From Ceratodon purpureus (taxonomy: Eukaryota; Streptophyta; Bryopsida; Pseudoditrichales; Ditrichaceae): 64,000 bases of DNA. This document shows positions 1 to 64,000 of this stretch, piece by piece; the stretch's first letter is position 1; each line of letters opens with the position of its first letter. The DNA lies in NCBI GenBank assembly GCA_014871385.1, contig CM026421.1, positions 21,938,865 through 22,002,864 on the forward strand, read 5' to 3'. The notes beneath the pieces are model-generated. The model was not told the origin of the DNA. It saw only the letters and a list, made by a program, of their open reading frames with translations, and did no database searches. The position numbers were made by a program, and so were the translations under genes.

Positions 1-109
1 ACAACTGTGTCGACGAGTAATAAAGAGATGATTAAGGCGTTAACAAAAATGCCCTCTATTATACTCCCTCATATCATAAGCCACCGTTGGAACTCTCGGA
101 AGGAATTGG

Positions 110-260
110 AGGAGGTGGTCGGGGGGTAACCACGACATGGATGAGTGGCCTAAACCCATTGTAGGATCCGACAGCAACATTCGGGGATTTGTCCATCAGG
201 GGTACTACGGACATGGGAACAGAGCTGCAGTGGCATGGAATTCCGACAGCCGGGTTACCA
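110..260. repeat. Diverged copy of palindrome-centred repeat
   Basis: This stretch shares its layout with the segments near 1.9 kb and 2.4 kb: a 'gtggcc(t/a)aaacccattgt' block, the GGATCCGAC core (here TGTAGGATCCGACAG, one arm mutated), then 'ggggtact(a/g)cgg' and, further on, 'gacagccgggtt'. It is the most diverged copy. No coding role is evident and the element type is unknown. Confidence 0.5.
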
Positions 261-706
261 CAATATCCGGTCCAGATGATACCTAGCCAGATAATAGTGA
301 GGGTTTGAGTACTGCCCGCGTGGGTGTCGGTTTGCATCGGGGACGAGGAATTCATCATGCACGCCCGCCTAAAGTGCGGAATGGTCATGGGAATTGATGA
401 GGAAGGTTTTGGTTGATTGATAGAAGCGTTATAATACATACAGTGCAATTTGCAAACCTCATATGTAAGGAGTGGTGCTGATTTCAAAGTGATTATATAT
501 GTATTAAAGGATCAAAATGAGAACAATACAATGATTCTTGCAAAGGCATGTTGCGAATCTGCGATCAGTTCACGCTGTCTACTTCCTTGTCATATACTCA
601 TATACATAGGTGAAAATTTGATGTCTCTCTGCATACGGCTGTGCCTCAGCAACCTAGCGGGCCATGTACTACGGAGGACAATACTGGAATGTTGCAACAA
701 TAGATG

Positions 707-1380
707 TCAAACGGGAACTTCCTTCGCCACCTCCGATACAGACTGCAGACTTGGACCTATCACAGAACTATCACAAATCCATCTTTCGCCATTTCGTTTC
801 CATAGAGAAATCATGCGCAGAGTAGGGCACTGCGTCGAAGGGTTGTCAACAACATTAAGAACCTGCAGCCCCGAATACACTTCCTGGCGGTACATGTCCC
901 GCCAGAAATCGACTCTGAGAAACGTGACTGGGTCGGGTGGGGAGGGCTGCGCAAAACACAACGTGACGCTGTTGCCGTCCGGGAAGAACCCCACCTGACT
1001 CAGTCGATGGAAGGTTGTGGACTCACTCGGAGGAATATGAGGTGTCATGATTCCTCCAGAAGGTGCTTCCTGAAAACCTTGGCTAGGTACCCAGACGAAA
1101 AGCATGATGCACCTCATCTTCTTTGGAGCGTCAGTGGAATGAAGAATTGATCATCATAGAGCACACTGCAGGTAAACACCTTCAAAAGCCACGTCTTAAA
1201 ATTCTGAGACCAATCCTCATCGGACTGATAGAGTGAAAACTCAATCTTGGCCTGCGCGGAGGGCTTGCGAAATACTATATCCCCGATCTGCGGATCTTTC
1301 ATGGAGCTGGTGTCTAACATAATTCGCGATCTACGGCCTAGGCTATAACAAATCGGATTCATTGCGAGGTCCATTGGCAT
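707..1380 (-). pseudogene. Unrecognised coding-like ORF pair, possibly one frameshifted gene
   Basis: Two minus-strand ORFs, 1114-1380 (88 aa) and 707-1117 (136 aa), overlap by four bases (ATGA) in different frames. Together they read like one soluble protein: the first ends in FFIPLTLQRR and the second continues with MRCIMLFVWVPSQGF. I recognise no family. The overlap may be a one-base frameshift in a decayed exon, an unrecognised splice, or chance. No promoter or splice context decides between these. The second ORF also carries no strong motif. Confidence 0.25.
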
Positions 1381-1699
1381 CAGGTGGAAATGACCCAGCG
1401 TTCTTCAATAACCTCATATATAGAGATCAGCCCACAGGCAGTATGAGTGAGCCGGCGGCATTTACGATACTACTGTAATGGTTTAGGGTGAAAAGGTGCG
1501 ATGAATCATCGTCCCAGAAATTTGGCAGTGTTATGGCTGTATTAAGGTGAGTAAACTGAAATTTATGAAACCGAGGTCATTATGATGGCGCACATCTCAG
1601 TAACCTCCAACAGATTGCTTCACTGTCAATTACCATGGAATTACCAATAAAACAACTTCTAGGCGTTAAAGTCCTAGATTCCTGTTTAGGGCTAAAGAC

Positions 1700-2050
1700 C
1701 TGCACCTAGGTTTGAGGCATCAGATCAATGCTTTGGCTGCGGTTATTACGGTGTTATCGGATACCTGCAGAGTTTAATCATCAAGACGGCCCACTGTTCT
1801 CAACAATCATTACTATTTACTACTGTCGTCAGTGGCAAAATCCCAACTCGCTGTCCATCACATACCTATGCAACGAGGGTCGACCGAGGCCACCTATGAC
1901 ATTGGTTACGGGCAAAAACCCATTGTCGGATCCGACAATCGCTTTCGGAAGGAGGTCGACATCGGGGTACAGCGGCCTAACGATAGGAGCTGGAGTCCTA
2001 TAGAAACTCGAGAGCCTGGTAAAAGTAGCCCCCGGGCCTGCTAGCACTTA
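1700..2050. repeat. Palindrome-centred repeat, copy 2
   Basis: Diverged direct copy of the 2160-2560 segment. Shared blocks in order are 'gatcaatgc(t/c)', 'tggct(g/a)cggtta', 'caacaat', 'cgagggtcg', 'caaaaaccca(t/c)tgtcggatccgacaatc' (spread over about 1910-1940), then 'ggggtac(a/t)gcggccta'. The centre TTGTCGGATCCGACAA at about 1924-1939 is a perfect 16-bp palindrome. Confidence 0.6.
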
Positions 2051-2159
2051 AACCCCTCTTACTGTGGAGCGCGCTTGAAGTAACATTGGTGCCAGTTCGA
2101 TGAATTAGAGAACCCATTCAACGTGGGAAGATGCTAGATGACTGAGAATTTGTTTAGGG

Positions 2160-2560
2160 TGTACATGAGATCAATGCCGTGGCTACGGTTATATTCGATA
2201 ATAAATGCGGAGTTACCGGCCACCTGCATCGTTCCATCATCCAAACGGCTCTGTGCGCTCAACAATTATATTTTTTAACCACTGGAAGATGGATATTGGT
2301 GGACGAGAAATACCTCATCTCTCATGAGTCGCAATAACCAAAGGAGGGGTCCGTCAGAAAACTATCCGACGAGGGTCGCCTGACGCCACCCACGACATTG
2401 CTGAGTGGCCAAAACCCACTGTCGGATCCGACAATCACTTTTGGGAGGAAGTCGAAAGCGGGGTACTGCGGCCTAGGCCTAAGAGCCGGAGTGGGAATGA
2501 AACCCGACAGCCGGGTTGGAGTGGCACCCCGGCTGGCTCACACCCGGCCCATTATTAATG
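2160..2560. repeat. Palindrome-centred repeat, copy 3
   Basis: Second near-tandem copy of the unit at 1700-2050, offset by roughly 0.5 kb and diverged by substitutions and indels. The centre at about 2419-2433 reads CTGTCGGATCCGACAA, with one base of the palindrome changed. It is followed by the same 'ggggtactgcggccta' block and a 'cccgacagccgggttgg' segment also found in the copy at 110-260. No ORF is conserved across copies, so a structural or mobile-element origin is more likely than coding. Confidence 0.6.
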
Positions 2561-2963
2561 TACAGTGGGGTTATCTATCGCGTCTGCCGGTTCCATGATT
2601 GAGACAGCCCATTCAGAGTGGAACGTACCTAGATGAATGATATTTCGCTAGATGAGTGATGATTGTCTGACTGTCCCGGTAGCCATGTAAACCGAGACAA
2701 TTGCGTAAGTGCAATATGAGTGAGAAGGCATATTTCACACAGAATATAGATGTATTTAAGAAGCTGAAATGAATGTCATACATGCCATCTACGGTTGCGC
2801 ATCTGAGATTTGCGGAAAATGAGTAGTGCCTTCTCCCTTATTCTAGAACGTAGATAGTATAACGAAGTCGTCAAGGTAGACGACCCTAAAGTTGGAGCGA
2901 AGCCGGTTCATGATTCGCATCCACGGGAGTTGGGCTAGGAGGTTAAAGTGGCAACAACGATCC

Positions 2964-4088
2964 TTAGAATGTTACGAGCTCAAGAAGGCCGCTCTCGAGG
3001 ATCGTCTTCACTTCGTTAAAGCTGAGAGTTGGAGCATGGATGTAAGAGTCCCGATGCTTTTCAAGGTTGCATATCGCATTGTAGATGTAGTAAAGATGCT
3101 TGCAAGGGACCCAGGGAGGACGTTTCCCAAGGGACTTGACGGACATCTCCTTGAAGTTGGGGCAGGTGCATCCGAGCTCGGGGCCAACTGTGATCTTGTA
3201 CAAGTTTGACTCAGAAACAATCTCGGAGGCAAGGCTGATTATGCAACCAAACCCAAGTGTTGGTATCATTGTCACGGATTGGATATGAACCGTGAGTAGA
3301 AGCGACGACGCCCAATTGTTCTCGTGCTCGGTTCTAGGAACCCGGTTGCAGCGACGAATCTTGAAACCTCCACGCACTGTAGGATATAGTCCAGGAGCAT
3401 CGGGTACAACCAAGTGCGAGAGTTCAAACCGTGGCCGCTGTGGAATGCTGCCGTCGTCGTCATGGAAAACTCGTTGAGAGGGTAGCTCCAGACGTTGAGG
3501 TAGTCTAAAACCAGCAGCCTCTAGGTCCAAAATCTCTCTCTTTGTCAGGCGAGTTCCACGCTTCACGGGCCAGATAAGCGGAGGGGGGGCCATGCTTGAG
3601 ACCCAATTCCGTTTCGTGCCCATGACACATCTCTGAATGTCGTCGTTACAGAAGCAAAACTGCATCCATTTCTGACGATCCTTCCTGACTTCTGTAAAGG
3701 TGCCCCAGTAGCATGGCACAACTGTGGTCTTCCCTCCGCGTACGAGCCTGGCCTTGCACTTCTTGTCTGTCTTTGCCTGCTGTACGAAACATGCCTTTGC
3801 ACAGCCCTTCGGCAGCGTGACAAGATGCTACTTACTGTCGTCCACGTCCGTCTCCTCTACTGCAGTTACGTGTGGACAAGCCGTATTCTCGTCGGGGCTT
3901 CGGACGGGCGAAGAGGCTGCGTCCACAAGTACGGGTTCGGCTTCGACCCGAGCACGCGTCTTCCTAGTGGCCACCCGTGGTTGTGAGAAGTTTACTTTGT
4001 CGGGTCTGTGAGAATCGTATTCGGATCCAATTGGTTGATCCAGCTTCCGCTTCGTTGAGCCAAAGATCACTTCGCCTTCTTTGTAGGG
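2964..4088 (-). pseudogene. SWIM zinc-finger protein gene, interrupted by an in-frame TAG
   Basis: A minus-strand frame runs from an acceptor-like AG near 4089 to the stop at 2964, broken once by TAG at 3828-3830. The 3' part (251 aa from 3719) contains a SWIM signature, C-x-C-x19-C-x-H (CTCPNF ... VPCKHL), at residues 184-208 of that segment. SWIM domains bind zinc and occur in MULE-type transposases and in plant FAR1/FHY3-like regulators. The 5' part is basic and polar. A coding-like minus ORF at 4135-4398 may be an earlier exon. No transposase DDE motif was seen, so whether this is a host gene or transposon-derived is open. The single stop suggests recent decay, an undetected small intron, or a sequence error. 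Confidence 0.55.
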
Positions 4089-4734
4089 CTAACGGGAGAG
4101 CATCTGTGGAGCGTCGTGGAAGTGTTCCGTGGCATCAGCAAGACGTTTGGAAATTGCCGGACTTCTGAGCCCGCCGTAAACGGAGCTCGGCTTTGCTCGG
4201 TCCTTTACCTGGGTTTTCTCCTCTGAGGTAGGCGCTATAGTTTGTGCACTGCATGAAGCCCCGGACATAGTCGTCGACTGTGGCCGTGTACAGGCTAATC
4301 CCACGGTTGCCTGACATCTGAAGCCATATATTATGGACACTCAGGGGAAAGTTCGTATGTGAGCGGAGAGCACAGAATGGAGAGCACAGAAATGACAAGT
4401 AGCCAAATTTTCAAAAGCAAAGTAGACCCTATAACCGTAGAAAATTACTAAATTAAAGCTTGATTTTGACACTTTTATTAGGAAAAGGGTATATTACCGT
4501 GGAAATCAGGGTTATCTCTGGTAAGAATTTATTACGTTTGTTCTCTAAGATACAAATTAGGGCTGATGTCATGATGACGTCATGCATATATTTTGTAAGA
4601 TTTGTCATGGGTTTAGGCAAGATACAATGATGAGGCGTTAAGTTTTAGATCAAACAAATAATTCTTTCATAGGATTATGTAAATGCACAAGGAAAAAAAC
4701 AACTTTCACAGAACATAAAGGAGGCAAGGTTTGA

Positions 4735-5740
4735 AAACTTCCTGGAATATTTCAAAATTCGTGTATAATATCTTAACTGCTGAAACCAAGATATACCTTG
4801 TTAGAGTCCTTGTCTTCATCGAAGATTACTCTCTCTTCCTAGGCAGCGAAGCTTCTTCATTTGAGTGATACAAGTAAGAGATTCACAACATGAAACAGCA
4901 CTTGGTAAGCTGGGTTCAACAGAAGGAGGTCACTCTTGGTTTCTTGAGCTTGTTTCTAGGTGGCGTATTTGGATAGTGACACAGTCCTTGGCATTCCTCT
5001 CTGTATGCGAAGGTAGCGTACGAGTTCGGGAGGGTCAATCTGCAAGCTTGCGTGGAACGTTTTAAGACTACAACAATTTGCTGTGTTGCGCGATGCCGAA
5101 GGTGCGTAATGCGAGATCGAGGAGGACGAGAGCGGCTGTAGGTTTGGCCTGAAAGGCACCGGCGAGTTATGAGGAGCTGCGGCCCTGGCTGCTGGAGGTG
5201 GAGCGCGCCAGGGAACGAGGCATGGACCTGCCACCGTTTAGGCACATCGGAAGCCTCCATGTTGGTGAAGGTGAATGGCGTTGGACAGTGCTTTGTACCA
5301 ATGAGCTTCTCCTTATCATGGAGTTGTCCCTAATCCCGTATCCCTTGCCATCCACCGTCGATGAGAATCCAGTTGTTCAGCTGCCCGAAGTGATCATATC
5401 GGATGGCGAAACTTGCTGGTTTGATATGGACAAGAGTTGGACTGTATATCCTCCAAAGGATTAGTACTGTGAAGACTAGTGGGGTGTTCGAATACATTCC
5501 TTTAGATTTGGTCCCTTATTGGATCTAGATACGAGTATTCCAGCATGATGGTTTTAGATAATATAGATAATTATGGGAATAAGAGAACTCGAAACCAGCG
5601 AAATGAAATGGTCTTAAAAGTTCGTGGAATATTTCAGAGTTCGTGTACAATATTGGAGGTGCTCAAACCAAGATGTACACCAAGTCAGACTACTTGTCTT
5701 CGTCGAAGAATTCTCCGTCTTTAGATAAGAGCATTCCTAG
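4735..5740 (+). repeat. Duplicated upstream segment (4735-4860 and 5619-5740)
   Basis: Two diverged direct copies share 'ggaatatttca(a/g)a(a/g)ttcgtgta', 'aaccaagat(a/g)tac' and 'cttgtcttc(a/g)tcgaag'. Each lies a few hundred bases ahead of a short plus-strand ORF (5155-5464 and 5855-6364). The arrangement looks like an old tandem duplication that carried a promoter or 5' UTR. The two ORFs themselves are not obviously alike. Confidence 0.5.
5155..5464 (+). CDS. Unrecognised ORF, 3' end of a gene or remnant
   Basis: An open frame from about 5155 ends at TAG 5462-5464. It encodes an acidic, Trp-containing protein tail (SYEELRPWLLEVERARERG ... DMDKSWTVYPPKD). There is no upstream in-frame ATG before a stop; the first internal ATG gives about 80 residues. 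Amino-acid composition looks protein-like, but I recognise no family. It follows the first copy of the duplicated upstream segment and precedes the F-box-like ORF on the same strand. Confidence 0.3.
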
Positions 5741-5854
5741 CTTAAGTGTCAAGCAAGAACCTATATAAGCCTTAGGAGACGTCCTTGAAGTTGTATAAGC
5801 TCAATCATTTCTGTAGAACTTAAGCGTGTACTTGCTAGGGAGTTGTTTGAAGGT

Positions 5855-6364
5855 ATGGGCGATTCATTTGAGGTCGTTGCTTATCAAACGGTTTTATAGG
5901 ATTTGTTTAAGCGGATGGCGGATGGGCCTAACCCCTGGGATCATATAGGTATTGCAACGCAGGGTTGGACTCCTCTGACGGTAATCACGTTTGAAGACGT
6001 CGAGAACGCTCGTGCTGTGTCGAAGAGGTGGAAGCGTGAGATTGACAATAGTCCTGAATACGCATGCCTTCGACTAGCGAGGTGGGATTACTTTTCGTAC
6101 GAGGGTCGCCATTGGAGTCCAAAGGACGAATACGAAGTTAATCAGTTCAACATCAACTGGAGTGTTTTTAGGAATTCTTGGACACTTTCAAATCCAATTA
6201 ACAACGAGAGGTTGGAGACAGCGTCCCTTGGAGAACTTAGTTGCGTTGAGTTAGATCAGTTGAGGTCATTGCTATCTGCCAATGGGAATGAGGTCTTAGA
6301 TGTGCCTGAAGGAGAGAAAATTTCTCCGAGGGATGGTATCTGGATCTCTCACAAGAATATGTAA
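5855..6364 (+). pseudogene. F-box-like protein remnant with early in-frame TAG
   Basis: The frame opens at ATG 5855, meets TAG at 5897-5899 and continues open to the stop at 6362-6364. Around the stop, TVL-stop-DLFKRM followed by ITFEDVENARAVSKRWKREI fits the weak F-box pattern LPxDLxxRI ... VCKRWR. F-box proteins are substrate adaptors of SCF ubiquitin ligases. No LRR or Kelch repeats follow: the rest is Trp-rich and ends after about 150 residues, which is short for the family. The stop falls inside the presumed F-box, so the gene is probably non-functional unless translation starts downstream at ATG 5918. Confidence 0.4.
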
Positions 6365-6423
6365 AATGGCTATGGAAATGTGGGATTTTGAATGATTAAG
6401 ATATAAATTACAGCGCAATATAA

Positions 6424-6535
6424 ATTTTGAGCATTTCTTTTGTAACATTTCATTCTTCGTATTATATTTTGAGCATTTCTTTTGTAACATTTCATTCTTC
6501 GTATTATATTTTGAGCATTAGAATTGTGACATTTC
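6424..6535. repeat. 42-bp tandem repeat, about 2.6 copies
   Basis: The unit begins 'attttgagcatttcttttgt' and repeats with period 42 (TTTTGAG centred at 6429, 6471 and 6513). The first two copies are identical; the third diverges after 'gagcatt'. It lies between the F-box-like ORF and the 3' end of the minus-strand ParB/methyltransferase-like gene. Confidence 0.9.
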
Positions 6536-6686
6536 ATCCTTGACATACAAGGAGACGATTTGGAAAAAAGAATCATAAGAAGTTCAGGTTTAGGGTAGTA
6601 GAGTCGAGGAAGGAGTACGCAATGAACTCGAATAAAATTAAATCAAATCAAATGAAAACAACAATAGACCGAAGCCTCCTTCAAAC

Positions 6687-9600
6687 TCACAACATGCTAC
6701 AGTCGCTACTTTCACTCTCAGAACTAGATGACTCTGAATCTCCTTCTACAGCCTCTTCATCGACGAATAGAAGGGCCCTGGGATCAAAAGTAGTTGGCCG
6801 ACTAGGAACATATGTGAGGGCTCTAGATTGAAACGCCTGTGCTAAGTCCTCTGCATAGTCCGGAAGTATATAACGCTGAATCGGGCTGGAATGAAGACGC
6901 CACGATGGAGTGGACACTGCTGTTGGCCCACGTGGCGGTGTTGCCAAAAATACTCTGCAATAGAAAACCGATTGTGGTTAGATCGAGTACGTAGAGCTGC
7001 GAAGAGGAGCAATGCTTGGAGAATTTGAACAAAGAATAGAAGACTTACACCACTTATCAGGTCTTGGTCTCTTTGGAGGCGCTTCGTCTGCTGCTGCCGT
7101 CCTAGGATGTTTAGGAGGGCCGATGGCAGATGACGTAGCCATATACGGTTTGAGAAGGGCGTTGAATATGGCTTCGTCCTCCTCACAAGCTATAATATGA
7201 CGACCAATACTCTGGCAAGCCTTGAGGGAGGCACCTGAAAACACGTAGCACAGAAAAGTAGTGAGTCCCTATGGAGAAAATCAGAGGATTGAAAATGCAG
7301 AAACTGTTAATGGAGGATTACATTTTCCTGCCGACCACTCAAAGACTATGTCACCGGGCATGGTCATCTCCTCAATTATGCCCTGCATCATCTCAGGGGC
7401 TTTCTCCCTCGGGCCTCTCCATGGCACCTCCCCATTCATGAGCCGCGAGTCTGCATCAGTGAAGTTGAGAATGGCATCACTCTCGGTAATGTGGAGGTCG
7501 TTGTAAACGACATCGAATTTCTTCGTTTGAAAAAAAAACTTGGATGGGGGGTGACCACCACGAATGAAGACGCGCACCCAGAATCAAAGAGACTGCGAGA
7601 CACAAAAATATGTGAGTGTAATTAAAAAGAAAACTTAGTAGAATGCAAAGACAAGCAAAGATTATGATGTACATACCAAGAAGCGGGGCATCGTAGGGTG
7701 AGCCAAGCCTAGTGCATTGAAGCCCCACCAGTCTTGGTGCTGCACGAAGCCATCAGTAGTAGGCACTTCGGAAATCTTTGAAGCCAAACGTTGGTCGTTG
7801 TTGTGGATGATGCAGAGAGCACCATCAAACTGCAAGAAATGTCTTGCAAATTCAAAGAGGTCCTCCAAATAATCCTTGCCGCGTTTGTTCCAAGACGGAG
7901 CGACGTAGACAAGATTGGATATCGTGCAGACCGGAAGATTCTCAGGAATGTTGGCAATGATCAAGTCGAATCCCAAGTGATTCTCCTGTTTGCATCGATC
8001 AGGAACTCGGTTCTCACGGCCTGCTCCAAACTTGAGTAAATAAGAAAACAGAGTTAGAAATTATAAGGTTTACAGTAATAAAAGTATTCAAGGGAAAGCA
8101 CAAAACAACGGATCATACCATTCGAATGATGTCTAGACCCTTGTTCCATTTGGGATCGCCACCAACGTCTTCAAGTTTCTTGTGTCGGGATAGAAAAAAT
8201 TCACAGAGGAGTTGATGACATAAACCTGAGAGGAATTGAGAGTTCCAGCGGAAGAGGAAGTCTGCGCGAATTTCTTGGGTTTCCTCTGCTCGAGGAGACC
8301 TCTGGTGACCTCGGAAGCACTAATCGAGGAAGGAGCCGGCAAAGAAGTTAGAGAAGGCTTCGTAACGACAATACCTGGAGAGGGCTCTGTTGCCTTCTCA
8401 ACTGGCGCGGAAGACTCCGCACCAGTTTGCTGTGATGCCTGTGACTGAGAACGCAGAGATTTCAGTCGCCTTCCTCTCCCTCTCTTTGGTGGTGGAGCAG
8501 AAGACTGATCCTGCTCTCCTTCACGACCTTCTGCATCATCCACGGAGTCCTCCACCACAACCTCACCCCCATCGTGTAGAGTCTTGACGTCTGCCTCTGA
8601 GTCAATCGTGAAACCACGAGAGCAATCAAGATACCAGCATCCCTCAAGCAAGTGAGGAGTTTTGTACCTTTTCAGCTGTTGGGGAGAGTACATACACTGG
8701 TCCGAGGTTCTCGACGTCCAAGCAGTAAAGAACTTAGGCAGTTGCTGAACTTTAAGTGCCCCCTTCAGAACAAGCTCTCGCTTAAAGTACCTAAGGAAAC
8801 CAATATGGAGAAGGTTAGTATGAGAAAGATATGTAGAGCTCATTATGGAATTTGAATCTGACAAAGGAAAGTAACTTACCGGTAAGTAACCCGCTTGACA
8901 ACCTCAGCGGTTCCAGGGAATTTAGCGAAGATGGACTTGTTGTCGAACACCTTCTCAGCCTTTTTTCCAACGAATGTAGAGAAGGCCTTGTCCCATAACA
9001 GAATACGTGAACTCTCGACATAATCGCCCGGCTCTTGTACATTAGGAAATGCATTCCAATTGATAGCGAGGTTCTCCGCCTTGCATATGTCCTTGACTTC
9101 GTTGATGACGGCTTCCTCCAACTAAGATACAGAATACATATCAGTAGTAGTGAGAAAGAAATGAGGGAGAGAAGAAATGATCAAGTCATTGGAAAGGTTC
9201 TTGAATGAAACTTACCCCGGCCCAGAATGAAGCTTTGTTCAACCATGGGTCAAAATCGGTGTCCTTGAATTCAGCTGGCAGAAATTTGTAAGACTTTCGG
9301 GAACTCGTAGATGAGTTCCACCACCTCAACCAACGAGCCTTGTACTTGGCCTCAACGGCCGCTAGAACAACCTTCTGAAGCTTATCGAGTGACATCTCAG
9401 GTTTAGAGTTGTCACTGTAATGCCGATTAATCTGCAACAAGTAGAGAAGATTTAGGAAATATGAATACAAATATAAAGTAGTGAAAAGAAGTACTTAAGT
9501 CAACCACGGTAAGGGTATCACCTCATTGAGGAAGTCGTCACCGTTCTTGGGATTTGCAATTGTCAAGTACTTGGTGAAGTCCTTCTTCTTAATGGATTCG

Positions 9601-11060
9601 ACCATGTTGTTTGAAGCCGCAGTCATGGCATCCCAAACGCCTGCTGCGGTTTGGTCTTCAATGGCTGTTTTCTCTTTGTAGATTCTTGCAGCTTCGTCTG
9701 AGGCCGCCACGATTTCTCTCTGGAAAACATAGTTATCCCCCTCTTTAGTACACAGAAAAATCAATTGTCGAATGGAAGTGTGAGGGAGGATGGATCAAGA
9801 GCTTACACGATAAAGAAATGCAATGAAGACTTCGATTGGCAAGGTAAACCAGGATGGATTAGATGGTTTGTGATTCAAAGACAATTTATACTCCTCTGCT
9901 GTGAGGAGATCCTTGAATTCCTCCAATTTCATCACACCGAAGGAGCGAATTCGAAAAATTTTAGCCGGAAGATTACACTTCACATGATCATTTTCTGTAG
10001 ACCTGTGAGAATAGACGGTAGTTAGTAAAATGCATGAAGTACGAGTTCAAGCAGCGCGCAAGAGGTGTGATCAAAATAGAGGGTTTAAATTCTCACCAAT
10101 TGATGTCGTGCATGGCATGAAGAAGGTTTCCCACATGACCACGTGGGTCAAGAACAATGCAATGCACAGAGATGTGCCACGCTGGATCTTCGCTGTGATG
10201 GTTATTGATGTGCCTGTACCATGCGGCAAGGCGATGGTTACCTTCCCAGCCATAGAACATCTTCCCGGAAAACTCCTTCCAGTCCGTGTCGGCCAAGAGC
10301 TCAACTTCGAAAGCGTCATTCACTTTCTGCCAGCAAGGGCTCCAGTCAGCCTTGGTCTCCTCGGTGACATCGGCTGTCTTCTCTTCGTGGTTGTACATGG
10401 AAATGTACATGACTCTGTCTCCATCTCTGTAGCCTTTGACAAACTCTCGCTCCAAATGTTGAACTCCCATTTCTCCCACAGGTCGCACTTTTGCCATTGA
10501 GAGCATTCTGCAAAGGGGAACTAGGATACGCGACTTTGACTTTGGAAGAATTCGGAGATTGTTGATGACGCCTATGGAGTCCGATTTGTGTTGTACCCGA
10601 TGTCCCAATTCACTGTCCACTACATTTGTCAATTCACTAGGACAAGAGGGCGCTGGCAACGTATCCTGTGTCTTGGTTACCTGCCATAAGTCATACATTA
10701 TGAGAAATCAAACAATTATGAAGAGTAGTAGAACAATAGCTTCCTGTACTAATACATCTCGTTTGAAAAACAAATCATAAGCCACAGTAAGAAGTTGTAC
10801 GTAGGCCACTATGTACGTGGAGCACGGCTATAGTAATCCCTAGCCTCTCTACAGTTCCAATGACGGCGCCTCCTCCAAAAACGCCTGGTCTGCTGGACAG
10901 GGCAAGGCAGTATAGCCGGGAAGGCGAAGACAACATGGGCTGGCCTCCTCACTCTAATAGGAGAGGAAGGAGAAAGTGGAGACATCGGTGGGGTACCAAG
11001 TCGTGGAGAAGTACGCATGTAGCCCGGGGATGTAGGCTCATAGACTAGAGACATAGGCAT
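6687..11060 (-). CDS. ParB-like / N4-N6 DNA methyltransferase-like protein, 12 exons
   Basis: Proposed exons (minus): 10953-11060, 10097-10680, 9807-10002, 9522-9719, 9216-9431, 8880-9121, 8226-8790, 8119-8178, 7677-8030, 7322-7520, 7049-7234, 6687-6952. All phases join into one frame of about 1057 aa. Residues ~100-225 look ParB/Srx-like: VRPVGEMGVQHLEREF, then GWEGNHRLAAW at ~180-190 in place of the family's DGxHRlxA. The middle (~230-700) is unrecognised, with a charged, Ser/Pro/Arg-rich linker. The C-terminal region fits a bacterial-type amino-methyltransferase in permuted order: FDLIIANIPEN (~744-754, replacing DPPY), WNKRGKDYLEDL, EKAPEMMQGIIEE, PGDIVFEWSAGK (~896-907), then GRHIIACEEDEAIF. 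The tail is acidic and Ser-rich. The start is uncertain: the first coding exon is open back to its acceptor at 11219. Residue ~842 could be preceded by six more (acceptor at 7539). Role unknown; nucleic-acid binding or modification is inference. Confidence 0.7.
8179..8225 (-). other. 47-bp putative intron or frameshift lesion
   Basis: Between exons 8226-8790 and 8119-8178 the frame of the methyltransferase-like gene continues only if 47 bp (GT...AG, with a pyrimidine-rich stretch before the AG) are removed. That is unusually short for a plant intron. Without removal, the frame ends 33 codons later. The downstream 20-codon exon (KLEDVGGDPKWNKGL...) is protein-like and splices cleanly onward. 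Confidence 0.45.
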
Positions 11061-11479
11061 GTACTGAGGAGAATGGACCTCGGGAGGTCCACTACCTAAA
11101 CCTACAGGGTTTCCTAAATCACACCTACATAAATGGGGCTGATCGAATGAATCCGAGAGGTCGGAAACATTGATTACTGAGATCGGGGAACTGATGGACA
11201 GGGGTGCATCTGAGAATACCTACAAGAATAAGGACAAAGAGAATGTCAAGTTAACATTATAGTTTACAAAACTTTGAAAGGAAGTTCAATCTAGGATGCC
11301 ATGTTCAATACAAAAAGGAAATAAGATTAAATTACCTCAGTTTATGCAGGAGTTGGACCATCAGCTTCAGTCGCAGTGAGTTGATCCGTGAACTCCTACA
11401 ATACAAACAGAATATACATTTAATGAATCGAAAAAAATATAATATAAGAAGAAGAAAGCAAGGGCATTCACATTGACAT

Positions 11480-11935
11480 TGCCGCCATCTCCCTCCCCAA
11501 CACCCACTTTCGGCACCGAATGTGCCCCCCAATCCCCCATTGCCCTTGCGGCCTCCCAATCTGCAGCTTCCACTGAGTGCATCGCACGGCCTCCCCCCCC
11601 AACTTCCCCTACCCCAACACCCACTTTCGGCACCGAATGTGCCCCCCAATCCCCCATTGCCCTTGCGGCCTCCCAATCTGCAGCTTCCACTAAGTGCATC
11701 GCGCGGCCTCCCCCCCCAACTTCTCCCACCCCAACACCCACTTTCGGCACCGAATGTGCCCCCCAATCCCTCCCTTCCCTTGCGGCCTCCCAATCTGCAG
11801 CTTCCACTGAGTGCATCGCGCGGCCTCCCCCCCCAACTTCCCCCACCCCAACACCCACTTTCGGCACCGAATGTGCCCCCCAATCCCCCATTGCCCTTGC
11901 GGCCTCCCACTCTGCAGCTTCCACTGAGTGCATCG
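11480..11935. repeat. 117-bp minisatellite, about 3.9 copies, open in several frames
   Basis: The unit recurs with exact period 117 (CACCCACTTTCGG at 11501, 11618, 11735 and 11852). Because 117 is 39 codons, reading frames are preserved in every copy, and long ORFs exist on both strands. The minus-strand frame (HSVEAADWEAARAMGDWGAH per unit, ATG 11933) ends at a GTGAAT donor-like site and could join an exon at 11340-11399, where it would soon stop. Whether it is a 5' exon of the neighbouring ParB/methyltransferase-like gene is not decided by the sequence. Confidence 0.9.
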
Positions 11936-12589
11936 CGCGGACCCGGAGGATGGTGGTTACCCTTTTGTGGATGAGGACTCGGATTGTTTAGAGTACGCTG
12001 GAGAAGATGTTTACGATGCGGTAGATAGTCCTGGTATCCCACTCGTACTTCTCAGCGACGAGGACGAAGATTCGGATAAGTAGATGTGGGCTTCTCTAGT
12101 TATCTGACATTCAATTGCATACGTATTTCTCGGCTCTACGAGATGATGCTTCTGTTAAGCACTTAGAGCCCTTCGAACAGTTTTGAATGTTTACCACCAT
12201 AAGTTATATGTAAATAAATATATCGGCTTTTAACATATTTTTGCATTCCGTGGATTACGTGCTAAGAAGCAAGCTTTAATTCATATGAAGCAACCTTTCA
12301 AATAAGTAAATGCTAGGTTTAGATTCTCCAGAATAAGTACCTAAGAGCTAGTGATGCATCATGAAGGAAAAGCTTGGTCCCACTGCGGTGAGCAAAATCT
12401 CGATGATAATAATAGAACTTTAAAGCAAAAGCACTCATCACCGTTGTAAGAATCACGAACTAGACAAACTTTGACGAACGCGATGATTTCTATTCAAGAC
12501 ATATTAACAATCAAGTAGTCAGAAGTAAGCGAGTAAAGATGATAGTAGTAGGAGTACAACCATGCGCGCAACGGAGGTCGGTGGATTGC

Positions 12590-12680
12590 CTTCCTCTCGG
12601 AAATCGGTTGTCGGATCCGACAATGAGTTTTGCAGTTCTGGCAAGACGGCCGGGGTCGAGAGATTGACATTCGCTTGCCT
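12590..12680. repeat. Palindrome-centred repeat, distant copy
   Basis: Contains 'aaatcggttgtcggatccga' continuing 'caatgagtttt', with the same perfect 16-bp TTGTCGGATCCGACAA palindrome as copy 2, about 10.7 kb away. Flanking similarity is limited to a few short words. A related imperfect palindrome, CTGTCGGAATCCGACA, occurs near 14236. Confidence 0.5.
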
Positions 12681-12898
12681 CGTTGGTACGCGGGTAACAG
12701 GTACAGTCCGCGGGTATGATCCTACAGAATGGATATCAATGTTCATTCGGAAGATGAGATTACAACATCCAATGATGGTAACAATTTCTGAAACCCAACT
12801 GTGGTTATGCTTCAAAAGTCATGGATGATATCTCATCGTCGATGCATGGAAAATTCTAGGTCCTTATTATATAAGTTTCTAAACTAACCATCCTAATG

Positions 12899-13015
12899 AA
12901 AACTACACAAACCTTGCACATTTTAATCCTGGAAGTCTTTATGCACATACGAAACAAAACTACACACACCTTGCAGATTTTAATCCTGGAAGTCTTTATG
13001 CACATACGAACTAGT
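12899..13015. repeat. 57-bp tandem duplication
   Basis: Two copies of a unit containing 'ccttgca(c/g)attttaatcc' and 'ggaagtctttatgcacatac' are spaced by exactly 57 bp. They differ at only a few positions. The short plus-strand ORF through it is likely a by-product of the period being a multiple of three. Confidence 0.9.
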
Positions 13016-13378
13016 TATAGCTTGGCACAAGATGCTACGCTTCTAACTTCAGTGTCGCCAAACTACTCCCGCTCCGGACTACTACATAGAACTCTGATGA
13101 AATTCTGAATTTCGCCTCCTCGTGGACCCCTGAAAACAGCCAACCTTAGTACATGTCATTGCCTTCAAAGGCACTCTATAGCATGACATAAAAAGAACAT
13201 AAGTTCAACTGGCAGAGTTCATCCTACAAAACTTTGAGGACTCTGAATTACTTTGAAAGCTATACCCTTAACCGAACAACAATCCTCAAAATTTTACAAC
13301 ATAACTCACTTCGCAAAACATGAGTTCAAACTACATAAAACTTCTTCATGCAAAACTATTTCGACTAGGGCGTGATGT

Positions 13379-14014
13379 TTACCTTCACTTTGCTGACCCT
13401 TTCCCGAGTACGGCATTCAGGTGCGCCTTAGGACGTATTGGCAGCTTCAAGTATCCACAATAGACTGCCCGTGGTGCCCAGTATTTAGGAAATACCTTTC
13501 TCTCCTTTGACGACGACCCAGGTCCGGAAGAAGAGGATGAACACATGCTGTAGCCAGGAGGTGGACCCATTACCTCCATCTCGTAGCTGTTCCGAAGGTG
13601 GTCACGCAGCATGACCTTCTGCTGCAGCGATAACTCACAGAGGTCCGTGTTGACAAGACTCTCGTCGATCTCAAACGGGATAATCCGATCGGTCATAAAC
13701 AGTACAAGTGCCTCAGCCCAGTACGCATGAACCATACCAGTACCCCACTCATCTTTCCGCTTCCTCACATCTCGCGACTCCTTGAATGCCACTACATACG
13801 CACACCATGCGGGCATGGAATCTATCAGTCGCTCCCACTTGTCACCTCTCTGGCGCAAGTTCTCCAGAAGCGTCATATAGTCATAACTCCACTCTGAGCT
13901 CTGAGTGCAATGTGGGTGCAACTCCGGCATGAGGTCGGGAAACAACTCTGCCATCGCAGATTCAGGAGTCACCCAACTCTGACTAAAGAGGTCCGTAATC
14001 ACCGCAAAGTCCAT
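13379..14014 (-). CDS. Unrecognised protein-coding exon (about 211 aa)
   Basis: A long minus-strand frame opens at ATG 14014 (MDFAVITDLFSQSW), 6 bp after an acceptor-like 'tttctacag'. It runs to a donor-like GAAG|GTAAAC at about 13379-13380. The sequence is rich in acidic and aromatic residues, with a Ser/Gly-rich stretch (CSSSSSGPGSSSKERK) before a basic, Pro-rich end (YLKLPIRPKAHLNAVLGKG). It looks like a genuine internal or 5' exon. No further exon could be assigned with confidence. I recognise no domain. Orientation matches the ParB/methyltransferase-like gene next to it. Confidence 0.45.
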
Positions 14015-14865
14015 CTTGCTCTGTAGAAACTTACAAACGACAAGTGCAAAATGCGGAAGAAATCGTAGAAATTAACAAATGACAAATGCAAAATGCGGAG
14101 TAAAACGTTATCCCAGACACATATAAGGTGAATCTGTTGACTGCTCTCTTGATATCTTCCCTCATCCTTGGAAGCCTGCCCTAATTCTGGCTTCTTTATG
14201 CCAGGTACTACACTAATCAATTACTACAATTTTAGGCTGTCGGAATCCGACATAGACATTTTAGTAAATTACAACTTCAGGGATAGACCGTTTAGTTCAG
14301 GGTTTCAAGCCAAAATTAATGCACTATGACGGCACCGGCATGGCAGGTACTCATACATGGCGGCTAATGAATGATCTTCATGTATCTCAATTACTTCTTT
14401 TGATTATTACGGTGCCTACATTGCCATAGATTGCCTACATTGCCTACATTGCCCCTTAACTCTACTGGAAGTCTGGATGAATTTACTCCCAACGTGCAAA
14501 TAATTAGCTCCGTTGGAGCACTGCTTTATCACGCATGCCATTCTCATTCAGTGTGTAATTACTTGTCCCTTGTGAAATATGGAGTATCCTGACAAACCAA
14601 TGGGAAAGACATCTAGTCCACATCCCTAGACATCGCCGTCATTCCTCATTTTTTTGGTAACAGAAGACATTTACTCTGAGATGATGTGAAGATAGTAAAG
14701 CAAGCTCTCATCCTAAACGTATCACCCAGGGACTATCTTTTCGACTGTTCCATTTGTAAGCGCAATGGATCGTTCATTTGTAATCTCTGCTAAATATTAG
14801 TGACCCTCTCACTTTTACGAAGGTGTTTGCTATTACTCTTTGATTCCTTTGCGTGCATTGCAGTC

Positions 14866-15582
14866 ATGGACTCATCGGCTTTGCCTAAAGCGCTTGCTCC
14901 GACCCATGTCACGGACCTAACCTCTCCAACTCCAAGAGTGGAGATCAAGTCATCGATGCCAGCAGACTCTGAAATGCTACAGGTTTACTTCTTTTCTTTC
15001 ACCTCCCTTTGTTTGAAACTAGATTGGCCTGCTCATTTCTCATGAAATGCTTTGTTGGACCATCGGCATTGCATCGATGTTATTTCGGTTTTGCCATCTT
15101 TAGGCAGACCTCTGAATATCAAACATATGTGGCGTGATTCGTATGACTCCTGTATCACAATGTTATTGCAGGACAATTTGCCATGGCACAATTCGGAGTT
15201 GCGTGAATATATATGGAGGGTGACGTACGAGGACAGAGACCAGCGGGTAGGCAAACAGGTTGATGTATTTTCTGAGGTTGAGTAGATGAATCAAGTCCTT
15301 CGATCCAATCGAGCCCTAATAGACTGGACAGAGGACGACGTGCGCTCGCTCAGGCGCATCGAGTTCCTTACTGGAATAACCAGCGTGGAGCCAGAGCTTT
15401 TCCAGTACTACATTCCTCGTCCTAGTTTGACCTTTACGCCTGCTCATGTGAACTTCGATGGGAACCCCGGGTCGTCGGCCGCTGTGGATATTACAGACTT
15501 ACAGGATGTTGTTTGGGAGTCTGAGCGTAGTGCCTCACCCGACCCATTCACCTTCCTAAACCAAGAGAGAGCGGAGGAGTAA
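14866..15582 (+). pseudogene. Unrecognised gene-like ORFs with an in-frame TAG
   Basis: A possible first exon (ATG 14866 to CAG|GT at 14982) encodes MDSSALPKALAPTHVTDLTS. A continuous frame from 15052 to the stop at 15580-15582 is broken only by TAG at 15283-15285. It reads as a soluble protein (HMWRDSYDSCITMLLQDNL ... WTEDDVRSLRRIEFLTGI ... QYYIPRPSLTF). Joining of the two parts in phase could not be shown. I recognise no family. The isolated stop in otherwise coding-like sequence suggests recent inactivation or an undetected intron. Confidence 0.35.
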
Positions 15583-16012
15583 GAGTAGAACGTGATGTTA
15601 GTATGCTAGCTTTGACTAGACAGCTCAACCTTACCGACATTAACATTTTTGTATTAAAAATATTATATAATGAAGGTACCACGCCAAATTTCCACGGTAA
15701 TAGGCTCCACATTACCGATCCTGGCGGTCATTTTTGCAACCACGGCGGCGAAAATTTCTGCTCACTTTTGAACCGCGGCGGTGAAATTCTCTGCTCTCTG
15801 CTCACTGCTCACTGCTCACCGCTGCCACAGTAGCATCGCTGTGCAATAGATGCTTCCTTGCAACATGTGTCGTCTCGTTATAATTGGAGCCGCCTCCTCG
15901 TAGCAAGAACTTCCCTAGCAGTAGGTGCCTCCTCCTCTCACTACCTCAAAGTCAATGCTCCTCTTACTGCCTCAGTGCATCTTCTCCACAAACTCACTAC
16001 CCCTATCCGCAA

Positions 16013-16140
16013 ATTCCCTATGTCAAACTTCATGTGTTGTAATCCCATTGTCAAACTCCCTATGTCGAACTCCCTATATCAAACTCCCTATGTTGAACTC
16101 CATGTTTCAAACTCCCTGTATGGAACTCTCTGTCTCAAAA
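16013..16140. repeat. Imperfect 15-18-bp tandem repeat ('aactccctatgt')
   Basis: About seven degenerate copies of a unit resembling 'tcaaactccctatgtcga' follow one another. Short ORFs in this stretch are consequences of the repeat. Confidence 0.7.
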
Positions 16141-16429
16141 TCAGTGTCTTTGAGTGTGATAGAGATAGTTGTGCAAGTATGCAATTAGACATAGGAAGAC
16201 TGAAAGGAGCGAAGGTCTTTGTAGGAGCCTCTGCTCGGCATTTCACAACGCAAATTGTACATCTAGACAAATTTCTAGCTCGTTAACTGTGATTATAGGA
16301 TTTGGTATACTTGTACATGCTATAGAACTTGCAGTCGCTTCTTCACAGACAGTGAGTCACTACATTTTTTTGAATTTTTTATTTATCATGAGATTAATTT
16401 TCCATAAATTTGTTCTTGAAGACACGTAA

Positions 16430-19190
16430 TTTCTGATTTTTTTTATTATTTTTTTTGTAGTAATATTTAAGAACAAACATGCTATAGTGTTACAGTACTC
16501 AATTACAACTTAAGGTTAAATGTTGCAATCAACTTGCTCTATATTCAATGTTATATGAACAACAGTTTCTTTAATAATTCTATTGCAATCGTTTGCTGTT
16601 TTGGCATTTCAAATAAGTGTTGCTATATTGCAATGTTGTCTGCTTCAAAGGTTAAAAATATTATTATCAAGAATCTCCTTCTATGTGATGACAATGGTTG
16701 TTAAAGAATGATATCATATGTTTTCAAATTAAATTGAATATGGATTCTTTCCTTACAACATCTATAACTTCTACTTTTTTGGTTCTAAGATGGATTTTTG
16801 GAGAATTCAAGTTGACTTCTACAATGTTGGCCTTTATTGAGAATTATGAACATAATTTATAAGTTTTAAATAGGTGTTCAATTACTATATTTAATTTGAA
16901 ATCAAATAAATTTTGGTTTCTTTTAATATTATTTTAAGCCTTCAAATCACTCTGGGGTCCTATTGGTTTGTATAATAGTATTAGTATTGTATTACTTATA
17001 AAGAATATGATATGGTTTTATAAGAGTTATATTTGCATATAAATTAGTACAACAATTATTTGTTTCATGTGTTCACCTCAGTAGCTCATGAAACAAAACA
17101 TCATTACAAATTTGAAGATTAAATATCCTTTATGTATTTCTATTATAAAATCCATTCCCTCAAATCAAGTAAGAACCAAAGTGCACTACTCATGCCGCAT
17201 CTAATTCTGACAACATCAACATTTTTTTTAGGCTATATTGCTAAATCAAATTAGTCTTGTAACTGTTACGCAATGCACTCTATATATACTTATCTTTGAT
17301 ATTTAATCCCTAAAGACTGAGGAGTGTCTTCAAAATAGAGGACTTAAAAAAAAATTAAGCATTGCTTTGACGAATATTTCATATTGATACACAATTAAAA
17401 GTTATAAACTTCAAATTTCATATTCATTTATAATCACTAGATTCAAGAATGCTATCATTATATTTTCTTTATGGTATTTTAAATTTATGTATATAATATC
17501 CATTTAAAATGATTTAATTTTAAAATTCAAGCTATTTGAATGGATTTAAAATGAGATTCTTGACAAACAATCTTTCATAATTGTTTTGATGCTTCAATAC
17601 ATGCTTTTATTTTTTTTAAAACATTTGGAATTAAAGTAAAAAGAACATTTAGATGAAATATGATTGATGTTTCAATTATTGTGGTTTCTTAAATAGATAT
17701 TCAAGATTTTAAAGAATATTCTCTATTTCATTTAGTTATATAATTACATCAATATAAACGTAGATCATTATAAAATACAAAGCATATTGGTTGGGTCTAG
17801 AATTTAGGCCCTAAAAGACTAAGACCGTTTTTCCCCTAAAAACAATCATTTAATACCTCTAGATAAAGCAAGACATGATAGTTTTTGATGAATTCAATTG
17901 TAGGCTCTTGTTATTAACATGATAGGAATCTTCCTCCCCAAAATTTACAGTTAAAATGTAGAATTAGAATAAAAACAATTGGCAAAATATTGGCAAAACA
18001 AGTATTTTAAATTAATTTAAAAGCTGAGAATTCAATTGTCTTTAATTTTCCAAAAATATGGTTGTTGTGTTTTCAATTGAGGAAATTGGTATTGTTAGAG
18101 GGAACTGAGTTCATAAAATGATGATAATACCTTAATTGCTAATTATATTGACATGAAGTACAAATGTGTTAATCTCAATGATAGGAATGTTGTAGGAATT
18201 AATTGTGAGGTCTTTCCCTTTTTTTCGGAAAAACTCTCAAAATTAGTTTCAAAGTGAAACTTCAAAGATCTTTTATTAGAATTTTTTTGAAGCGCCCACA
18301 AAACACGACTTTTTGTATCATTCACTTGATCAATCAAAACACAATGAATCAAATTTTTTTAAATTTATAAAATTGACAAAATTTGATTCTCTTTCTAGAT
18401 TTATTTGAAAAAATGAATTGGGAATTTTTGAGCCTTATCTTTCTTGGGCTAAAATCTTAAAATCTTTGTTACTCTTTTGATGTTTATCAAGTTTTAAAGA
18501 AAATAGTCTTTATTTGAAAGGTTCTACAAATATTTGCCCTCATTAAAAAATTTGAGAAAAAATTAAAATGATTGAGGTGATAAGAACAAGTATGAAGAAC
18601 AATTAAAAACTTATATAGGATCATTATAGTACTTACAATCCTTTAGGGGCTAAGTAGAAGTAATGTAGGCTATACAAACTATGGTAATTTTTTATTTTTT
18701 ATTTTTTATTTTTGGTTCTTAAGGACAAATATGACTTCTTTTTGGTGAGAATAAAGTCTTTTCCTAGCAGCCTCTACCACAATAGCTCTTCAATTCCAAC
18801 TTTAACCTTTAAACATTGAATTCAGCAATAAGGCTTGGTTTCCAGCCATTTTAAACTACTTGGATCATGCATGATCAAAAATAGAAAAAATATGTATAAA
18901 CTTCCTTTCTAAAGCATTATCAATGATAAAAATTAAAATTTTATTAAAATTTTCAATATAAAACGGTACTTTATTTATTTAATATTGGTATTGAAAATTA
19001 AAATGGAAATTTATTGAAAAGTTGTGACATTTTCATAGTTGTTTGCACACATGTATTGGACACTAGAAATTAAGCACGTTAACGAGTAACTGTATATGGC
19101 AGCTAGAAACCTTGCATATTCAATGTTCATTCAACTTTCATCAAGGGTCTTACAAAAGAAACTCTTCTTTTGATGAACACTCCTGGCTTT
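16430..19190. other. AT-rich intergenic DNA, nothing recognised
   Basis: Very AT-rich sequence with homopolymer A and T runs and no ORF of note on either strand. No terminal repeats, RNA gene or protein similarity could be seen by eye. Confidence 0.6.
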
Positions 19191-19196
19191 TAAGCG

Positions 19197-19545
19197 TCAT
19201 TCTTGTTTTTTCTCAACCATATTTTCTGTTGAGCATTCTGTTCTTTCTTTCTTCTTCAGTTCGGCTACCTTCTCTTTTTCAAGCTGCTTCCGGATTTTTT
19301 CATCTTTTTTGGCTTTGGCAAGGTCTGGGGTTCTTTGCTTCTTCTCTTCTTGCTTATTAAACTCATCTTCCAGTTCTTTTGCAACTCTTTGCCTATCCAA
19401 AGTATATTTTTTGTGAAGTTAAGCATTTTTCATGATGATTCATTTTTTTGGGATTCTTAGGCTTTCTTCTGGAAGCTTTAGGAAAGGAATGAACCTTCAA
19501 GATGCTGGAGAGGTTGTCCTGTTGACTGACATTGTTCCTGGAACA
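19197..19545 (-). pseudogene. Lys/Glu-rich coiled-coil tail, possible transposase C-terminus
   Basis: A minus-strand frame encodes a highly charged helix (KELEDEFNKQEEKKQRTPDL, then further KxxKxEK heptad-like sequence). It is preceded upstream by basic, broken coding-like sequence (KASRRKPKNPKK). Tigger/pogo transposases of plants often end in such a charged coiled-coil, as does the element at 20.5-26.2 kb. No catalytic domain is attached here. It could equally be a fragment of an unrelated coiled-coil gene. Confidence 0.3.
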
Positions 19546-20167
19546 ACATACAAATCAAATATTTGAAAATCAATAAAGCTAGTAAAAATCAAAAGGTTGG
19601 CATACAGAAAAGTAAAAATCAAGTTTATAGAATGAAATTGAAAATGTTGTCTTACTTGTCATTGGTATTTGATGAGAAAATTGCTCCACCTTGGAGCATC
19701 AGTATTGTTTGTTTGATGCTTATTCTCTTTAAATTTGCTCTTGTATCTTGCAATTTAACATTCTTGAGCTCTCAATTCACTTTCCTTAGTTGTTCAAACA
19801 TAAAAACATTAAAAATTAACATGGAAGCTTTGTATACTTTAAATAATCAAGTTAACATGGGAAGCGTTGCAGTGAGTCTTACAAATAATCAAGATAACCT
19901 CAATTAAATACAACAACATTACCAAGAAATTAAGTTTATAAATTTGAAAGAAATGTATACTTACTGTGTTTTCACCGATTGACCCAAAGTAACAGCTTTG
20001 GCAATGGAATCTAAAGAGTCTCCATATTTCTCAACAAATAGATGCCACAATCTGTTGCATTGCCTTTAGACTGTTGATGAACTTGCATTCTCACAATTTC
20101 GCACATGATTATTGCAACATTTACCACAAGTGAAAAAAAACATCTAGATTATCACTGATAACTATTA

Positions 20168-20362
20168 CTCCCTCCGTCTCACTAAAAGAGCATGGTTTGG
20201 TAAAATAATCTGTCTCAAAAAAGAAAGTGGTTTCTAAATTTGGCAACTTATTTCTATATTTGGCAACTTATTTCTAAAGTTGTCTAACTTGTTCTAAAAT
20301 TAGAACTACCCTTAAATATGCTATTATTAGCAAACCATGCTCTTTTAGTGAGACGGAGGGAG
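20168..20362. mobile_element. Stowaway-like MITE (195 bp)
   Basis: Perfect terminal inverted repeats of more than 30 bp begin CTCCCTCCGTCTCACTAAAA at 20168 and end with the complement at 20362. They are flanked by a TA duplication on both sides. CTCCCTCCGT termini with TA duplications are typical of Stowaway elements, mobilised in trans by Tc1/mariner transposases. The interior carries short tandem words ('tatttggcaacttatttcta'). Confidence 0.92.
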
Positions 20363-23300
20363 TATAATTTTTACAGCAAGACTCTAACAAACATGAAGGC
20401 AATTATTGCGACCAATGGTCAGCCTACTGACAATTTGTAGACCTACTAAAACTAGTCCTTTTTAAGGTAGTGGCACATATTTCCGACTGAATTTCAGATT
20501 CAGATAGCTGGAATGGTGGGACATAATATTTATAAATTTTCATGGCTTTGCAAAGTTAGTAGAATGCAATCCCCTAAAGAAATTTTGATTTTCAATAAGT
20601 TTGTAGTTACTTATGAATTTAGAAAGCAATGGCAGTAGAGTGACCATCCGGCGTACATAGAGTGGGTGCTGTACATAGAGATGGATTCCTGAAAATAAGC
20701 AAAGGTGACTTAAAATCTAAGCATGCAAGCCTCAAAAATAAGCATTGTGGGTGGGCTAAAACAATTCGCATGGTGTCAGATGGGCACATGTCATTGTCCC
20801 AAAAAAAAGAACTCTTAGAATGCTAAATTCCCCCATGACAGCCTTGTTATGGGCTGGAAGGATGTTTAATTCCGTCCACATGAGTCCCTTGCCTCACCCA
20901 CTCTCCCCCCAAGGTAGCCACGTCGTGGCCTCATAGTCACCCAAAACAAATCCAGATCCGTTTTGGGTGGGACTAATTCCCGCCCACCCAACCAACGGCT
21001 CCCCAACGTCTCCCTGGTCACCCAACTCCATCCCCCCCCCCGCAGATGCGACCCCGCTCCCCTCTTCCCCCTCACCTCCGACCCCCCATCCAATGTCCCC
21101 GCTCCCCTCCGCAGGAGCTCTAACCCTGATCTGCGAGGCCGGCCCTTCTCTGCTCCCCTCCGCAAGAGCTCTCTCTCTCATCTCCAACGCTGCCAGCACA
21201 CAAGCTCCACCGCTATGCTCCCCTTCGATGTTGCCTTGGGCAGCGCTGCTCTCTCCGTAGAGTACCCTCTCGGCGCCAACCTCCCCGCTCCCTGCCGTCT
21301 CTTCGTCGTCTCGCCCTGGTCTTCTCGCATTGCCCTCTCCGCAGCAGGGCGCAGCCTTCCTCTGTTGCCAAAGCTCCTCGCCCATCCAGTTTCATCGCCT
21401 CCTGAAGTCCCCGCCACTACCACTGTGCCTCTGAATGCTTTCGAAATCCTCTCCATCAGGGAGTAAATCCACTCTGCGAGTGTGTAGAGGATTGAGTGAA
21501 TGTGTAGACTGGGGATTGTAGACTCTTGTGTGGAGGTGCTGCATCATCCACGGATTCAAGGAGGATGGAGGCATACTTGAAAGACTTGGAGCATTGGCGG
21601 GTGTATGGGCAGGACGCAAGTAGTGGGGCGTCGATCAAAGGTGGGGGAGCGTGGGGGTGTTTGCAGCAGGCCGCGGAGGAGGGCGCACATCCATAGAGTT
21701 CCAGCTGCCACTGAAACCAGGATATACAACCTGCCTTGGATCCGGCAGCAGTGGCTGCCACTCCTAGAAGCCCCTCGCGACCTGGGGTTGTATGAGTGCT
21801 CTCTGCCCATGCAGAGCTCTCTCACCGCCCCCCGCAAAGTCTGAATGGGCAGCTGCGAGCTGCTGAGGCACAACGCCCCCACTGCCAAGATCCCACGCTC
21901 ATCGGCTCCTGCTGAGGCACAGCGCCCCCACTGCCAAGATCCGCGGCGTTCATCGGCTTCTGCTGCGAGGGCGACCCAAGCCGCGACCCGGCTCCACTTC
22001 CTCGGCCCCTTCTCCCACGGGTAGCAAGTGCGCCCCTCTGCGCTTAAGCTTCCAGCTCCTTTTTTTTTTTTTTTTTTCAGCTCTTGCTTTTGCACGATCT
22101 TCTTACTATTTTTGCAGCAGCTCCTTTTGCACCTTGCTCTTTTGTGGCCTCCTTCTCTTCCTTCTTCTTCTGTACAGCAGCTCTTGCAGCCTTCTTTGCA
22201 GCCAAGATGTTCTCCTGTGCCTTGTTGTATTCTTCTGATATTAGAATGATGCTCTCTGTGTAGTCTAGCAATGGTTGTTGTCTCCTCCGTTTTTTCGCTG
22301 GGATCAGTTCAGGGAGTGAGAGGAACTGGCTTATGTTGTTTTCGTTAGATGCCTGCACCTCTGCTAGAAATGTTGGGTCAATGGCAGTGTGTTGCACATT
22401 TTTGTCATAGTTGCTCTCTTCAGGATGCGGCACGTCTACATAGAAATGCTGCCTTACACTCACTGGTGTGTTCTCCTGCTCTTCAGATCCACTCCGCCCT
22501 GTTAATGCCGCCCCCCTGTTGCTGCCGGTAGCGCCGCTGTTTGGTCCCCTTCTGCTGCGGTAAATACCCTGCCCACCCCCTTCGGTTATTTGTTGCTCAT
22601 CGGCTTGGTGGTTATGGTCCTGGTCGTCATCTTCCTGCTCATTGCCTTCATAAAATGCTCCTGTTCTTGGTGTTCCTTCGTGACCGTCGTCACTGTCTTG
22701 GCCGAAATGCTCCTGGTTGTCGCCCTGGTGCCGTCGTAGTCTCCCTGTTCTTGGTGTTTGCTGGCCGTGTTCGTCTCGGTGTTCTTGATCCTCCTCCTCG
22801 TCGTCTTGGTGTTCTGTTTGTCTTAGTGGTCGTGATTGTTGGTCTTCTTGCTGTCTGTCTTGGTGGACATCGTCATCTTGGTCTTCTTGGTGTTCATCGT
22901 TGGTGTTGGGTCTTCGTCGTCTTACTAGTCGTGATTGTTGGTCCCCTTGCTGTCTGTCATGGTGATCTTTATCGAAGTCGTCGTCTTAGTCTTCTTGGTC
23001 TTTATCGTCACTGACACTCTCACTACCGCCCACAGCAGATCTCCCCTGGCCCCCCACTGCCGCCGACCGCAGTCTCTGATCGCTGGACCCCGCTGCCCCA
23101 TCCTCCCCTTGCGGGCTCATGGCCTCCTCCCCCGCTTGCAGGCTCATGGCCTCTTCCCCCGCCCCTGCAGATTCCTCCCCCTCTGACTGCAAAGCATTTT
23201 CATTAGGGACATAGTTCTCCTGACCTTCCTTAAATCCTCTACTTGGCTGCATGCTTGCAAGCACTGCATTTTCGTTATATGGCCAAATCCCTGTTTTCCT

Positions 23301-24075
23301 GAAACCATACTTGATGTTCTTGGGTGTGAGAGCCTTTTCTAGTGCCTTAGCTGTCCATTCACATAAATCTTGTTTTTCAACCTTTTTCCCTTTGTTGTGC
23401 AGTGTCCAATTGTCTCTAATTTGTCTAAAAGCAGTCTTAAAAGGCTTGAAGCAAGAGATATCTAGAGGTTGAAGGGCATGGGAAGTATGGGAGGGTAGTG
23501 AAATGATGTCTAACCCTGAATTCATAGCCATTGCCACCACTTCTAGAGCTACATGCGAATTATGCCCATCCAATATGAGTAAATGTCTGTTTTCTGTACT
23601 AATTCCCACTGTGTCCTTCATATTCTTGATGAAGTGTGAAATCCACGACTGGAACAGCCATTTCGTCATCCAAGCATTGGGCTGTATAGCCATCAATGCC
23701 TTATGCTCACATCTGTTCACATAGTCCCCCATAAAATATGTACCCTTCAATATGTAAAAGTTAGGAATTTTCCCCCCTACTGCATTGATGTATGATAGGA
23801 CTGATAGATGTTCCCTCTGATCTGGCTCAATGTTATGTACAAATTTGGAGCCCAATTTTGCAAGGACAGTGCCCCCCCCCCCCCCCCACTTCTTCCAGCT
23901 TGTACACAAGATTCATCACAGTTCCAAATGTGTCCAGCAGGATAATTGAAGGTATTGTACATGTTTTTTAGGTTGCAATATAGAGATGCAACACTACTTG
24001 GGCACAACCCCCTAGCCCTACCAAGTTCTAGAGGTTGGCTCTTCCTAGCAACTAGTTCAGGGTGTCTTTGTTTAA

Positions 24076-24955
24076 CCCCTGATTGACCAAAGTCCTAGAA
24101 TGGGCGTTTTTGAAATTTGGGCAGGTTCCTAAAAATTCAAATTTACTTCAAATTTTTTGAATTTTTTTGTGGAAAATGGTTTTTTCAAAAGGTTTATGGG
24201 AATATTTTTTTTATTTTTTTTGGATGAAGTGAGCAAAAGTTATGCTCCTCTGAGCATAAAACGCTATTCCAAGGGCAGGCTCTCAGCCACTGTGAATGCA
24301 GCAATTTCTGCCCGAAACTGCCCAAAACTGCCCAAAACTGCCAAAATCTGCCCAAATCTGCCCAAATCTGCCCAAATCTGCCTAAAGACAAAACTTTGAA
24401 ATTCCACCAAAAATCTAAATTTTATTTTTTTCCAAAAATAAGAATTTCTATGTGTAGAAGAGCCACTAGAGCATGTTTCCACCGTTTGGATTTTTAATCC
24501 AAGAATTTTTCATATGCTATTTTTATTGTAAAAAAACGACCTTTGTATGTGAATTTCAGCATACCCCTTTGTGGAAATTGATGATTTTCTCAAGGTTCTA
24601 CACCTTGTATGGGTATGAGATTTTGTGGACATGTACCTAATTCACCTAGGAACGAGAATCTAAAGAGTTGCCATCCAAATTTACTCAAAAAAATGGTTTT
24701 TTAGGACCCCAAAATACTGCTGTCCTCTTTTTGCAGGGTAAAAAAAACTTTTTTTTCAACTTTGAATGTTATAATCTCTCAAATGGTAAGGAATCAGATT
24801 GTGAGATTTGACATGCACATAGACATAGAAGTTAGATACAAGATCTTACGGTTGGAAATACCAAAATTGGTTACAATTTTTCACTATCCAGCTTGCTTTC
24901 AAAAGGGAGTATTTGGTGGCAGTTTTGAGCAAAAACATCCTTGGTCAATTAGGGG
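24076..24955. mobile_element. piggyBac-like non-autonomous element, copy 1 (TTAA-flanked)
   Basis: It begins CCCCTGATTGACCAAAG and ends CTTGGTCAATTAGGGG, with TTAA on both sides (24072-24075 and 24956-24959). TTAA duplication with CCC-starting ends is the hallmark of piggyBac elements. There is no ORF for a transposase. The interior contains a 9-bp 'ctgcccaaa' tandem array and is clearly related to copies at 31.3 and 32.3 kb. It lies within the Tigger transposase gene. Confidence 0.85.
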
Positions 24956-25393
24956 TTAAAAGACTTGAGCCATGATTTTCCAGGCAATCCAATGTCACTC
25001 TATGGCGTATCCCTGTTTGAGTGGCTTCGGCCACCTTTAATTTTAGCTGCATTGAAGTTAAAGGGTGGCCCAAGTCTTGCATCTTAAAACAATAATCTAC
25101 CAATTTTTTTTCCTCAACTTCATCTAGGACAGTTTTTGGGCCTCTTTTTCTTGTCAAAACAGTGCCAAATAAGTGATCTCTAAGAGAGGATGGAGGAATA
25201 CCAAAGGTACGAGATGCTGTCCTTATCTTCATCCCATCATCTTGGATTGCATCCAATGCTTGTTGGAGTTGAGCACTTGTCCAATTCCCTGTCTTCTTCC
25301 TTGCTGCCCTCCTTTGAGTCCTTTGCACCTCCTCTTGACTGCTTGGTGTTCCCTCCCCTCCTTCTTGGCTGCCCATGTTGATGTTCTCCCCAT

Positions 25394-25395
<2 letters not shown>

Positions 25396-25456
<61 letters not shown>
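25396..25456. repeat. Poly(C) run of 61 bases (poly-Gly codons on minus strand)
   Basis: An uninterrupted run of 61 C lies within the N-terminal part of the Tigger transposase, encoding about 20 Gly. On the minus strand it is poly(G), capable of G-quadruplex formation. Length may be unreliable in the assembly. Confidence 0.9.
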
Positions 25457-25459
<3 letters not shown>

Positions 25460-26499
25460 TAGAAGTGCCTTGAGTGCCTTGTGTTCCCAGAGAGCCAACA
25501 TTTCTCAAGTTATACCTTCTCTCTCCCCCACTTCCCCCCACTCTATTGTTCTGTCGACTATGCCCCCCCTCATGTGTATTGTCATTGCAATGCAAGGTTA
25601 CATGAGAATTTCTATACCTAGTTCTTGCTCCATATTGAGTTCTTGCCATGTAGTCTTCAAAGTCTAGATTGTCCTCTACACTCTGGCCATAGCCAAACTC
25701 TCCTCCCTCACCTTGGCCTAACCCCTCATATTGTGTTTCTTGCACAAAATCTTCACTAGCCTCATAACCCTCCATCCTCTCCACTGTTTTCCTCCACTCT
25801 TGCCTCTAGAAATCCCCCCTCTCACCACTCTAAACCTCTCCTTCTTAAGCCTCAAAAACTGCCTTCTTTGCTCACACAACCAACCAAACTTATATGCACA
25901 ATTGTTCTCTATGGCCTTTAATTAATACCAAGCCGTCACTTTAAGCTAACCACTTGGTTGCCAAAAACAGACTCCCTTTATTGCAAAATCACCCTCCAAT
26001 ATGTTCAATTTGTGAGCCCCAAGGAATTAATTGCAACCTCCATACATCCACCTCCCACCCAATGCACCTTCATTTCTCATCCACTAAAACCCCCTAAATC
26101 CGACCATGAAAGGTCCTAATTCCGTCCATGACGCCCAAGCGCACCTTGGCGAATGGTTTTGCGCCCCCTTCTGCTCACCTTTTAATCAGCTGGCCCCATC
26201 CATAGGGGTCGGAATTGCAACCCGGTCGGAAATATGTGCCACTACCTTAAATCTGACAATGCCAACTGCTGCTTTGCTGTAGAATAGAAGTGCACAAGTT
26301 TAATAATGGCTTACATCAATCACTTGGATCTGAAGTTCAAGGAGATTCCTTTGTGGAATTTTAAAGATGCCATATTGTTTTGTCTGTTACATTCTGAGCT
26401 CAAAAGACTGCAATACAAATAACATATCAATTGCAGTAACATTTTCTAGCTGCTACATATCAATGTAAGGATAATTTTGATAAACTTGAAAATACTTTA

Positions 26500-27206
26500 A
26501 AAATTTTACAATTTTATGTATTCTTTTAAATCCAAATGAGTTGTTGATTTCATTGAATTCAGATGGAGTAAACAAGCTGCAAAGCTCTCAGAGTTACTGG
26601 ATAACAATCATGCTCCAATGTCCACTGCATTTCATAGAAGAACACAATATTAGTACCACTGATATTTAAGTAAATTATTGAAATTTGAATAACAATTATG
26701 AAATTTCAAATGAGATGAAATATTACCTCACTAGAATTGGCAAGAAGATATATTCATAGTTGAAGATGTTGATATCTTTTATCCAACGTGCAATCTTTGT
26801 AAATCCATGTGCTCTATCCTTTTCATGAACAAGTTCCAGTTTTCTAAAAAAAGTTGCTGAAGAAATGAAAGCCTTTCAACCACTCATATTTTCTTCCCTG
26901 GTACTTAAAATAGAACTCCACAATAGTATCTGTTAACCATTGACCTTCATTAAGGGATTGAAAATCAATATCCCTAATTACTATTGAATTTGGGTCATCT
27001 AATGGCCAAACAAATTCTTGAACTATTTTGAATGCCTCATTTGACACGTCAATATGATTCTCTTCATAAAAGACCTGATTGATGTCTTCTTCATTGAGCA
27101 CCTCTTCAAGAATCATATTAATTACTTTGTCAACATTTTTGTGCAACGCGTGTTCAGTATCGTCATGTGTTCCTGTAAGCGCTTGATCTTCAAGTCCTTT
27201 TAGCAT
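26500..27206 (-). pseudogene. Ulp1-like (C48) cysteine protease fragment
   Basis: The minus-strand ORF 26844-27206 contains IVIRDIDFQSLNEGQWLTDT and EFYFKYQ, the substrate-entry segment of Ulp1/SENP SUMO proteases. After a T-homopolymer the frame shifts, then continues with KLELVHEKDR ... RWIKDINIFNYEYIFLPI. A short piece further on reads GHWSMIVI, which carries the catalytic His of the family. The Asp and Cys of the triad were not found. Ulp1 domains are often carried by plant transposons. The frame break and missing residues argue for a remnant. Confidence 0.6.
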
Positions 27207-27213
27207 CCTTTAA

Positions 27214-27754
27214 CCCTTTAACGTCCCCATTCATCACTGTTTTTAAAGATTTGTTATAAAATGGTTGATGAAAATGGAAAATGGATTTGATGTACAAAAC
27301 AAAGTTGTAGATGTCAATGTGAAGATAACATTTGTGCGGTTGGATTCATCATATTTATTAATAATATTTTTAAAGTAATTTTGCAAGGTTTTCTATTGTA
27401 ATTCAATTAAAAATCCAAAATTAACACTAATTTTTTTTTAAATACTGTAATGAGATTGGAATAACATGCATTACAAGATGGTATAGTTTCCATTATTTGA
27501 TACTACTTATTATGAAAAATAATGTTTAAGGTTTCTCTTTTTGAACTAAGATTGAAACTTGACATAAATCACTTTTTTAATTTTTCAAAAATTCACATTA
27601 TCTTATTCTGAAAATCCAAACCGTACAAATGGTATAAAACTAGCACAAGAATTGGAAAAAAAATAGAAATGGATGAAAAACATCATGCAGGACAGAAAAC
27701 GAGCTGCTGAAATTCATCCGGCGTCCAGATTCTGGACGCCGGCGCGTTAAAGGG
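27214..27754. mobile_element. piggyBac-like non-autonomous element, second family (TTAA-flanked)
   Basis: Ends are CCCTTTAACG ... CGTTAAAGGG with TTAA at 27210-27213 and 27755-27758. The 541-bp interior is AT-rich and non-coding. Close to the right end sits a perfect hairpin, CCGGCGTCCAGA-T-TCTGGACGCCGG. Its termini differ from the CCCCTAA family, so this is a distinct family. Confidence 0.8.
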
Positions 27755-27944
27755 TTAAACCTTCAGGCAAAATTGAATTGGTTAGATGAAGGATAATTGG
27801 TCCATAAAAGCTCTCTATGGCCTTTGGATTTATTGGAAAGATACATGTTGTTTAGCAAACCCAATTCCACCCACATGTTAGTCATGTATTTAATGCATAA
27901 TAAAACTAGATTTATTTTTTTGACACAAATTGAACCTGATTTAA

Positions 27945-30128
27945 TTGTATTATTGCAAGAGTAAGAAAAATAAGAATAGAATTAAGGAAGTACTTGTTGC
28001 CTTAAATCCTGCTATTATGGTAGATGGTTGCAAATCTTTCTTAAGGGCATTTGCAGCCATCCTAGCTAAGGTTATTCTCAGCATGATACCATTAGCCCAA
28101 TTTGGATTCTTCAATGTTATACTTGCTTTATCTTCTTGGAATATTATTTAAAAGGTTTAAAACATGATACATCCAATGGCTACATTTTGTGCGAATTATG
28201 CAACTGAATATTCATGATGTCTATTTCCATTTTGATGCAAGCATTAAGTGTAGTAGCACTGACGTGGCTACAATGTCTGTCTAAAATAAGAATATGTTTT
28301 TTTTTTTGCTAACTCCTCCAAGAACATTTGATTTAAAATGTTCAAGCGAGTGACCACATAATATCTCCTTTGTAATCCAACCATTTTCTTGAACATTCAT
28401 TGCTGCTCCAGGTCCACATAGCTCTACATAAACTTGAAGCATATATTTCCCCTTGAATATGTAATAAGGAGGAATGTAAGCATCATGAACAGTGATGCAC
28501 ACAACAATAGTCAACTATTCCCTACTGTCACTTGCTGGAATGTTCACATTTTTGGATCCCCTTCTTGGAACAATCTTAGGGTACTATTTCTCACTGTTGC
28601 ATGGACCCTGATTTCATCCATATTCCACATGTGAGATGCTTCATATCCATGAAAAGTAATCACAATGGTTAATCCACTGTAAAAATGAGAATACAATTTG
28701 TGGTTTAAGCCTACATATCGCTTCATTTCTAAACCTTCACCAAGTCTCAATACCACATCTGGATGCCGAGACTTGAAACATTCCCACTAGGTTTGGCCAG
28801 GAAGGTCATCCTTGAAAGGATGTTGCCGCGGAAAGCGTCGCACAATGTCTCTTACTGTATTTTTAAGGATAGGTAAGGTCACTGAAAATGCCATTTCTTG
28901 CATTTTAAACCACCAAGTTTTAAGCTCTTGTTCCTTTACCTCGGTCGAGTAGGGATCATGTCCATGTCTTTTGGTCCTTGTCTTCCCTGATACCCAATCC
29001 CTAATACCGTACCTTACTAGCAGATTCGGCACAAATTAATTCTAAAAATTAATGCCTAAATTTTTTGGAAATTATGGACATCTTTTGCCTAATAGTATGA
29101 AATTTAAAATTCAACATTGCCTAAAATTGAGATTATATCCAACTATGAAGCTTCGAATGATTGGAATGAGGGAGAAGGTGCTCCTTTTGTAATCAAGCCC
29201 ACTTACACTACTCCACAAAGAATATGGGTTAAGAAGTAGCAAGACTCTAGGTGGGGTTTTCGAAATGTGTTGTACACAGATTTTTGGACTGTGATTGAGC
29301 ATAGAAGATGAAGTTATATGAAAATGTGATGAACTAAGAAAAGTTGAGTAACCAAGCCTTCTTCCATCTCCAACAAGATTTATGTCAAAAAACGTTTTCA
29401 TGCAAAAGATATGGACAAAACAGCACGTAAAGGTCCATGTATCAAAATGTGTTCCAAACAGTTTTTTTAAAGCTCAATTGTGCATAGAAAATCAACTTTT
29501 TTGAAAATATTTTGGTCTAAGAAAAGCTTTAAAATCATGCTATCTTTCACCTCCAACAAATTTTGTGTCATTTGGAGACTTTTTGCAAAAGCTATGCTTG
29601 TTATTAAAATGAAGACTAACTAGTTGTTTCAACTCAAAGTTCACATATCCCACATGCATTGTTGAATATAACTCCATTCCTCGTGTATAAGTAACTGAGC
29701 ATTCTATACCTTGGATGTTGGATGAGTGCCTAATTCATATTTAATTAAGATTCACAAGTGCCTAACCTTTTGGATATCATTTTTTGAGGTGCCTAACCTC
29801 ATTTTCCCACTTTAATTAATTATTAGGCAGTGAGGTGCCGAACCTGCTAGGAAACTACGGTAGATGAAACAGGAATAGAGAAGAACTTGGATGCATTTTT
29901 TATTGATCTTTGTCCCAATTTAATATTCTAGATAGTAGTTTGTATCAATTCTTCAGTCCATTGGCCTTTACTAGAGGCTTTCTGTACAACAAATTTTTCC
30001 TCTGGGAGAGATTTTTGTAATAGCTTTGGTTTTGGTTTTGTTGAAGGCTTCACACCATATGATGCAACTTGAGGTTTCTGAGCTTGAATTCTGTTACGCT
30101 TTTGAAGACCTCTAGCCATCGCTACCAC
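27945..30128 (-). pseudogene. Second Tigger-like transposase, heavily decayed
   Basis: Recognisable pieces in order: a basic N-terminus from ATG 30128; a psq domain (SSKGQWTEELIQTTI-stop-NIKLG ... KNASKFFSIPVSS); YGIRDWVSGKTRTKRHGHDP after an 828-bp insertion; DDLPGQT-stop-WECFKSRHPD; HMWNMDEIRV with the first catalytic Asp; DAYIPPYYIFKGKYM; and a C-terminal stretch near 28.0 kb (IAGFKATSTS). At least two stops sit where the family has Trp (TGG to TAG), and there are frameshifts. Same orientation as the element at 20.5-26.2 kb but clearly a different family member. Confidence 0.7.
29020..29847. mobile_element. TA-flanked MITE inside the second Tigger transposase
   Basis: Terminal inverted repeats GCAG(A/G)TTCGGCAC are flanked by TA at 29018-29019 and 29848-29849. 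The interior is AT-rich, non-coding and contains repeated 'gtgcctaacct' words near the right end. The TA duplication suggests mobilisation by a Tc1/mariner or pogo transposase. Confidence 0.65.
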
Positions 30129-30129
30129 T

Positions 30130-31334
30130 CCATTCTGACTACCACTTCATCTTCACCTTGTAGAGATCATAGCTAAACAACATGTTTATCCCCATGAATC
30201 TCACAATCACCTATTGAACAAACAGTATAGAAAAACATGTGAAGCACTAAGCCATCATGTTATGGTTGTTGAACCTAGAGTTATGCAAATACTAGTTAAG
30301 CAAGTTACATTCATCCAATTAAGTTATATTTATAAATTTGATAATAATGGCAAGGGAATGTGATAAGAATGAATGTGCATTTAGTCACAATCGCAAGAAA
30401 ATGTGATAAGAATGAACATGTGCAGTGAGAGAATGCAAATAGAGTCTACCTTGTTATCAACTTGTAGCCTCTCTCAATGGATTATCCAATAGCTACATTC
30501 ACTTGCAAGACTCATCTCCAAGGACTAACTATTAGATTATAGCTTAAATGCAAGTCCAAGTAAAGGTTACTATAATTTGCGCTTCATATAAAGTGCTCAA
30601 GCAAAAAAACCTTTCATGGAACAACTAAATAAATAATCATTTGTTTCCACCTTATTTACTATCAAACAAACCTATAACAAGTGCGTATCTTCAAGTTCAT
30701 AGTATACGCAGGAAACAACATTTTGCAAATATACCTACAACAAGTGCGTCACTGAAATTTCAAAGTATTCACAAGAATCAACAATTTGCAACTATGACTT
30801 CACTACCAACTTATTCCAACTTTCTCAAGTAACTAACACTTACATCACAAGCTCTCTTGCCCTGATCCAAATTTAACATTCTCACCACATCAATCTTGTG
30901 TTCTCAGCTCTTTCATACACAACACCACTCCTTCGTACACACCACCGCTTCACACCCACCTACAGTCCTTCACCTAGCACCCCTCCTTCACACAACACCG
31001 TCCTAAAAGCCTCAAGAGTCAAATTGAATCTCAGAGATGTTCCCAACCTTCAAACCCTTGCCACACTGCTACAGTGTTCTCTCAAATGGATTCACTACAT
31101 TGTCCAAAAAGCGCTCATGAATGAGTATGACTCATAATGGAGGGGTTGTGCATGAGTGTGACTAAGAATGGAGAGATTGTGTAGAAGCAAGCTCACTCAG
31201 TCAAAAATGGCCATGGCGAGAAGTGCTCAAAGCAATGGCGATGGTTTCTAAGAGAGTAGCCATGCGTAAGAAGGAAGCAGGGGTTCAAGGTCTGGACTAT
31301 GGAGATCAGCTCTAAGAAAATTGGAAGGATGAGA
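30130..31334. other. Intergenic DNA between transposons, nothing recognised
   Basis: AT-rich sequence with only short ORFs. A stretch at 30650-30790 repeats 'acaagtgcgt' and 'caa(g/a)tt(c/t)' words. No gene could be supported. Confidence 0.5.
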
Positions 31335-31338
31335 TTAA

Positions 31339-32145
31339 CCCCTAAACGGCCATTGTCTTAGAATGGGTGTTTTTGAAATTTGGGCAAGTTCCTAAAAATT
31401 CAAAAAAGTTTTTAAATTTTTTTGTGGAAAAAGTTTTTTTTTTAAGAGGTTTATGGGGATATTTTTTTGGATGAAGTGAGGAAAAGTTATGCTCCTCTGA
31501 GCATAAAACGCCCTTCCACAGGCAGGCTCTCAGCCACAGTGAATGCAGCAATTTCTGCCCAAAACTGCCCAAATGTGCCTAAAGACGAAACTTTGAAATC
31601 CCACCAAAAATCGAGATTTTAGATCTTTTTAAAAATTCCTATACATAGAAGAGGCATTAGAACATGTTTCCACCGTTTGGATTTTTAATCCAAGAATGTT
31701 TCATATGATATTTTTATTGTAAAAAAATAGCCTTTGTATGTGAATTTCAGCATACCTCCTTGTGGAAATTGATGATTTTCTCAAGGTTCTCCACCTTGCA
31801 TGGGCATGAATTTTGTAGACATGTACCTAACTCACCTAGGAACAAGAATCTTAAGAGTCCCATTCCAAATCTACTCTAAAAAATGGTTTTTTTGGACCCC
31901 AAAATACTGATGTTCCTGTTTTGCAGGGTACAAAAAACTTTTTTTTCAACTTTGAATGTTATGATCTCTCAAATGGTAAGGCTTGATAGTGTGATATTTG
32001 GTAGGCATATAGACGTAGTAGTGCATGATGGCGTGTCATTGGTCTTAGGAGACCTGGTTGAGGTTGGCGATAATTTCATGATACCTGCAGAAGAGGGACT
32101 ATTTGGAGTCAGTTTTGAGTAAAAACACCCTTGGCCGTTTAGGGG
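31339..32145. mobile_element. piggyBac-like non-autonomous element, copy 2 (TTAA-flanked)
   Basis: Ends CCCCTAAACGGCC ... GGCCGTTTAGGGG with TTAA at 31335-31338 and 32146-32149. The interior aligns along its length with copy 1 ('ttgaaatttgggca', 'ggcaggctctcagccac', 'ggtttttt(a/t)ggaccccaaaa', 'tttgaatgtta(t/a)'). It is shorter mainly because the internal CTGCCCAAA array has about three units instead of about nine. No transposase ORF. Confidence 0.85.
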
Positions 32146-32267
32146 TTAAAATAGCACGGAGATTGGACGGTTGAGATTAAAAGTGAGAGGTGACATGCAC
32201 GGTAAAGTGCACGATCAGTGGCTGTGAAGTGGCCTATGTCCGATATGTGCTCAAACTTTTTATTTAA

Positions 32268-33106
32268 CCCCTAAACAACAATGCACCCCCTTTGGATGTT
32301 TTTAGAATTTGGGCAAGTGGCTATGACTTCAATTTAAGTCAAGATTTTTTGAAATTTTAATTGGAGGTGTGCCGTTCCGAGAGCTCCGTGTGCATATTTT
32401 TATTTTTCAATTTCGACATCGGGATCAAAAGTTATAAAGGTTTAAGTGTCAAACGTTGCTCGTTGGGCACCTGCTGAAATTTTCTAAGCCACTGTGAATG
32501 CAGCAAATTCTGCCCAAAACTGCCCAAATCTGCCCAAAGACAAAACTTTGAAATTCCACCAAAAATTGAGATTTTGATATTTTTCAAAAATAAAAAATTC
32601 ATGTTTATAGAGAAGGAAGTAGAGCACGTTTCCACTGTTTGGATTTTCAATCCAACAATTTTTTATATGCTATTTTATTGTCCAAAAACGGCCTTTGTAT
32701 GTGAATTTCAGCATACCCCCTAGCGGAAAATGAATTTTTTGAAAATCTTCCACAACTTTTTTGAATATGATATTTTCTGGACATGTACCTAACTCAATCA
32801 GGAACAATAATATGGAGAGACTCATTCCATATCTACCTTAAAATATGGTTTTTGGGCCTTCAAAACTCTGCTGTCCCCTTTTTTTGCAGGGAAAAAAACT
32901 TGTTTTTCTACTTTGAACGTTATGATCTCGCAATTGGTGAGGAATGAGTGTGTGAGATTTGGTGGACATGTAGACATAGAAGTTAGCTACAAGATCTTAC
33001 GGTTAGATGTACTAAATTAGACCCCAAGTTTGCAAAATCCACCTTGCTTTAAAGAAGGGCTGTTTTGAGGCAGTTTTGATGAAAAATACCCTCAGAAATT
33101 TAGGGG
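32268..33106. mobile_element. piggyBac-like non-autonomous element, copy 3 (TTAA-flanked)
   Basis: Begins CCCCTAAACAACAATG and ends AAATTTAGGGG, with TTAA at 32264-32267 and 33107-33110. It lies only about 120 bp from copy 2 in the same orientation. It is more diverged than copies 1 and 2 but shares the 'gtgaatgcagcaa(a)ttctgccc' and 'tgtgaatttcagcatacc' blocks. Non-coding. Confidence 0.8.
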
Positions 33107-33110
33107 TTAA

Positions 33111-34545
33111 GTGTTTCAACTTTTTTCTAATCTACACAAAGTCATGTAAGGGGCGCTAAACAACCCATCAGTGGATGCAGTTGCAGCGAATACTGTACCA
33201 CATCCAGATACACCTGCCATGACAGAAGACTGTCAGAAATCCAGAATGTGAGAAATCATAGTACTCCTCAGTCCTGGCTAAGATACAGCTCGGCAAGCAG
33301 CAATCACACAAGCCCCATGGCTGGCACTCCTTGTTGACTGTACTCTATCTCTCGCCCTCCCTCAAATCAAACAAGACGTGCTCATGGCAAGACAGATGGA
33401 AACGCACCATCCCCTCCATCGCCATGCCTGTCAGGTAACACTGAAACGTGGTGACTGTACCAAATACACACTGGCCCCCGCTTACCTGGCACCCCAATTT
33501 ACAGCGCTGCCAATTGTCCCAGCTTGCCTGTAAAACCGCGTCACTCCCCTATTCCTGCAACCCAAAACCGTCACCATGCTCTGGAAACGCCCCTCCAGAT
33601 TATTATGTACACACCTATTAGATTAATCTCCAGTTTGGGTGCAGTGACAGCTTTGGGTGCTGGTCTCCTGTTTGTCATGCGCCCATGGCTTGTGTTCCCT
33701 TTGGAGCCATGCACGAGTTCCCATTGGCCTGGTTACCCGGAAACGTGACCCCTGAGTGGGCCACCTCAATCATTATTTTCATCTCTCCCATGCTCTCGCC
33801 TTTACAATATTATTCAATATATTGCATTCACCGAAAACCGTCACCACCCCTAAAACCGAGAAATCTTTTATGTACATCTGAACCTCGAAGAAAACCAGTT
33901 ACGTAGATAACGAATCATGTGGTGGAATTGGGAACCACTCACTCACTCACTCGGGGAGCTGGTCCGAGAGAACTTGGCATGCAAGGGAAGGGATGGGACT
34001 CACCGCGTTATGTAGAATAGAATAGAATAGAATAGCAGCTTAGTTGTACAGTACATAGCACAGTATCTAGACCAGTACCTCGGACAGCTTCTATTTTTTC
34101 CCCTTTTAATTCATCAACAATTTAATGTGGTCTGATGTTTTTAGAAACCATGCTTGCTTGCGCTGCTGAGTCGAGATGAATAGTGGAGAGTAGCGTTTGA
34201 AATAGTACATGTGTGTGTATTTTTCTGGAGCCTCTGTACAGATGTGGATGTTGTGAATTGATTTCGGAGTGAGTATTAAGTTGAGTGTTGAAGTGGTGGC
34301 GAATCGGTGAGGATGTGTTTTTGGAGAGGTTTGCATTGGAATTGAGGAGGAGTTGTGGAGTGATGGGATTTTGTTGGAGAGGGATTGCACTGGAGAGGTG
34401 AGAGTGGGCTCTGTTTCGGGGAGGTGAGATTGGTGGAGGGGGTTGTGGGATTGGGGGAATGCGGGGTTGATTGTGAGGGGGGGATTTGAGGGAGTGAGGG
34501 TTGGGAGGAGTTGGATTTTGAGGGGAGGATTGCGGGGGTTGGAGA
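33111..34545. other. Intergenic and upstream region of the oxidoreductase gene
   Basis: No ORF worth annotating. It contains a (TAGAA)n microsatellite at about 34012-34035, a short 'cactcactcactcactc' run near 33942, and a G/purine-rich stretch from about 34270 leading to the start codon at 34546, which may be 5' UTR. No TATA box could be assigned with confidence. Confidence 0.45.
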
Positions 34546-35649
34546 ATGGATGAGAATGGGGAGATGATCAGGAGGCAGCCGGCCATAGCGTTGCTGGGGT
34601 GCGGGGTGTTCGCACGGGACGCTTACATTCCTGTGTTGGAGTCGCTGCTGTCGATTGCGTCGCTGCGGTTCGTGTGGTCGCGGTCGGAGGCGAAAGCGCT
34701 GCAGATGCTGGCGAAAGTGCAGCAATTCGCGCCTGATGCTGAGGCGGAATGGGGCGAGCATGGCTTGGAGTTGATTTTGACGTCGCCGCTCGTGCACTGC
34801 TGCGCCGTGGCGCTTCCCATTCTTACGCAGCCCGCGGTTGTCACCCGCGCTCTCCGAGCCGGGAAGCACGTGCTTCAGGAGAAGCCAGTGGCGGGATCGG
34901 TGGAGGTCGGGTTGAAGAGCCTGAGCTTCTACCACTCGCTGCCAATTCCGGCCCCGATATGGATCGTCGCGGAGAATTACCGCTTCGAGCCGGCGTTTCA
35001 CGAGGCTGCGGCCATGGTGAAGAGTTTAGGCACCATGGTGTCCGTCACGGTCACGATCGACGTGCCAATGACGAAATCCAACAAATACTTCGGGTGCGAG
35101 TGGCGCCGCGACCCGGAGCTGAAAGGGGGCTTCATCCTCGACTGCGGTGTCCACTTCGTCGCAGGATTGCGCGTCATGACGGGCTGTGACATCAAGCTCG
35201 TGACCGCCATAGCCACGCACCGGGACACCTCCGTCCCCGCGCCTGACACCCTGACGACGCTCATTAAATTCGACAATGGCTGCTCAGGGTCCATGGTGAT
35301 CTCGTACGCCGCTTCCGTCAGCCTGGCGTGCTGGCGTGTGGCCTGCGCCAAGGGCACAGTCACAGTGGAGCGAGTGGCCGGCCAGGGCGGCCAGTTCGGG
35401 TACCATGTCAAAATGCAGCCGCGAGGTGGCGACCCCACGGTCCAGTTCTTCCCCTTCTCAGGCCTAGAAGAAGAGTGGAAGTCCTTCATCGCCGATGTCC
35501 AGCGCGCGATCAACCACACCAGCGACAGCCCCCGGGACGCGCGAGGCTCCCCTCGCGAAGCCCTCAAGGATCTCGCCATCGTTGAGGCGGCTCTCGCATC
35601 CGGGCTCCACTCCGACGCTCCCATGAGCATGAAACCACAGCTCGTCTAA
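34546..35649 (+). CDS. Gfo/Idh/MocA-family NAD(P)-dependent oxidoreductase
   Basis: Intronless 367-aa ORF, normal length for the family. The N-terminal Rossmann fold opens with AIALLGCGVFARDAYIPVL (dinucleotide-binding GxGxxA-like loop, residues ~13-31). Next come the hallmark EKP motif in LQEKPVAG (~111-118) and the C-terminal alpha/beta domain with LDCGVHFVAGLRVM, where family members place substrate-contacting Asp and His. Enzymes of this family oxidise or reduce sugars and related polyols, probably in the cytosol here since no targeting peptide is seen; the substrate cannot be read from sequence. The frame is markedly GC-rich compared with its surroundings. ATG 34546 is the first in frame; ATG 34564 (MIRRQ) is an alternative. 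Confidence 0.9.
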   Translation: MDENGEMIRRQPAIALLGCGVFARDAYIPVLESLLSIASLRFVWSRSEAKALQMLAKVQQFAPDAEAEWGEHGLELILTSPLVHCCAVALPILTQPAVVTRALRAGKHVLQEKPVAGSVEVGLKSLSFYHSLPIPAPIWIVAENYRFEPAFHEAAAMVKSLGTMVSVTVTIDVPMTKSNKYFGCEWRRDPELKGGFILDCGVHFVAGLRVMTGCDIKLVTAIATHRDTSVPAPDTLTTLIKFDNGCSGSMVISYAASVSLACWRVACAKGTVTVERVAGQGGQFGYHVKMQPRGGDPTVQFFPFSGLEEEWKSFIADVQRAINHTSDSPRDARGSPREALKDLAIVEAALASGLHSDAPMSMKPQLV

Positions 35650-36912
35650 AATTTTGAGTAACCTAGACTCAGTCTCATCCGTCGTCATCTCGCCTGTTTC
35701 GTTGTCCGTGAGCTCAATTGTAGATACATTTTTCTGTATATTTTCTAGTTGAGGCTGAGCTCTGGATCTGATCATAAGGTTGTCATTTTCGTGACCCGCC
35801 TTTCCGATCATTGAACACGAAACAGCTAGATGACGAGAGTGAGAGGCTTTAGAGGAAAAGCCGTTTTGGCATTATTGACACGACCCTTGATGCAATAATT
35901 GTCACTTTGTGCTTGGAAAGTTTATACCGGTAGCAAAGGTGTCGTCACTCCGGCACAAAGACTCGGGAGGTTGTAAATAAGTGACGAGGATTTTGCGTGA
36001 TATGGTGGTAATATGCTCATGGGAGCTACAGAGGGTTATTGGTATGAGTAGGTACTGATGGTGTAAATTTTAAGGTGCTGTATAAATAGAGCTGCTCTTC
36101 GTGTCAAAACTGAAATGTTGATGAGTTTTCACATCTATTGTTGTTGCAGTGGATTAGCTTTGCATTCGACTGGAACGACTGCGTTTGATCAATTTACAGA
36201 CTCACTAGATTGGATTGAAAGCGTAGAATATTAATTGTGGGATAGAGACGAGTGTTCATTTTTTCTGCTGATCAATTTATCTAGCTATTTATGATCGGGT
36301 CAAGTGAGATTTTTGATGAAGGATACTGCGGGTGAGTTGATAGAGAAAAGAAAGGGTCTTGACTGGTTAGATGAACTCGACACAGCCAGTGGAGGAGTGG
36401 ACATGGTAATCTTGATTCTTGTTATCTGTATTGTTTCTATTGAGTTTCTTCTACCAGAAGATGTGTAGAGCGTAAACCAAGTAGTACTGACCGATAATCG
36501 CACCTTATCTGGAGCATTTCCCATTTCTAAGTTTTTGCATGACTGAATCAGTGTCTACTCTGCAGTACAGGTAAGTAAACTGTATGGGAATTGTTCTACA
36601 CCAGATTACAAAAACGACCTCAGTCTTTGAGAACCAGGTCCCTTGAAAGTCACGAGCATTAACTTGTATATTACACCTGCAGAATTGCATCAATCGTTCT
36701 TGATGCCAGACTCTTCTGTACCTCTGTTTTCCCTGGATGTAATCCTGGCGAACCAACCTTGGAGTATCCTGTAAACCTTGCACAAAAATTGATAAGAAAG
36801 TGACCCACCGTGGTAAAGATGATCTTTGGCAGTGCCCCATTTCTGCAATGCAGAAAACAAATGAATAAGAACAGGAAGGTGGAGATCACGGGCAAGAAAC
36901 TCACCTTTATTA
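35650..36912. other. 3' flank of two convergent genes; degenerate finger-like exon
   Basis: Lies between the oxidoreductase (+) and the zinc-finger gene (-). A minus-strand acceptor near 36683 is followed by sequence resembling the first half of a finger exon (CNIQVNARDFQGTWF) but lacking the paired His. It may be a decayed fourth finger of the neighbouring gene. Otherwise nothing is recognised. Confidence 0.4.
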
Positions 36913-39359
36913 TTAACAATCGCTCTCAGAATTTGAGTAGTAAGAGCTATCTCCAGAATCTGAATCTACCTTCTTCATGTTTTGTGCATGTTTCTTTCCG
37001 TTGAAATGCATCACAAGATTTCTCTTGCAAGTAGAATTGATGTTGCATACGCTGAAACGTGCCACAAGTTTGAATTTAGAATCTTGTATGAAGGCAACTC
37101 AAACATTTGTTCACGATTAGAGGAGCAACGTTAACACAAACAAAGAGAACATTTTCACAAAAAACTGAGCAACATAGCTGAAGTGAACCCCCAGGCACAA
37201 GTATTCAACATATTATACTTCAACTGCTGTTACAGACACCGTGGGAAGGGTCTTCCTCCGGAATTTGTTATGCACCTCCGTGTGATCAACTCAACATTCG
37301 ACCTATAAAGTAGGGAGAGCAAATTTCACTAACCTGCAGTGGAGAAAGGCGGTGGGCCTATTGTCATTACTGTCGGCAGCGATTTCCATATTCTGGGTAT
37401 GTTTCCGGCCGTTGAAATGAGAGCGAATATCAACCTCTGAAGTACAATGGACATTACATACTCTGCAGAATTCATCACACAAATTTATCAATTCGGTTTC
37501 AAATCTAAATATCACAGGAATATCACAAATCAACTTTTGTTAGCCATGTGTGGAATGAAGACCATTCCTACAATTCATATGAATGTCCCGTTGTGGATGA
37601 GTGCAATGACATTTTAAACCGATTTCAATCCTCTATTACCCGCAGGCATGCAAGGGGACAACTGGTATGCTCGGTGTGGGCTGCTCCTCCAACACGACTT
37701 CTTGAGTTTGAGCAAGCTTCTTCGACTCTTTGGCAGCCTTTGGGGCTTGTGTAGGTTGCTTGGCCTCCAACACGACTTGCTGAGTTTCAGCAGGCTTCTT
37801 CGTCTCCTTGACAGCTTTTAGGGCTTGTGGAGGTTGATGGGTCTTCTTGACAACTTCTAAAACTTCTGCAAACTTCGCTTTGTGTGTACGACCGTTGTAA
37901 TGCATGCGACCATTAATCTCAGAAACGCACTGGACGTTGCATATCCTGCACAATCCATTTCTCAACCCTAAATATTTCCAAACTCTCCGTGATTACTGTT
38001 TGCTTGTTCGTTGTCCGTATATCTCATCCAACGGGACACTAGAGTAAATAAGGTCATATATATGTGTTTTTAAAATCAATGTGAAAAAAAAACTAGAAGA
38101 TCGCTAGAATTATAACACTCGAGGTCCTATTGTAGACAAAATCAATCGATTCGAAAGCTGTCTGATCAGGCTCTTACCGACAGGTATGCGGATATGTAAT
38201 GCCATCTGGGATGGGAAAGGTTTGTTCCGGAACCTTCGAATCCTTGACATCCAAGATATCATTGATATGGTTCGGTGCGGTCTGCTTCACCACCTTGCTT
38301 TCCTTTACAGCTTCTACCTTTGGAACAGCAACTTGATTCACTACCTTCACTTCCTTGAGATGCGTACCTACTTCTTGCCAAACTGGAGCAGCCCGATTCA
38401 CATCGACTTGCTCCTCACTCTTCCAGCTCTTTTGTGCAACAGTTGTAACCTTCACATGTGTACCAACACATCATCAATACGAATTACGTGCTAAAGCTAA
38501 GAATCAAGAGAATCATGAGAACTTGACGACAGTCTAAGAAGGGATCAAATGAACATGTTATTCGCTTCTTGGTTACCAGGAAACTAAATCTTCAACCAAA
38601 AGTTCAAGCTCTGAAGAAATTGGCTACACCTAAGTAGCCATGCGAACACTGCGAATTGCCTTACCTTCTTCTCCTGCATCACTTGGGGGAAAAACGCATG
38701 CGTATTTGCTTGTGATGTCACAGACGGAGTTAAGATTACAGTCTTCTCGCGCAGCGCTGGGGTTCTATACGCATGTTGATGATGCTCTACGCTCTGCACG
38801 TGGTGCGCTTTGCTAGGCACTACTACACCTCCAGGTTTACTCGCATCATTCTGAGGCGCCGGTTCTGAGACTCCAAAACCTGCTCCCCTTTTAGATTAAT
38901 CTTAACCAAGATGCTCACGAACCCAGTTCCAATCAACAACCACTAGACTAAGTTACCAAGTACTCGAAAATGATCACGGGTCATATAAGCATCAAGGCTC
39001 CACAGAAGGACGGGTGGAGCGAGCACCGGCTACAGCAACAGTGACGTCAACGTACCGGCGCTGTGATCGGAATTTTGGGGAGCAACATAGTGCTTTGCGG
39101 CAGCAACTATCCTCAGCGCGTCCCCTGGCAGAACACCCGCATCCTCCACTAAGTCCCGCTTCGTGGCCAGCTTGAGAACCCCGATCGTGTCGTAGTGCTT
39201 GTCGAGCAGCTTCACCAGGCACTCACTCGCGCGCTTCGTGTCAAAACCCTCGATCCCCTTCAAGAACACCCACACCGGATTCCGCACTCGCGCGGGGGGC
39301 TTCTCCGGGAGCTTCCCCAGGAGCTCCTCGCACTTCCGGAGCTGCGCCGGGTCTGCCAT
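36913..39359 (-). CDS. Three-finger U1/JAZ-type C2H2 protein with SAM-like N-terminus
   Basis: Exons (minus): 39056-39359, 38665-38879, 38178-38449, 37640-37945, 37334-37462, 36913-37051; phases close to 454 aa. Residues ~25-90 form a helical, SAM-like domain (WVFLKGIEGFDTKRASECLV ... TKRDLVEDAGVLPGDALRIV). Three fingers share identical spacing C-x2-C-x12-H-x5-H: C263/C266/H279/H285, C365/C368/H381/H387 and C408/C411/H424/H430. This is the matrin/U1 (JAZ) pattern, usually linked to double-stranded RNA or RNP binding. Linkers between fingers are Lys/Gln/Glu-rich. Each finger is cut by an intron between its two Cys codons at the same phase. The protein ends in a short acidic tail after finger 3. 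Function in RNA binding is inference. Confidence 0.82.
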
Positions 39360-39659
39360 CACGAAATCTGCGTGGTACTGGCGAAGTTTGGACACAACAA
39401 GGAAGACAATCGCAACAGTCAGAGACAGCCCCGGTGCAAACAATCTTACATCGTGAAATTCGATCCAACACATCCTGGAATGAAAACTTCACATACAAAA
39501 CAGATATCAACGTTTGTCTTCACCCATGTGCACTGCTTACCCTAGTTTATCTACAATTCATCAACACAAACAACCATCATCTTCTTCCTGAGCCTTCACG
39601 TTTCATTGAATATGAATGTGAACCGACAAAGAGGAAAAGTTATGAACGATGAACTTGCA

Positions 39660-40350
39660 ATTGAACATGAAGAATACGTAACGCTAGCCACACTAGGCTT
39701 GCAAGAGGTGTACCGATAACATGGTGAATGCAATTACACTCCAATCGGTCCCCAAAGTTTGTTGTACCAGGATGTCTGTCTAGAATAGGCAAACCAGGGA
39801 GTACTTGATATGATCACGGCGTTCAATGAAACCGTCTGAGTATCTTGAACAGCTGCATTAAACTGGAGCCCAATTGCTGGTGAGATTGTTTCAAGCATGT
39901 AGCGTCATGAGTCTAGAGAAGGCTACTAGAACTGGAGGTATGTAGAGGAGGTCCGATGAAATGTTGGATTTAATCGCGTAAGATGGGGGAGAGGAGAGGA
40001 GCTCAGTCAAGGAACTTGGGAAGGTGCTTCTGGCGATATTTGACCACAGTGGTTTGAGAGGTTGGTACAGGGAGCTACTTTGAGCTACGCAGGCAACAGC
40101 ACCTGTGTCACTATGCAAGCAAGTTGGAGGGCATTCCTGCCAGAGGTTGTCGAGCTGATTCCCATGTGGATATGTGCTGTGAAGCCAAGTTTCAGGCGAA
40201 GGAGTGGAGACTGTGGAGTGGTTTCTTAGCCCTTACACAAAATTTGAGTATTTAAATGTCAGTTTAATCGATAGGGATCCCGACGAAGGCCGTTGAACTT
40301 GGAGAAAAGTTGATCTGGTTTCAAAAGTCAGCTCTCAATCGAAAGGTGAA
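39660..40350. other. Intergenic spacer between gene and tandem pseudogene
   Basis: No coding sequence or repeat recognised. It probably contains the promoter of the minus-strand zinc-finger gene in its left part. Confidence 0.4.
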
Positions 40351-40386
40351 CTTTAAGAAGAAATCAAGATATGTAGCACTATACTG

Positions 40387-41954
40387 TGATTTACAGTACA
40401 ATACCTGTAGAAATGAGTCTGAGCAATCATGACAAGCCTTTGTTGTCGTTTCGTAATCCATGACGTCGTGGAAGACCACCGGCTGCATAACGCTGGAAAA
40501 GCGTTGAAATGAGGTACCCACTTGCCAACACTGGAAGTCGTGTGCCGTAATAAAATACAATCATCGGGCATGGAGACTAGCGCTATTGGTTTTGATTTGT
40601 TTTGTCCAAGGAAGTTGCGTCACTAACATGAATAGTTGCTTTCATAACATGGCCTTTGCAAAGGAGAATATCTTAATCCTAAGGTTAGCAGGATGGCACG
40701 TAGAATGAATCTGCAAGTGCTGATAAAAAAACCCCACTATATACAATATCACTTGCATTGCCTGCCATATCAAAGTGAACGCACAAGATTAACCCATAGG
40801 CAAGTCAGCTAGTCCTCTAGTCATTAGGTTGAGAAACCTCCAGTCCTGTGTGCAGAGGCTAGTGGGCCGAGGAGGAAAATTAGGTTGAGAAGGAAAGTTA
40901 AGCCTGGAAGGAAAAGCGGACTTGGATTCAAGGGGCAGCGGCCTTGGAAGGAACAGACTGGAGAGTATACAATGAGCTGATTTTGAAATTAGGTTGCTCA
41001 CTTACCCGCAGGCATTATCAATGCGACCATTTCTGGTTGGTATAGTTGACAGTGGTCCTTGCTTGGGAGGCATTCGCCTTCGAAATTTTTGAGCAGCAGC
41101 TTTTGTCTGCTGGAATGTTTGAATGCATAAAAATTCATTACAATAGCTAAAAGTTGAGCCCGCCATGGCATGCAGGCAGACGAACGTAATGACGATCAGC
41201 ATTTCGATAGTAAACAAAGTTGCATGAGCAGCAAGGAGTAACAAAGAGTGATGCTGCACCGCAGTTCGAGACGTTGCAAACCTCAACATCAGGCAAAGAT
41301 GCAGCAGTGTTACCCTAACATGACTTGTACAATACGGGGGCAATTGACCTCCTGTATATAGAGCGCAATATGAAAGCACCAAGCATAGGCGCAGAGTAAA
41401 AGCATAAAGGTGCGATGTGCTACCTGCATTTGATAGGTTTCGCTGGGGACTTCACCTCCGTCCTTACTCTCACGCTGAGACCGTTCTGAGGGTTCAAAAT
41501 CTTAAACTCTTAGATACGTTCTCTAAAATATTCGCAAACCTGGTATCAAGCAACTGGAACATGGACAAAAACGAGAACGAGACATGTGCGTTTTCAGTCT
41601 GGTTCTACCAAAAAAACACTGCATATAAATGCTTACAACAATTGTAGAACAGTATAAGTTGGACGTCAAGTTACCTGCGCGATCAGTATCACATTGAGCA
41701 ACAAGTTTGGCAGCAGCGACGTACGGAGGGCGTCCCCGGGTACAATATTTGCGTCTTCGACTAAGTCTTGTTTGATGACCAACGCCAGAACATCCACAAT
41801 ATTATAGCGCATTTCCAGAAGCTGCTCCAAATAAATAATCGCGCGTTTTTCCTCCAGATCCTCGACGTGCCTCAAGAACACCCACAACGAGCTCCAGATT
41901 CTAAACTAGTACTTCTGTTTCCACCACTCTACCATCCTGAAACTCAACTGCCAT
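40387..41954 (-). pseudogene. Decayed tandem copy of the zinc-finger gene
   Basis: At 41675-41954 (minus) the SAM-like exon is recognisable: LWVFLRHVEDLEEKRAIIYL ... KQDLVEDANIVPGDALR, with a donor at the same place and phase. The ATG frame meets TAG before the domain, and a one-base loss after GDALR shifts the frame away from an AAAKLVAQ ending. Downstream, 41002-41060 retains the '...ACG|GT' exon end that precedes finger 2 in the intact gene. The segment 40406-40570 retains 'tcatttcaacg' and 'tttctacag|gt' of the finger-2 exon but has lost the Cys/His pattern. It lies upstream on the same strand: a head-to-tail duplication that has decayed. Confidence 0.7.
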
Positions 41955-41999
41955 TAGCCATTTCACGCGAGAGCGTCAGCCAAGAATGCAGACAATGAC

Positions 42000-43040
42000 T
42001 TCTGCGACTAAATTCAGCATTGAATAGAACTAGTCGCATTAAGACTCCGAGATACGTCGACACGAGCCAGTCACAGAGTTACCTAAACGCAAAATGTCCC
42101 TCAAACTTTATCCATATCCGCTAGGCAAAACAAATCCGAGCCGGTAATCTGAATCATCACTCTCTACTATCTAGGCGGCAGAGCCTTAGTATGCAATTGC
42201 TAAAGAGGATTTCGTGAACAAACGCCTGTAGATTTACCTTAAATCTCTTGACAAATCGGACAACAAGCAGTTAGGTCGACTCTAGCAAATTCGTTGCGAG
42301 CGATCCCGTTCTCTACCGCCATCCCCGCATTCTAACAAAAATTGGCGAAGACTGATGTCACCATGAAGGAAAACATTCTGAGATCGAGCTATGATTCAAA
42401 GAAGCTGCAAAATTCCTTTCCCTGGCTTGCCCTAACCTAAGCAAGACCCGCACGACGCACAACTGCGCAATAAATTCGATTCCATCCGAAAGTAGCAAGT
42501 TATCCGTACTGCCATCTAGCATAAATTGGCACACATATCCTCAAACAGAACACGGCTCCTACCGGGCTCCATTAATAAAAGAACGCTGTGCAGATGAAGC
42601 TCTATACTAGTAATACAGCGACTGCGGATAATCTGGCGCTGCCGGACAACTTGGAAGTTGAACTCAACTAATCACATAAACAAGGAGAAGGTTGACAAGT
42701 TCTTCGTCCGAAATGCACATTCAGTACGTACCAGGCTCCTGAGTGATCTCCCGAATGATTCCAAGAAGTCGCCGGCAATAATGCTTGGACATTCTTTCGC
42801 AGATAGATCGAACAGCTAGCGGTGAAGAAGCAGCCTCAGGTTGTGAGTTGTGATCACTGCGTCAATTACTAATGCCAATATTGCATGAGCCTGAACGCTG
42901 TGCAGTTAATGGAGAAGACATCCACGGCGGAGTCTCAATTAGGCTGGTGAGGAAGGCGATCTGATCAAAAGAACAAGTGAGCAACAATTTGCAACGAATT
43001 CAGGTCGATGCTTATTGCGGATTCACCTGAGTGACGGACT
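42000..43040. other. Spacer with possible short minus-strand exon
   Basis: A minus-strand ATG at about 42323 opens MAVENGIARNEFARVDLTAC and soon stops next to a donor-like AAG|GTAAAT. It may be a first exon of the decayed zinc-finger copy or chance. Nothing else is recognised. Confidence 0.25.
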
Positions 43041-43456
43041 AAGGTAGAATGACCTTAAACCGTGCGAATAAGAGATTCAGCATGGTTGTGGACCTCGTGT
43101 GTACTGTTTGTAATTTTTCTTGGATGGGGAAACAGGAGGGAGAGTGAATGCAAAAATTTCCAGAATTAAATAGCAAAAACTGAATTTACTACAAATTTTT
43201 GAAGCGAAAAGTGTACATGACCTTAAAGTGATCAGTAGACTCTCCTTTTGTGGCGCTCACGCATGTAGCTAAAACCGTGCAAAATAGAGTTAATGAACCA
43301 TGAATCTATGAACCAACCACCTCCCTACACATGTCCATATCGAGTCACTATTTATGAAATTGCTGTGCACGCAATAAGGTCCATGCCATGGGCTGCTACA
43401 GGGGCGGTCTACCCTGCGCTTCTGGGGGGCCGCACGGTTTAAGGTCATTCTACCTT
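43041..43456. mobile_element. Pogo-type MITE with 25-bp perfect inverted ends
   Basis: Bases 43041-43066 and 43431-43456 are perfect reverse complements. Read as TA|AGGTAGAATGACCTTAAACC..., the termini are flanked by TA on both sides. The first six bases AGGTAG match the ends of the Tigger-like element at 20465-26247. The interior includes shorter copies of terminal words ('tgaccttaaagtgatcag', 'taaaaccgtgc'). It is non-coding and consistent with a non-autonomous derivative using a pogo-type transposase. Confidence 0.82.
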
Positions 43457-44473
43457 ATGGCTTGTAGAAGAAGAGAAACTTCCGTGTCCCGAGGAGACCG
43501 ACGTGAATTAAGTGCCTGTTCGATCTACCCAAATCCAAAACCCACATGCCAAAGGTATGGAAGTAAAGATCTACTCCTCCTTTTCAAGACTATGCACTTT
43601 AGCTATGGCTTGTAATAACTGCGGCCCTTAATTTTGCTCTATCGCCATTATTCATTAGGTACTATAACACCATAGCTGGTTCGCATGGATATTTTTTTAT
43701 TTTTTTGAAAATATAAGGTTTGCCACTCAAAAATTGAGTTTGTCAATTTTTGTTTCTAGCCAAAAATTAGTTAAAGACACTTAAAAGTAAATAAACTAAA
43801 TTATGATTTATCACACTCCTTACTTGTTGTAATTGTTGATTTGAACATAGATCGTAATAATGAGAAACAATAAAATGCCACGTAAATGAAATACTCAACC
43901 CATATCCACTCAACTCCATTAATTACAAATCCCTCGCCACTCTCTATCGTAGGTTGCCCAAAAATAATTTTCAAAATAAAATACATTAAGAAAATCTTAA
44001 AATAAATAATAAATAATAAATTAATTAGTTTTTGCAATATTTTGTTTTTTTTAAGAAGTTTACACTAGTCAACATGACAAGACGTACTCTATTTCCTTTT
44101 CTTCCTCTTAATGTGGTAAATATTGGATAATCATCACAAAAAAATAGTTAGTATTTTATCATACCTCATTGACACCCCAAGTATGATTAAATCCTCCTAG
44201 TGAATTCTACAAATTTCCCCAAGTTTTGATCCATGGAACTAAACAAATCCTATAATTTTGTTGCACTCTGTTTTTAAAACTTCCACCAGTGATGCAACAC
44301 GGTGCCCCGAATCTCCACCAATGGACAAGATAAAGGAACGAAGCTCCAAAACCGTCACTACACCCGAAACCGACATCATCTACAAATATCAATGAACTAA
44401 AAACAATAATCTCCAGGTTTCGTAGATGAGACAAGAGGATGAGAGAGTGAGCGAGCTATCGAGCAAGTTAGCG

Positions 44474-44521
44474 AGAGAGACAGAGACACAGACACAGACA
44501 CAGAGAGAGAGAGAGAGAGAG
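44474..44521. repeat. GA/CA microsatellite in the 5' leader
   Basis: A (GA)n tract mixed with 'gacaca' units ends about 80 bp before the start codon of the small membrane-protein gene. GA-rich leaders are common in plant 5' UTRs. Confidence 0.8.
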
Positions 44522-44600
44522 CGCGAGTGATTAAACCAGAGAGCAATTGAACTAGACTCAGAGAGACCGAGAGCGAGAGAGCAAACGCGCAGCAGGAGCT

Positions 44601-45668
44601 ATGGCTTGCCCTTGCAGATTCGGCGTCGTCACTGCAATTGCGTCCACCACGCCGCTTGGCGTTTCCTTGGGTGCTTTGCGCATTCCCGCTGTTGCCATCT
44701 CGCCTTCATTTTTCACGTCCAACGATGGCAGATTCCGGGGCGAGGGTTTCAGGTCAATGGGATTGGACCACCGGACTTCCCCGTGCGTCGCCGCCATGGC
44801 GCCTCGAGCCACGCGAGGTATGGTTTTGTGGCATTTTGTGGTTCTTGCGATGAGGATTTGGTGAGCTGCGTTTTGTGTTGGATTGTGAGGTTTGGGTGGA
44901 GTTTGAGTGAGTTGGATGTGTGTGGAGGCAGCACAAGGCAGAGCGTGTGGAGTGGTGGAGTAGGGAGGGGGAAGGGCCGGAGGTTGGCTGGTCCGGTTAG
45001 AGCTATGGGTGACGAGACCATGTGGATTACGGCTACCAGTGCGGTTGCGCTCGTGGTGGCGCTCGCAGCTTTTGCTGCTCTTGGCGGATACTTGCTGTCG
45101 ATGGGAGTAGATAATGAAGAGCGCAGTGAGGTGAGAAATTTTCATGGAGCACTCTGTTGGATATTACAATTATGCGAGAAATTGTTTGGTGGTGTGCTGC
45201 TCTTGTTTAAGTTTCTCCTGTTGACTGGTTGCTGACATTTCGTACACAACGTGCCTTGGGCTACACTGCTGTCATAATTATGAAGTTATGGAGACCGGGA
45301 ATTTTTGTTAGTTATATTGTGATTGTAATCTTGCAAAGGACTGTCCTGCAAGGACTGGCAATGCGTCTGTCATGCGCGAAGTGCAATTAGTTCCTTTGAT
45401 TTTGAGTGTATTGTGCTAATCATCTAGGGTTTACATAAATTTGTTCCATACTGAGGCAGAGGTGGGAATGTTAGAATGCATGAAGGGGATTTTACATCTG
45501 TTTGGAATTGTATACACTGTGATGCCTAAACCTCCAATGTTCGTGGTGTAGGAAGAGAAGATTGAGAAGCTGAAAGAGCAAGGTCTGTACGAAAAGCCTG
45601 AGCCAACTCGGTATGAAGACCAAGGAATTGCTACACGGACACGGAAGCGTCGTATCAGCGAGGAGTAA
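44601..45668 (+). CDS. Small single-pass membrane protein, probably plastid-targeted
   Basis: Exons 44601-44817, 45003-45130 and 45552-45668 join to 153 aa. The N-terminus (~70 residues) is Ser/Thr/Ala/Arg-rich with few acidic residues, like a chloroplast transit peptide. Then comes GDETMWITATSAVALVVALA with one membrane span (~75-105), and a charged tail (EEKIEKLKEQGLYEKPEPTR ... TRKRRISEE). The second acceptor is the second of two adjacent AGs (GTTAGAG|CT), the only one that keeps the frame. Such proteins are typical small thylakoid or envelope components, but I cannot name this one. A dual-AG acceptor also allows an alternative splice that would truncate the protein. Confidence 0.75.
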
Positions 45669-46647
45669 TTGAATGCAGTACTGCTTTGATCTTTTTTCAA
45701 TCGCAATTAAGTTACATCTTGAGCTTGTTCTGAAGATAGCTGTAATATAGGGTAGTCACATTGTTCAATGATTGTATAACAGTCTTTCTTAATACAAGAG
45801 AAGCTTGCTTCGGGGAATTATCGTTTTCATGTCAAACAGAAGCGACTCGTGTAGAGAAGGTGCAAAGTTGATATTTCTTTGGGGTTGTTCGTTATTAAGA
45901 AGCCTTGCAACTTTTGATTATGTTTTTTGATCAGTCGTTCTCAAGTCCTACTGTTCTTCGTTTGAGTAATTAACTTGATGGAGAGCAATTTGAATCGGTA
46001 AACATGATTTTTGTAGCTGAACATGTAGAGTGTTGCAGTCAGATGACTAGTGCCTGGGTCCATTACTAATCATCTTGCGGAAGGAGTCTCGGACTTATCG
46101 TTCGTCCCTTGTGTTCATGAAACAAGTTACCTAGGATTTAACCTGTATTTGCATACCAAACGTTGTCATAGACGATACTCTAGGGGCAATCCAACGATTT
46201 TACCACGGAGTGTGGACGAGGGTCTTTACAAGCAGTTCTCGAATTGTGAAGGACGATACAAATTCAGGCAGCAGAAAGCAAGGTGTCAGCTGCACTTGAA
46301 TGTCGAGCAGAGCAAGACCGCAAGTACCTGTTATGTGTTCGAGTTTTCAGAACATCAGGTGGATGTAGTTCATAAATTTTTCTCTCTGATTCCGGGAGTT
46401 GTTGAAGGGGTGCACAGAGTGTAAAAAAGCAGCTGGAAAGTACGAAAGGGTGGAAGTGGAGTAGCACTTGTGTGAAGAGGCATGACCTGAAAAGGCAAAG
46501 CAATTTCGACGGTGCAACAATGAAGAAGCAGCTGAACGATCGATCAATCTCCACAAGTGAGTTCGTAGATATATAGACATCATTGTAATCGCAATGTGAT
46601 CCAATGCACAAGACTTTGCTTGTCTGAGATTCTCAAACAAGTGAGCC
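45669..46647. other. Spacer between two plus-strand genes
   Basis: Contains the likely 3' UTR of the small membrane-protein gene and the leader of the SET-domain gene. A 124-codon plus-strand ORF (46050-46424) has no recognised motif and is not annotated as coding. Confidence 0.4.
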
Positions 46648-48305
46648 ATGAAGGCATTCAGCGAAGATTGGATGAAGCAGCACGACTGTCACACTGCACA
46701 GACGCAAAGATTGTCCGCCAGGCTAGAGCGCACATGGACTCCACAATGGACCTCAACAACTGAAACACGGACTGAAATTCGCAACGACCCTAAAGGAGCG
46801 CAGCTCGGAAGAGCCAAAGCTGCCACATTGGCAGTCGACACGCGCCTCAAAGGGGACCGAAAGCTGCTCCACGCAAACATTGATGTGAGTGCACCGCTTG
46901 CGAGAGTCGCCTGCGAGTGCAGGTTGAGAGGAAGTAGAACATGCACCGCGAACTGCCCCTGTCTGACGAAATGGAAGAGCTGCGGGGTCGAGTGTGAGTG
47001 CCACGGATTCTGCTGCAACAGCTTCTTTCACACACCCCGGTTGAGCATTCGCAACGGAGCGCTTGGGGAGGAACTTTACACCAAATCCGACCTGCCGCGG
47101 TACAGGATTGCCTTCGTTGTGTGTGGGAAGATTATGACTGTCCCTGAGTATTGGCGTTACCATGAGAAGCTCATGCACCGAACCGTGCGGCACTATGGCT
47201 TTACTGTCTCCTGGCCGGGTTCTGCTCATGGACTTCCTGGAAACCCTGATTTGGATAAGTACGCCGTTGATCCGTTTGAGGACATGACGGGCGCTGTGAA
47301 CCATAGCTGCGAACCTAATGTTGTCTTCGAAGCTTGGTAAATGCATTGTCCGAGTGCGTTCCATTCTGTTGTGTAATGAGAAATAGAACTATCAAGAGGA
47401 AATGGTATTTTGACAGAGATGGTTTGCATCTGATTGTTGTGCAGCTGGGCAAATAGAAAATTATATGCGGTCGGGCGGACGACGCGTAATATTATGGCCA
47501 AGGAGGCTCTTACCGTCGATTACAAGTAAGCATTCTGAACTGCGTAGAGTCTGGATAAATTCTAGGGACTTGGCAATGATTTGAAGCAACTTTTTGGGAT
47601 GTTTTTTCTGATTGTTTTTGGTTTTTCAGATGCAAAGGAACCTCCAATCCTAGGGAATTTGCCGAGATTTGTCGTTGCAGAGAGGCATTATGCCGTGGGC
47701 TCATCGCAGAGAAAGGCAGTAAGTTCTTAGAAGCGAGTACTTCGTATTATGAGGGAGAGATTACTCGGCTGCAGGAACAACATACCATTACCGAGAGGGC
47801 ACTGCAACAGCGCTACGAAGACTTAGCGGCAGCCGAGCGAGCGGGGTCCAACACAGTGGAACTTGAAATGGATTTGATCCGGAAAGAGAATGAGAATGGG
47901 AAAATGAAGGCCAGCATCGAGCTCATGATTGCAGCAGTAGCACGGGCCAGGCAATCTTTGTATGAAGGTCCAGAAGCGCCGAGTGCTGTCATTGAGGCTC
48001 CCGAAATGAAGAAAAGCCATGCCTCGGCATTGAGAAAATTCATGCAGAGGATTTGTTTCCTTTTCTCAGAGAAGCAGAAAGAAAACCACGAGGAGCTTGC
48101 GGAAGTTACAATTGAGAGGTCGGAGACGAACCCATATTTCGTGCCGGATTCGGCCCTTTCTTCGTATAGAACTGTTCCTGCGCCCAGTGCCAGGTCAGAG
48201 ATTCCTGGCTCCTTCACGCCTCGCAAAGGTCCGCTTACCTCCCGCAGACCTCAGGTCCCGCGCTTGGCGTTGCCACCGCGTCCGCGGTACTTGATAGGAT
48301 CTTAA
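46648..48305 (+). CDS. SET-domain lysine methyltransferase-like protein
   Basis: Exons 46648-47336, 47445-47525 and 47630-48305 join to 481 aa. A Cys cluster at ~89-124 (CECRLRG ... CTANCPCLTKWKSC ... CECHGFCCN) matches the first half of the E(z)-type CXC zinc cluster and also resembles AWS pre-SET domains. The SET domain follows (~130-257): GALGEELYTKSDL, NHSCEPN at 218-224 (AdoMet/pseudoknot motif), then ALTVDY. A post-SET zinc motif C271-x-C273-x4-C278 with RG completes it. Residues ~285-370 are coiled-coil-like, and the C-terminus is basic and Pro-rich. The family methylates histone or other lysines; the target here is unknown. ATG 46648 is the first suitable start; earlier exons are possible. 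Confidence 0.82.
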
Positions 48306-50578
48306 TCCTAATGAGCTTGTAAGAAAATCAGTAAGATCAGGTTAAAGATGTGGAAAATGGAAACAGCATCGATCTATGAAGAGGCGTGTACATGGAGTCA
48401 TCTCTCAACATGTCGAAGAAGGGTTTGTGACCGAAGGGAGCTTGTATCGTATGATGAAGACGCGCCGAATCGCTCAAGCAAAGCTGACGCGATAATTTTT
48501 CTGGAATTGTGACTTGTGCACGTTGTAGTTCAGAGAAAATGAAGCTTACAAAGAATTGTAGCGTAAGTGAAGCACCTGGTGTTGGAACTAAAGTCGAAGT
48601 ATTTGAAGCAGAAACCAACCAATCTGCGAGAGCAATATGGATGCCGATTAGATAGGTACTCTGCTCCTTTTCTGGCTGAGTGCTGAGACGACACAGTCTT
48701 GGCTTAATATGAATGGAATCGCTATGTTAAAGGAAGGAAGGAGTGATCTGGTCGCAGGGCAACGAAACGTTTTTGTGAGCCCTTGGTTAGTATTTACAGT
48801 TCTTTGGCTGTCTATTTCGCTTTGAGCAACAAGCTTTTTAAGTGAGAAGAGCCGCAAGAGGAATTACACTAGAATATGATAAGGGAACTCGTCTTCAGTT
48901 GAGTTGCATTGCTTATTCATCATCCTGATTCTGGGTTTGTTGCAACAGGAATGAAGAATATCCTGACGTACAGCTAGTTCAAAAGTTATAAGCTGTACCC
49001 ACCCGCTGCAGCATTGTCCCCACCGAAGCTCTCATGTTCGATTACAAGTGAATGACTTACCGTGGATCAATCATGGAGTGGTGATACACTGTTTGCAGGT
49101 ATTGAAATGTTCACCCTTACAAAGACTACAATATTCCCTTTCGTGCTTTCTGCGGCATATTTCTTTTAGAAGAGGTTGTTTTATGATGGTTCTTTGACCA
49201 ATTAGTAGTGGATATTGAATATTGTAGATGAACCTGCAACGCAACTCTGACCTTAGGCCGATCGGCTGGTTGTCAACGCTTCATAGCCGACCTCTCACGT
49301 TGATGATCCATGTAAATCACGAGAAGGAGCTCATATTAGGCTCTTGAATTTTCGCCGCGCTGCAAATAACTTCCTTCTGCGTCAGATTGAGAGTATGAAT
49401 TAGAGAAGAAGAAGACAGTTGTCGCCAATAAATAAGTTCTGGAGAAGAGACCATGTGCTTCAAGTAACATCCAACTTTCAACATCATCAAAGCATCTTTC
49501 CTTCCCGGAAACTTAGAACTGATTAACTCCACGTCCATATACAGACATGCCGAGAAGTACTCAGTTTGTTTCATCTGGCGCTGAGTAATAAAACTGTGCT
49601 TCTATCACCTTGATTCAGTTCCATCTCAACGTCATCTTCTGACACAAGACGAGTCACTAAACGATAATGTTTACTTCTCCTCCATCTCTAAACTACACAC
49701 CAGTTGTACATGCTCTCCTTTAAACTATTCTGGAGCTCTACCGCAATACGTATCAATCCAGACTTCGAAGACACGTACCCTTTGTCTCTTGGTCCATCGC
49801 CAAAGTTTTCCAGCCTGATCCTTGAGGATTGAGGTGCAGCACACTGGTCCTATTTCGGATTCCAGTCAGAAGATGCGACTTTTTGAATTGCCAGTGTTTA
49901 CATTAATTACGCTTATAGTACATCTAGAGGTCTCATGAGCCCTGACATGATGCAAGTCTACATCGGCTGTACGTTGTCCTCTGCACGGTCGGCAGAACTT
50001 GAGGAGTTTGAACTTTGTGAGAGAACTGAACTCGTCCTGACAGGTTTTGGTGAAGCTGCGAGACGATCTCAAGGTTCGAATTTTCTGCAACCGGGGGGTG
50101 GAGAGGAACTGATTACTGACATGGCCAGCATGCCATCATCTCTTCGGACGTTGGTTGTCCATGTATTCTAATGGCATGTTGAGCTACATGATTCTGACAA
50201 CCCAAGGTGTCATGGCCCACTTAATCTTTGTCGATTTCTTTCCTGCCATTTAGCTGCAGCTTTGATCGTGGTTTTCAGTTAATCATTCTGGCTTAGTACA
50301 GCTTTTAGGAATTATAAGCCGTTTTCAATCCTCAGGTGCGCGTCTCCAGAGATGCTGCCTGTGCCCTCAAGGCTCATATTGGTAGTGAGTTGATTATTCT
50401 AGAGTTGCTTCATGTCGACACTCAAGAATAGTTAGCTTACTACAGCTCAGAAAACATTCCGGGAAACATTCATGGAGCACTGCTGGTGCTTTTGAGTCTT
50501 GAGACGTATTCTAGACAAGCAAATTGGCGAGGAGAGTAGAACAGAGTGAAGCGGCATTCTGGAGCTGCATCTGGGATT
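48306..50578. other. Intergenic region, no gene supported
   Basis: Only short, unconvincing ORFs on either strand and no repeats with clear ends. It probably holds the promoter of the downstream pectate lyase gene. Confidence 0.45.
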
Positions 50579-53210
50579 ATGGAGTCTTCACTGCTCGCAC
50601 ATGTGGTACTCGTTGCTTTGGCGTGGTGGGTGCAATGTAGCGATGGCCTCCTGCTGATTGAGCCTCCAATGACCCAGCTGCTTTCCTCTGCCGATCGCTA
50701 TTTGTCTGATTCGCTGAAGACCGTCGACCCTCTGTAGGTTTCCCTGTCTCTGTAGGTTTTCTCTGGAGGTTTCTGATCATTCTCTAGTAGATCCTTCCCA
50801 GTTAAATTTCAATTTGAATACATGTAGAATGCAACGAGGAGCCTGTTAACTGGAGAGATGTTTCAATGGACACTTGCAAGCGTAACATCGCCCTTGAGTT
50901 CTTGCAGTTACTGCTTGTTTTCATGGCTATTTTGTTCGGTTATAGAAAGCAGTCATTGCCGCTGATCATTGTTGATCTTGATGTCCTTGTGTAGTTACGT
51001 TGCCAGAAAGAGGAACAGTACTCGGCGGATTCTGTCGTCTGCCAATGGGAATCCGGTGGACGATTGTTGGCGGTCCGACCCCAACTGGCACACCAATCGC
51101 CAAGCGCTAGCCGATTGCGCCATTGGATTCGGCAAACACGCTGCCGGTGGGAAAGCTGGAAAAGTATATGTTGTTACAGATGACAGCGATGATAATGTGG
51201 TTGAGCCCAAGGAGGGCACTCTCCGCTACGGTGTTTTGCAAGAGGAGCCACTGTGGATCATATTTGACCGGAACATGAAGATTAGGTTGAAGAACGAGCT
51301 TATCATGACCTCGTACAAGACCATCGATGGTCGGGGGGCCAATGTCCACCTCTCTGGAGGAGCTGGGCTTAAGATTCAGTTTGTGCAGAATATCATTGTG
51401 CACGGGATTCATATGCACAACATTGTGCCCACAGGTCCCGCTAAGATTCGTAGTAGCCCAGATCATGTGGGACACAGGGACAAGACGGATGGCACCGCCA
51501 TAGCCATCTTCACTAGTCATGACATCTGGGTGGATCATTGTTTTTTCTCGAAGGCTGACGATGGACTTGTGGATGCGATTCGTGGTAGTACCAGGATCAC
51601 TGTTTCAAATTGTTACTTCAGCCACCAGGATAAGGTACACAGCCCCCTCACACGGCCTGCGTTGTGTCCTTGTGGCGTTTCAAATTAATGGTTATTTACT
51701 AGAGCCCGGAATTATATGCTGGCAACTTGAAAGGGCGAAAAATGTGTGTTGCTGAATACAGGTCATGTTGTTTGGAGCACACAAGCAAGACACGGAAGAC
51801 AGAGATATGACTGTCACGGTGGCGTTCAATCACTTCGGACCTGGTCTCATCCAGCGCCTTCCCAGGTACATGGTCACTAAATTCCAGAATAAGGCAAGTT
51901 TTAGGTTTAAACAGGCAGAATGGTATGACCAGTTTGGTTTTTCTGGCTATTTGTTTCTGTGTACCAGAGATGGCGTGTCGAAACTTTCCATGCATGTTTC
52001 AGGCATTAGGAAGGATCATATCAGCCATGGGATGGGTTAACCCTGCCATTCTCATGTGCAATTCGTTATGTGTTGTCAGTTGTGTTAGTTTCAATCTTGT
52101 TTTGATTATTGCAGGATGCGTTTCGGGTATTGTCATGTTGTTAATAACGACTACCCGTCAGGGTGGGGAATGTACGCCATTGGAGGGAGTGAAGACCCCA
52201 CGTTTCTTAGTGAAGGGAATCGCTTCGTGGCGTCAGACGCCAAGGAGGTTCGATTGACTCCCAAACTCAAGAACTCGTACTCCTGGCATGATCTGTGTTA
52301 ACCTTGCAGTCTTGGTGTTGTTAGTGTTATTCTTGTGGCCAACTCTGCTTCGACAGAGGTGGAAGGGAATGGACGTTGAAGGTCATTTTTCACATCGCCA
52401 TGTGAAGACGTTACTAGCAGCTTTGGCATTTTCCTTGGTTCTGTAATACAATGAAATGTTTTTCATGACGTTGCATATTACCAGCATTATTCGATTATAT
52501 TTAGTTTACAGTTCAGCTTCAGTCTTCTAGTGTCGCAAATAGATTACGGCTCACCACCACAAGCACACCTTGCAGGAGCATGGGGTATGGATTGAAGCTC
52601 TAGGTCTTGTCATTCTCCTGAGACTCCTGGGTCATGCCAGTGTCAATGTGAAGATAGGGTTAAACAACACAAAACACTTTTTGAAGCACTTTCATACCTT
52701 CTTGTTGATGTGATAACAGGTTACAAAGCGCGTGGACGATGGAGGCAAGGACTATGGTGGGGAGGATAATTGGAACTGGGCCTCCAACGGTGACTTATTT
52801 CTGAACGGTGCCATATTCAAAAGCTCAGGAGCCAGCGACGGGGCATCAGTTTACAACATGGCCACCAGTTTGTCAGCTCGTCCGGCATCTCTGGTGGAAT
52901 CCATCACAAGCGACTCGGGGCCTCTTATGTGCACAGCTGGGGTACTGCACTAATCTGCACAATTCTTCCCATACAATCTCTGTAAAGCAGCTCTTTTCTG
53001 TAGCAATGTGAACCCGGATGTATGACAAGGTATAACATCAAGCTAGCCCATTGCTGACCTCGTTTTTGTTTCCATGTGCAGGACGGATACTGTGCCGGGA
53101 ACTATGACATCCAGTCGATCAGCAGCGGCGTTGATAGGAATCAACCACCAACGTTTTCTCTTCCAATCTGCTCAATAGTGTTTATTCTTTTACCTCTCTT
53201 TTTGAATTGA
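50579..53210 (+). CDS. Pectate lyase (polysaccharide lyase family 1)
   Basis: Exons 50579-50733, 50995-51634, 51762-51865, 52115-52247, 52720-52941 and 53082-53210 join to 460 aa, usual for plant PL1. A signal peptide ([20 protein letters not shown]) precedes a short spacer and the Pel_N/PL1 parallel beta-helix: [44 protein letters not shown] (~229-234), DDGLVDAI, then [18 protein letters not shown] with the catalytic Arg pair. It would cleave de-esterified homogalacturonan in the cell wall by beta-elimination, needing Ca2+. Oddities: the calcium-site DGDGI of plant enzymes reads DGTAI here (T219). The C-terminus ends in a hydrophobic tail ([16 protein letters not shown]) after SSG, like a GPI-anchor signal. 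The exon-4 donor (GAG|GTTCGA) is weak but required by the conserved KEVTKRV junction. Confidence 0.92.
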
Positions 53211-54653
53211 TATTGCAGTCCTTATTGAATGTACATCTTCCCAAGGTATTCACAATGAACGTTGTGCTCTGCCGAGTCAACTTGCACGGCTGATGTCTGT
53301 AAAGACAATGAGGCCAGTGTGCCAGGGGGGGATGTGGCAACGAGTCGTAACTATGCCTCAATTGGTAGCGTACCTCAGTGAGTTCATACTGGATTTTACC
53401 CTTCAGAAATGCCGCCTTCATGTGGGACTACCAGGGTTGAGAAATATAGGACGGAAAATACCGTATATTGAATCAAGTAGAGTAGAACTTGGTGTTGAAG
53501 CACCGGCACTATAGTGCAATTCATAACGATTTCTTATCTAGTCATCCGAACTGTTCTGTACACGAGACTCTACGAAACACACCGCGCATTTGAAGGCCAT
53601 CTATCAAGGGTGTGTCAACGGACAATAGCCTACTGGCGCTTCAAATTGGACATGTATCTTCTAACGAGGTTGTTCACCTCAGGACAGAAGCCTCTCATCC
53701 AATTAGACCTTCTACCACCATGGACATAAATAGTCTATGACCTTCCAAATCTATAAGACCTGTGATAACTTCATAACTTGTCATGGCGAAGCTATACACA
53801 TCTATTGCATGCGTCATGAATTTCTTAGCTTCTGCAATCCCTTCTCTCACCTTCAAAGGCAATATTTTTGGAGCTCTCCAAAACCTGGTGGTCACAACAC
53901 CAGACATCATGATGTGGTTCAATTGCAACTCGCAAGGTACAACAGAAGAACAAGTAACAAGGAATTAGTACATGGCGCTCAAATGCCAGGCGTTGATATT
54001 CAGTGATTCACCAGCCAGACTTGCTGGTAAGAGACACATTAACATCAACTTGCAATCGCAGTGTAATGTTCGGATTACTGATTTACCTGTGCTTTCAAAA
54101 ATGCACATGCAAAAAGAATGGACAGAGGACTCGGCATGCAAGTCCTTGGAAAGAAGAGTGAAGTAAAAATACCATTGCACAGAATGTTGGAGAGTAGTCG
54201 ACGAATCCAATAAACTTGGGGATTCCTGTTTCCGACACTAAATTCAAAACGTCATAATGAAGTTGCCATGCTTCAAGGCTCATCAAGGTCCTAAGGATTA
54301 CTCAGGGCTGGTAGAGGTAATGGAGTGAATTACATGGACGAAGATGCAAGGTACACTGGGCTACTTCGCCTTTCTTCCACTTCCACTTCCTACTCCAACA
54401 CCTGCCTCCCGATACTCTTCCTCCCTGGCACAACTTCCGAGCATCCCAGGTTAAAATTACTCTTTGCAATATCACTGTTGGACCAGCTGTAAACTAAGTG
54501 AACTGGTCTCCATCTCTGAGAACCCGAAAGCCTTCTATACCAAATGACAAAACGAAATTGACTCTTCAAATTACATATGTACATTTACTCTATACCACTG
54601 TAGGACACACTATCATTGCAGCCTTTCTCCGTTTGTATTCTGTGCACTTCGTC
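53211..54653. other. Convergent 3' spacer
   Basis: Lies between the pectate lyase (+) and the multi-pass membrane-protein gene (-). A minus ORF at 53695-53928 contains words reminiscent of a kinase C-lobe (EGIAEAKKFMTHAIDVYSFA, then MTSYEVITG), perhaps a fragment of a protein-kinase gene, but no other kinase motif is present. Confidence 0.35.
53695..53928 (-). pseudogene. Possible protein-kinase domain fragment
   Basis: The minus-strand frame has VRFWRAPK-like and 'ATDVYSFAMTSYEVITG'-like wording (DVYSFAMTSYEVITGL), which fits kinase subdomain IX (DVYSFGMVLWEVLTG). The preceding words TTRFWRAPKIL fit subdomain VIII (RWMAPE). The remainder of a kinase (Gly loop, VAIK, HRDLK, DFG) was not seen nearby. 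It is best read as a small captured or decayed fragment. Confidence 0.5.
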
Positions 54654-56617
54654 CTATAACTCTCCTGCATTGCCAGCAGTAGCAGTTCGAGGTCTTCTGT
54701 AAGGCCCACTTGAATGAACTGTCTGTCCATTAACGGCAGTGGCACCATTGATTGGCACCGCATCCAATCGGTTTTCATATGGGGCAACATTGGCAATGCG
54801 GGGGAAAATAATACAGGGAAGAACGCTAAGAGCTAGTCCTACTGTAACAAAGCTAATAAACTCGTGACAACTGATCCAAGAGTTGTTGGTAGTTGTAGTA
54901 CCAGAACAAGTTGGATAAATCTGTTCTACAGTTCTAATTGATGACAGTATCACAATTACCACATCTGGAATCATGTTGATACCAGTTGCAAGCCCAAGGC
55001 GAACCAACAACGTGCGCTTGGGATTGAGGGTTGAGCTCCAGCTGACATCTCCCCTATCATTTTCCATCGCGGGATACAAAGGTCCAATTGTGGCACAAAT
55101 GTATGAGGCAACTATGATGTTCACTTGGGCTCTCCATGTACAAATGTCTCTCCCCTTATGAAAATGATCCAGTACACTAATAATATAAGAGAGTAAACAT
55201 ATTCCCACAACCATATAAACTGTCATAACAGCTTTAAAAACTTCACCAGAAAAGGAATTCCCAAAAGCCGAGATTACTGCTGTCACGGCTGAAAACCGAA
55301 GGAGCATAGCACCAACAGTGTACATGCCTGCACACCCATGACCACAAACAAATCCACATGGGTCAGTAGTTAGCTCTGGACCATGTTCCAAAATTTATTC
55401 TAGTAAGAAATTCTTGTGTGGAGCTTGATGTGGAACATCAAAATTGTAAAAAAGGGAAACTTAAAAAAGAAATTCGATGCAACATCTAGGTCCAAAGTAG
55501 CTTACCTGCAACAAGTCCTGAGATGTCCAGTGCAAATGTCCACTTCTTGCTCATTTGGTACATGACAGCACGGCCAGTATTGTACGATGCCGAAAGAAAT
55601 AAAACAACGACAGATATCACTAGGATTGCTGGTAGTGCTCCCTGGTCAGAATAAGCAAGGTAGTAAATTATGGCAAATTGGAGGATCAACTGTGGTATGG
55701 TTTCCATTGCTGTAATGATTGAAAACAGAGCCTCTGTCTCTAATGATTCCTTCACCTCCAATACGCTGTATTCCAAATCCAAATAAACGTGTCAATCCAA
55801 ATTATTACACGGGATAATGCATCTTAACATTGTTTCAGCAGCCAAACCGTGCAACTGAGCAAAGACATGCTCTTTAGTACGCAGTTATCACCAAAAGGAA
55901 AAGAATTTGAAGCTAGTTCATGAATCACGATGCACCATATTTGTAAGCTAAAGGTTTGCGTTCAATACCCTGGCAACATTCTTTGTAATCTCAAGCGCAT
56001 GCTTAAGTATACAAGCTAATTGTTAGCGAAACGTACCTTGCCCAGGAGCTCGACTTCCATACTCCTGAAAAGAATCTCTTGAACTGAATGATAGGAAGAA
56101 ACAAGGCTGAGCGAAGCGGGTGCTCTTCTGGTTCAAGCCTAAGCTTGAATGCCACCGCCGCAACCGCAGGATCGAAGATCATGAACCCCAGACACACATA
56201 GAAAGGAACCTTGCTCGAATTTCTGAAATGCCGAAGGTTGATCACAATGCCAGAAAATTTCCCTGTCTTCGACAGAATGTAATACTGTGTGAGGACGACA
56301 ATGTTGCTGATATGGTCAAAGAGGTACAATCCTGCAGACATTGTCTGTGCAGCTGAGTTTGCGATCATATCCTTCATTGAAGGCCGGAAATTCTCTTCTA
56401 AAGCCACTGTTGGGGCCATTGGATTCGCAGGTGAGGTGGCAGTGTAACTATCCACAACACCTTCGCTCCTGACACTTACAGTTGCTAAACCCCTGAGCTG
56501 AGGAGCACTGCCATGGATACCACAGTCCAACTTGTCGATTTCCTCATGTTGATGCAAGTCACCTCCCACAGCTCCAAGGCTACTGCCTACCCCAAACTTC
56601 AAATTCTTATCAGCCAT
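54654..56617 (-). CDS. Multi-pass membrane protein, XK-related-like, unassigned
   Basis: Exons (minus) 56037-56617, 55506-55765 and 54654-55327 join to 504 aa. The first ~90 residues are polar and cytosolic-like. Hydrophobic segments follow throughout: AGLYLFDHISNIVVLTQYYI, FYVCLGFMIFDPAVAAVAF, a segment with ETIPQLILQFAIIYYLAY, ALPAILVISVVVLFLSASY, then four to five more, ending in a polar tail. The early membrane-Asp segment and the ExxPQLxLQ motif recall XK-related (XKR) scramblase-type proteins, but overall similarity is weak and I do not assign the family. A 39-codon in-frame upstream ATG (56734) exists; 56617 is preferred because what follows is uniformly protein-like. The last exon is duplicated at 61.8-62.4 kb. 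Confidence 0.75.
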
Positions 56618-56739
56618 CTGAGCCCCACTCACGCTAGGATATGCTACACGGGCCCTACAAAGGTAGACCAAACTGAGGGATCGGCAGCAATCTTCAGGGA
56701 ATTGACACGACTGTGGTTCGAGAAATGAATGCACATGCG

Positions 56740-58128
56740 AGAAGAATGGGCAAACGACTTAGCTCGCGAGTGTTCTCATAAAGAAGCTGAGTGAACTCAC
56801 ATGATTGCATTGCAAAAAACCGGTATGACATCAGATCAACACATGAATGGTACCCCACAAACGCAGCGAAATTAGGGTTTCGTGTTCTCTGCTACATACT
56901 TCGAAAACTCCAGAATCACAATGACTTAGCCATGGCTCACAACATCAAGGCAGTAACGATTTTCTTCGGGGAGGTTGAGGTAGTGGAATGGGTTACATAG
57001 ACGAAGACGCAATCTGGAAGAGCGAACTACCACTCCCGACCTCCTTCCACTTCCACTTCCTATTCCGACACCTTCCTCCCCGGCACAACCTCATATTGTA
57101 CACTGACGCAACACGCATTCAAAACAACACGACCACCCGAACACTTATGTCAAGCAAAGCTTGCAATTCTATCGCAGCAAACATGAGAGTCTGCCATGTG
57201 GGTCCGGCTCTCTGTCTTTCCTCGATCTGAATGCCACAGATTACGACTCGTGAAACCGTTAACTACAGGAGCACTCTTTGTGAAGAATAGAAGTAGTTCG
57301 CTGAATGGAAGTCATCCGTACACCAAACATGAGAGCCATGCCGGTTATAATTTAACCCAATTGCTCTTCCCATCACCAGCTTCAAGCACCAGATTCCAGA
57401 AACTAGAGAGTGGTTACAGGCAGAGATTCAGAAACAGTACAAAAGTACACTAAGCAAGCAGAGAACGTTCACAAAACTCGAAAGAGCTGGAGTGTGGAGG
57501 ATGAGCGGGGAGTTAGGCTGGGGAGCTTCTCAGATACAGATCAGTCCCAGCAATTGAGGATGCAAGGATTTACAATTAGGACAAAGTTGGAGCTGGGATT
57601 GACAGAGATTTTCCAAATGCAAGCTTCCAGGATGCGGACCTTGGGGTTGAGCAGCTCATTCAAGATGTCAAACACATCAGAATCGTTATCCATCACTTGG
57701 AAGTAGACATACAGTCGGTAATTCACATGCCCAGTTAGGTTTACCGGATAAGATGTTGCAGGTGAGTATGATGGACGAGCCTACTGATGTGATTATTGCT
57801 GTTGTTAAACCATTGTCAATTTTTCAATAACCATTTGTCTCACTGTATGTCGGGCGCCGAACACATTGGTCTTCAATCATGGCACGCTAGCATGTTGGAA
57901 AAGCGATCGATTCCTTTGGCATTAAAGAGCCCAGATTGAAGGTTCAGTGTTATGCACGGAGCTCCATACAAAACCACGGCCGGGACTATGGTAGGATTCA
58001 CTCCATTCGGGCCCACTCGTTAGCTGGTGGGAGATTGCGTTTTCAGGGACCCAGTTTCCTGGATTCGGGGATGAGGGACGAGGGCTGAGTCTGAGCTGGG
58101 GGAGATTTCTGGGAGGTTTTTGGGCGAG
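56740..58128. other. Divergent promoter region
   Basis: Lies between the membrane-protein gene (-) and the WAT1-related gene (+), so it should contain both promoters. Only short ORFs without motifs. No specific element could be assigned. Confidence 0.45.
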
Positions 58129-60553
58129 ATGGTTTCCGAAGGATGGCTCGACAAGGCGAAGGTTCATGTGGCCATGATCCTGGGGGGCGCTGGCTATGGT
58201 GGATACAACGTTCTCACCAAGATCTCGCTGTCTGGAGGTGTCGACCCTTTCGTCTTCTCCACGTACCGCGATGGAATTGGCTGCATCGCCCTGTTCCTTT
58301 ATGCTGTATATTTTGAAAGGTGAGATGCATCGTTGGCTTGTTCTGTTATCCGTCATAGCCATGGATTGATGAGTTTTTGGGAATGCTTGCTTTGAATGCA
58401 GAGTTTTCTGTTTTCGATCAGATCGGCGGTCACGTTGCAGCTGGGAAGTAGGAGTTTTTCTTTTTCCATGTAGTTTTCATGTGATGGTTATTAGTTGTGG
58501 ACTCGCAATGCTGAAATGGGATTTTGAACGCCAGGCAGCATTGGCGAAAGATGTCGCTCGAAGTTGCAGGTCTCATCCTTGCGATGGCAATTGTTGGGTA
58601 CGTCATCTATATCTTCGCCTTTCAAACCCTATAGATTATGTGAGGTTCCTTCGGTAGTTGAGGCTTCACGTGCCGCGGAGAAATTCTGACATAAGGTGAG
58701 AACGAATTCCTTCTCTGAGGACTGTGATACGTGACGAAAAGCTTTCAGCCCAGCCCTGCCCTGGCGAGTACTATGTTGACTGAGTACTTGAGAGGAAGGC
58801 AATAGCTTGTGTTAGTCTGAGCTTCAAGAGTAGGAGGTTTGCATTATTCACTTACGGAGATGATTCAATGCTAGTTTCTTTACGAATTGGTACTTTGCTG
58901 AGTATTTTGTTGAATGCTGCAGAGTGTACTTGCAGCAGACACTTTTCCTGTATGGATTGCAGTATACAAACGTGGTTTTTGCCTCTCTTGTGATGAACTG
59001 CATTCCAGTATGGGCATTCCTCATCGCAGCGATCTTTGGGTAAGTCTTACAGTCTTCTCGGCCTCGTCTTCTTTGTTCTAGAATTCTTAGGGTTAACCCT
59101 GGCAATTAAGCACCACCTTACTGTTCACGGTTTTAGTTGGGTTTCAATGAGTCTGTGATGTTGTTGCAATTCAGGATAGAGGAAGTTGCTTTCAACAGAA
59201 GAGATGGGCAAGCCAAGGTGCTGGGCATCGTGTTATGTGTTTCTGGGGCTACCATTCTGACCCTGTACAAGGGCCCTGCAATATTTGGAGATCCAACATC
59301 CGTGTCTCCGCTTCCTGGAACTACCGTGTCTCTTGGTGATTTCCTCTCAGTTCTGCAAGGGTGGGAGATCGACCGATGGAGGCTTGGTGCACTCTGCCTA
59401 ATTTCCAATAGCTTCTTGTCCGGTGTATTCGTCAACCTCCAGGTAACTCACAACTCTGGACACCAGTGTACCTTAAACATGTGTTTCGGGATGTGTATCA
59501 ATTGGAGTTGTCTGCTACCCAATTGTAAGCATGTCTGTTATGCATATCAAACGTGAAACGGATCAGGTTTGCTATGAGCTAGGAATTCTGATTGTTTTTC
59601 ACCATGTCACATCATTCGTTATGTTTGATGTGGTAACTATTGCAGGTTCCAGCACTGAAAAGATTCCCTGCTTCATTCACACTGATGTCCATTGTGACTC
59701 TGGTAGGAGGCATCATGCTAGCAACCACTGCTTTCTTCAGGGTGAAATTAGAGCCCTCGAAGTGGATTCTTCCCCCTGGACCAGACCTAATTGCAGCCAT
59801 ATATGCTGTAAGCCACTTGCAGCAATGGGTTGTTTCTTCGTACAGCTCATGTCTGAGCTATTCTATGCATGGGCGACATATAACATTTCGATTCTTTCAA
59901 ATGTTAGAATTGAACCATATAATACGGCACATATCTCTGCTGCTAGCTTTTCAAGTACAGTTGTGATCTGCAGGGACTAGTGGCGTCAGGCATGTGCCTC
60001 TTTTTGCACTGCTGGTCGAATCACAAATGTGGTCCAGTTTTTGTTGCGGCCTATTCTCCGATGCAGCCCATTTTCTCCACTTTTTTTGGCATCCTCTTCC
60101 TCGGAGATGCGTTCTACTTTGGAAGGTAAGATCCGGTCATTTCGATGCATTTGCTTCATGAATGGATGCTCTAAAGTTACGCATTTTCGTTCTTGTAAGT
60201 GGAGCCGTGGAGAACTATGGACGGAGTAAACTTCTGGTTTCTAGAGTTTGCTTCAATTCTGCCTTCGTATTTCTAAACTGAGCCAAAATACGTTTATGTT
60301 GGTTGCGGCTCGTAGGCAGAGCCAATAGTACAAAAATATGACACATTATTACGCAATCTAACTTTAAACTTCACGTGGTCGTGGCAGTGTACTCGGTGCT
60401 ACTTCAATCCTCACTGGTCTATTTCTTGTAGTTTGGGGTATTCAAGAAAATCTACGTTTGAAAACTCTTTCACTTCAAATTCCGACTCGTGAGAAACGCA
60501 CTGTAGATGCTATGCAGCCAGCCTCCCTCTTGATCGAGCCATTACTTTCGTAA
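58129..60553 (+). CDS. WAT1-related (EamA/DMT-type) transporter
   Basis: Seven exons, 58129-58319, 58535-58597, 58923-59039, 59175-59442, 59646-59807, 59974-60125 and 60388-60553, join to 372 aa. Ten membrane spans in two EamA halves are visible: the first from MILGGAGYGGYNVLTKISLS through YGLQYTNVVFASLVMNCIPV and VLGIVLCVSGATILTLYKGP; the second from ASFTLMSIVTLVGGIML through GPVFVAAYSPMQPIFSTFFG and ATSILTGLFLVVWGI. These are the landmark motifs and length of plant WAT1/UMAMIT proteins, which carry auxin or amino acids across tonoplast or plasma membrane. Substrate is not readable. The ATG 58129 fits the family N-terminus. All donors are GT and acceptors AG with consistent phases. Confidence 0.93.
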
Positions 60554-61807
60554 GAAGGCCGCTTTGATGAAATCTGTTTGGCATTGCATTATTTTGTGTT
60601 TTTTCAAGTTGTTTGTTTTGACATTGATTCTGCAGTGAGCACCATGTTTTCTGAACTTTGTTGATTAAAAAGAAAATCTCTTGTTTGAACTGATTGCTTT
60701 AGAGTTAGGTTACTTGAATGTTGCGAAAACGACTTGCTGTGGTGATCACATGCTTGGCCTAACGCTCATTGCTTGTTGCTGCAACAGGTAATTTCATATT
60801 TCATTCAGCACCTGAAGAAAACCTTCACCGCCTGAAACATTCTGGTTTTCCACATTCATGGCAAATCTGTATTTGTAATTTATTTCTGTATATCTGACAG
60901 AACAAGAAAACACCAGTAAGTTTGAGGCTAACCTTCGAGGACAGAATCCACAAGGAAACCGAGGAAATTGGCTACTTCGCGAGGGTGACCATTTGTTGTG
61001 ATTCAAAGAACACACATCAGTACAGGTAGTTGCCACGTTTGACGATTTTCTGTCTGTACAGTACATACTTGGAAACTTCAGAGTCAATCGAAATGTCTTA
61101 ACTATGCTTCTTAATATCAATGTATTACGACGTACTTCGACGTGTTAGGGATGGTGGAGTGGATTAGAACGACGATGATGCATGGTATAATGACTACTGC
61201 CAGCTTCTTTCCACTTCCACCTTCCTTATGACGCAACTTTATTTTACAGTACTTATCTAAATAAAGGACACAACCACTCAATCGATTACAGCTAGAAATT
61301 TTAAATCATCTGATACAGGTTCAGGTGTGATGTTTGGTGATCATCAAGTTTGTCAAAGACGACATCTCATCTTCTTTCACTCACAAACTTTGTAGTTATG
61401 GACAACTACACTGGATAACTACCTCCAGCAATCCCCAAGATATGCCTCAAAAAGTGACTGCTCGTGAAAGACGACAATCAGATTTTCTAAAAGCCGATCA
61501 CATGGCGAATAGTCTCTACTATTTTCTTATTCTTTTTTTGGCACAAACAAAAATAGCCTTCTATTGCAAGAGTGAAACCTATACAAGGCAAGGCCATTTC
61601 AATTTATGGATCAATAGATCCTAACCAAGGGAAGATGCAGTGTTCAATATGACCACCAGTTCATTTGCGGTGGATACCTAACACTGACTAAGAGACTACA
61701 TGAAATAGTTTTCATTTTTGAGCACCTGAAGGCCTTCTATGTCAAATGCGGTACTAAGTATTAAGAGCAACATGGACTATCTACATATCCATGTTCATGG
61801 TGGTTTC
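60554..61807. other. 3' spacer, nothing recognised
   Basis: Convergent 3' ends of the WAT1-related gene and the truncated membrane-protein paralog. No coding sequence or repeat with defined ends. Confidence 0.45.
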
Positions 61808-62382
61808 TTAGGTAGCACTATCTCCACCAAACTCCTGATTCATGTTATTCTTTTTATTACCCTTATAAACAAAGGGAAAGAGAAGACAAGGAAGAATGCT
61901 AAAAGCTACACTTATTGTCACATACGCAATAAATTCGTAGCAACTCATGTAATTCCAGTAACTCGTAGATTGTGGGCAAGGAGAATCACCGAAGAATGAG
62001 ACTGACATTATTAAAACTATCAGGTCTGGTAGCATGTTCATTCCAATCGCAAGGCCAAGACGTGCCCACAGTCTAGAGCGCTCATTGCTGTTTTCAGTTC
62101 TCTCAATAACTGGATATAGAGGTCCAATAGTTGCACACATGTATGAGGAAACAAGAATGCTCATCTGGGTTGTCGGTGAACACGTCCTTTCTCCCTTAAG
62201 TAAATGAACCATTAGACCGTTGACATAAGAGAGAACACCTATTCCCACAACAAAATAAACTGTCATGATATCTAATATATAAATAGGGCCCGGCGACTCT
62301 ATGATCGGGCCATACCCATAAGGTGAGATTATATATATCACGGCAGCGAACCGAAGTAGGAGAGCGCCAATAGTGTAGATGC
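61808..62382 (-). pseudogene. Truncated paralog of the multi-pass membrane protein (last exon)
   Basis: This exon starts at an acceptor equivalent to the one at 55327 (GCAG|GC, same phase) and ends at the stop 61808-61810, giving about 190 aa. It matches the last exon of the gene at 54.7-56.6 kb along its length: IYTIGALLLRFAAV, a conserved 'ASYICATIGPLYP'-type segment (here VSSYMCATIGPLYPVIE), ARLGLAIGMNMLPDLIVLIM, CYEFIAYVTISVAFSILPCL. Part of the upstream intron is also alignable. The preceding exons are absent in the window because a copia element begins at 62524. The gene may continue beyond the element, outside the window. Confidence 0.75.
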
Positions 62383-62523
62383 CTGCAGTACATCCATGGC
62401 CATCAACACATCTACGTCAATCATCAATTAGCTCTAATTTAAACCATTAAATTGCAAAACGTTCTAAGAAGTTTTAGTATGGAATCTTGCAGGTGTGGAG
62501 ACCGATGTGGAATATCTGAATTT

Positions 62524-62780
62524 TGTTGCTGATCGTGAGATTAGTAAGATCAATAAGCCAGATAATTATTTTGTGCCAATGCTTGGGCATATATACAGGG
62601 GGCTCCGCCCATGACTGGAAGCCATAACGTCAAGCTGTAACTGAACTGCTTAGTGGTGTTTAAGAGCCACTAACAACAATTACCATCTGGCCGTTATCCT
62701 CTACTGCTATTGGTACCGTCCTTGTAGTAACTGCATGGGCCGGTGACCATACAGAGTCAGGTGAACATTCATCGTTAACA
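62524..62780 (-). repeat. Copia 3' LTR (257 bp)
   Basis: Bounded by TGTT...AACA termini (TG/CA rule) and preceded directly by the polypurine tract. It contains TGTATATATGCC on the minus strand at 62587-62598, a TATA box in the correct orientation. The left edge is supported by where alignment to the paralogous intron at about 55.4 kb breaks off. Confidence 0.75.
62587..62598 (-). promoter_or_regulatory. TATA box in the copia LTR
   Basis: TGTATATATGCC on the minus strand, inside the LTR and in the direction of transcription of the element. In a 3' LTR it could drive transcripts outward into the truncated membrane-protein exon. Confidence 0.55.
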
Positions 62781-62861
62781 CCCTCCCTCGCTCTAGACAG
62801 CCTTGTCTTGAGCGCTTCATGATTTTATTGGTCACCATGTCTGATTGTGTTGAAACGTTAT

Positions 62862-63995
62862 CTACTTTCCTTGTCTCTCAATCTTTACTAGCCCTAACTG
62901 TCCTCTTAGCCTTTCAAAAGCTGTTCTTCCAAGTGCTTTTGTCAGGATGTCCGCAAGTTGTTCATTTGTAGGAACATAGTCTAAGTTTATTTCTCCTGAT
63001 AGAATTTTCTCACGAATGAAGTGATGTCTCACCTCTATGTGCTTCGTCCGGCCGTGATAGACAGGGTTGTGAGCTAAGTTCAAACTCCCTTGGTTGTCAC
63101 CGTGGATTGCTGTTGGAGCTTGCTGGTCTAGTGCATGGATTTCGCTGAGGAGTCGCCTCAGCCATATCGCTTCCTTCGTGCCCTCCGTTACAGCCATATA
63201 TTCTGATTCCGTTGATGATAGCGCAACTGTGGGTTGCTTACGACTGTTCCAGGTTATTGGCGTACTTCCCAAGAAAAATACATACCCAGTAGTCGATTTC
63301 CTGTCGTGGGTGTCTGCCGCCCAATCTGCATCGGTGAAGCCACATAGTGTGCTTTCCTCCCCTCGCCGATATAACAATGCAAAATCGACTGTGCCTTTCA
63401 AGTATCGATATATGTGCTTGACAGCCTGCTCATGCGGAATTTGGGGTTGAGTCATGAATCGGCTGACCACGCTGACGGCAAATGCGATGTCCAGCCGAGT
63501 GTGGGTCAGAAAAATTAATTTGCCAACCATCCTTTGGTACTTGGCAATATCAGCAAGTGGAGCTTGCATATCTGGGAGCAGCTTCAATTTTTCCTGCATG
63601 GGGGTGGCCACAGGTTTGCAGCCAGCCAAGCCAAATTCATCAAGCATTTCTTGAATGTACAGGCGTTGCGTGACCAAGATACCCTCAGGTTGGAATAAGA
63701 ATTCCAGGCCCAAAGAGTACGAAAGCAAGCCCAGATCAGACATCTCAAAGGCACGTTGAATCTCAGCTCGGATGTAAGCAATATGGGTGTCGTTATTCCC
63801 AGTCAGGTAGACATCGTCAACATACAGGATCAGCAAAGTGATCTTCTCGTTCTCCTCATGAAAGTACAGGTTGTAGTCGGCTTTGGATTTCGTCAAACCT
63901 TGACTCACTAAGTAGCTGTCAACTTTGGTATACCATGCTCTCGGTGCCTGTTTCAGCCCATACAAGGCTTTCTTAAGTTTGCAGGCAAGGTGCAA
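62862..63995 (-). CDS. Copia polyprotein, reverse transcriptase end and RNase H (partial)
   Basis: 377 codons open to the window edge. Reverse transcriptase of the copia type (RVT_2): LKKALYGLKQAPRAWY, then the catalytic YVDDVYLTG, then KPVATPM and LTHTRLDIAFAVSVVSRFM linker motifs. RNase H follows with GFTDADWA, ALSSTESEYMA and IHGDNQGSLNLA holding the acidic residues. It ends at the stop 62862-62864. No stop or frameshift is seen in this part, so the element may be young. Gag, protease and integrase would lie beyond the window. Confidence 0.93.
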   Translation of the reverse strand: MHLACKLKKALYGLKQAPRAWYTKVDSYLVSQGLTKSKADYNLYFHEENEKITLLILYVDDVYLTGNNDTHIAYIRAEIQRAFEMSDLGLLSYSLGLEFLFQPEGILVTQRLYIQEMLDEFGLAGCKPVATPMQEKLKLLPDMQAPLADIAKYQRMVGKLIFLTHTRLDIAFAVSVVSRFMTQPQIPHEQAVKHIYRYLKGTVDFALLYRRGEESTLCGFTDADWAADTHDRKSTTGYVFFLGSTPITWNSRKQPTVALSSTESEYMAVTEGTKEAIWLRRLLSEIHALDQQAPTAIHGDNQGSLNLAHNPVYHGRTKHIEVRHHFIREKILSGEINLDYVPTNEQLADILTKALGRTAFERLRGQLGLVKIERQGK

Positions 63996-64000
63996 ATCAG

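Follow-up and report, generated by a model that had tools for sequence, protein, structure and literature searches.

The window, by which we mean the whole 64,000-nucleotide stretch analysed here (Ceratodon purpureus, GCA_014871385.1, CM026421.1, forward strand 21,938,865-22,002,864), carries on its minus strand a spliced gene that is a passenger of a large terminal-inverted-repeat (TIR) DNA transposon family, multiplied in the moss genome. The predicted protein has, after a ParB-like region (a label used here at motif level) and a middle region, a methyltransferase domain of the beta class (N4/N6). In the window stands a decayed, non-autonomous copy: its transposase is truncated, a frameshift is probable and both methyltransferase motifs are altered. 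The gene and its upstream neighbours comprise the following features, with the basis of each in brackets.

6687..6952, minus strand: last exon, with the C-terminal tail and stop 6687-6689 (GT/AG, phase, L055)
7049..7234, minus strand: exon, end of the methyltransferase domain (GT/AG, phase, L055)
7322..7520, minus strand: exon with SAM-binding motif I (comparison of copies)
7677..8030, minus strand: exon with catalytic motif IV (comparison of copies)
8119..8790, minus strand: single family exon, one base shorter in the window (comparison of copies)
8880..9121, minus strand: exon (GT/AG, phase, L055)
9216..9431, minus strand: exon (GT/AG, phase, L055)
9522..9719, minus strand: exon (GT/AG, phase, L055)
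9807..10002, minus strand: exon, phase fits (GT/AG, phase)
10097..10680, minus strand: first exon resolved, containing the ParB-like region and its WEGNHRLAAW (dN/dS versus 6 copies)
10809..11219, minus strand: distinct conserved ORF that has its own stop and carries YxPTSPx heptads (conservation across loci)
11491..11940, no strand assigned: 117-bp tandem repeat, 3.8 copies, adjoining the heptad ORF (repeat search)

The resolved part of the coding region starts at 10680 and ends at stop 6687-6689. A splice-aware open-frame score over 6500-11400 reached 2678, while 30 dinucleotide shuffles gave 1122 ± 212 (maximum 1655) and the opposite strand 1268; the best path deviated from the exon list at a few places and omitted 8119-8225. 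GC content was 49% in exons and 39% in introns. When copy L055 was searched by blastn, 10 of the 11 exon pieces were recovered, with AG before each and GT after each internal one, and exon 2 (9807..10002) gave no match. A previous sequence-only reading had proposed twelve GT/AG exons, beginning at 11219 and closing in phase to a protein of ~1057 aa. The spliced minus-strand region 10680-6687 stands, with borders that mostly recur in L055, and the first exon does not, since protein conservation in the heptad ORF continues up to that ORF's own stop. This ORF has in-phase GT sites at 11105 (score 4.1) and 11078 (score 3.7), and its end was recovered by pattern in 17 of 20 loci; 15 of these share the same end codon, L027 stops one codon before it and L042 four codons before it. 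Closure in phase also fails for the window copy, because a closed frame (987 aa) requires an extra intron, 8226-8374, that is no intron in the family. Segment 8119-8225 has 107 bases in the window versus 108 in all eight other copies compared, so that the window copy is probably frameshifted within 8119-8790. Given 108 bases, 8119-8790 is in phase as a single exon and intron 8226-8374 then misfits. An eleven-exon model split at 8226-8374 was abandoned because this intron is out of phase in other copies; judged by the copies compared, the number of exons in the part 10680-6687 of the family gene is 10, not 11.

Beta-class N4/N6 DNA methyltransferases carry a catalytic motif of the form [DNS]PP[YFW] and a DxFxGxG-like SAM motif. 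At the level of profiles, the C-terminal part of the moss protein is a domain of this class. It matched phrog_3008 among the PHROG profiles, and PF01555 with E 7e-4 and 20.1 bits, below the curated 26.7-bit cut-off. Phage records matching at E up to 10 numbered 234, and 49 of an even sample of 60 of them were annotated as methylases. Alignment with 6 phage enzymes placed motif IV before motif I in the sequence, as in the beta class. At motif IV the window has NIPE, 8/8 other window-type copies compared have D[VI]PE and the sister type has VDVPE; [DNS]PP[YFW] was thus found neither in the window copy nor in the other copies compared. Methyltransferase activity is therefore not assured even in those other copies, their motif IV being D[VI]PE and not DPPY/F/W. 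SAM motif I has been lost in the window, where AGKC stands in place of the [AT]GTG of 9/9 other copies, and among the copies compared the window copy alone is without both catalytic motifs. The exons with motifs IV and I gave dN/dS values of 0.19-0.64 in 17 window comparisons.

Proteins of the ParB/sulfiredoxin type have a GxxR motif at a strand-helix turn. A conserved arginine is mentioned in PMC5512222. The GNHR of the moss protein fits GxxR and is present in 13/13 rows of alignment A4 and in 24/25 rows of a wider alignment showing the motif; L032 reads GNHC. Alignment A4 omits L025, L026, L043 and copy A for internal stops, and L028, L032, L033 and L035-L040 as close to kept rows. An alignment-based AlphaFold model of low confidence (mean pLDDT 47) predicts the order strand, helix, strand, strand with GNHR, helix, strand, which agrees with the element order of ParB/sulfiredoxin proteins. 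The ParB assignment, which rests on this motif and this order, found no support in Pfam, PHROGs, PDB sequence or PDB fold searches. PF02195 matched neither the window exon, nor the 13 family rows, nor the whole genome, with a control that matched in 10/14 genomes, and neither AlphaFold model of this part (mean pLDDT 65 and 47) had a fold match at E <= 0.001. Tblastn against phages with the ParB exon gave no match, and a single scan of viral contigs with the same exon, which bears on a viral origin, found no relative. Mycobacterium phage Amgine gene 37 was considered as a ParB fusion and rejected, as Pfam shows none. The pairing of ParB with a methyltransferase proposed by the sequence-only reading holds for the methyltransferase (phrog_3008, E 7.9e-8), and for ParB by motif only, without profile or fold support. 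Selection on exon 10097..10680 gave dN/dS values of 0.10-0.24 in 6/7 comparisons, with L048 saturated; ten loci were tried, and L027, L041 and L042 yielded no gap-free alignment.

The element around the gene is made up as follows.

1..15841, no strand assigned: portion of the transposon within the window (homology limits common to copies)
2964..4342, minus strand: truncated C-terminal part of a transposase (SWIM-like CxC..CxH by eye)
13385..14071, minus strand: accessory ORF (near-identical ORF in copy A, close to its right end)
15778..15829, minus strand: right terminal inverted repeat (90.6% over 53 columns versus the left end)
15842..15851, plus strand: right copy of the 10-bp target-site duplication (TSD) TGCAATAGAT (left copy immediately before the left end)

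The left end lies at C1:21937939, 926 bp before the window, and the right end at 15841, giving 16,767 bp in total. Homology between the window element and copies B, C and D sets in at a common point, and copy A, which lacks a left end, has the same right end. The element has the inverted ends and TSD that define a TIR DNA transposon, the window copy being the only one in which both ends were observed. Over their outermost 12 bases the two ends are unlike. The proposal of a plant nuclear gene was borne out: contamination was rejected on the grounds of introns, a TSD in host DNA and copies spread over many contigs. Its proposed mobile-element nature is confirmed by the position inside a TIR transposon with TSD and by many dispersed relatives. 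Counting of copies, suggested at the same time, was answered in part, with 340 core-protein exon matches of the window type and at least 150 sister-type ParB exon matches in the same genome; among the sister-type matches listed, ten ParB exons were identical, the query's own locus counted.

Transposases of the MULE class have a SWIM-like motif and a DDE-like arrangement with CxxH after the second D, and the superfamily makes TSDs of 9-11 bp. The moss element resembles them in its 10-bp TSD (one copy), its SWIM-like motif and its DDE-like arrangement with CxxH; it differs in that its transposase has no Pfam MULE match and its ends are imperfect. The window fragment matched Pfam SWIM at E 1.9. 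A longer, MULE-like transposase gene in copy C, a sister copy, SWIM-bearing and DDE-like, had 152 relatives at E <= 0.1, and no Pfam MULE match was found in copy C's three ORFs or in ten relatives. Dad4, the sole PDB-profile match of the transposase (E 0.1), was taken as chance.

Motif scans located these palindromes within the element, none with a strand.

159..174: palindrome copy with 2 mismatches to TTGTCGGATCCGACAA
1922..1939: perfect 18-bp palindrome ATTGTCGGATCCGACAAT
2419..2434: palindrome copy with 1 mismatch
12608..12623: perfect palindrome TTGTCGGATCCGACAA
14238..14252: palindrome variant with an extra base, TGTCGGAATCCGACA

The palindrome TGTCGGATCCGACA occurred 591 times, versus about 1 expected and 0 for a control. 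The copies at 2419..2434 and 1922..1939 are about 495 bp apart, a spacing that is the same in copies A, B, C and D. In two arrays the palindrome recurs once per 149-bp unit, and the units are otherwise unlike, with an identity between arrays of 14/16 in the core versus 53/133 in the flank. This palindrome lay within 20 kb, a limit chosen after the lists were inspected, of 4/4 A1, 5/5 A2 and 0/6 A3 genes, A1 to A3 being ParB subfamilies whose assessable genes were located by protein search. The palindrome list used for this pairing was complete for C1 and for C2 up to 11.5 Mb; the four A1 genes, not the five A2 genes, were first reached via the palindrome. The idea of a GGATCC palindrome beside every window-type gene was dropped because only 2/11 such genes on C1 and C2 had one within 20 kb. 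A second inverted repeat, CCCTACTGTC-N6-GACAGTAGGG, had 967 sites (control 0); window-type copies flanked by it stand on C9 and at C1:18.33 Mb, and the vicinity of another window-type gene, at C1:0.35 Mb, was without it. The short palindromes in arrays beside related copies may be recognition sites of the protein. The sequence-only reading had overlooked these arrays with related copies, and the decay of the window copy.

The sequence-only reading described the combination of domains as known from bacterial phages and mobile elements and not as an established plant nuclear gene. In eukaryotes it has a precedent in Sola1-1_Ec32 of Ectocarpus, whose 1104-aa protein, presumed accessory, is reported to have ParB-like and N4/N6 methyltransferase domains; the same paper states that transposons of green and red algae encode similar proteins (PMC12477816). 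Compared by description, the moss element and Sola1-1_Ec32 share this domain pair inside a large DNA transposon, and the wording of that source gives the green and red algal proteins the same pair. They differ in that Sola1-1_Ec32 belongs to a brown alga and has a Sola1 transposase, whereas the moss element has many copies, palindrome arrays, a D[VI]PE motif IV and a 10-bp TSD, and its SWIM-bearing transposase has no match in Pfam. Binding and modification of the own element was already suggested for the algal proteins, and no binding site is named in those passages (PMC12477816). A ParB domain fused to an adenine methylase, with nonspecific nicking, is also described in passages on Bacillus cereus Bce_0392 (PMC5512222), a prokaryotic protein that resembles the moss one by domain description. 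The moss gene is thus a land-plant variant of the type reported from algal transposons, plus candidate binding sites. Among the literature matches listed, no paper on ParB/methyltransferase transposon genes in mosses or land plants was found. A collection of 5.8 billion proteins, where spliced plant proteins are perhaps absent, gave no homologue of the gene at E 0.01 and none of the methyltransferase part at E 1.

We favour, at a probability of about one half, a transposon passenger whose ParB-like part binds the palindromes and whose methyltransferase marks the element's own DNA. The ParB-like part of an intact copy would bind palindromes near the element ends and in the arrays, and the methyltransferase part would mark the element, perhaps at GATC in GGATCC; marking could help the element through silencing escape, transposition timing or distinction from host DNA. 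More tentatively, plant DNA transposons might possess a self-marking system, in which the protein binds element-specific arrays and writes 4mC or 6mA. The arrays would then be iteron- or parS-like, with about one site per nucleosome length; ParB subfamily and palindrome would have diverged together, each element family marking its own DNA, and D[VI]PE would denote a new methyltransferase group. The moss, a land plant, provides many copies, some of them sharing an identical ParB exon, together with two concrete candidate sites associated with different gene subfamilies; the idea of self-binding and self-modification is therefore directly testable, and has relevance to non-5mC DNA marks in plants.

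The same palindromes might instead be subterminal transposase-binding repeats, with the ParB/methyltransferase protein having another place of action, perhaps as an anti-silencing factor or as a DNA binder without catalysis. We regard this as possible but doubtful: palindromes do lie near both element ends, as subterminal transposase sites would, copy C has a transposase gene and the variant motif IV of the copies compared allows a non-catalytic role, whereas the long arrays of 149-bp period lie between sister ParB gene exons, far from the ends, and palindrome presence differs between ParB subfamilies, in a comparison that covered the ParB genes. It is unlikely that the N-terminal region is an unrelated DNA-binding domain with GNHR by chance. 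The negative profile and fold searches and the mean pLDDT of 47 would be accounted for in that way; on the other side stand the conservation of GNHR in the rows showing the motif, a predicted element order (low-confidence model) that fits ParB/sulfiredoxin, and the fusion to a methyltransferase, as in the algal protein described in PMC12477816.

Purifying selection and recurring intron borders would also be expected of a domesticated host gene, found in an old transposon by chance. This reading is very improbable in view of the many dispersed copies and the ten identical ParB exons among the matches listed, and for the window copy it is nearly refuted, as that copy is probably frameshifted, is without both catalytic motifs and lies between TIRs with a TSD.

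The ParB-like/methyltransferase gene is a transposon passenger. Homology of its surroundings to copies B, C and D, further copies of the element in the same genome, starts at one point 926 bp left of the window, and homology to copy A stops at 15841. At its ends the element has an imperfect inverted repeat together with a 10-bp duplication, TGCAATAGAT, which bears out the mobile-element origin that the sequence-only reading had offered as one option. Copy C has a longer transposase gene with three ORFs, of which the window retains the end only. We label this transposase MULE-like on the basis of its target-site duplication, SWIM-like motif and DDE-like order; it has 152 relatives at E <= 0.1, and 46 of them gave the consensus FDHVKRVK ... 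CDMQSED ... FMADSAQANW ... ERTC.FHW. The transposase proteins P0008-P0127 (alignment A3) make up a large uncharacterised family, in which the ten tested relatives of the copy C transposase matched no Pfam transposase family. One database protein was 99% identical to a moss transposase copy over the scored part.

Copy number, which had been named as a check, was assessed across 362.5 Mb in 151 contigs, with the window at C1:21938865-22002864 and the counts being lower bounds in units of exons rather than elements. The core protein gave at least 340 exon matches (40 of 5528 candidates scored). The ParB exon of a second, sister-type gene gave at least 150 (150 of 1828 candidates scored), extending to 110 Mb on contig C6, and was sorted by identity to the query into groups A1 (85-100%), A2 (about 54-75%) and A3 (40-43%). 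At least ten exons, including the query's own locus, were protein-identical to the sister-type query, on contigs C2, C4, C5, C9, C10, C11, C12 and C13. Within copy A (L013-L015, C1:6098522-6109788) lies a nested Gypsy-type retrotransposon flanked by two near-identical 629-aa ORF copies. In the window, a leader at 4728-4837 is repeated at 77% at 5610-5721, ahead of small plus-strand ORFs at 5153-5461 and 5900-6361, suggesting a tandem gene pair within the element.

Both strands of 6687-11219 were read and the gene was rebuilt exon by exon. In a first model, eleven minus-strand pieces from 10680 to 6687 closed in phase to 987 amino acids, with a splice-aware open-frame score well over 30 shuffles and also over the opposite strand. 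At the final junction there are nearby alternative splice sites, one leading to a stop and the other to the tail adopted in the model. L055, a copy of the window type, has ten of the eleven pieces with AG and GT borders. However, the piece 8119-8225 is 107 bases long in the window versus 108 in all eight other copies compared (L046, L047, L049 and L051-L055; the L049 alignment begins at base 3). At 108 bases, 8119-8790 is a single in-phase exon and the putative intron 8226-8374, whose equivalent is 149 long in L055 as in the window, throws the following exon out of phase; we therefore rejected this intron. On these alignments, the family gene has ten exons across the 10680-6687 part. The difference in length, together with the in-phase reading of 8119-8790, indicates that the window copy probably carries a frameshift. 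Because 8226-8374 had been treated as an intron, the 987-aa query used in searches was short by about 50 residues. The closed frame of the twelve-exon gene proposed by the sequence-only reading probably rests on the same false intron, foreign to the family.

That proposal had also placed its first exon at 11219. The frame from this position is coding and conserved, and looks like another ORF, distinct from the ParB/methyltransferase gene:

10809-11219, minus strand: heptad ORF, YxPTSPx heptads (two to six where unbroken), own stop; also at loci L025-L044 and L055, and in copy A (L013)

The heptads (YMPTSPV/YEPTSPA) differ in number among copies, and we take them to resemble the RNA polymerase II C-terminal repeat, which makes a mimic of the polymerase tail possible. 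A pattern search picked out at least two heptads in 19 of the 20 loci spanning L025-L044. It did so in copy A too, where the 50 kb examined yielded no window-type ParB gene. The ORF end was located in 17 of the 20 loci: 15 share one stop position, while the ORF is shorter by one codon in L027 and by four in L042.

The methyltransferase-like region fared well: PHROG profiles, PF01555 (under cut-off), PDB matches (to DpnA, weak at E 0.035) and phage tblastn all concur. Motif IV precedes motif I, the order characteristic of the beta class. In the window these motifs are NIPE and AGKC, versus D[VI]PE in 8/8 other window-type copies and [AT]GTG in 9/9 other copies compared; the copy in the window is thus a decayed one. 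In the sister type the sequence is VDVPE, and across the aligned copies the family motif IV is unusual yet conserved.

The ParB-like region kept its motif-level basis only. GNHR and the order of structural elements suggest a ParB/sulfiredoxin relationship, but none of the profile or fold searches agrees, and we retain 'ParB-like' as a name at the level of the motif. The ParB exon is under purifying selection, with dN/dS of 0.10-0.24 in six of seven comparisons, ratios that are rough because dS is near saturation (1.7-2.1) in five of those six. DNA identity between the window and L055 climbs along the gene: it is 72% for the first exon and reaches 94-96% over the final three, a pattern that looks like a mosaic.

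Two inverted repeats accompany these genes. The palindrome TTGTCGGATCCGACAA has four window matches (<=3 mismatches), every one inside the element, against 0.25 expected; TGTCGGATCCGACA has 591 sites genome-wide, against none for the reversed control and about 1.4 expected by length alone. In copies A, B2, C and D2 the palindrome forms, within the sister-type gene, two adjoining arrays of period 149-150. These are placed between the exons covering residues to 327 and those covering 327 onward, and hold 37, 15, 17 and 15 sites per array region, respectively (<=4 mismatches). The two unit types agree at 14/16 palindrome bases versus 53/133 other bases, and since 149 is not divisible by three, the array is presumably non-coding. 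Palindromes were listed for all of C1 and for C2 up to 11,497,982, and genes were taken from protein searches. With a 20-kb limit chosen after the lists had been inspected, and A1 loci originally found via the palindrome, a site lay within range of 4/4 A1, 5/5 A2 and 0/6 A3 exons, and of 1/6 window-type genes on C1 and 1/5 on C2. Measured edge to edge, 25 of the 28 C1 palindromes had an A1 exon, an A2 exon or the window gene within 40 kb. The second repeat, CCCTACTGTC-N6-GACAGTAGGG, is present in an array beside the L055 window-type gene; of the roughly 11 units there, 10 contain it:

L055:7733-10000: 201-bp tandem array with CCCTACTGTC-N6-GACAGTAGGG, spacer variable

It has 967 genome sites (control 0). 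Another window-type gene, at C1:18.33 Mb, has it at a distance of 1.1 kb; among the matches listed, none was found near the one at C1:0.35 Mb. Clusters lie at C1:6.07 Mb, adjoining copy A, and at C1:5.40 Mb, with no gene among the matches listed there.

From this association we infer that the encoded protein may act on its own element: it would bind the palindromes, as candidate sites, and would methylate the element DNA. The proposal concerns the other copies rather than the decayed window copy. The accessible part of PMC12477816 already puts the binding/modification idea in print, naming no site, and reports such transposon genes from green, red and brown algae. For land plants, none was found among the papers listed by searches of a literature collection with few subscription journals.

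Elsewhere in the window we found the following:

20166-20364: inverted repeat of 43 bp with 95% identity and CTCCCTCCGTCTC ends
22986-23912, minus strand: DDE_1 transposase fragment (E 3e-21), right of the element
24945-25805, minus strand: Psq helix-turn-helix, right of the element
34522-35649, plus strand: likely host gene, GFO/IDH/MocA oxidoreductase
47580-48305, plus strand: likely host gene, weak Est1 match
50966-51688, plus strand: likely host gene, pectate lyase

The inverted repeat is presumably a Stowaway-like miniature element, and we take the DDE_1 and Psq regions together to be a separate pogo-like element.
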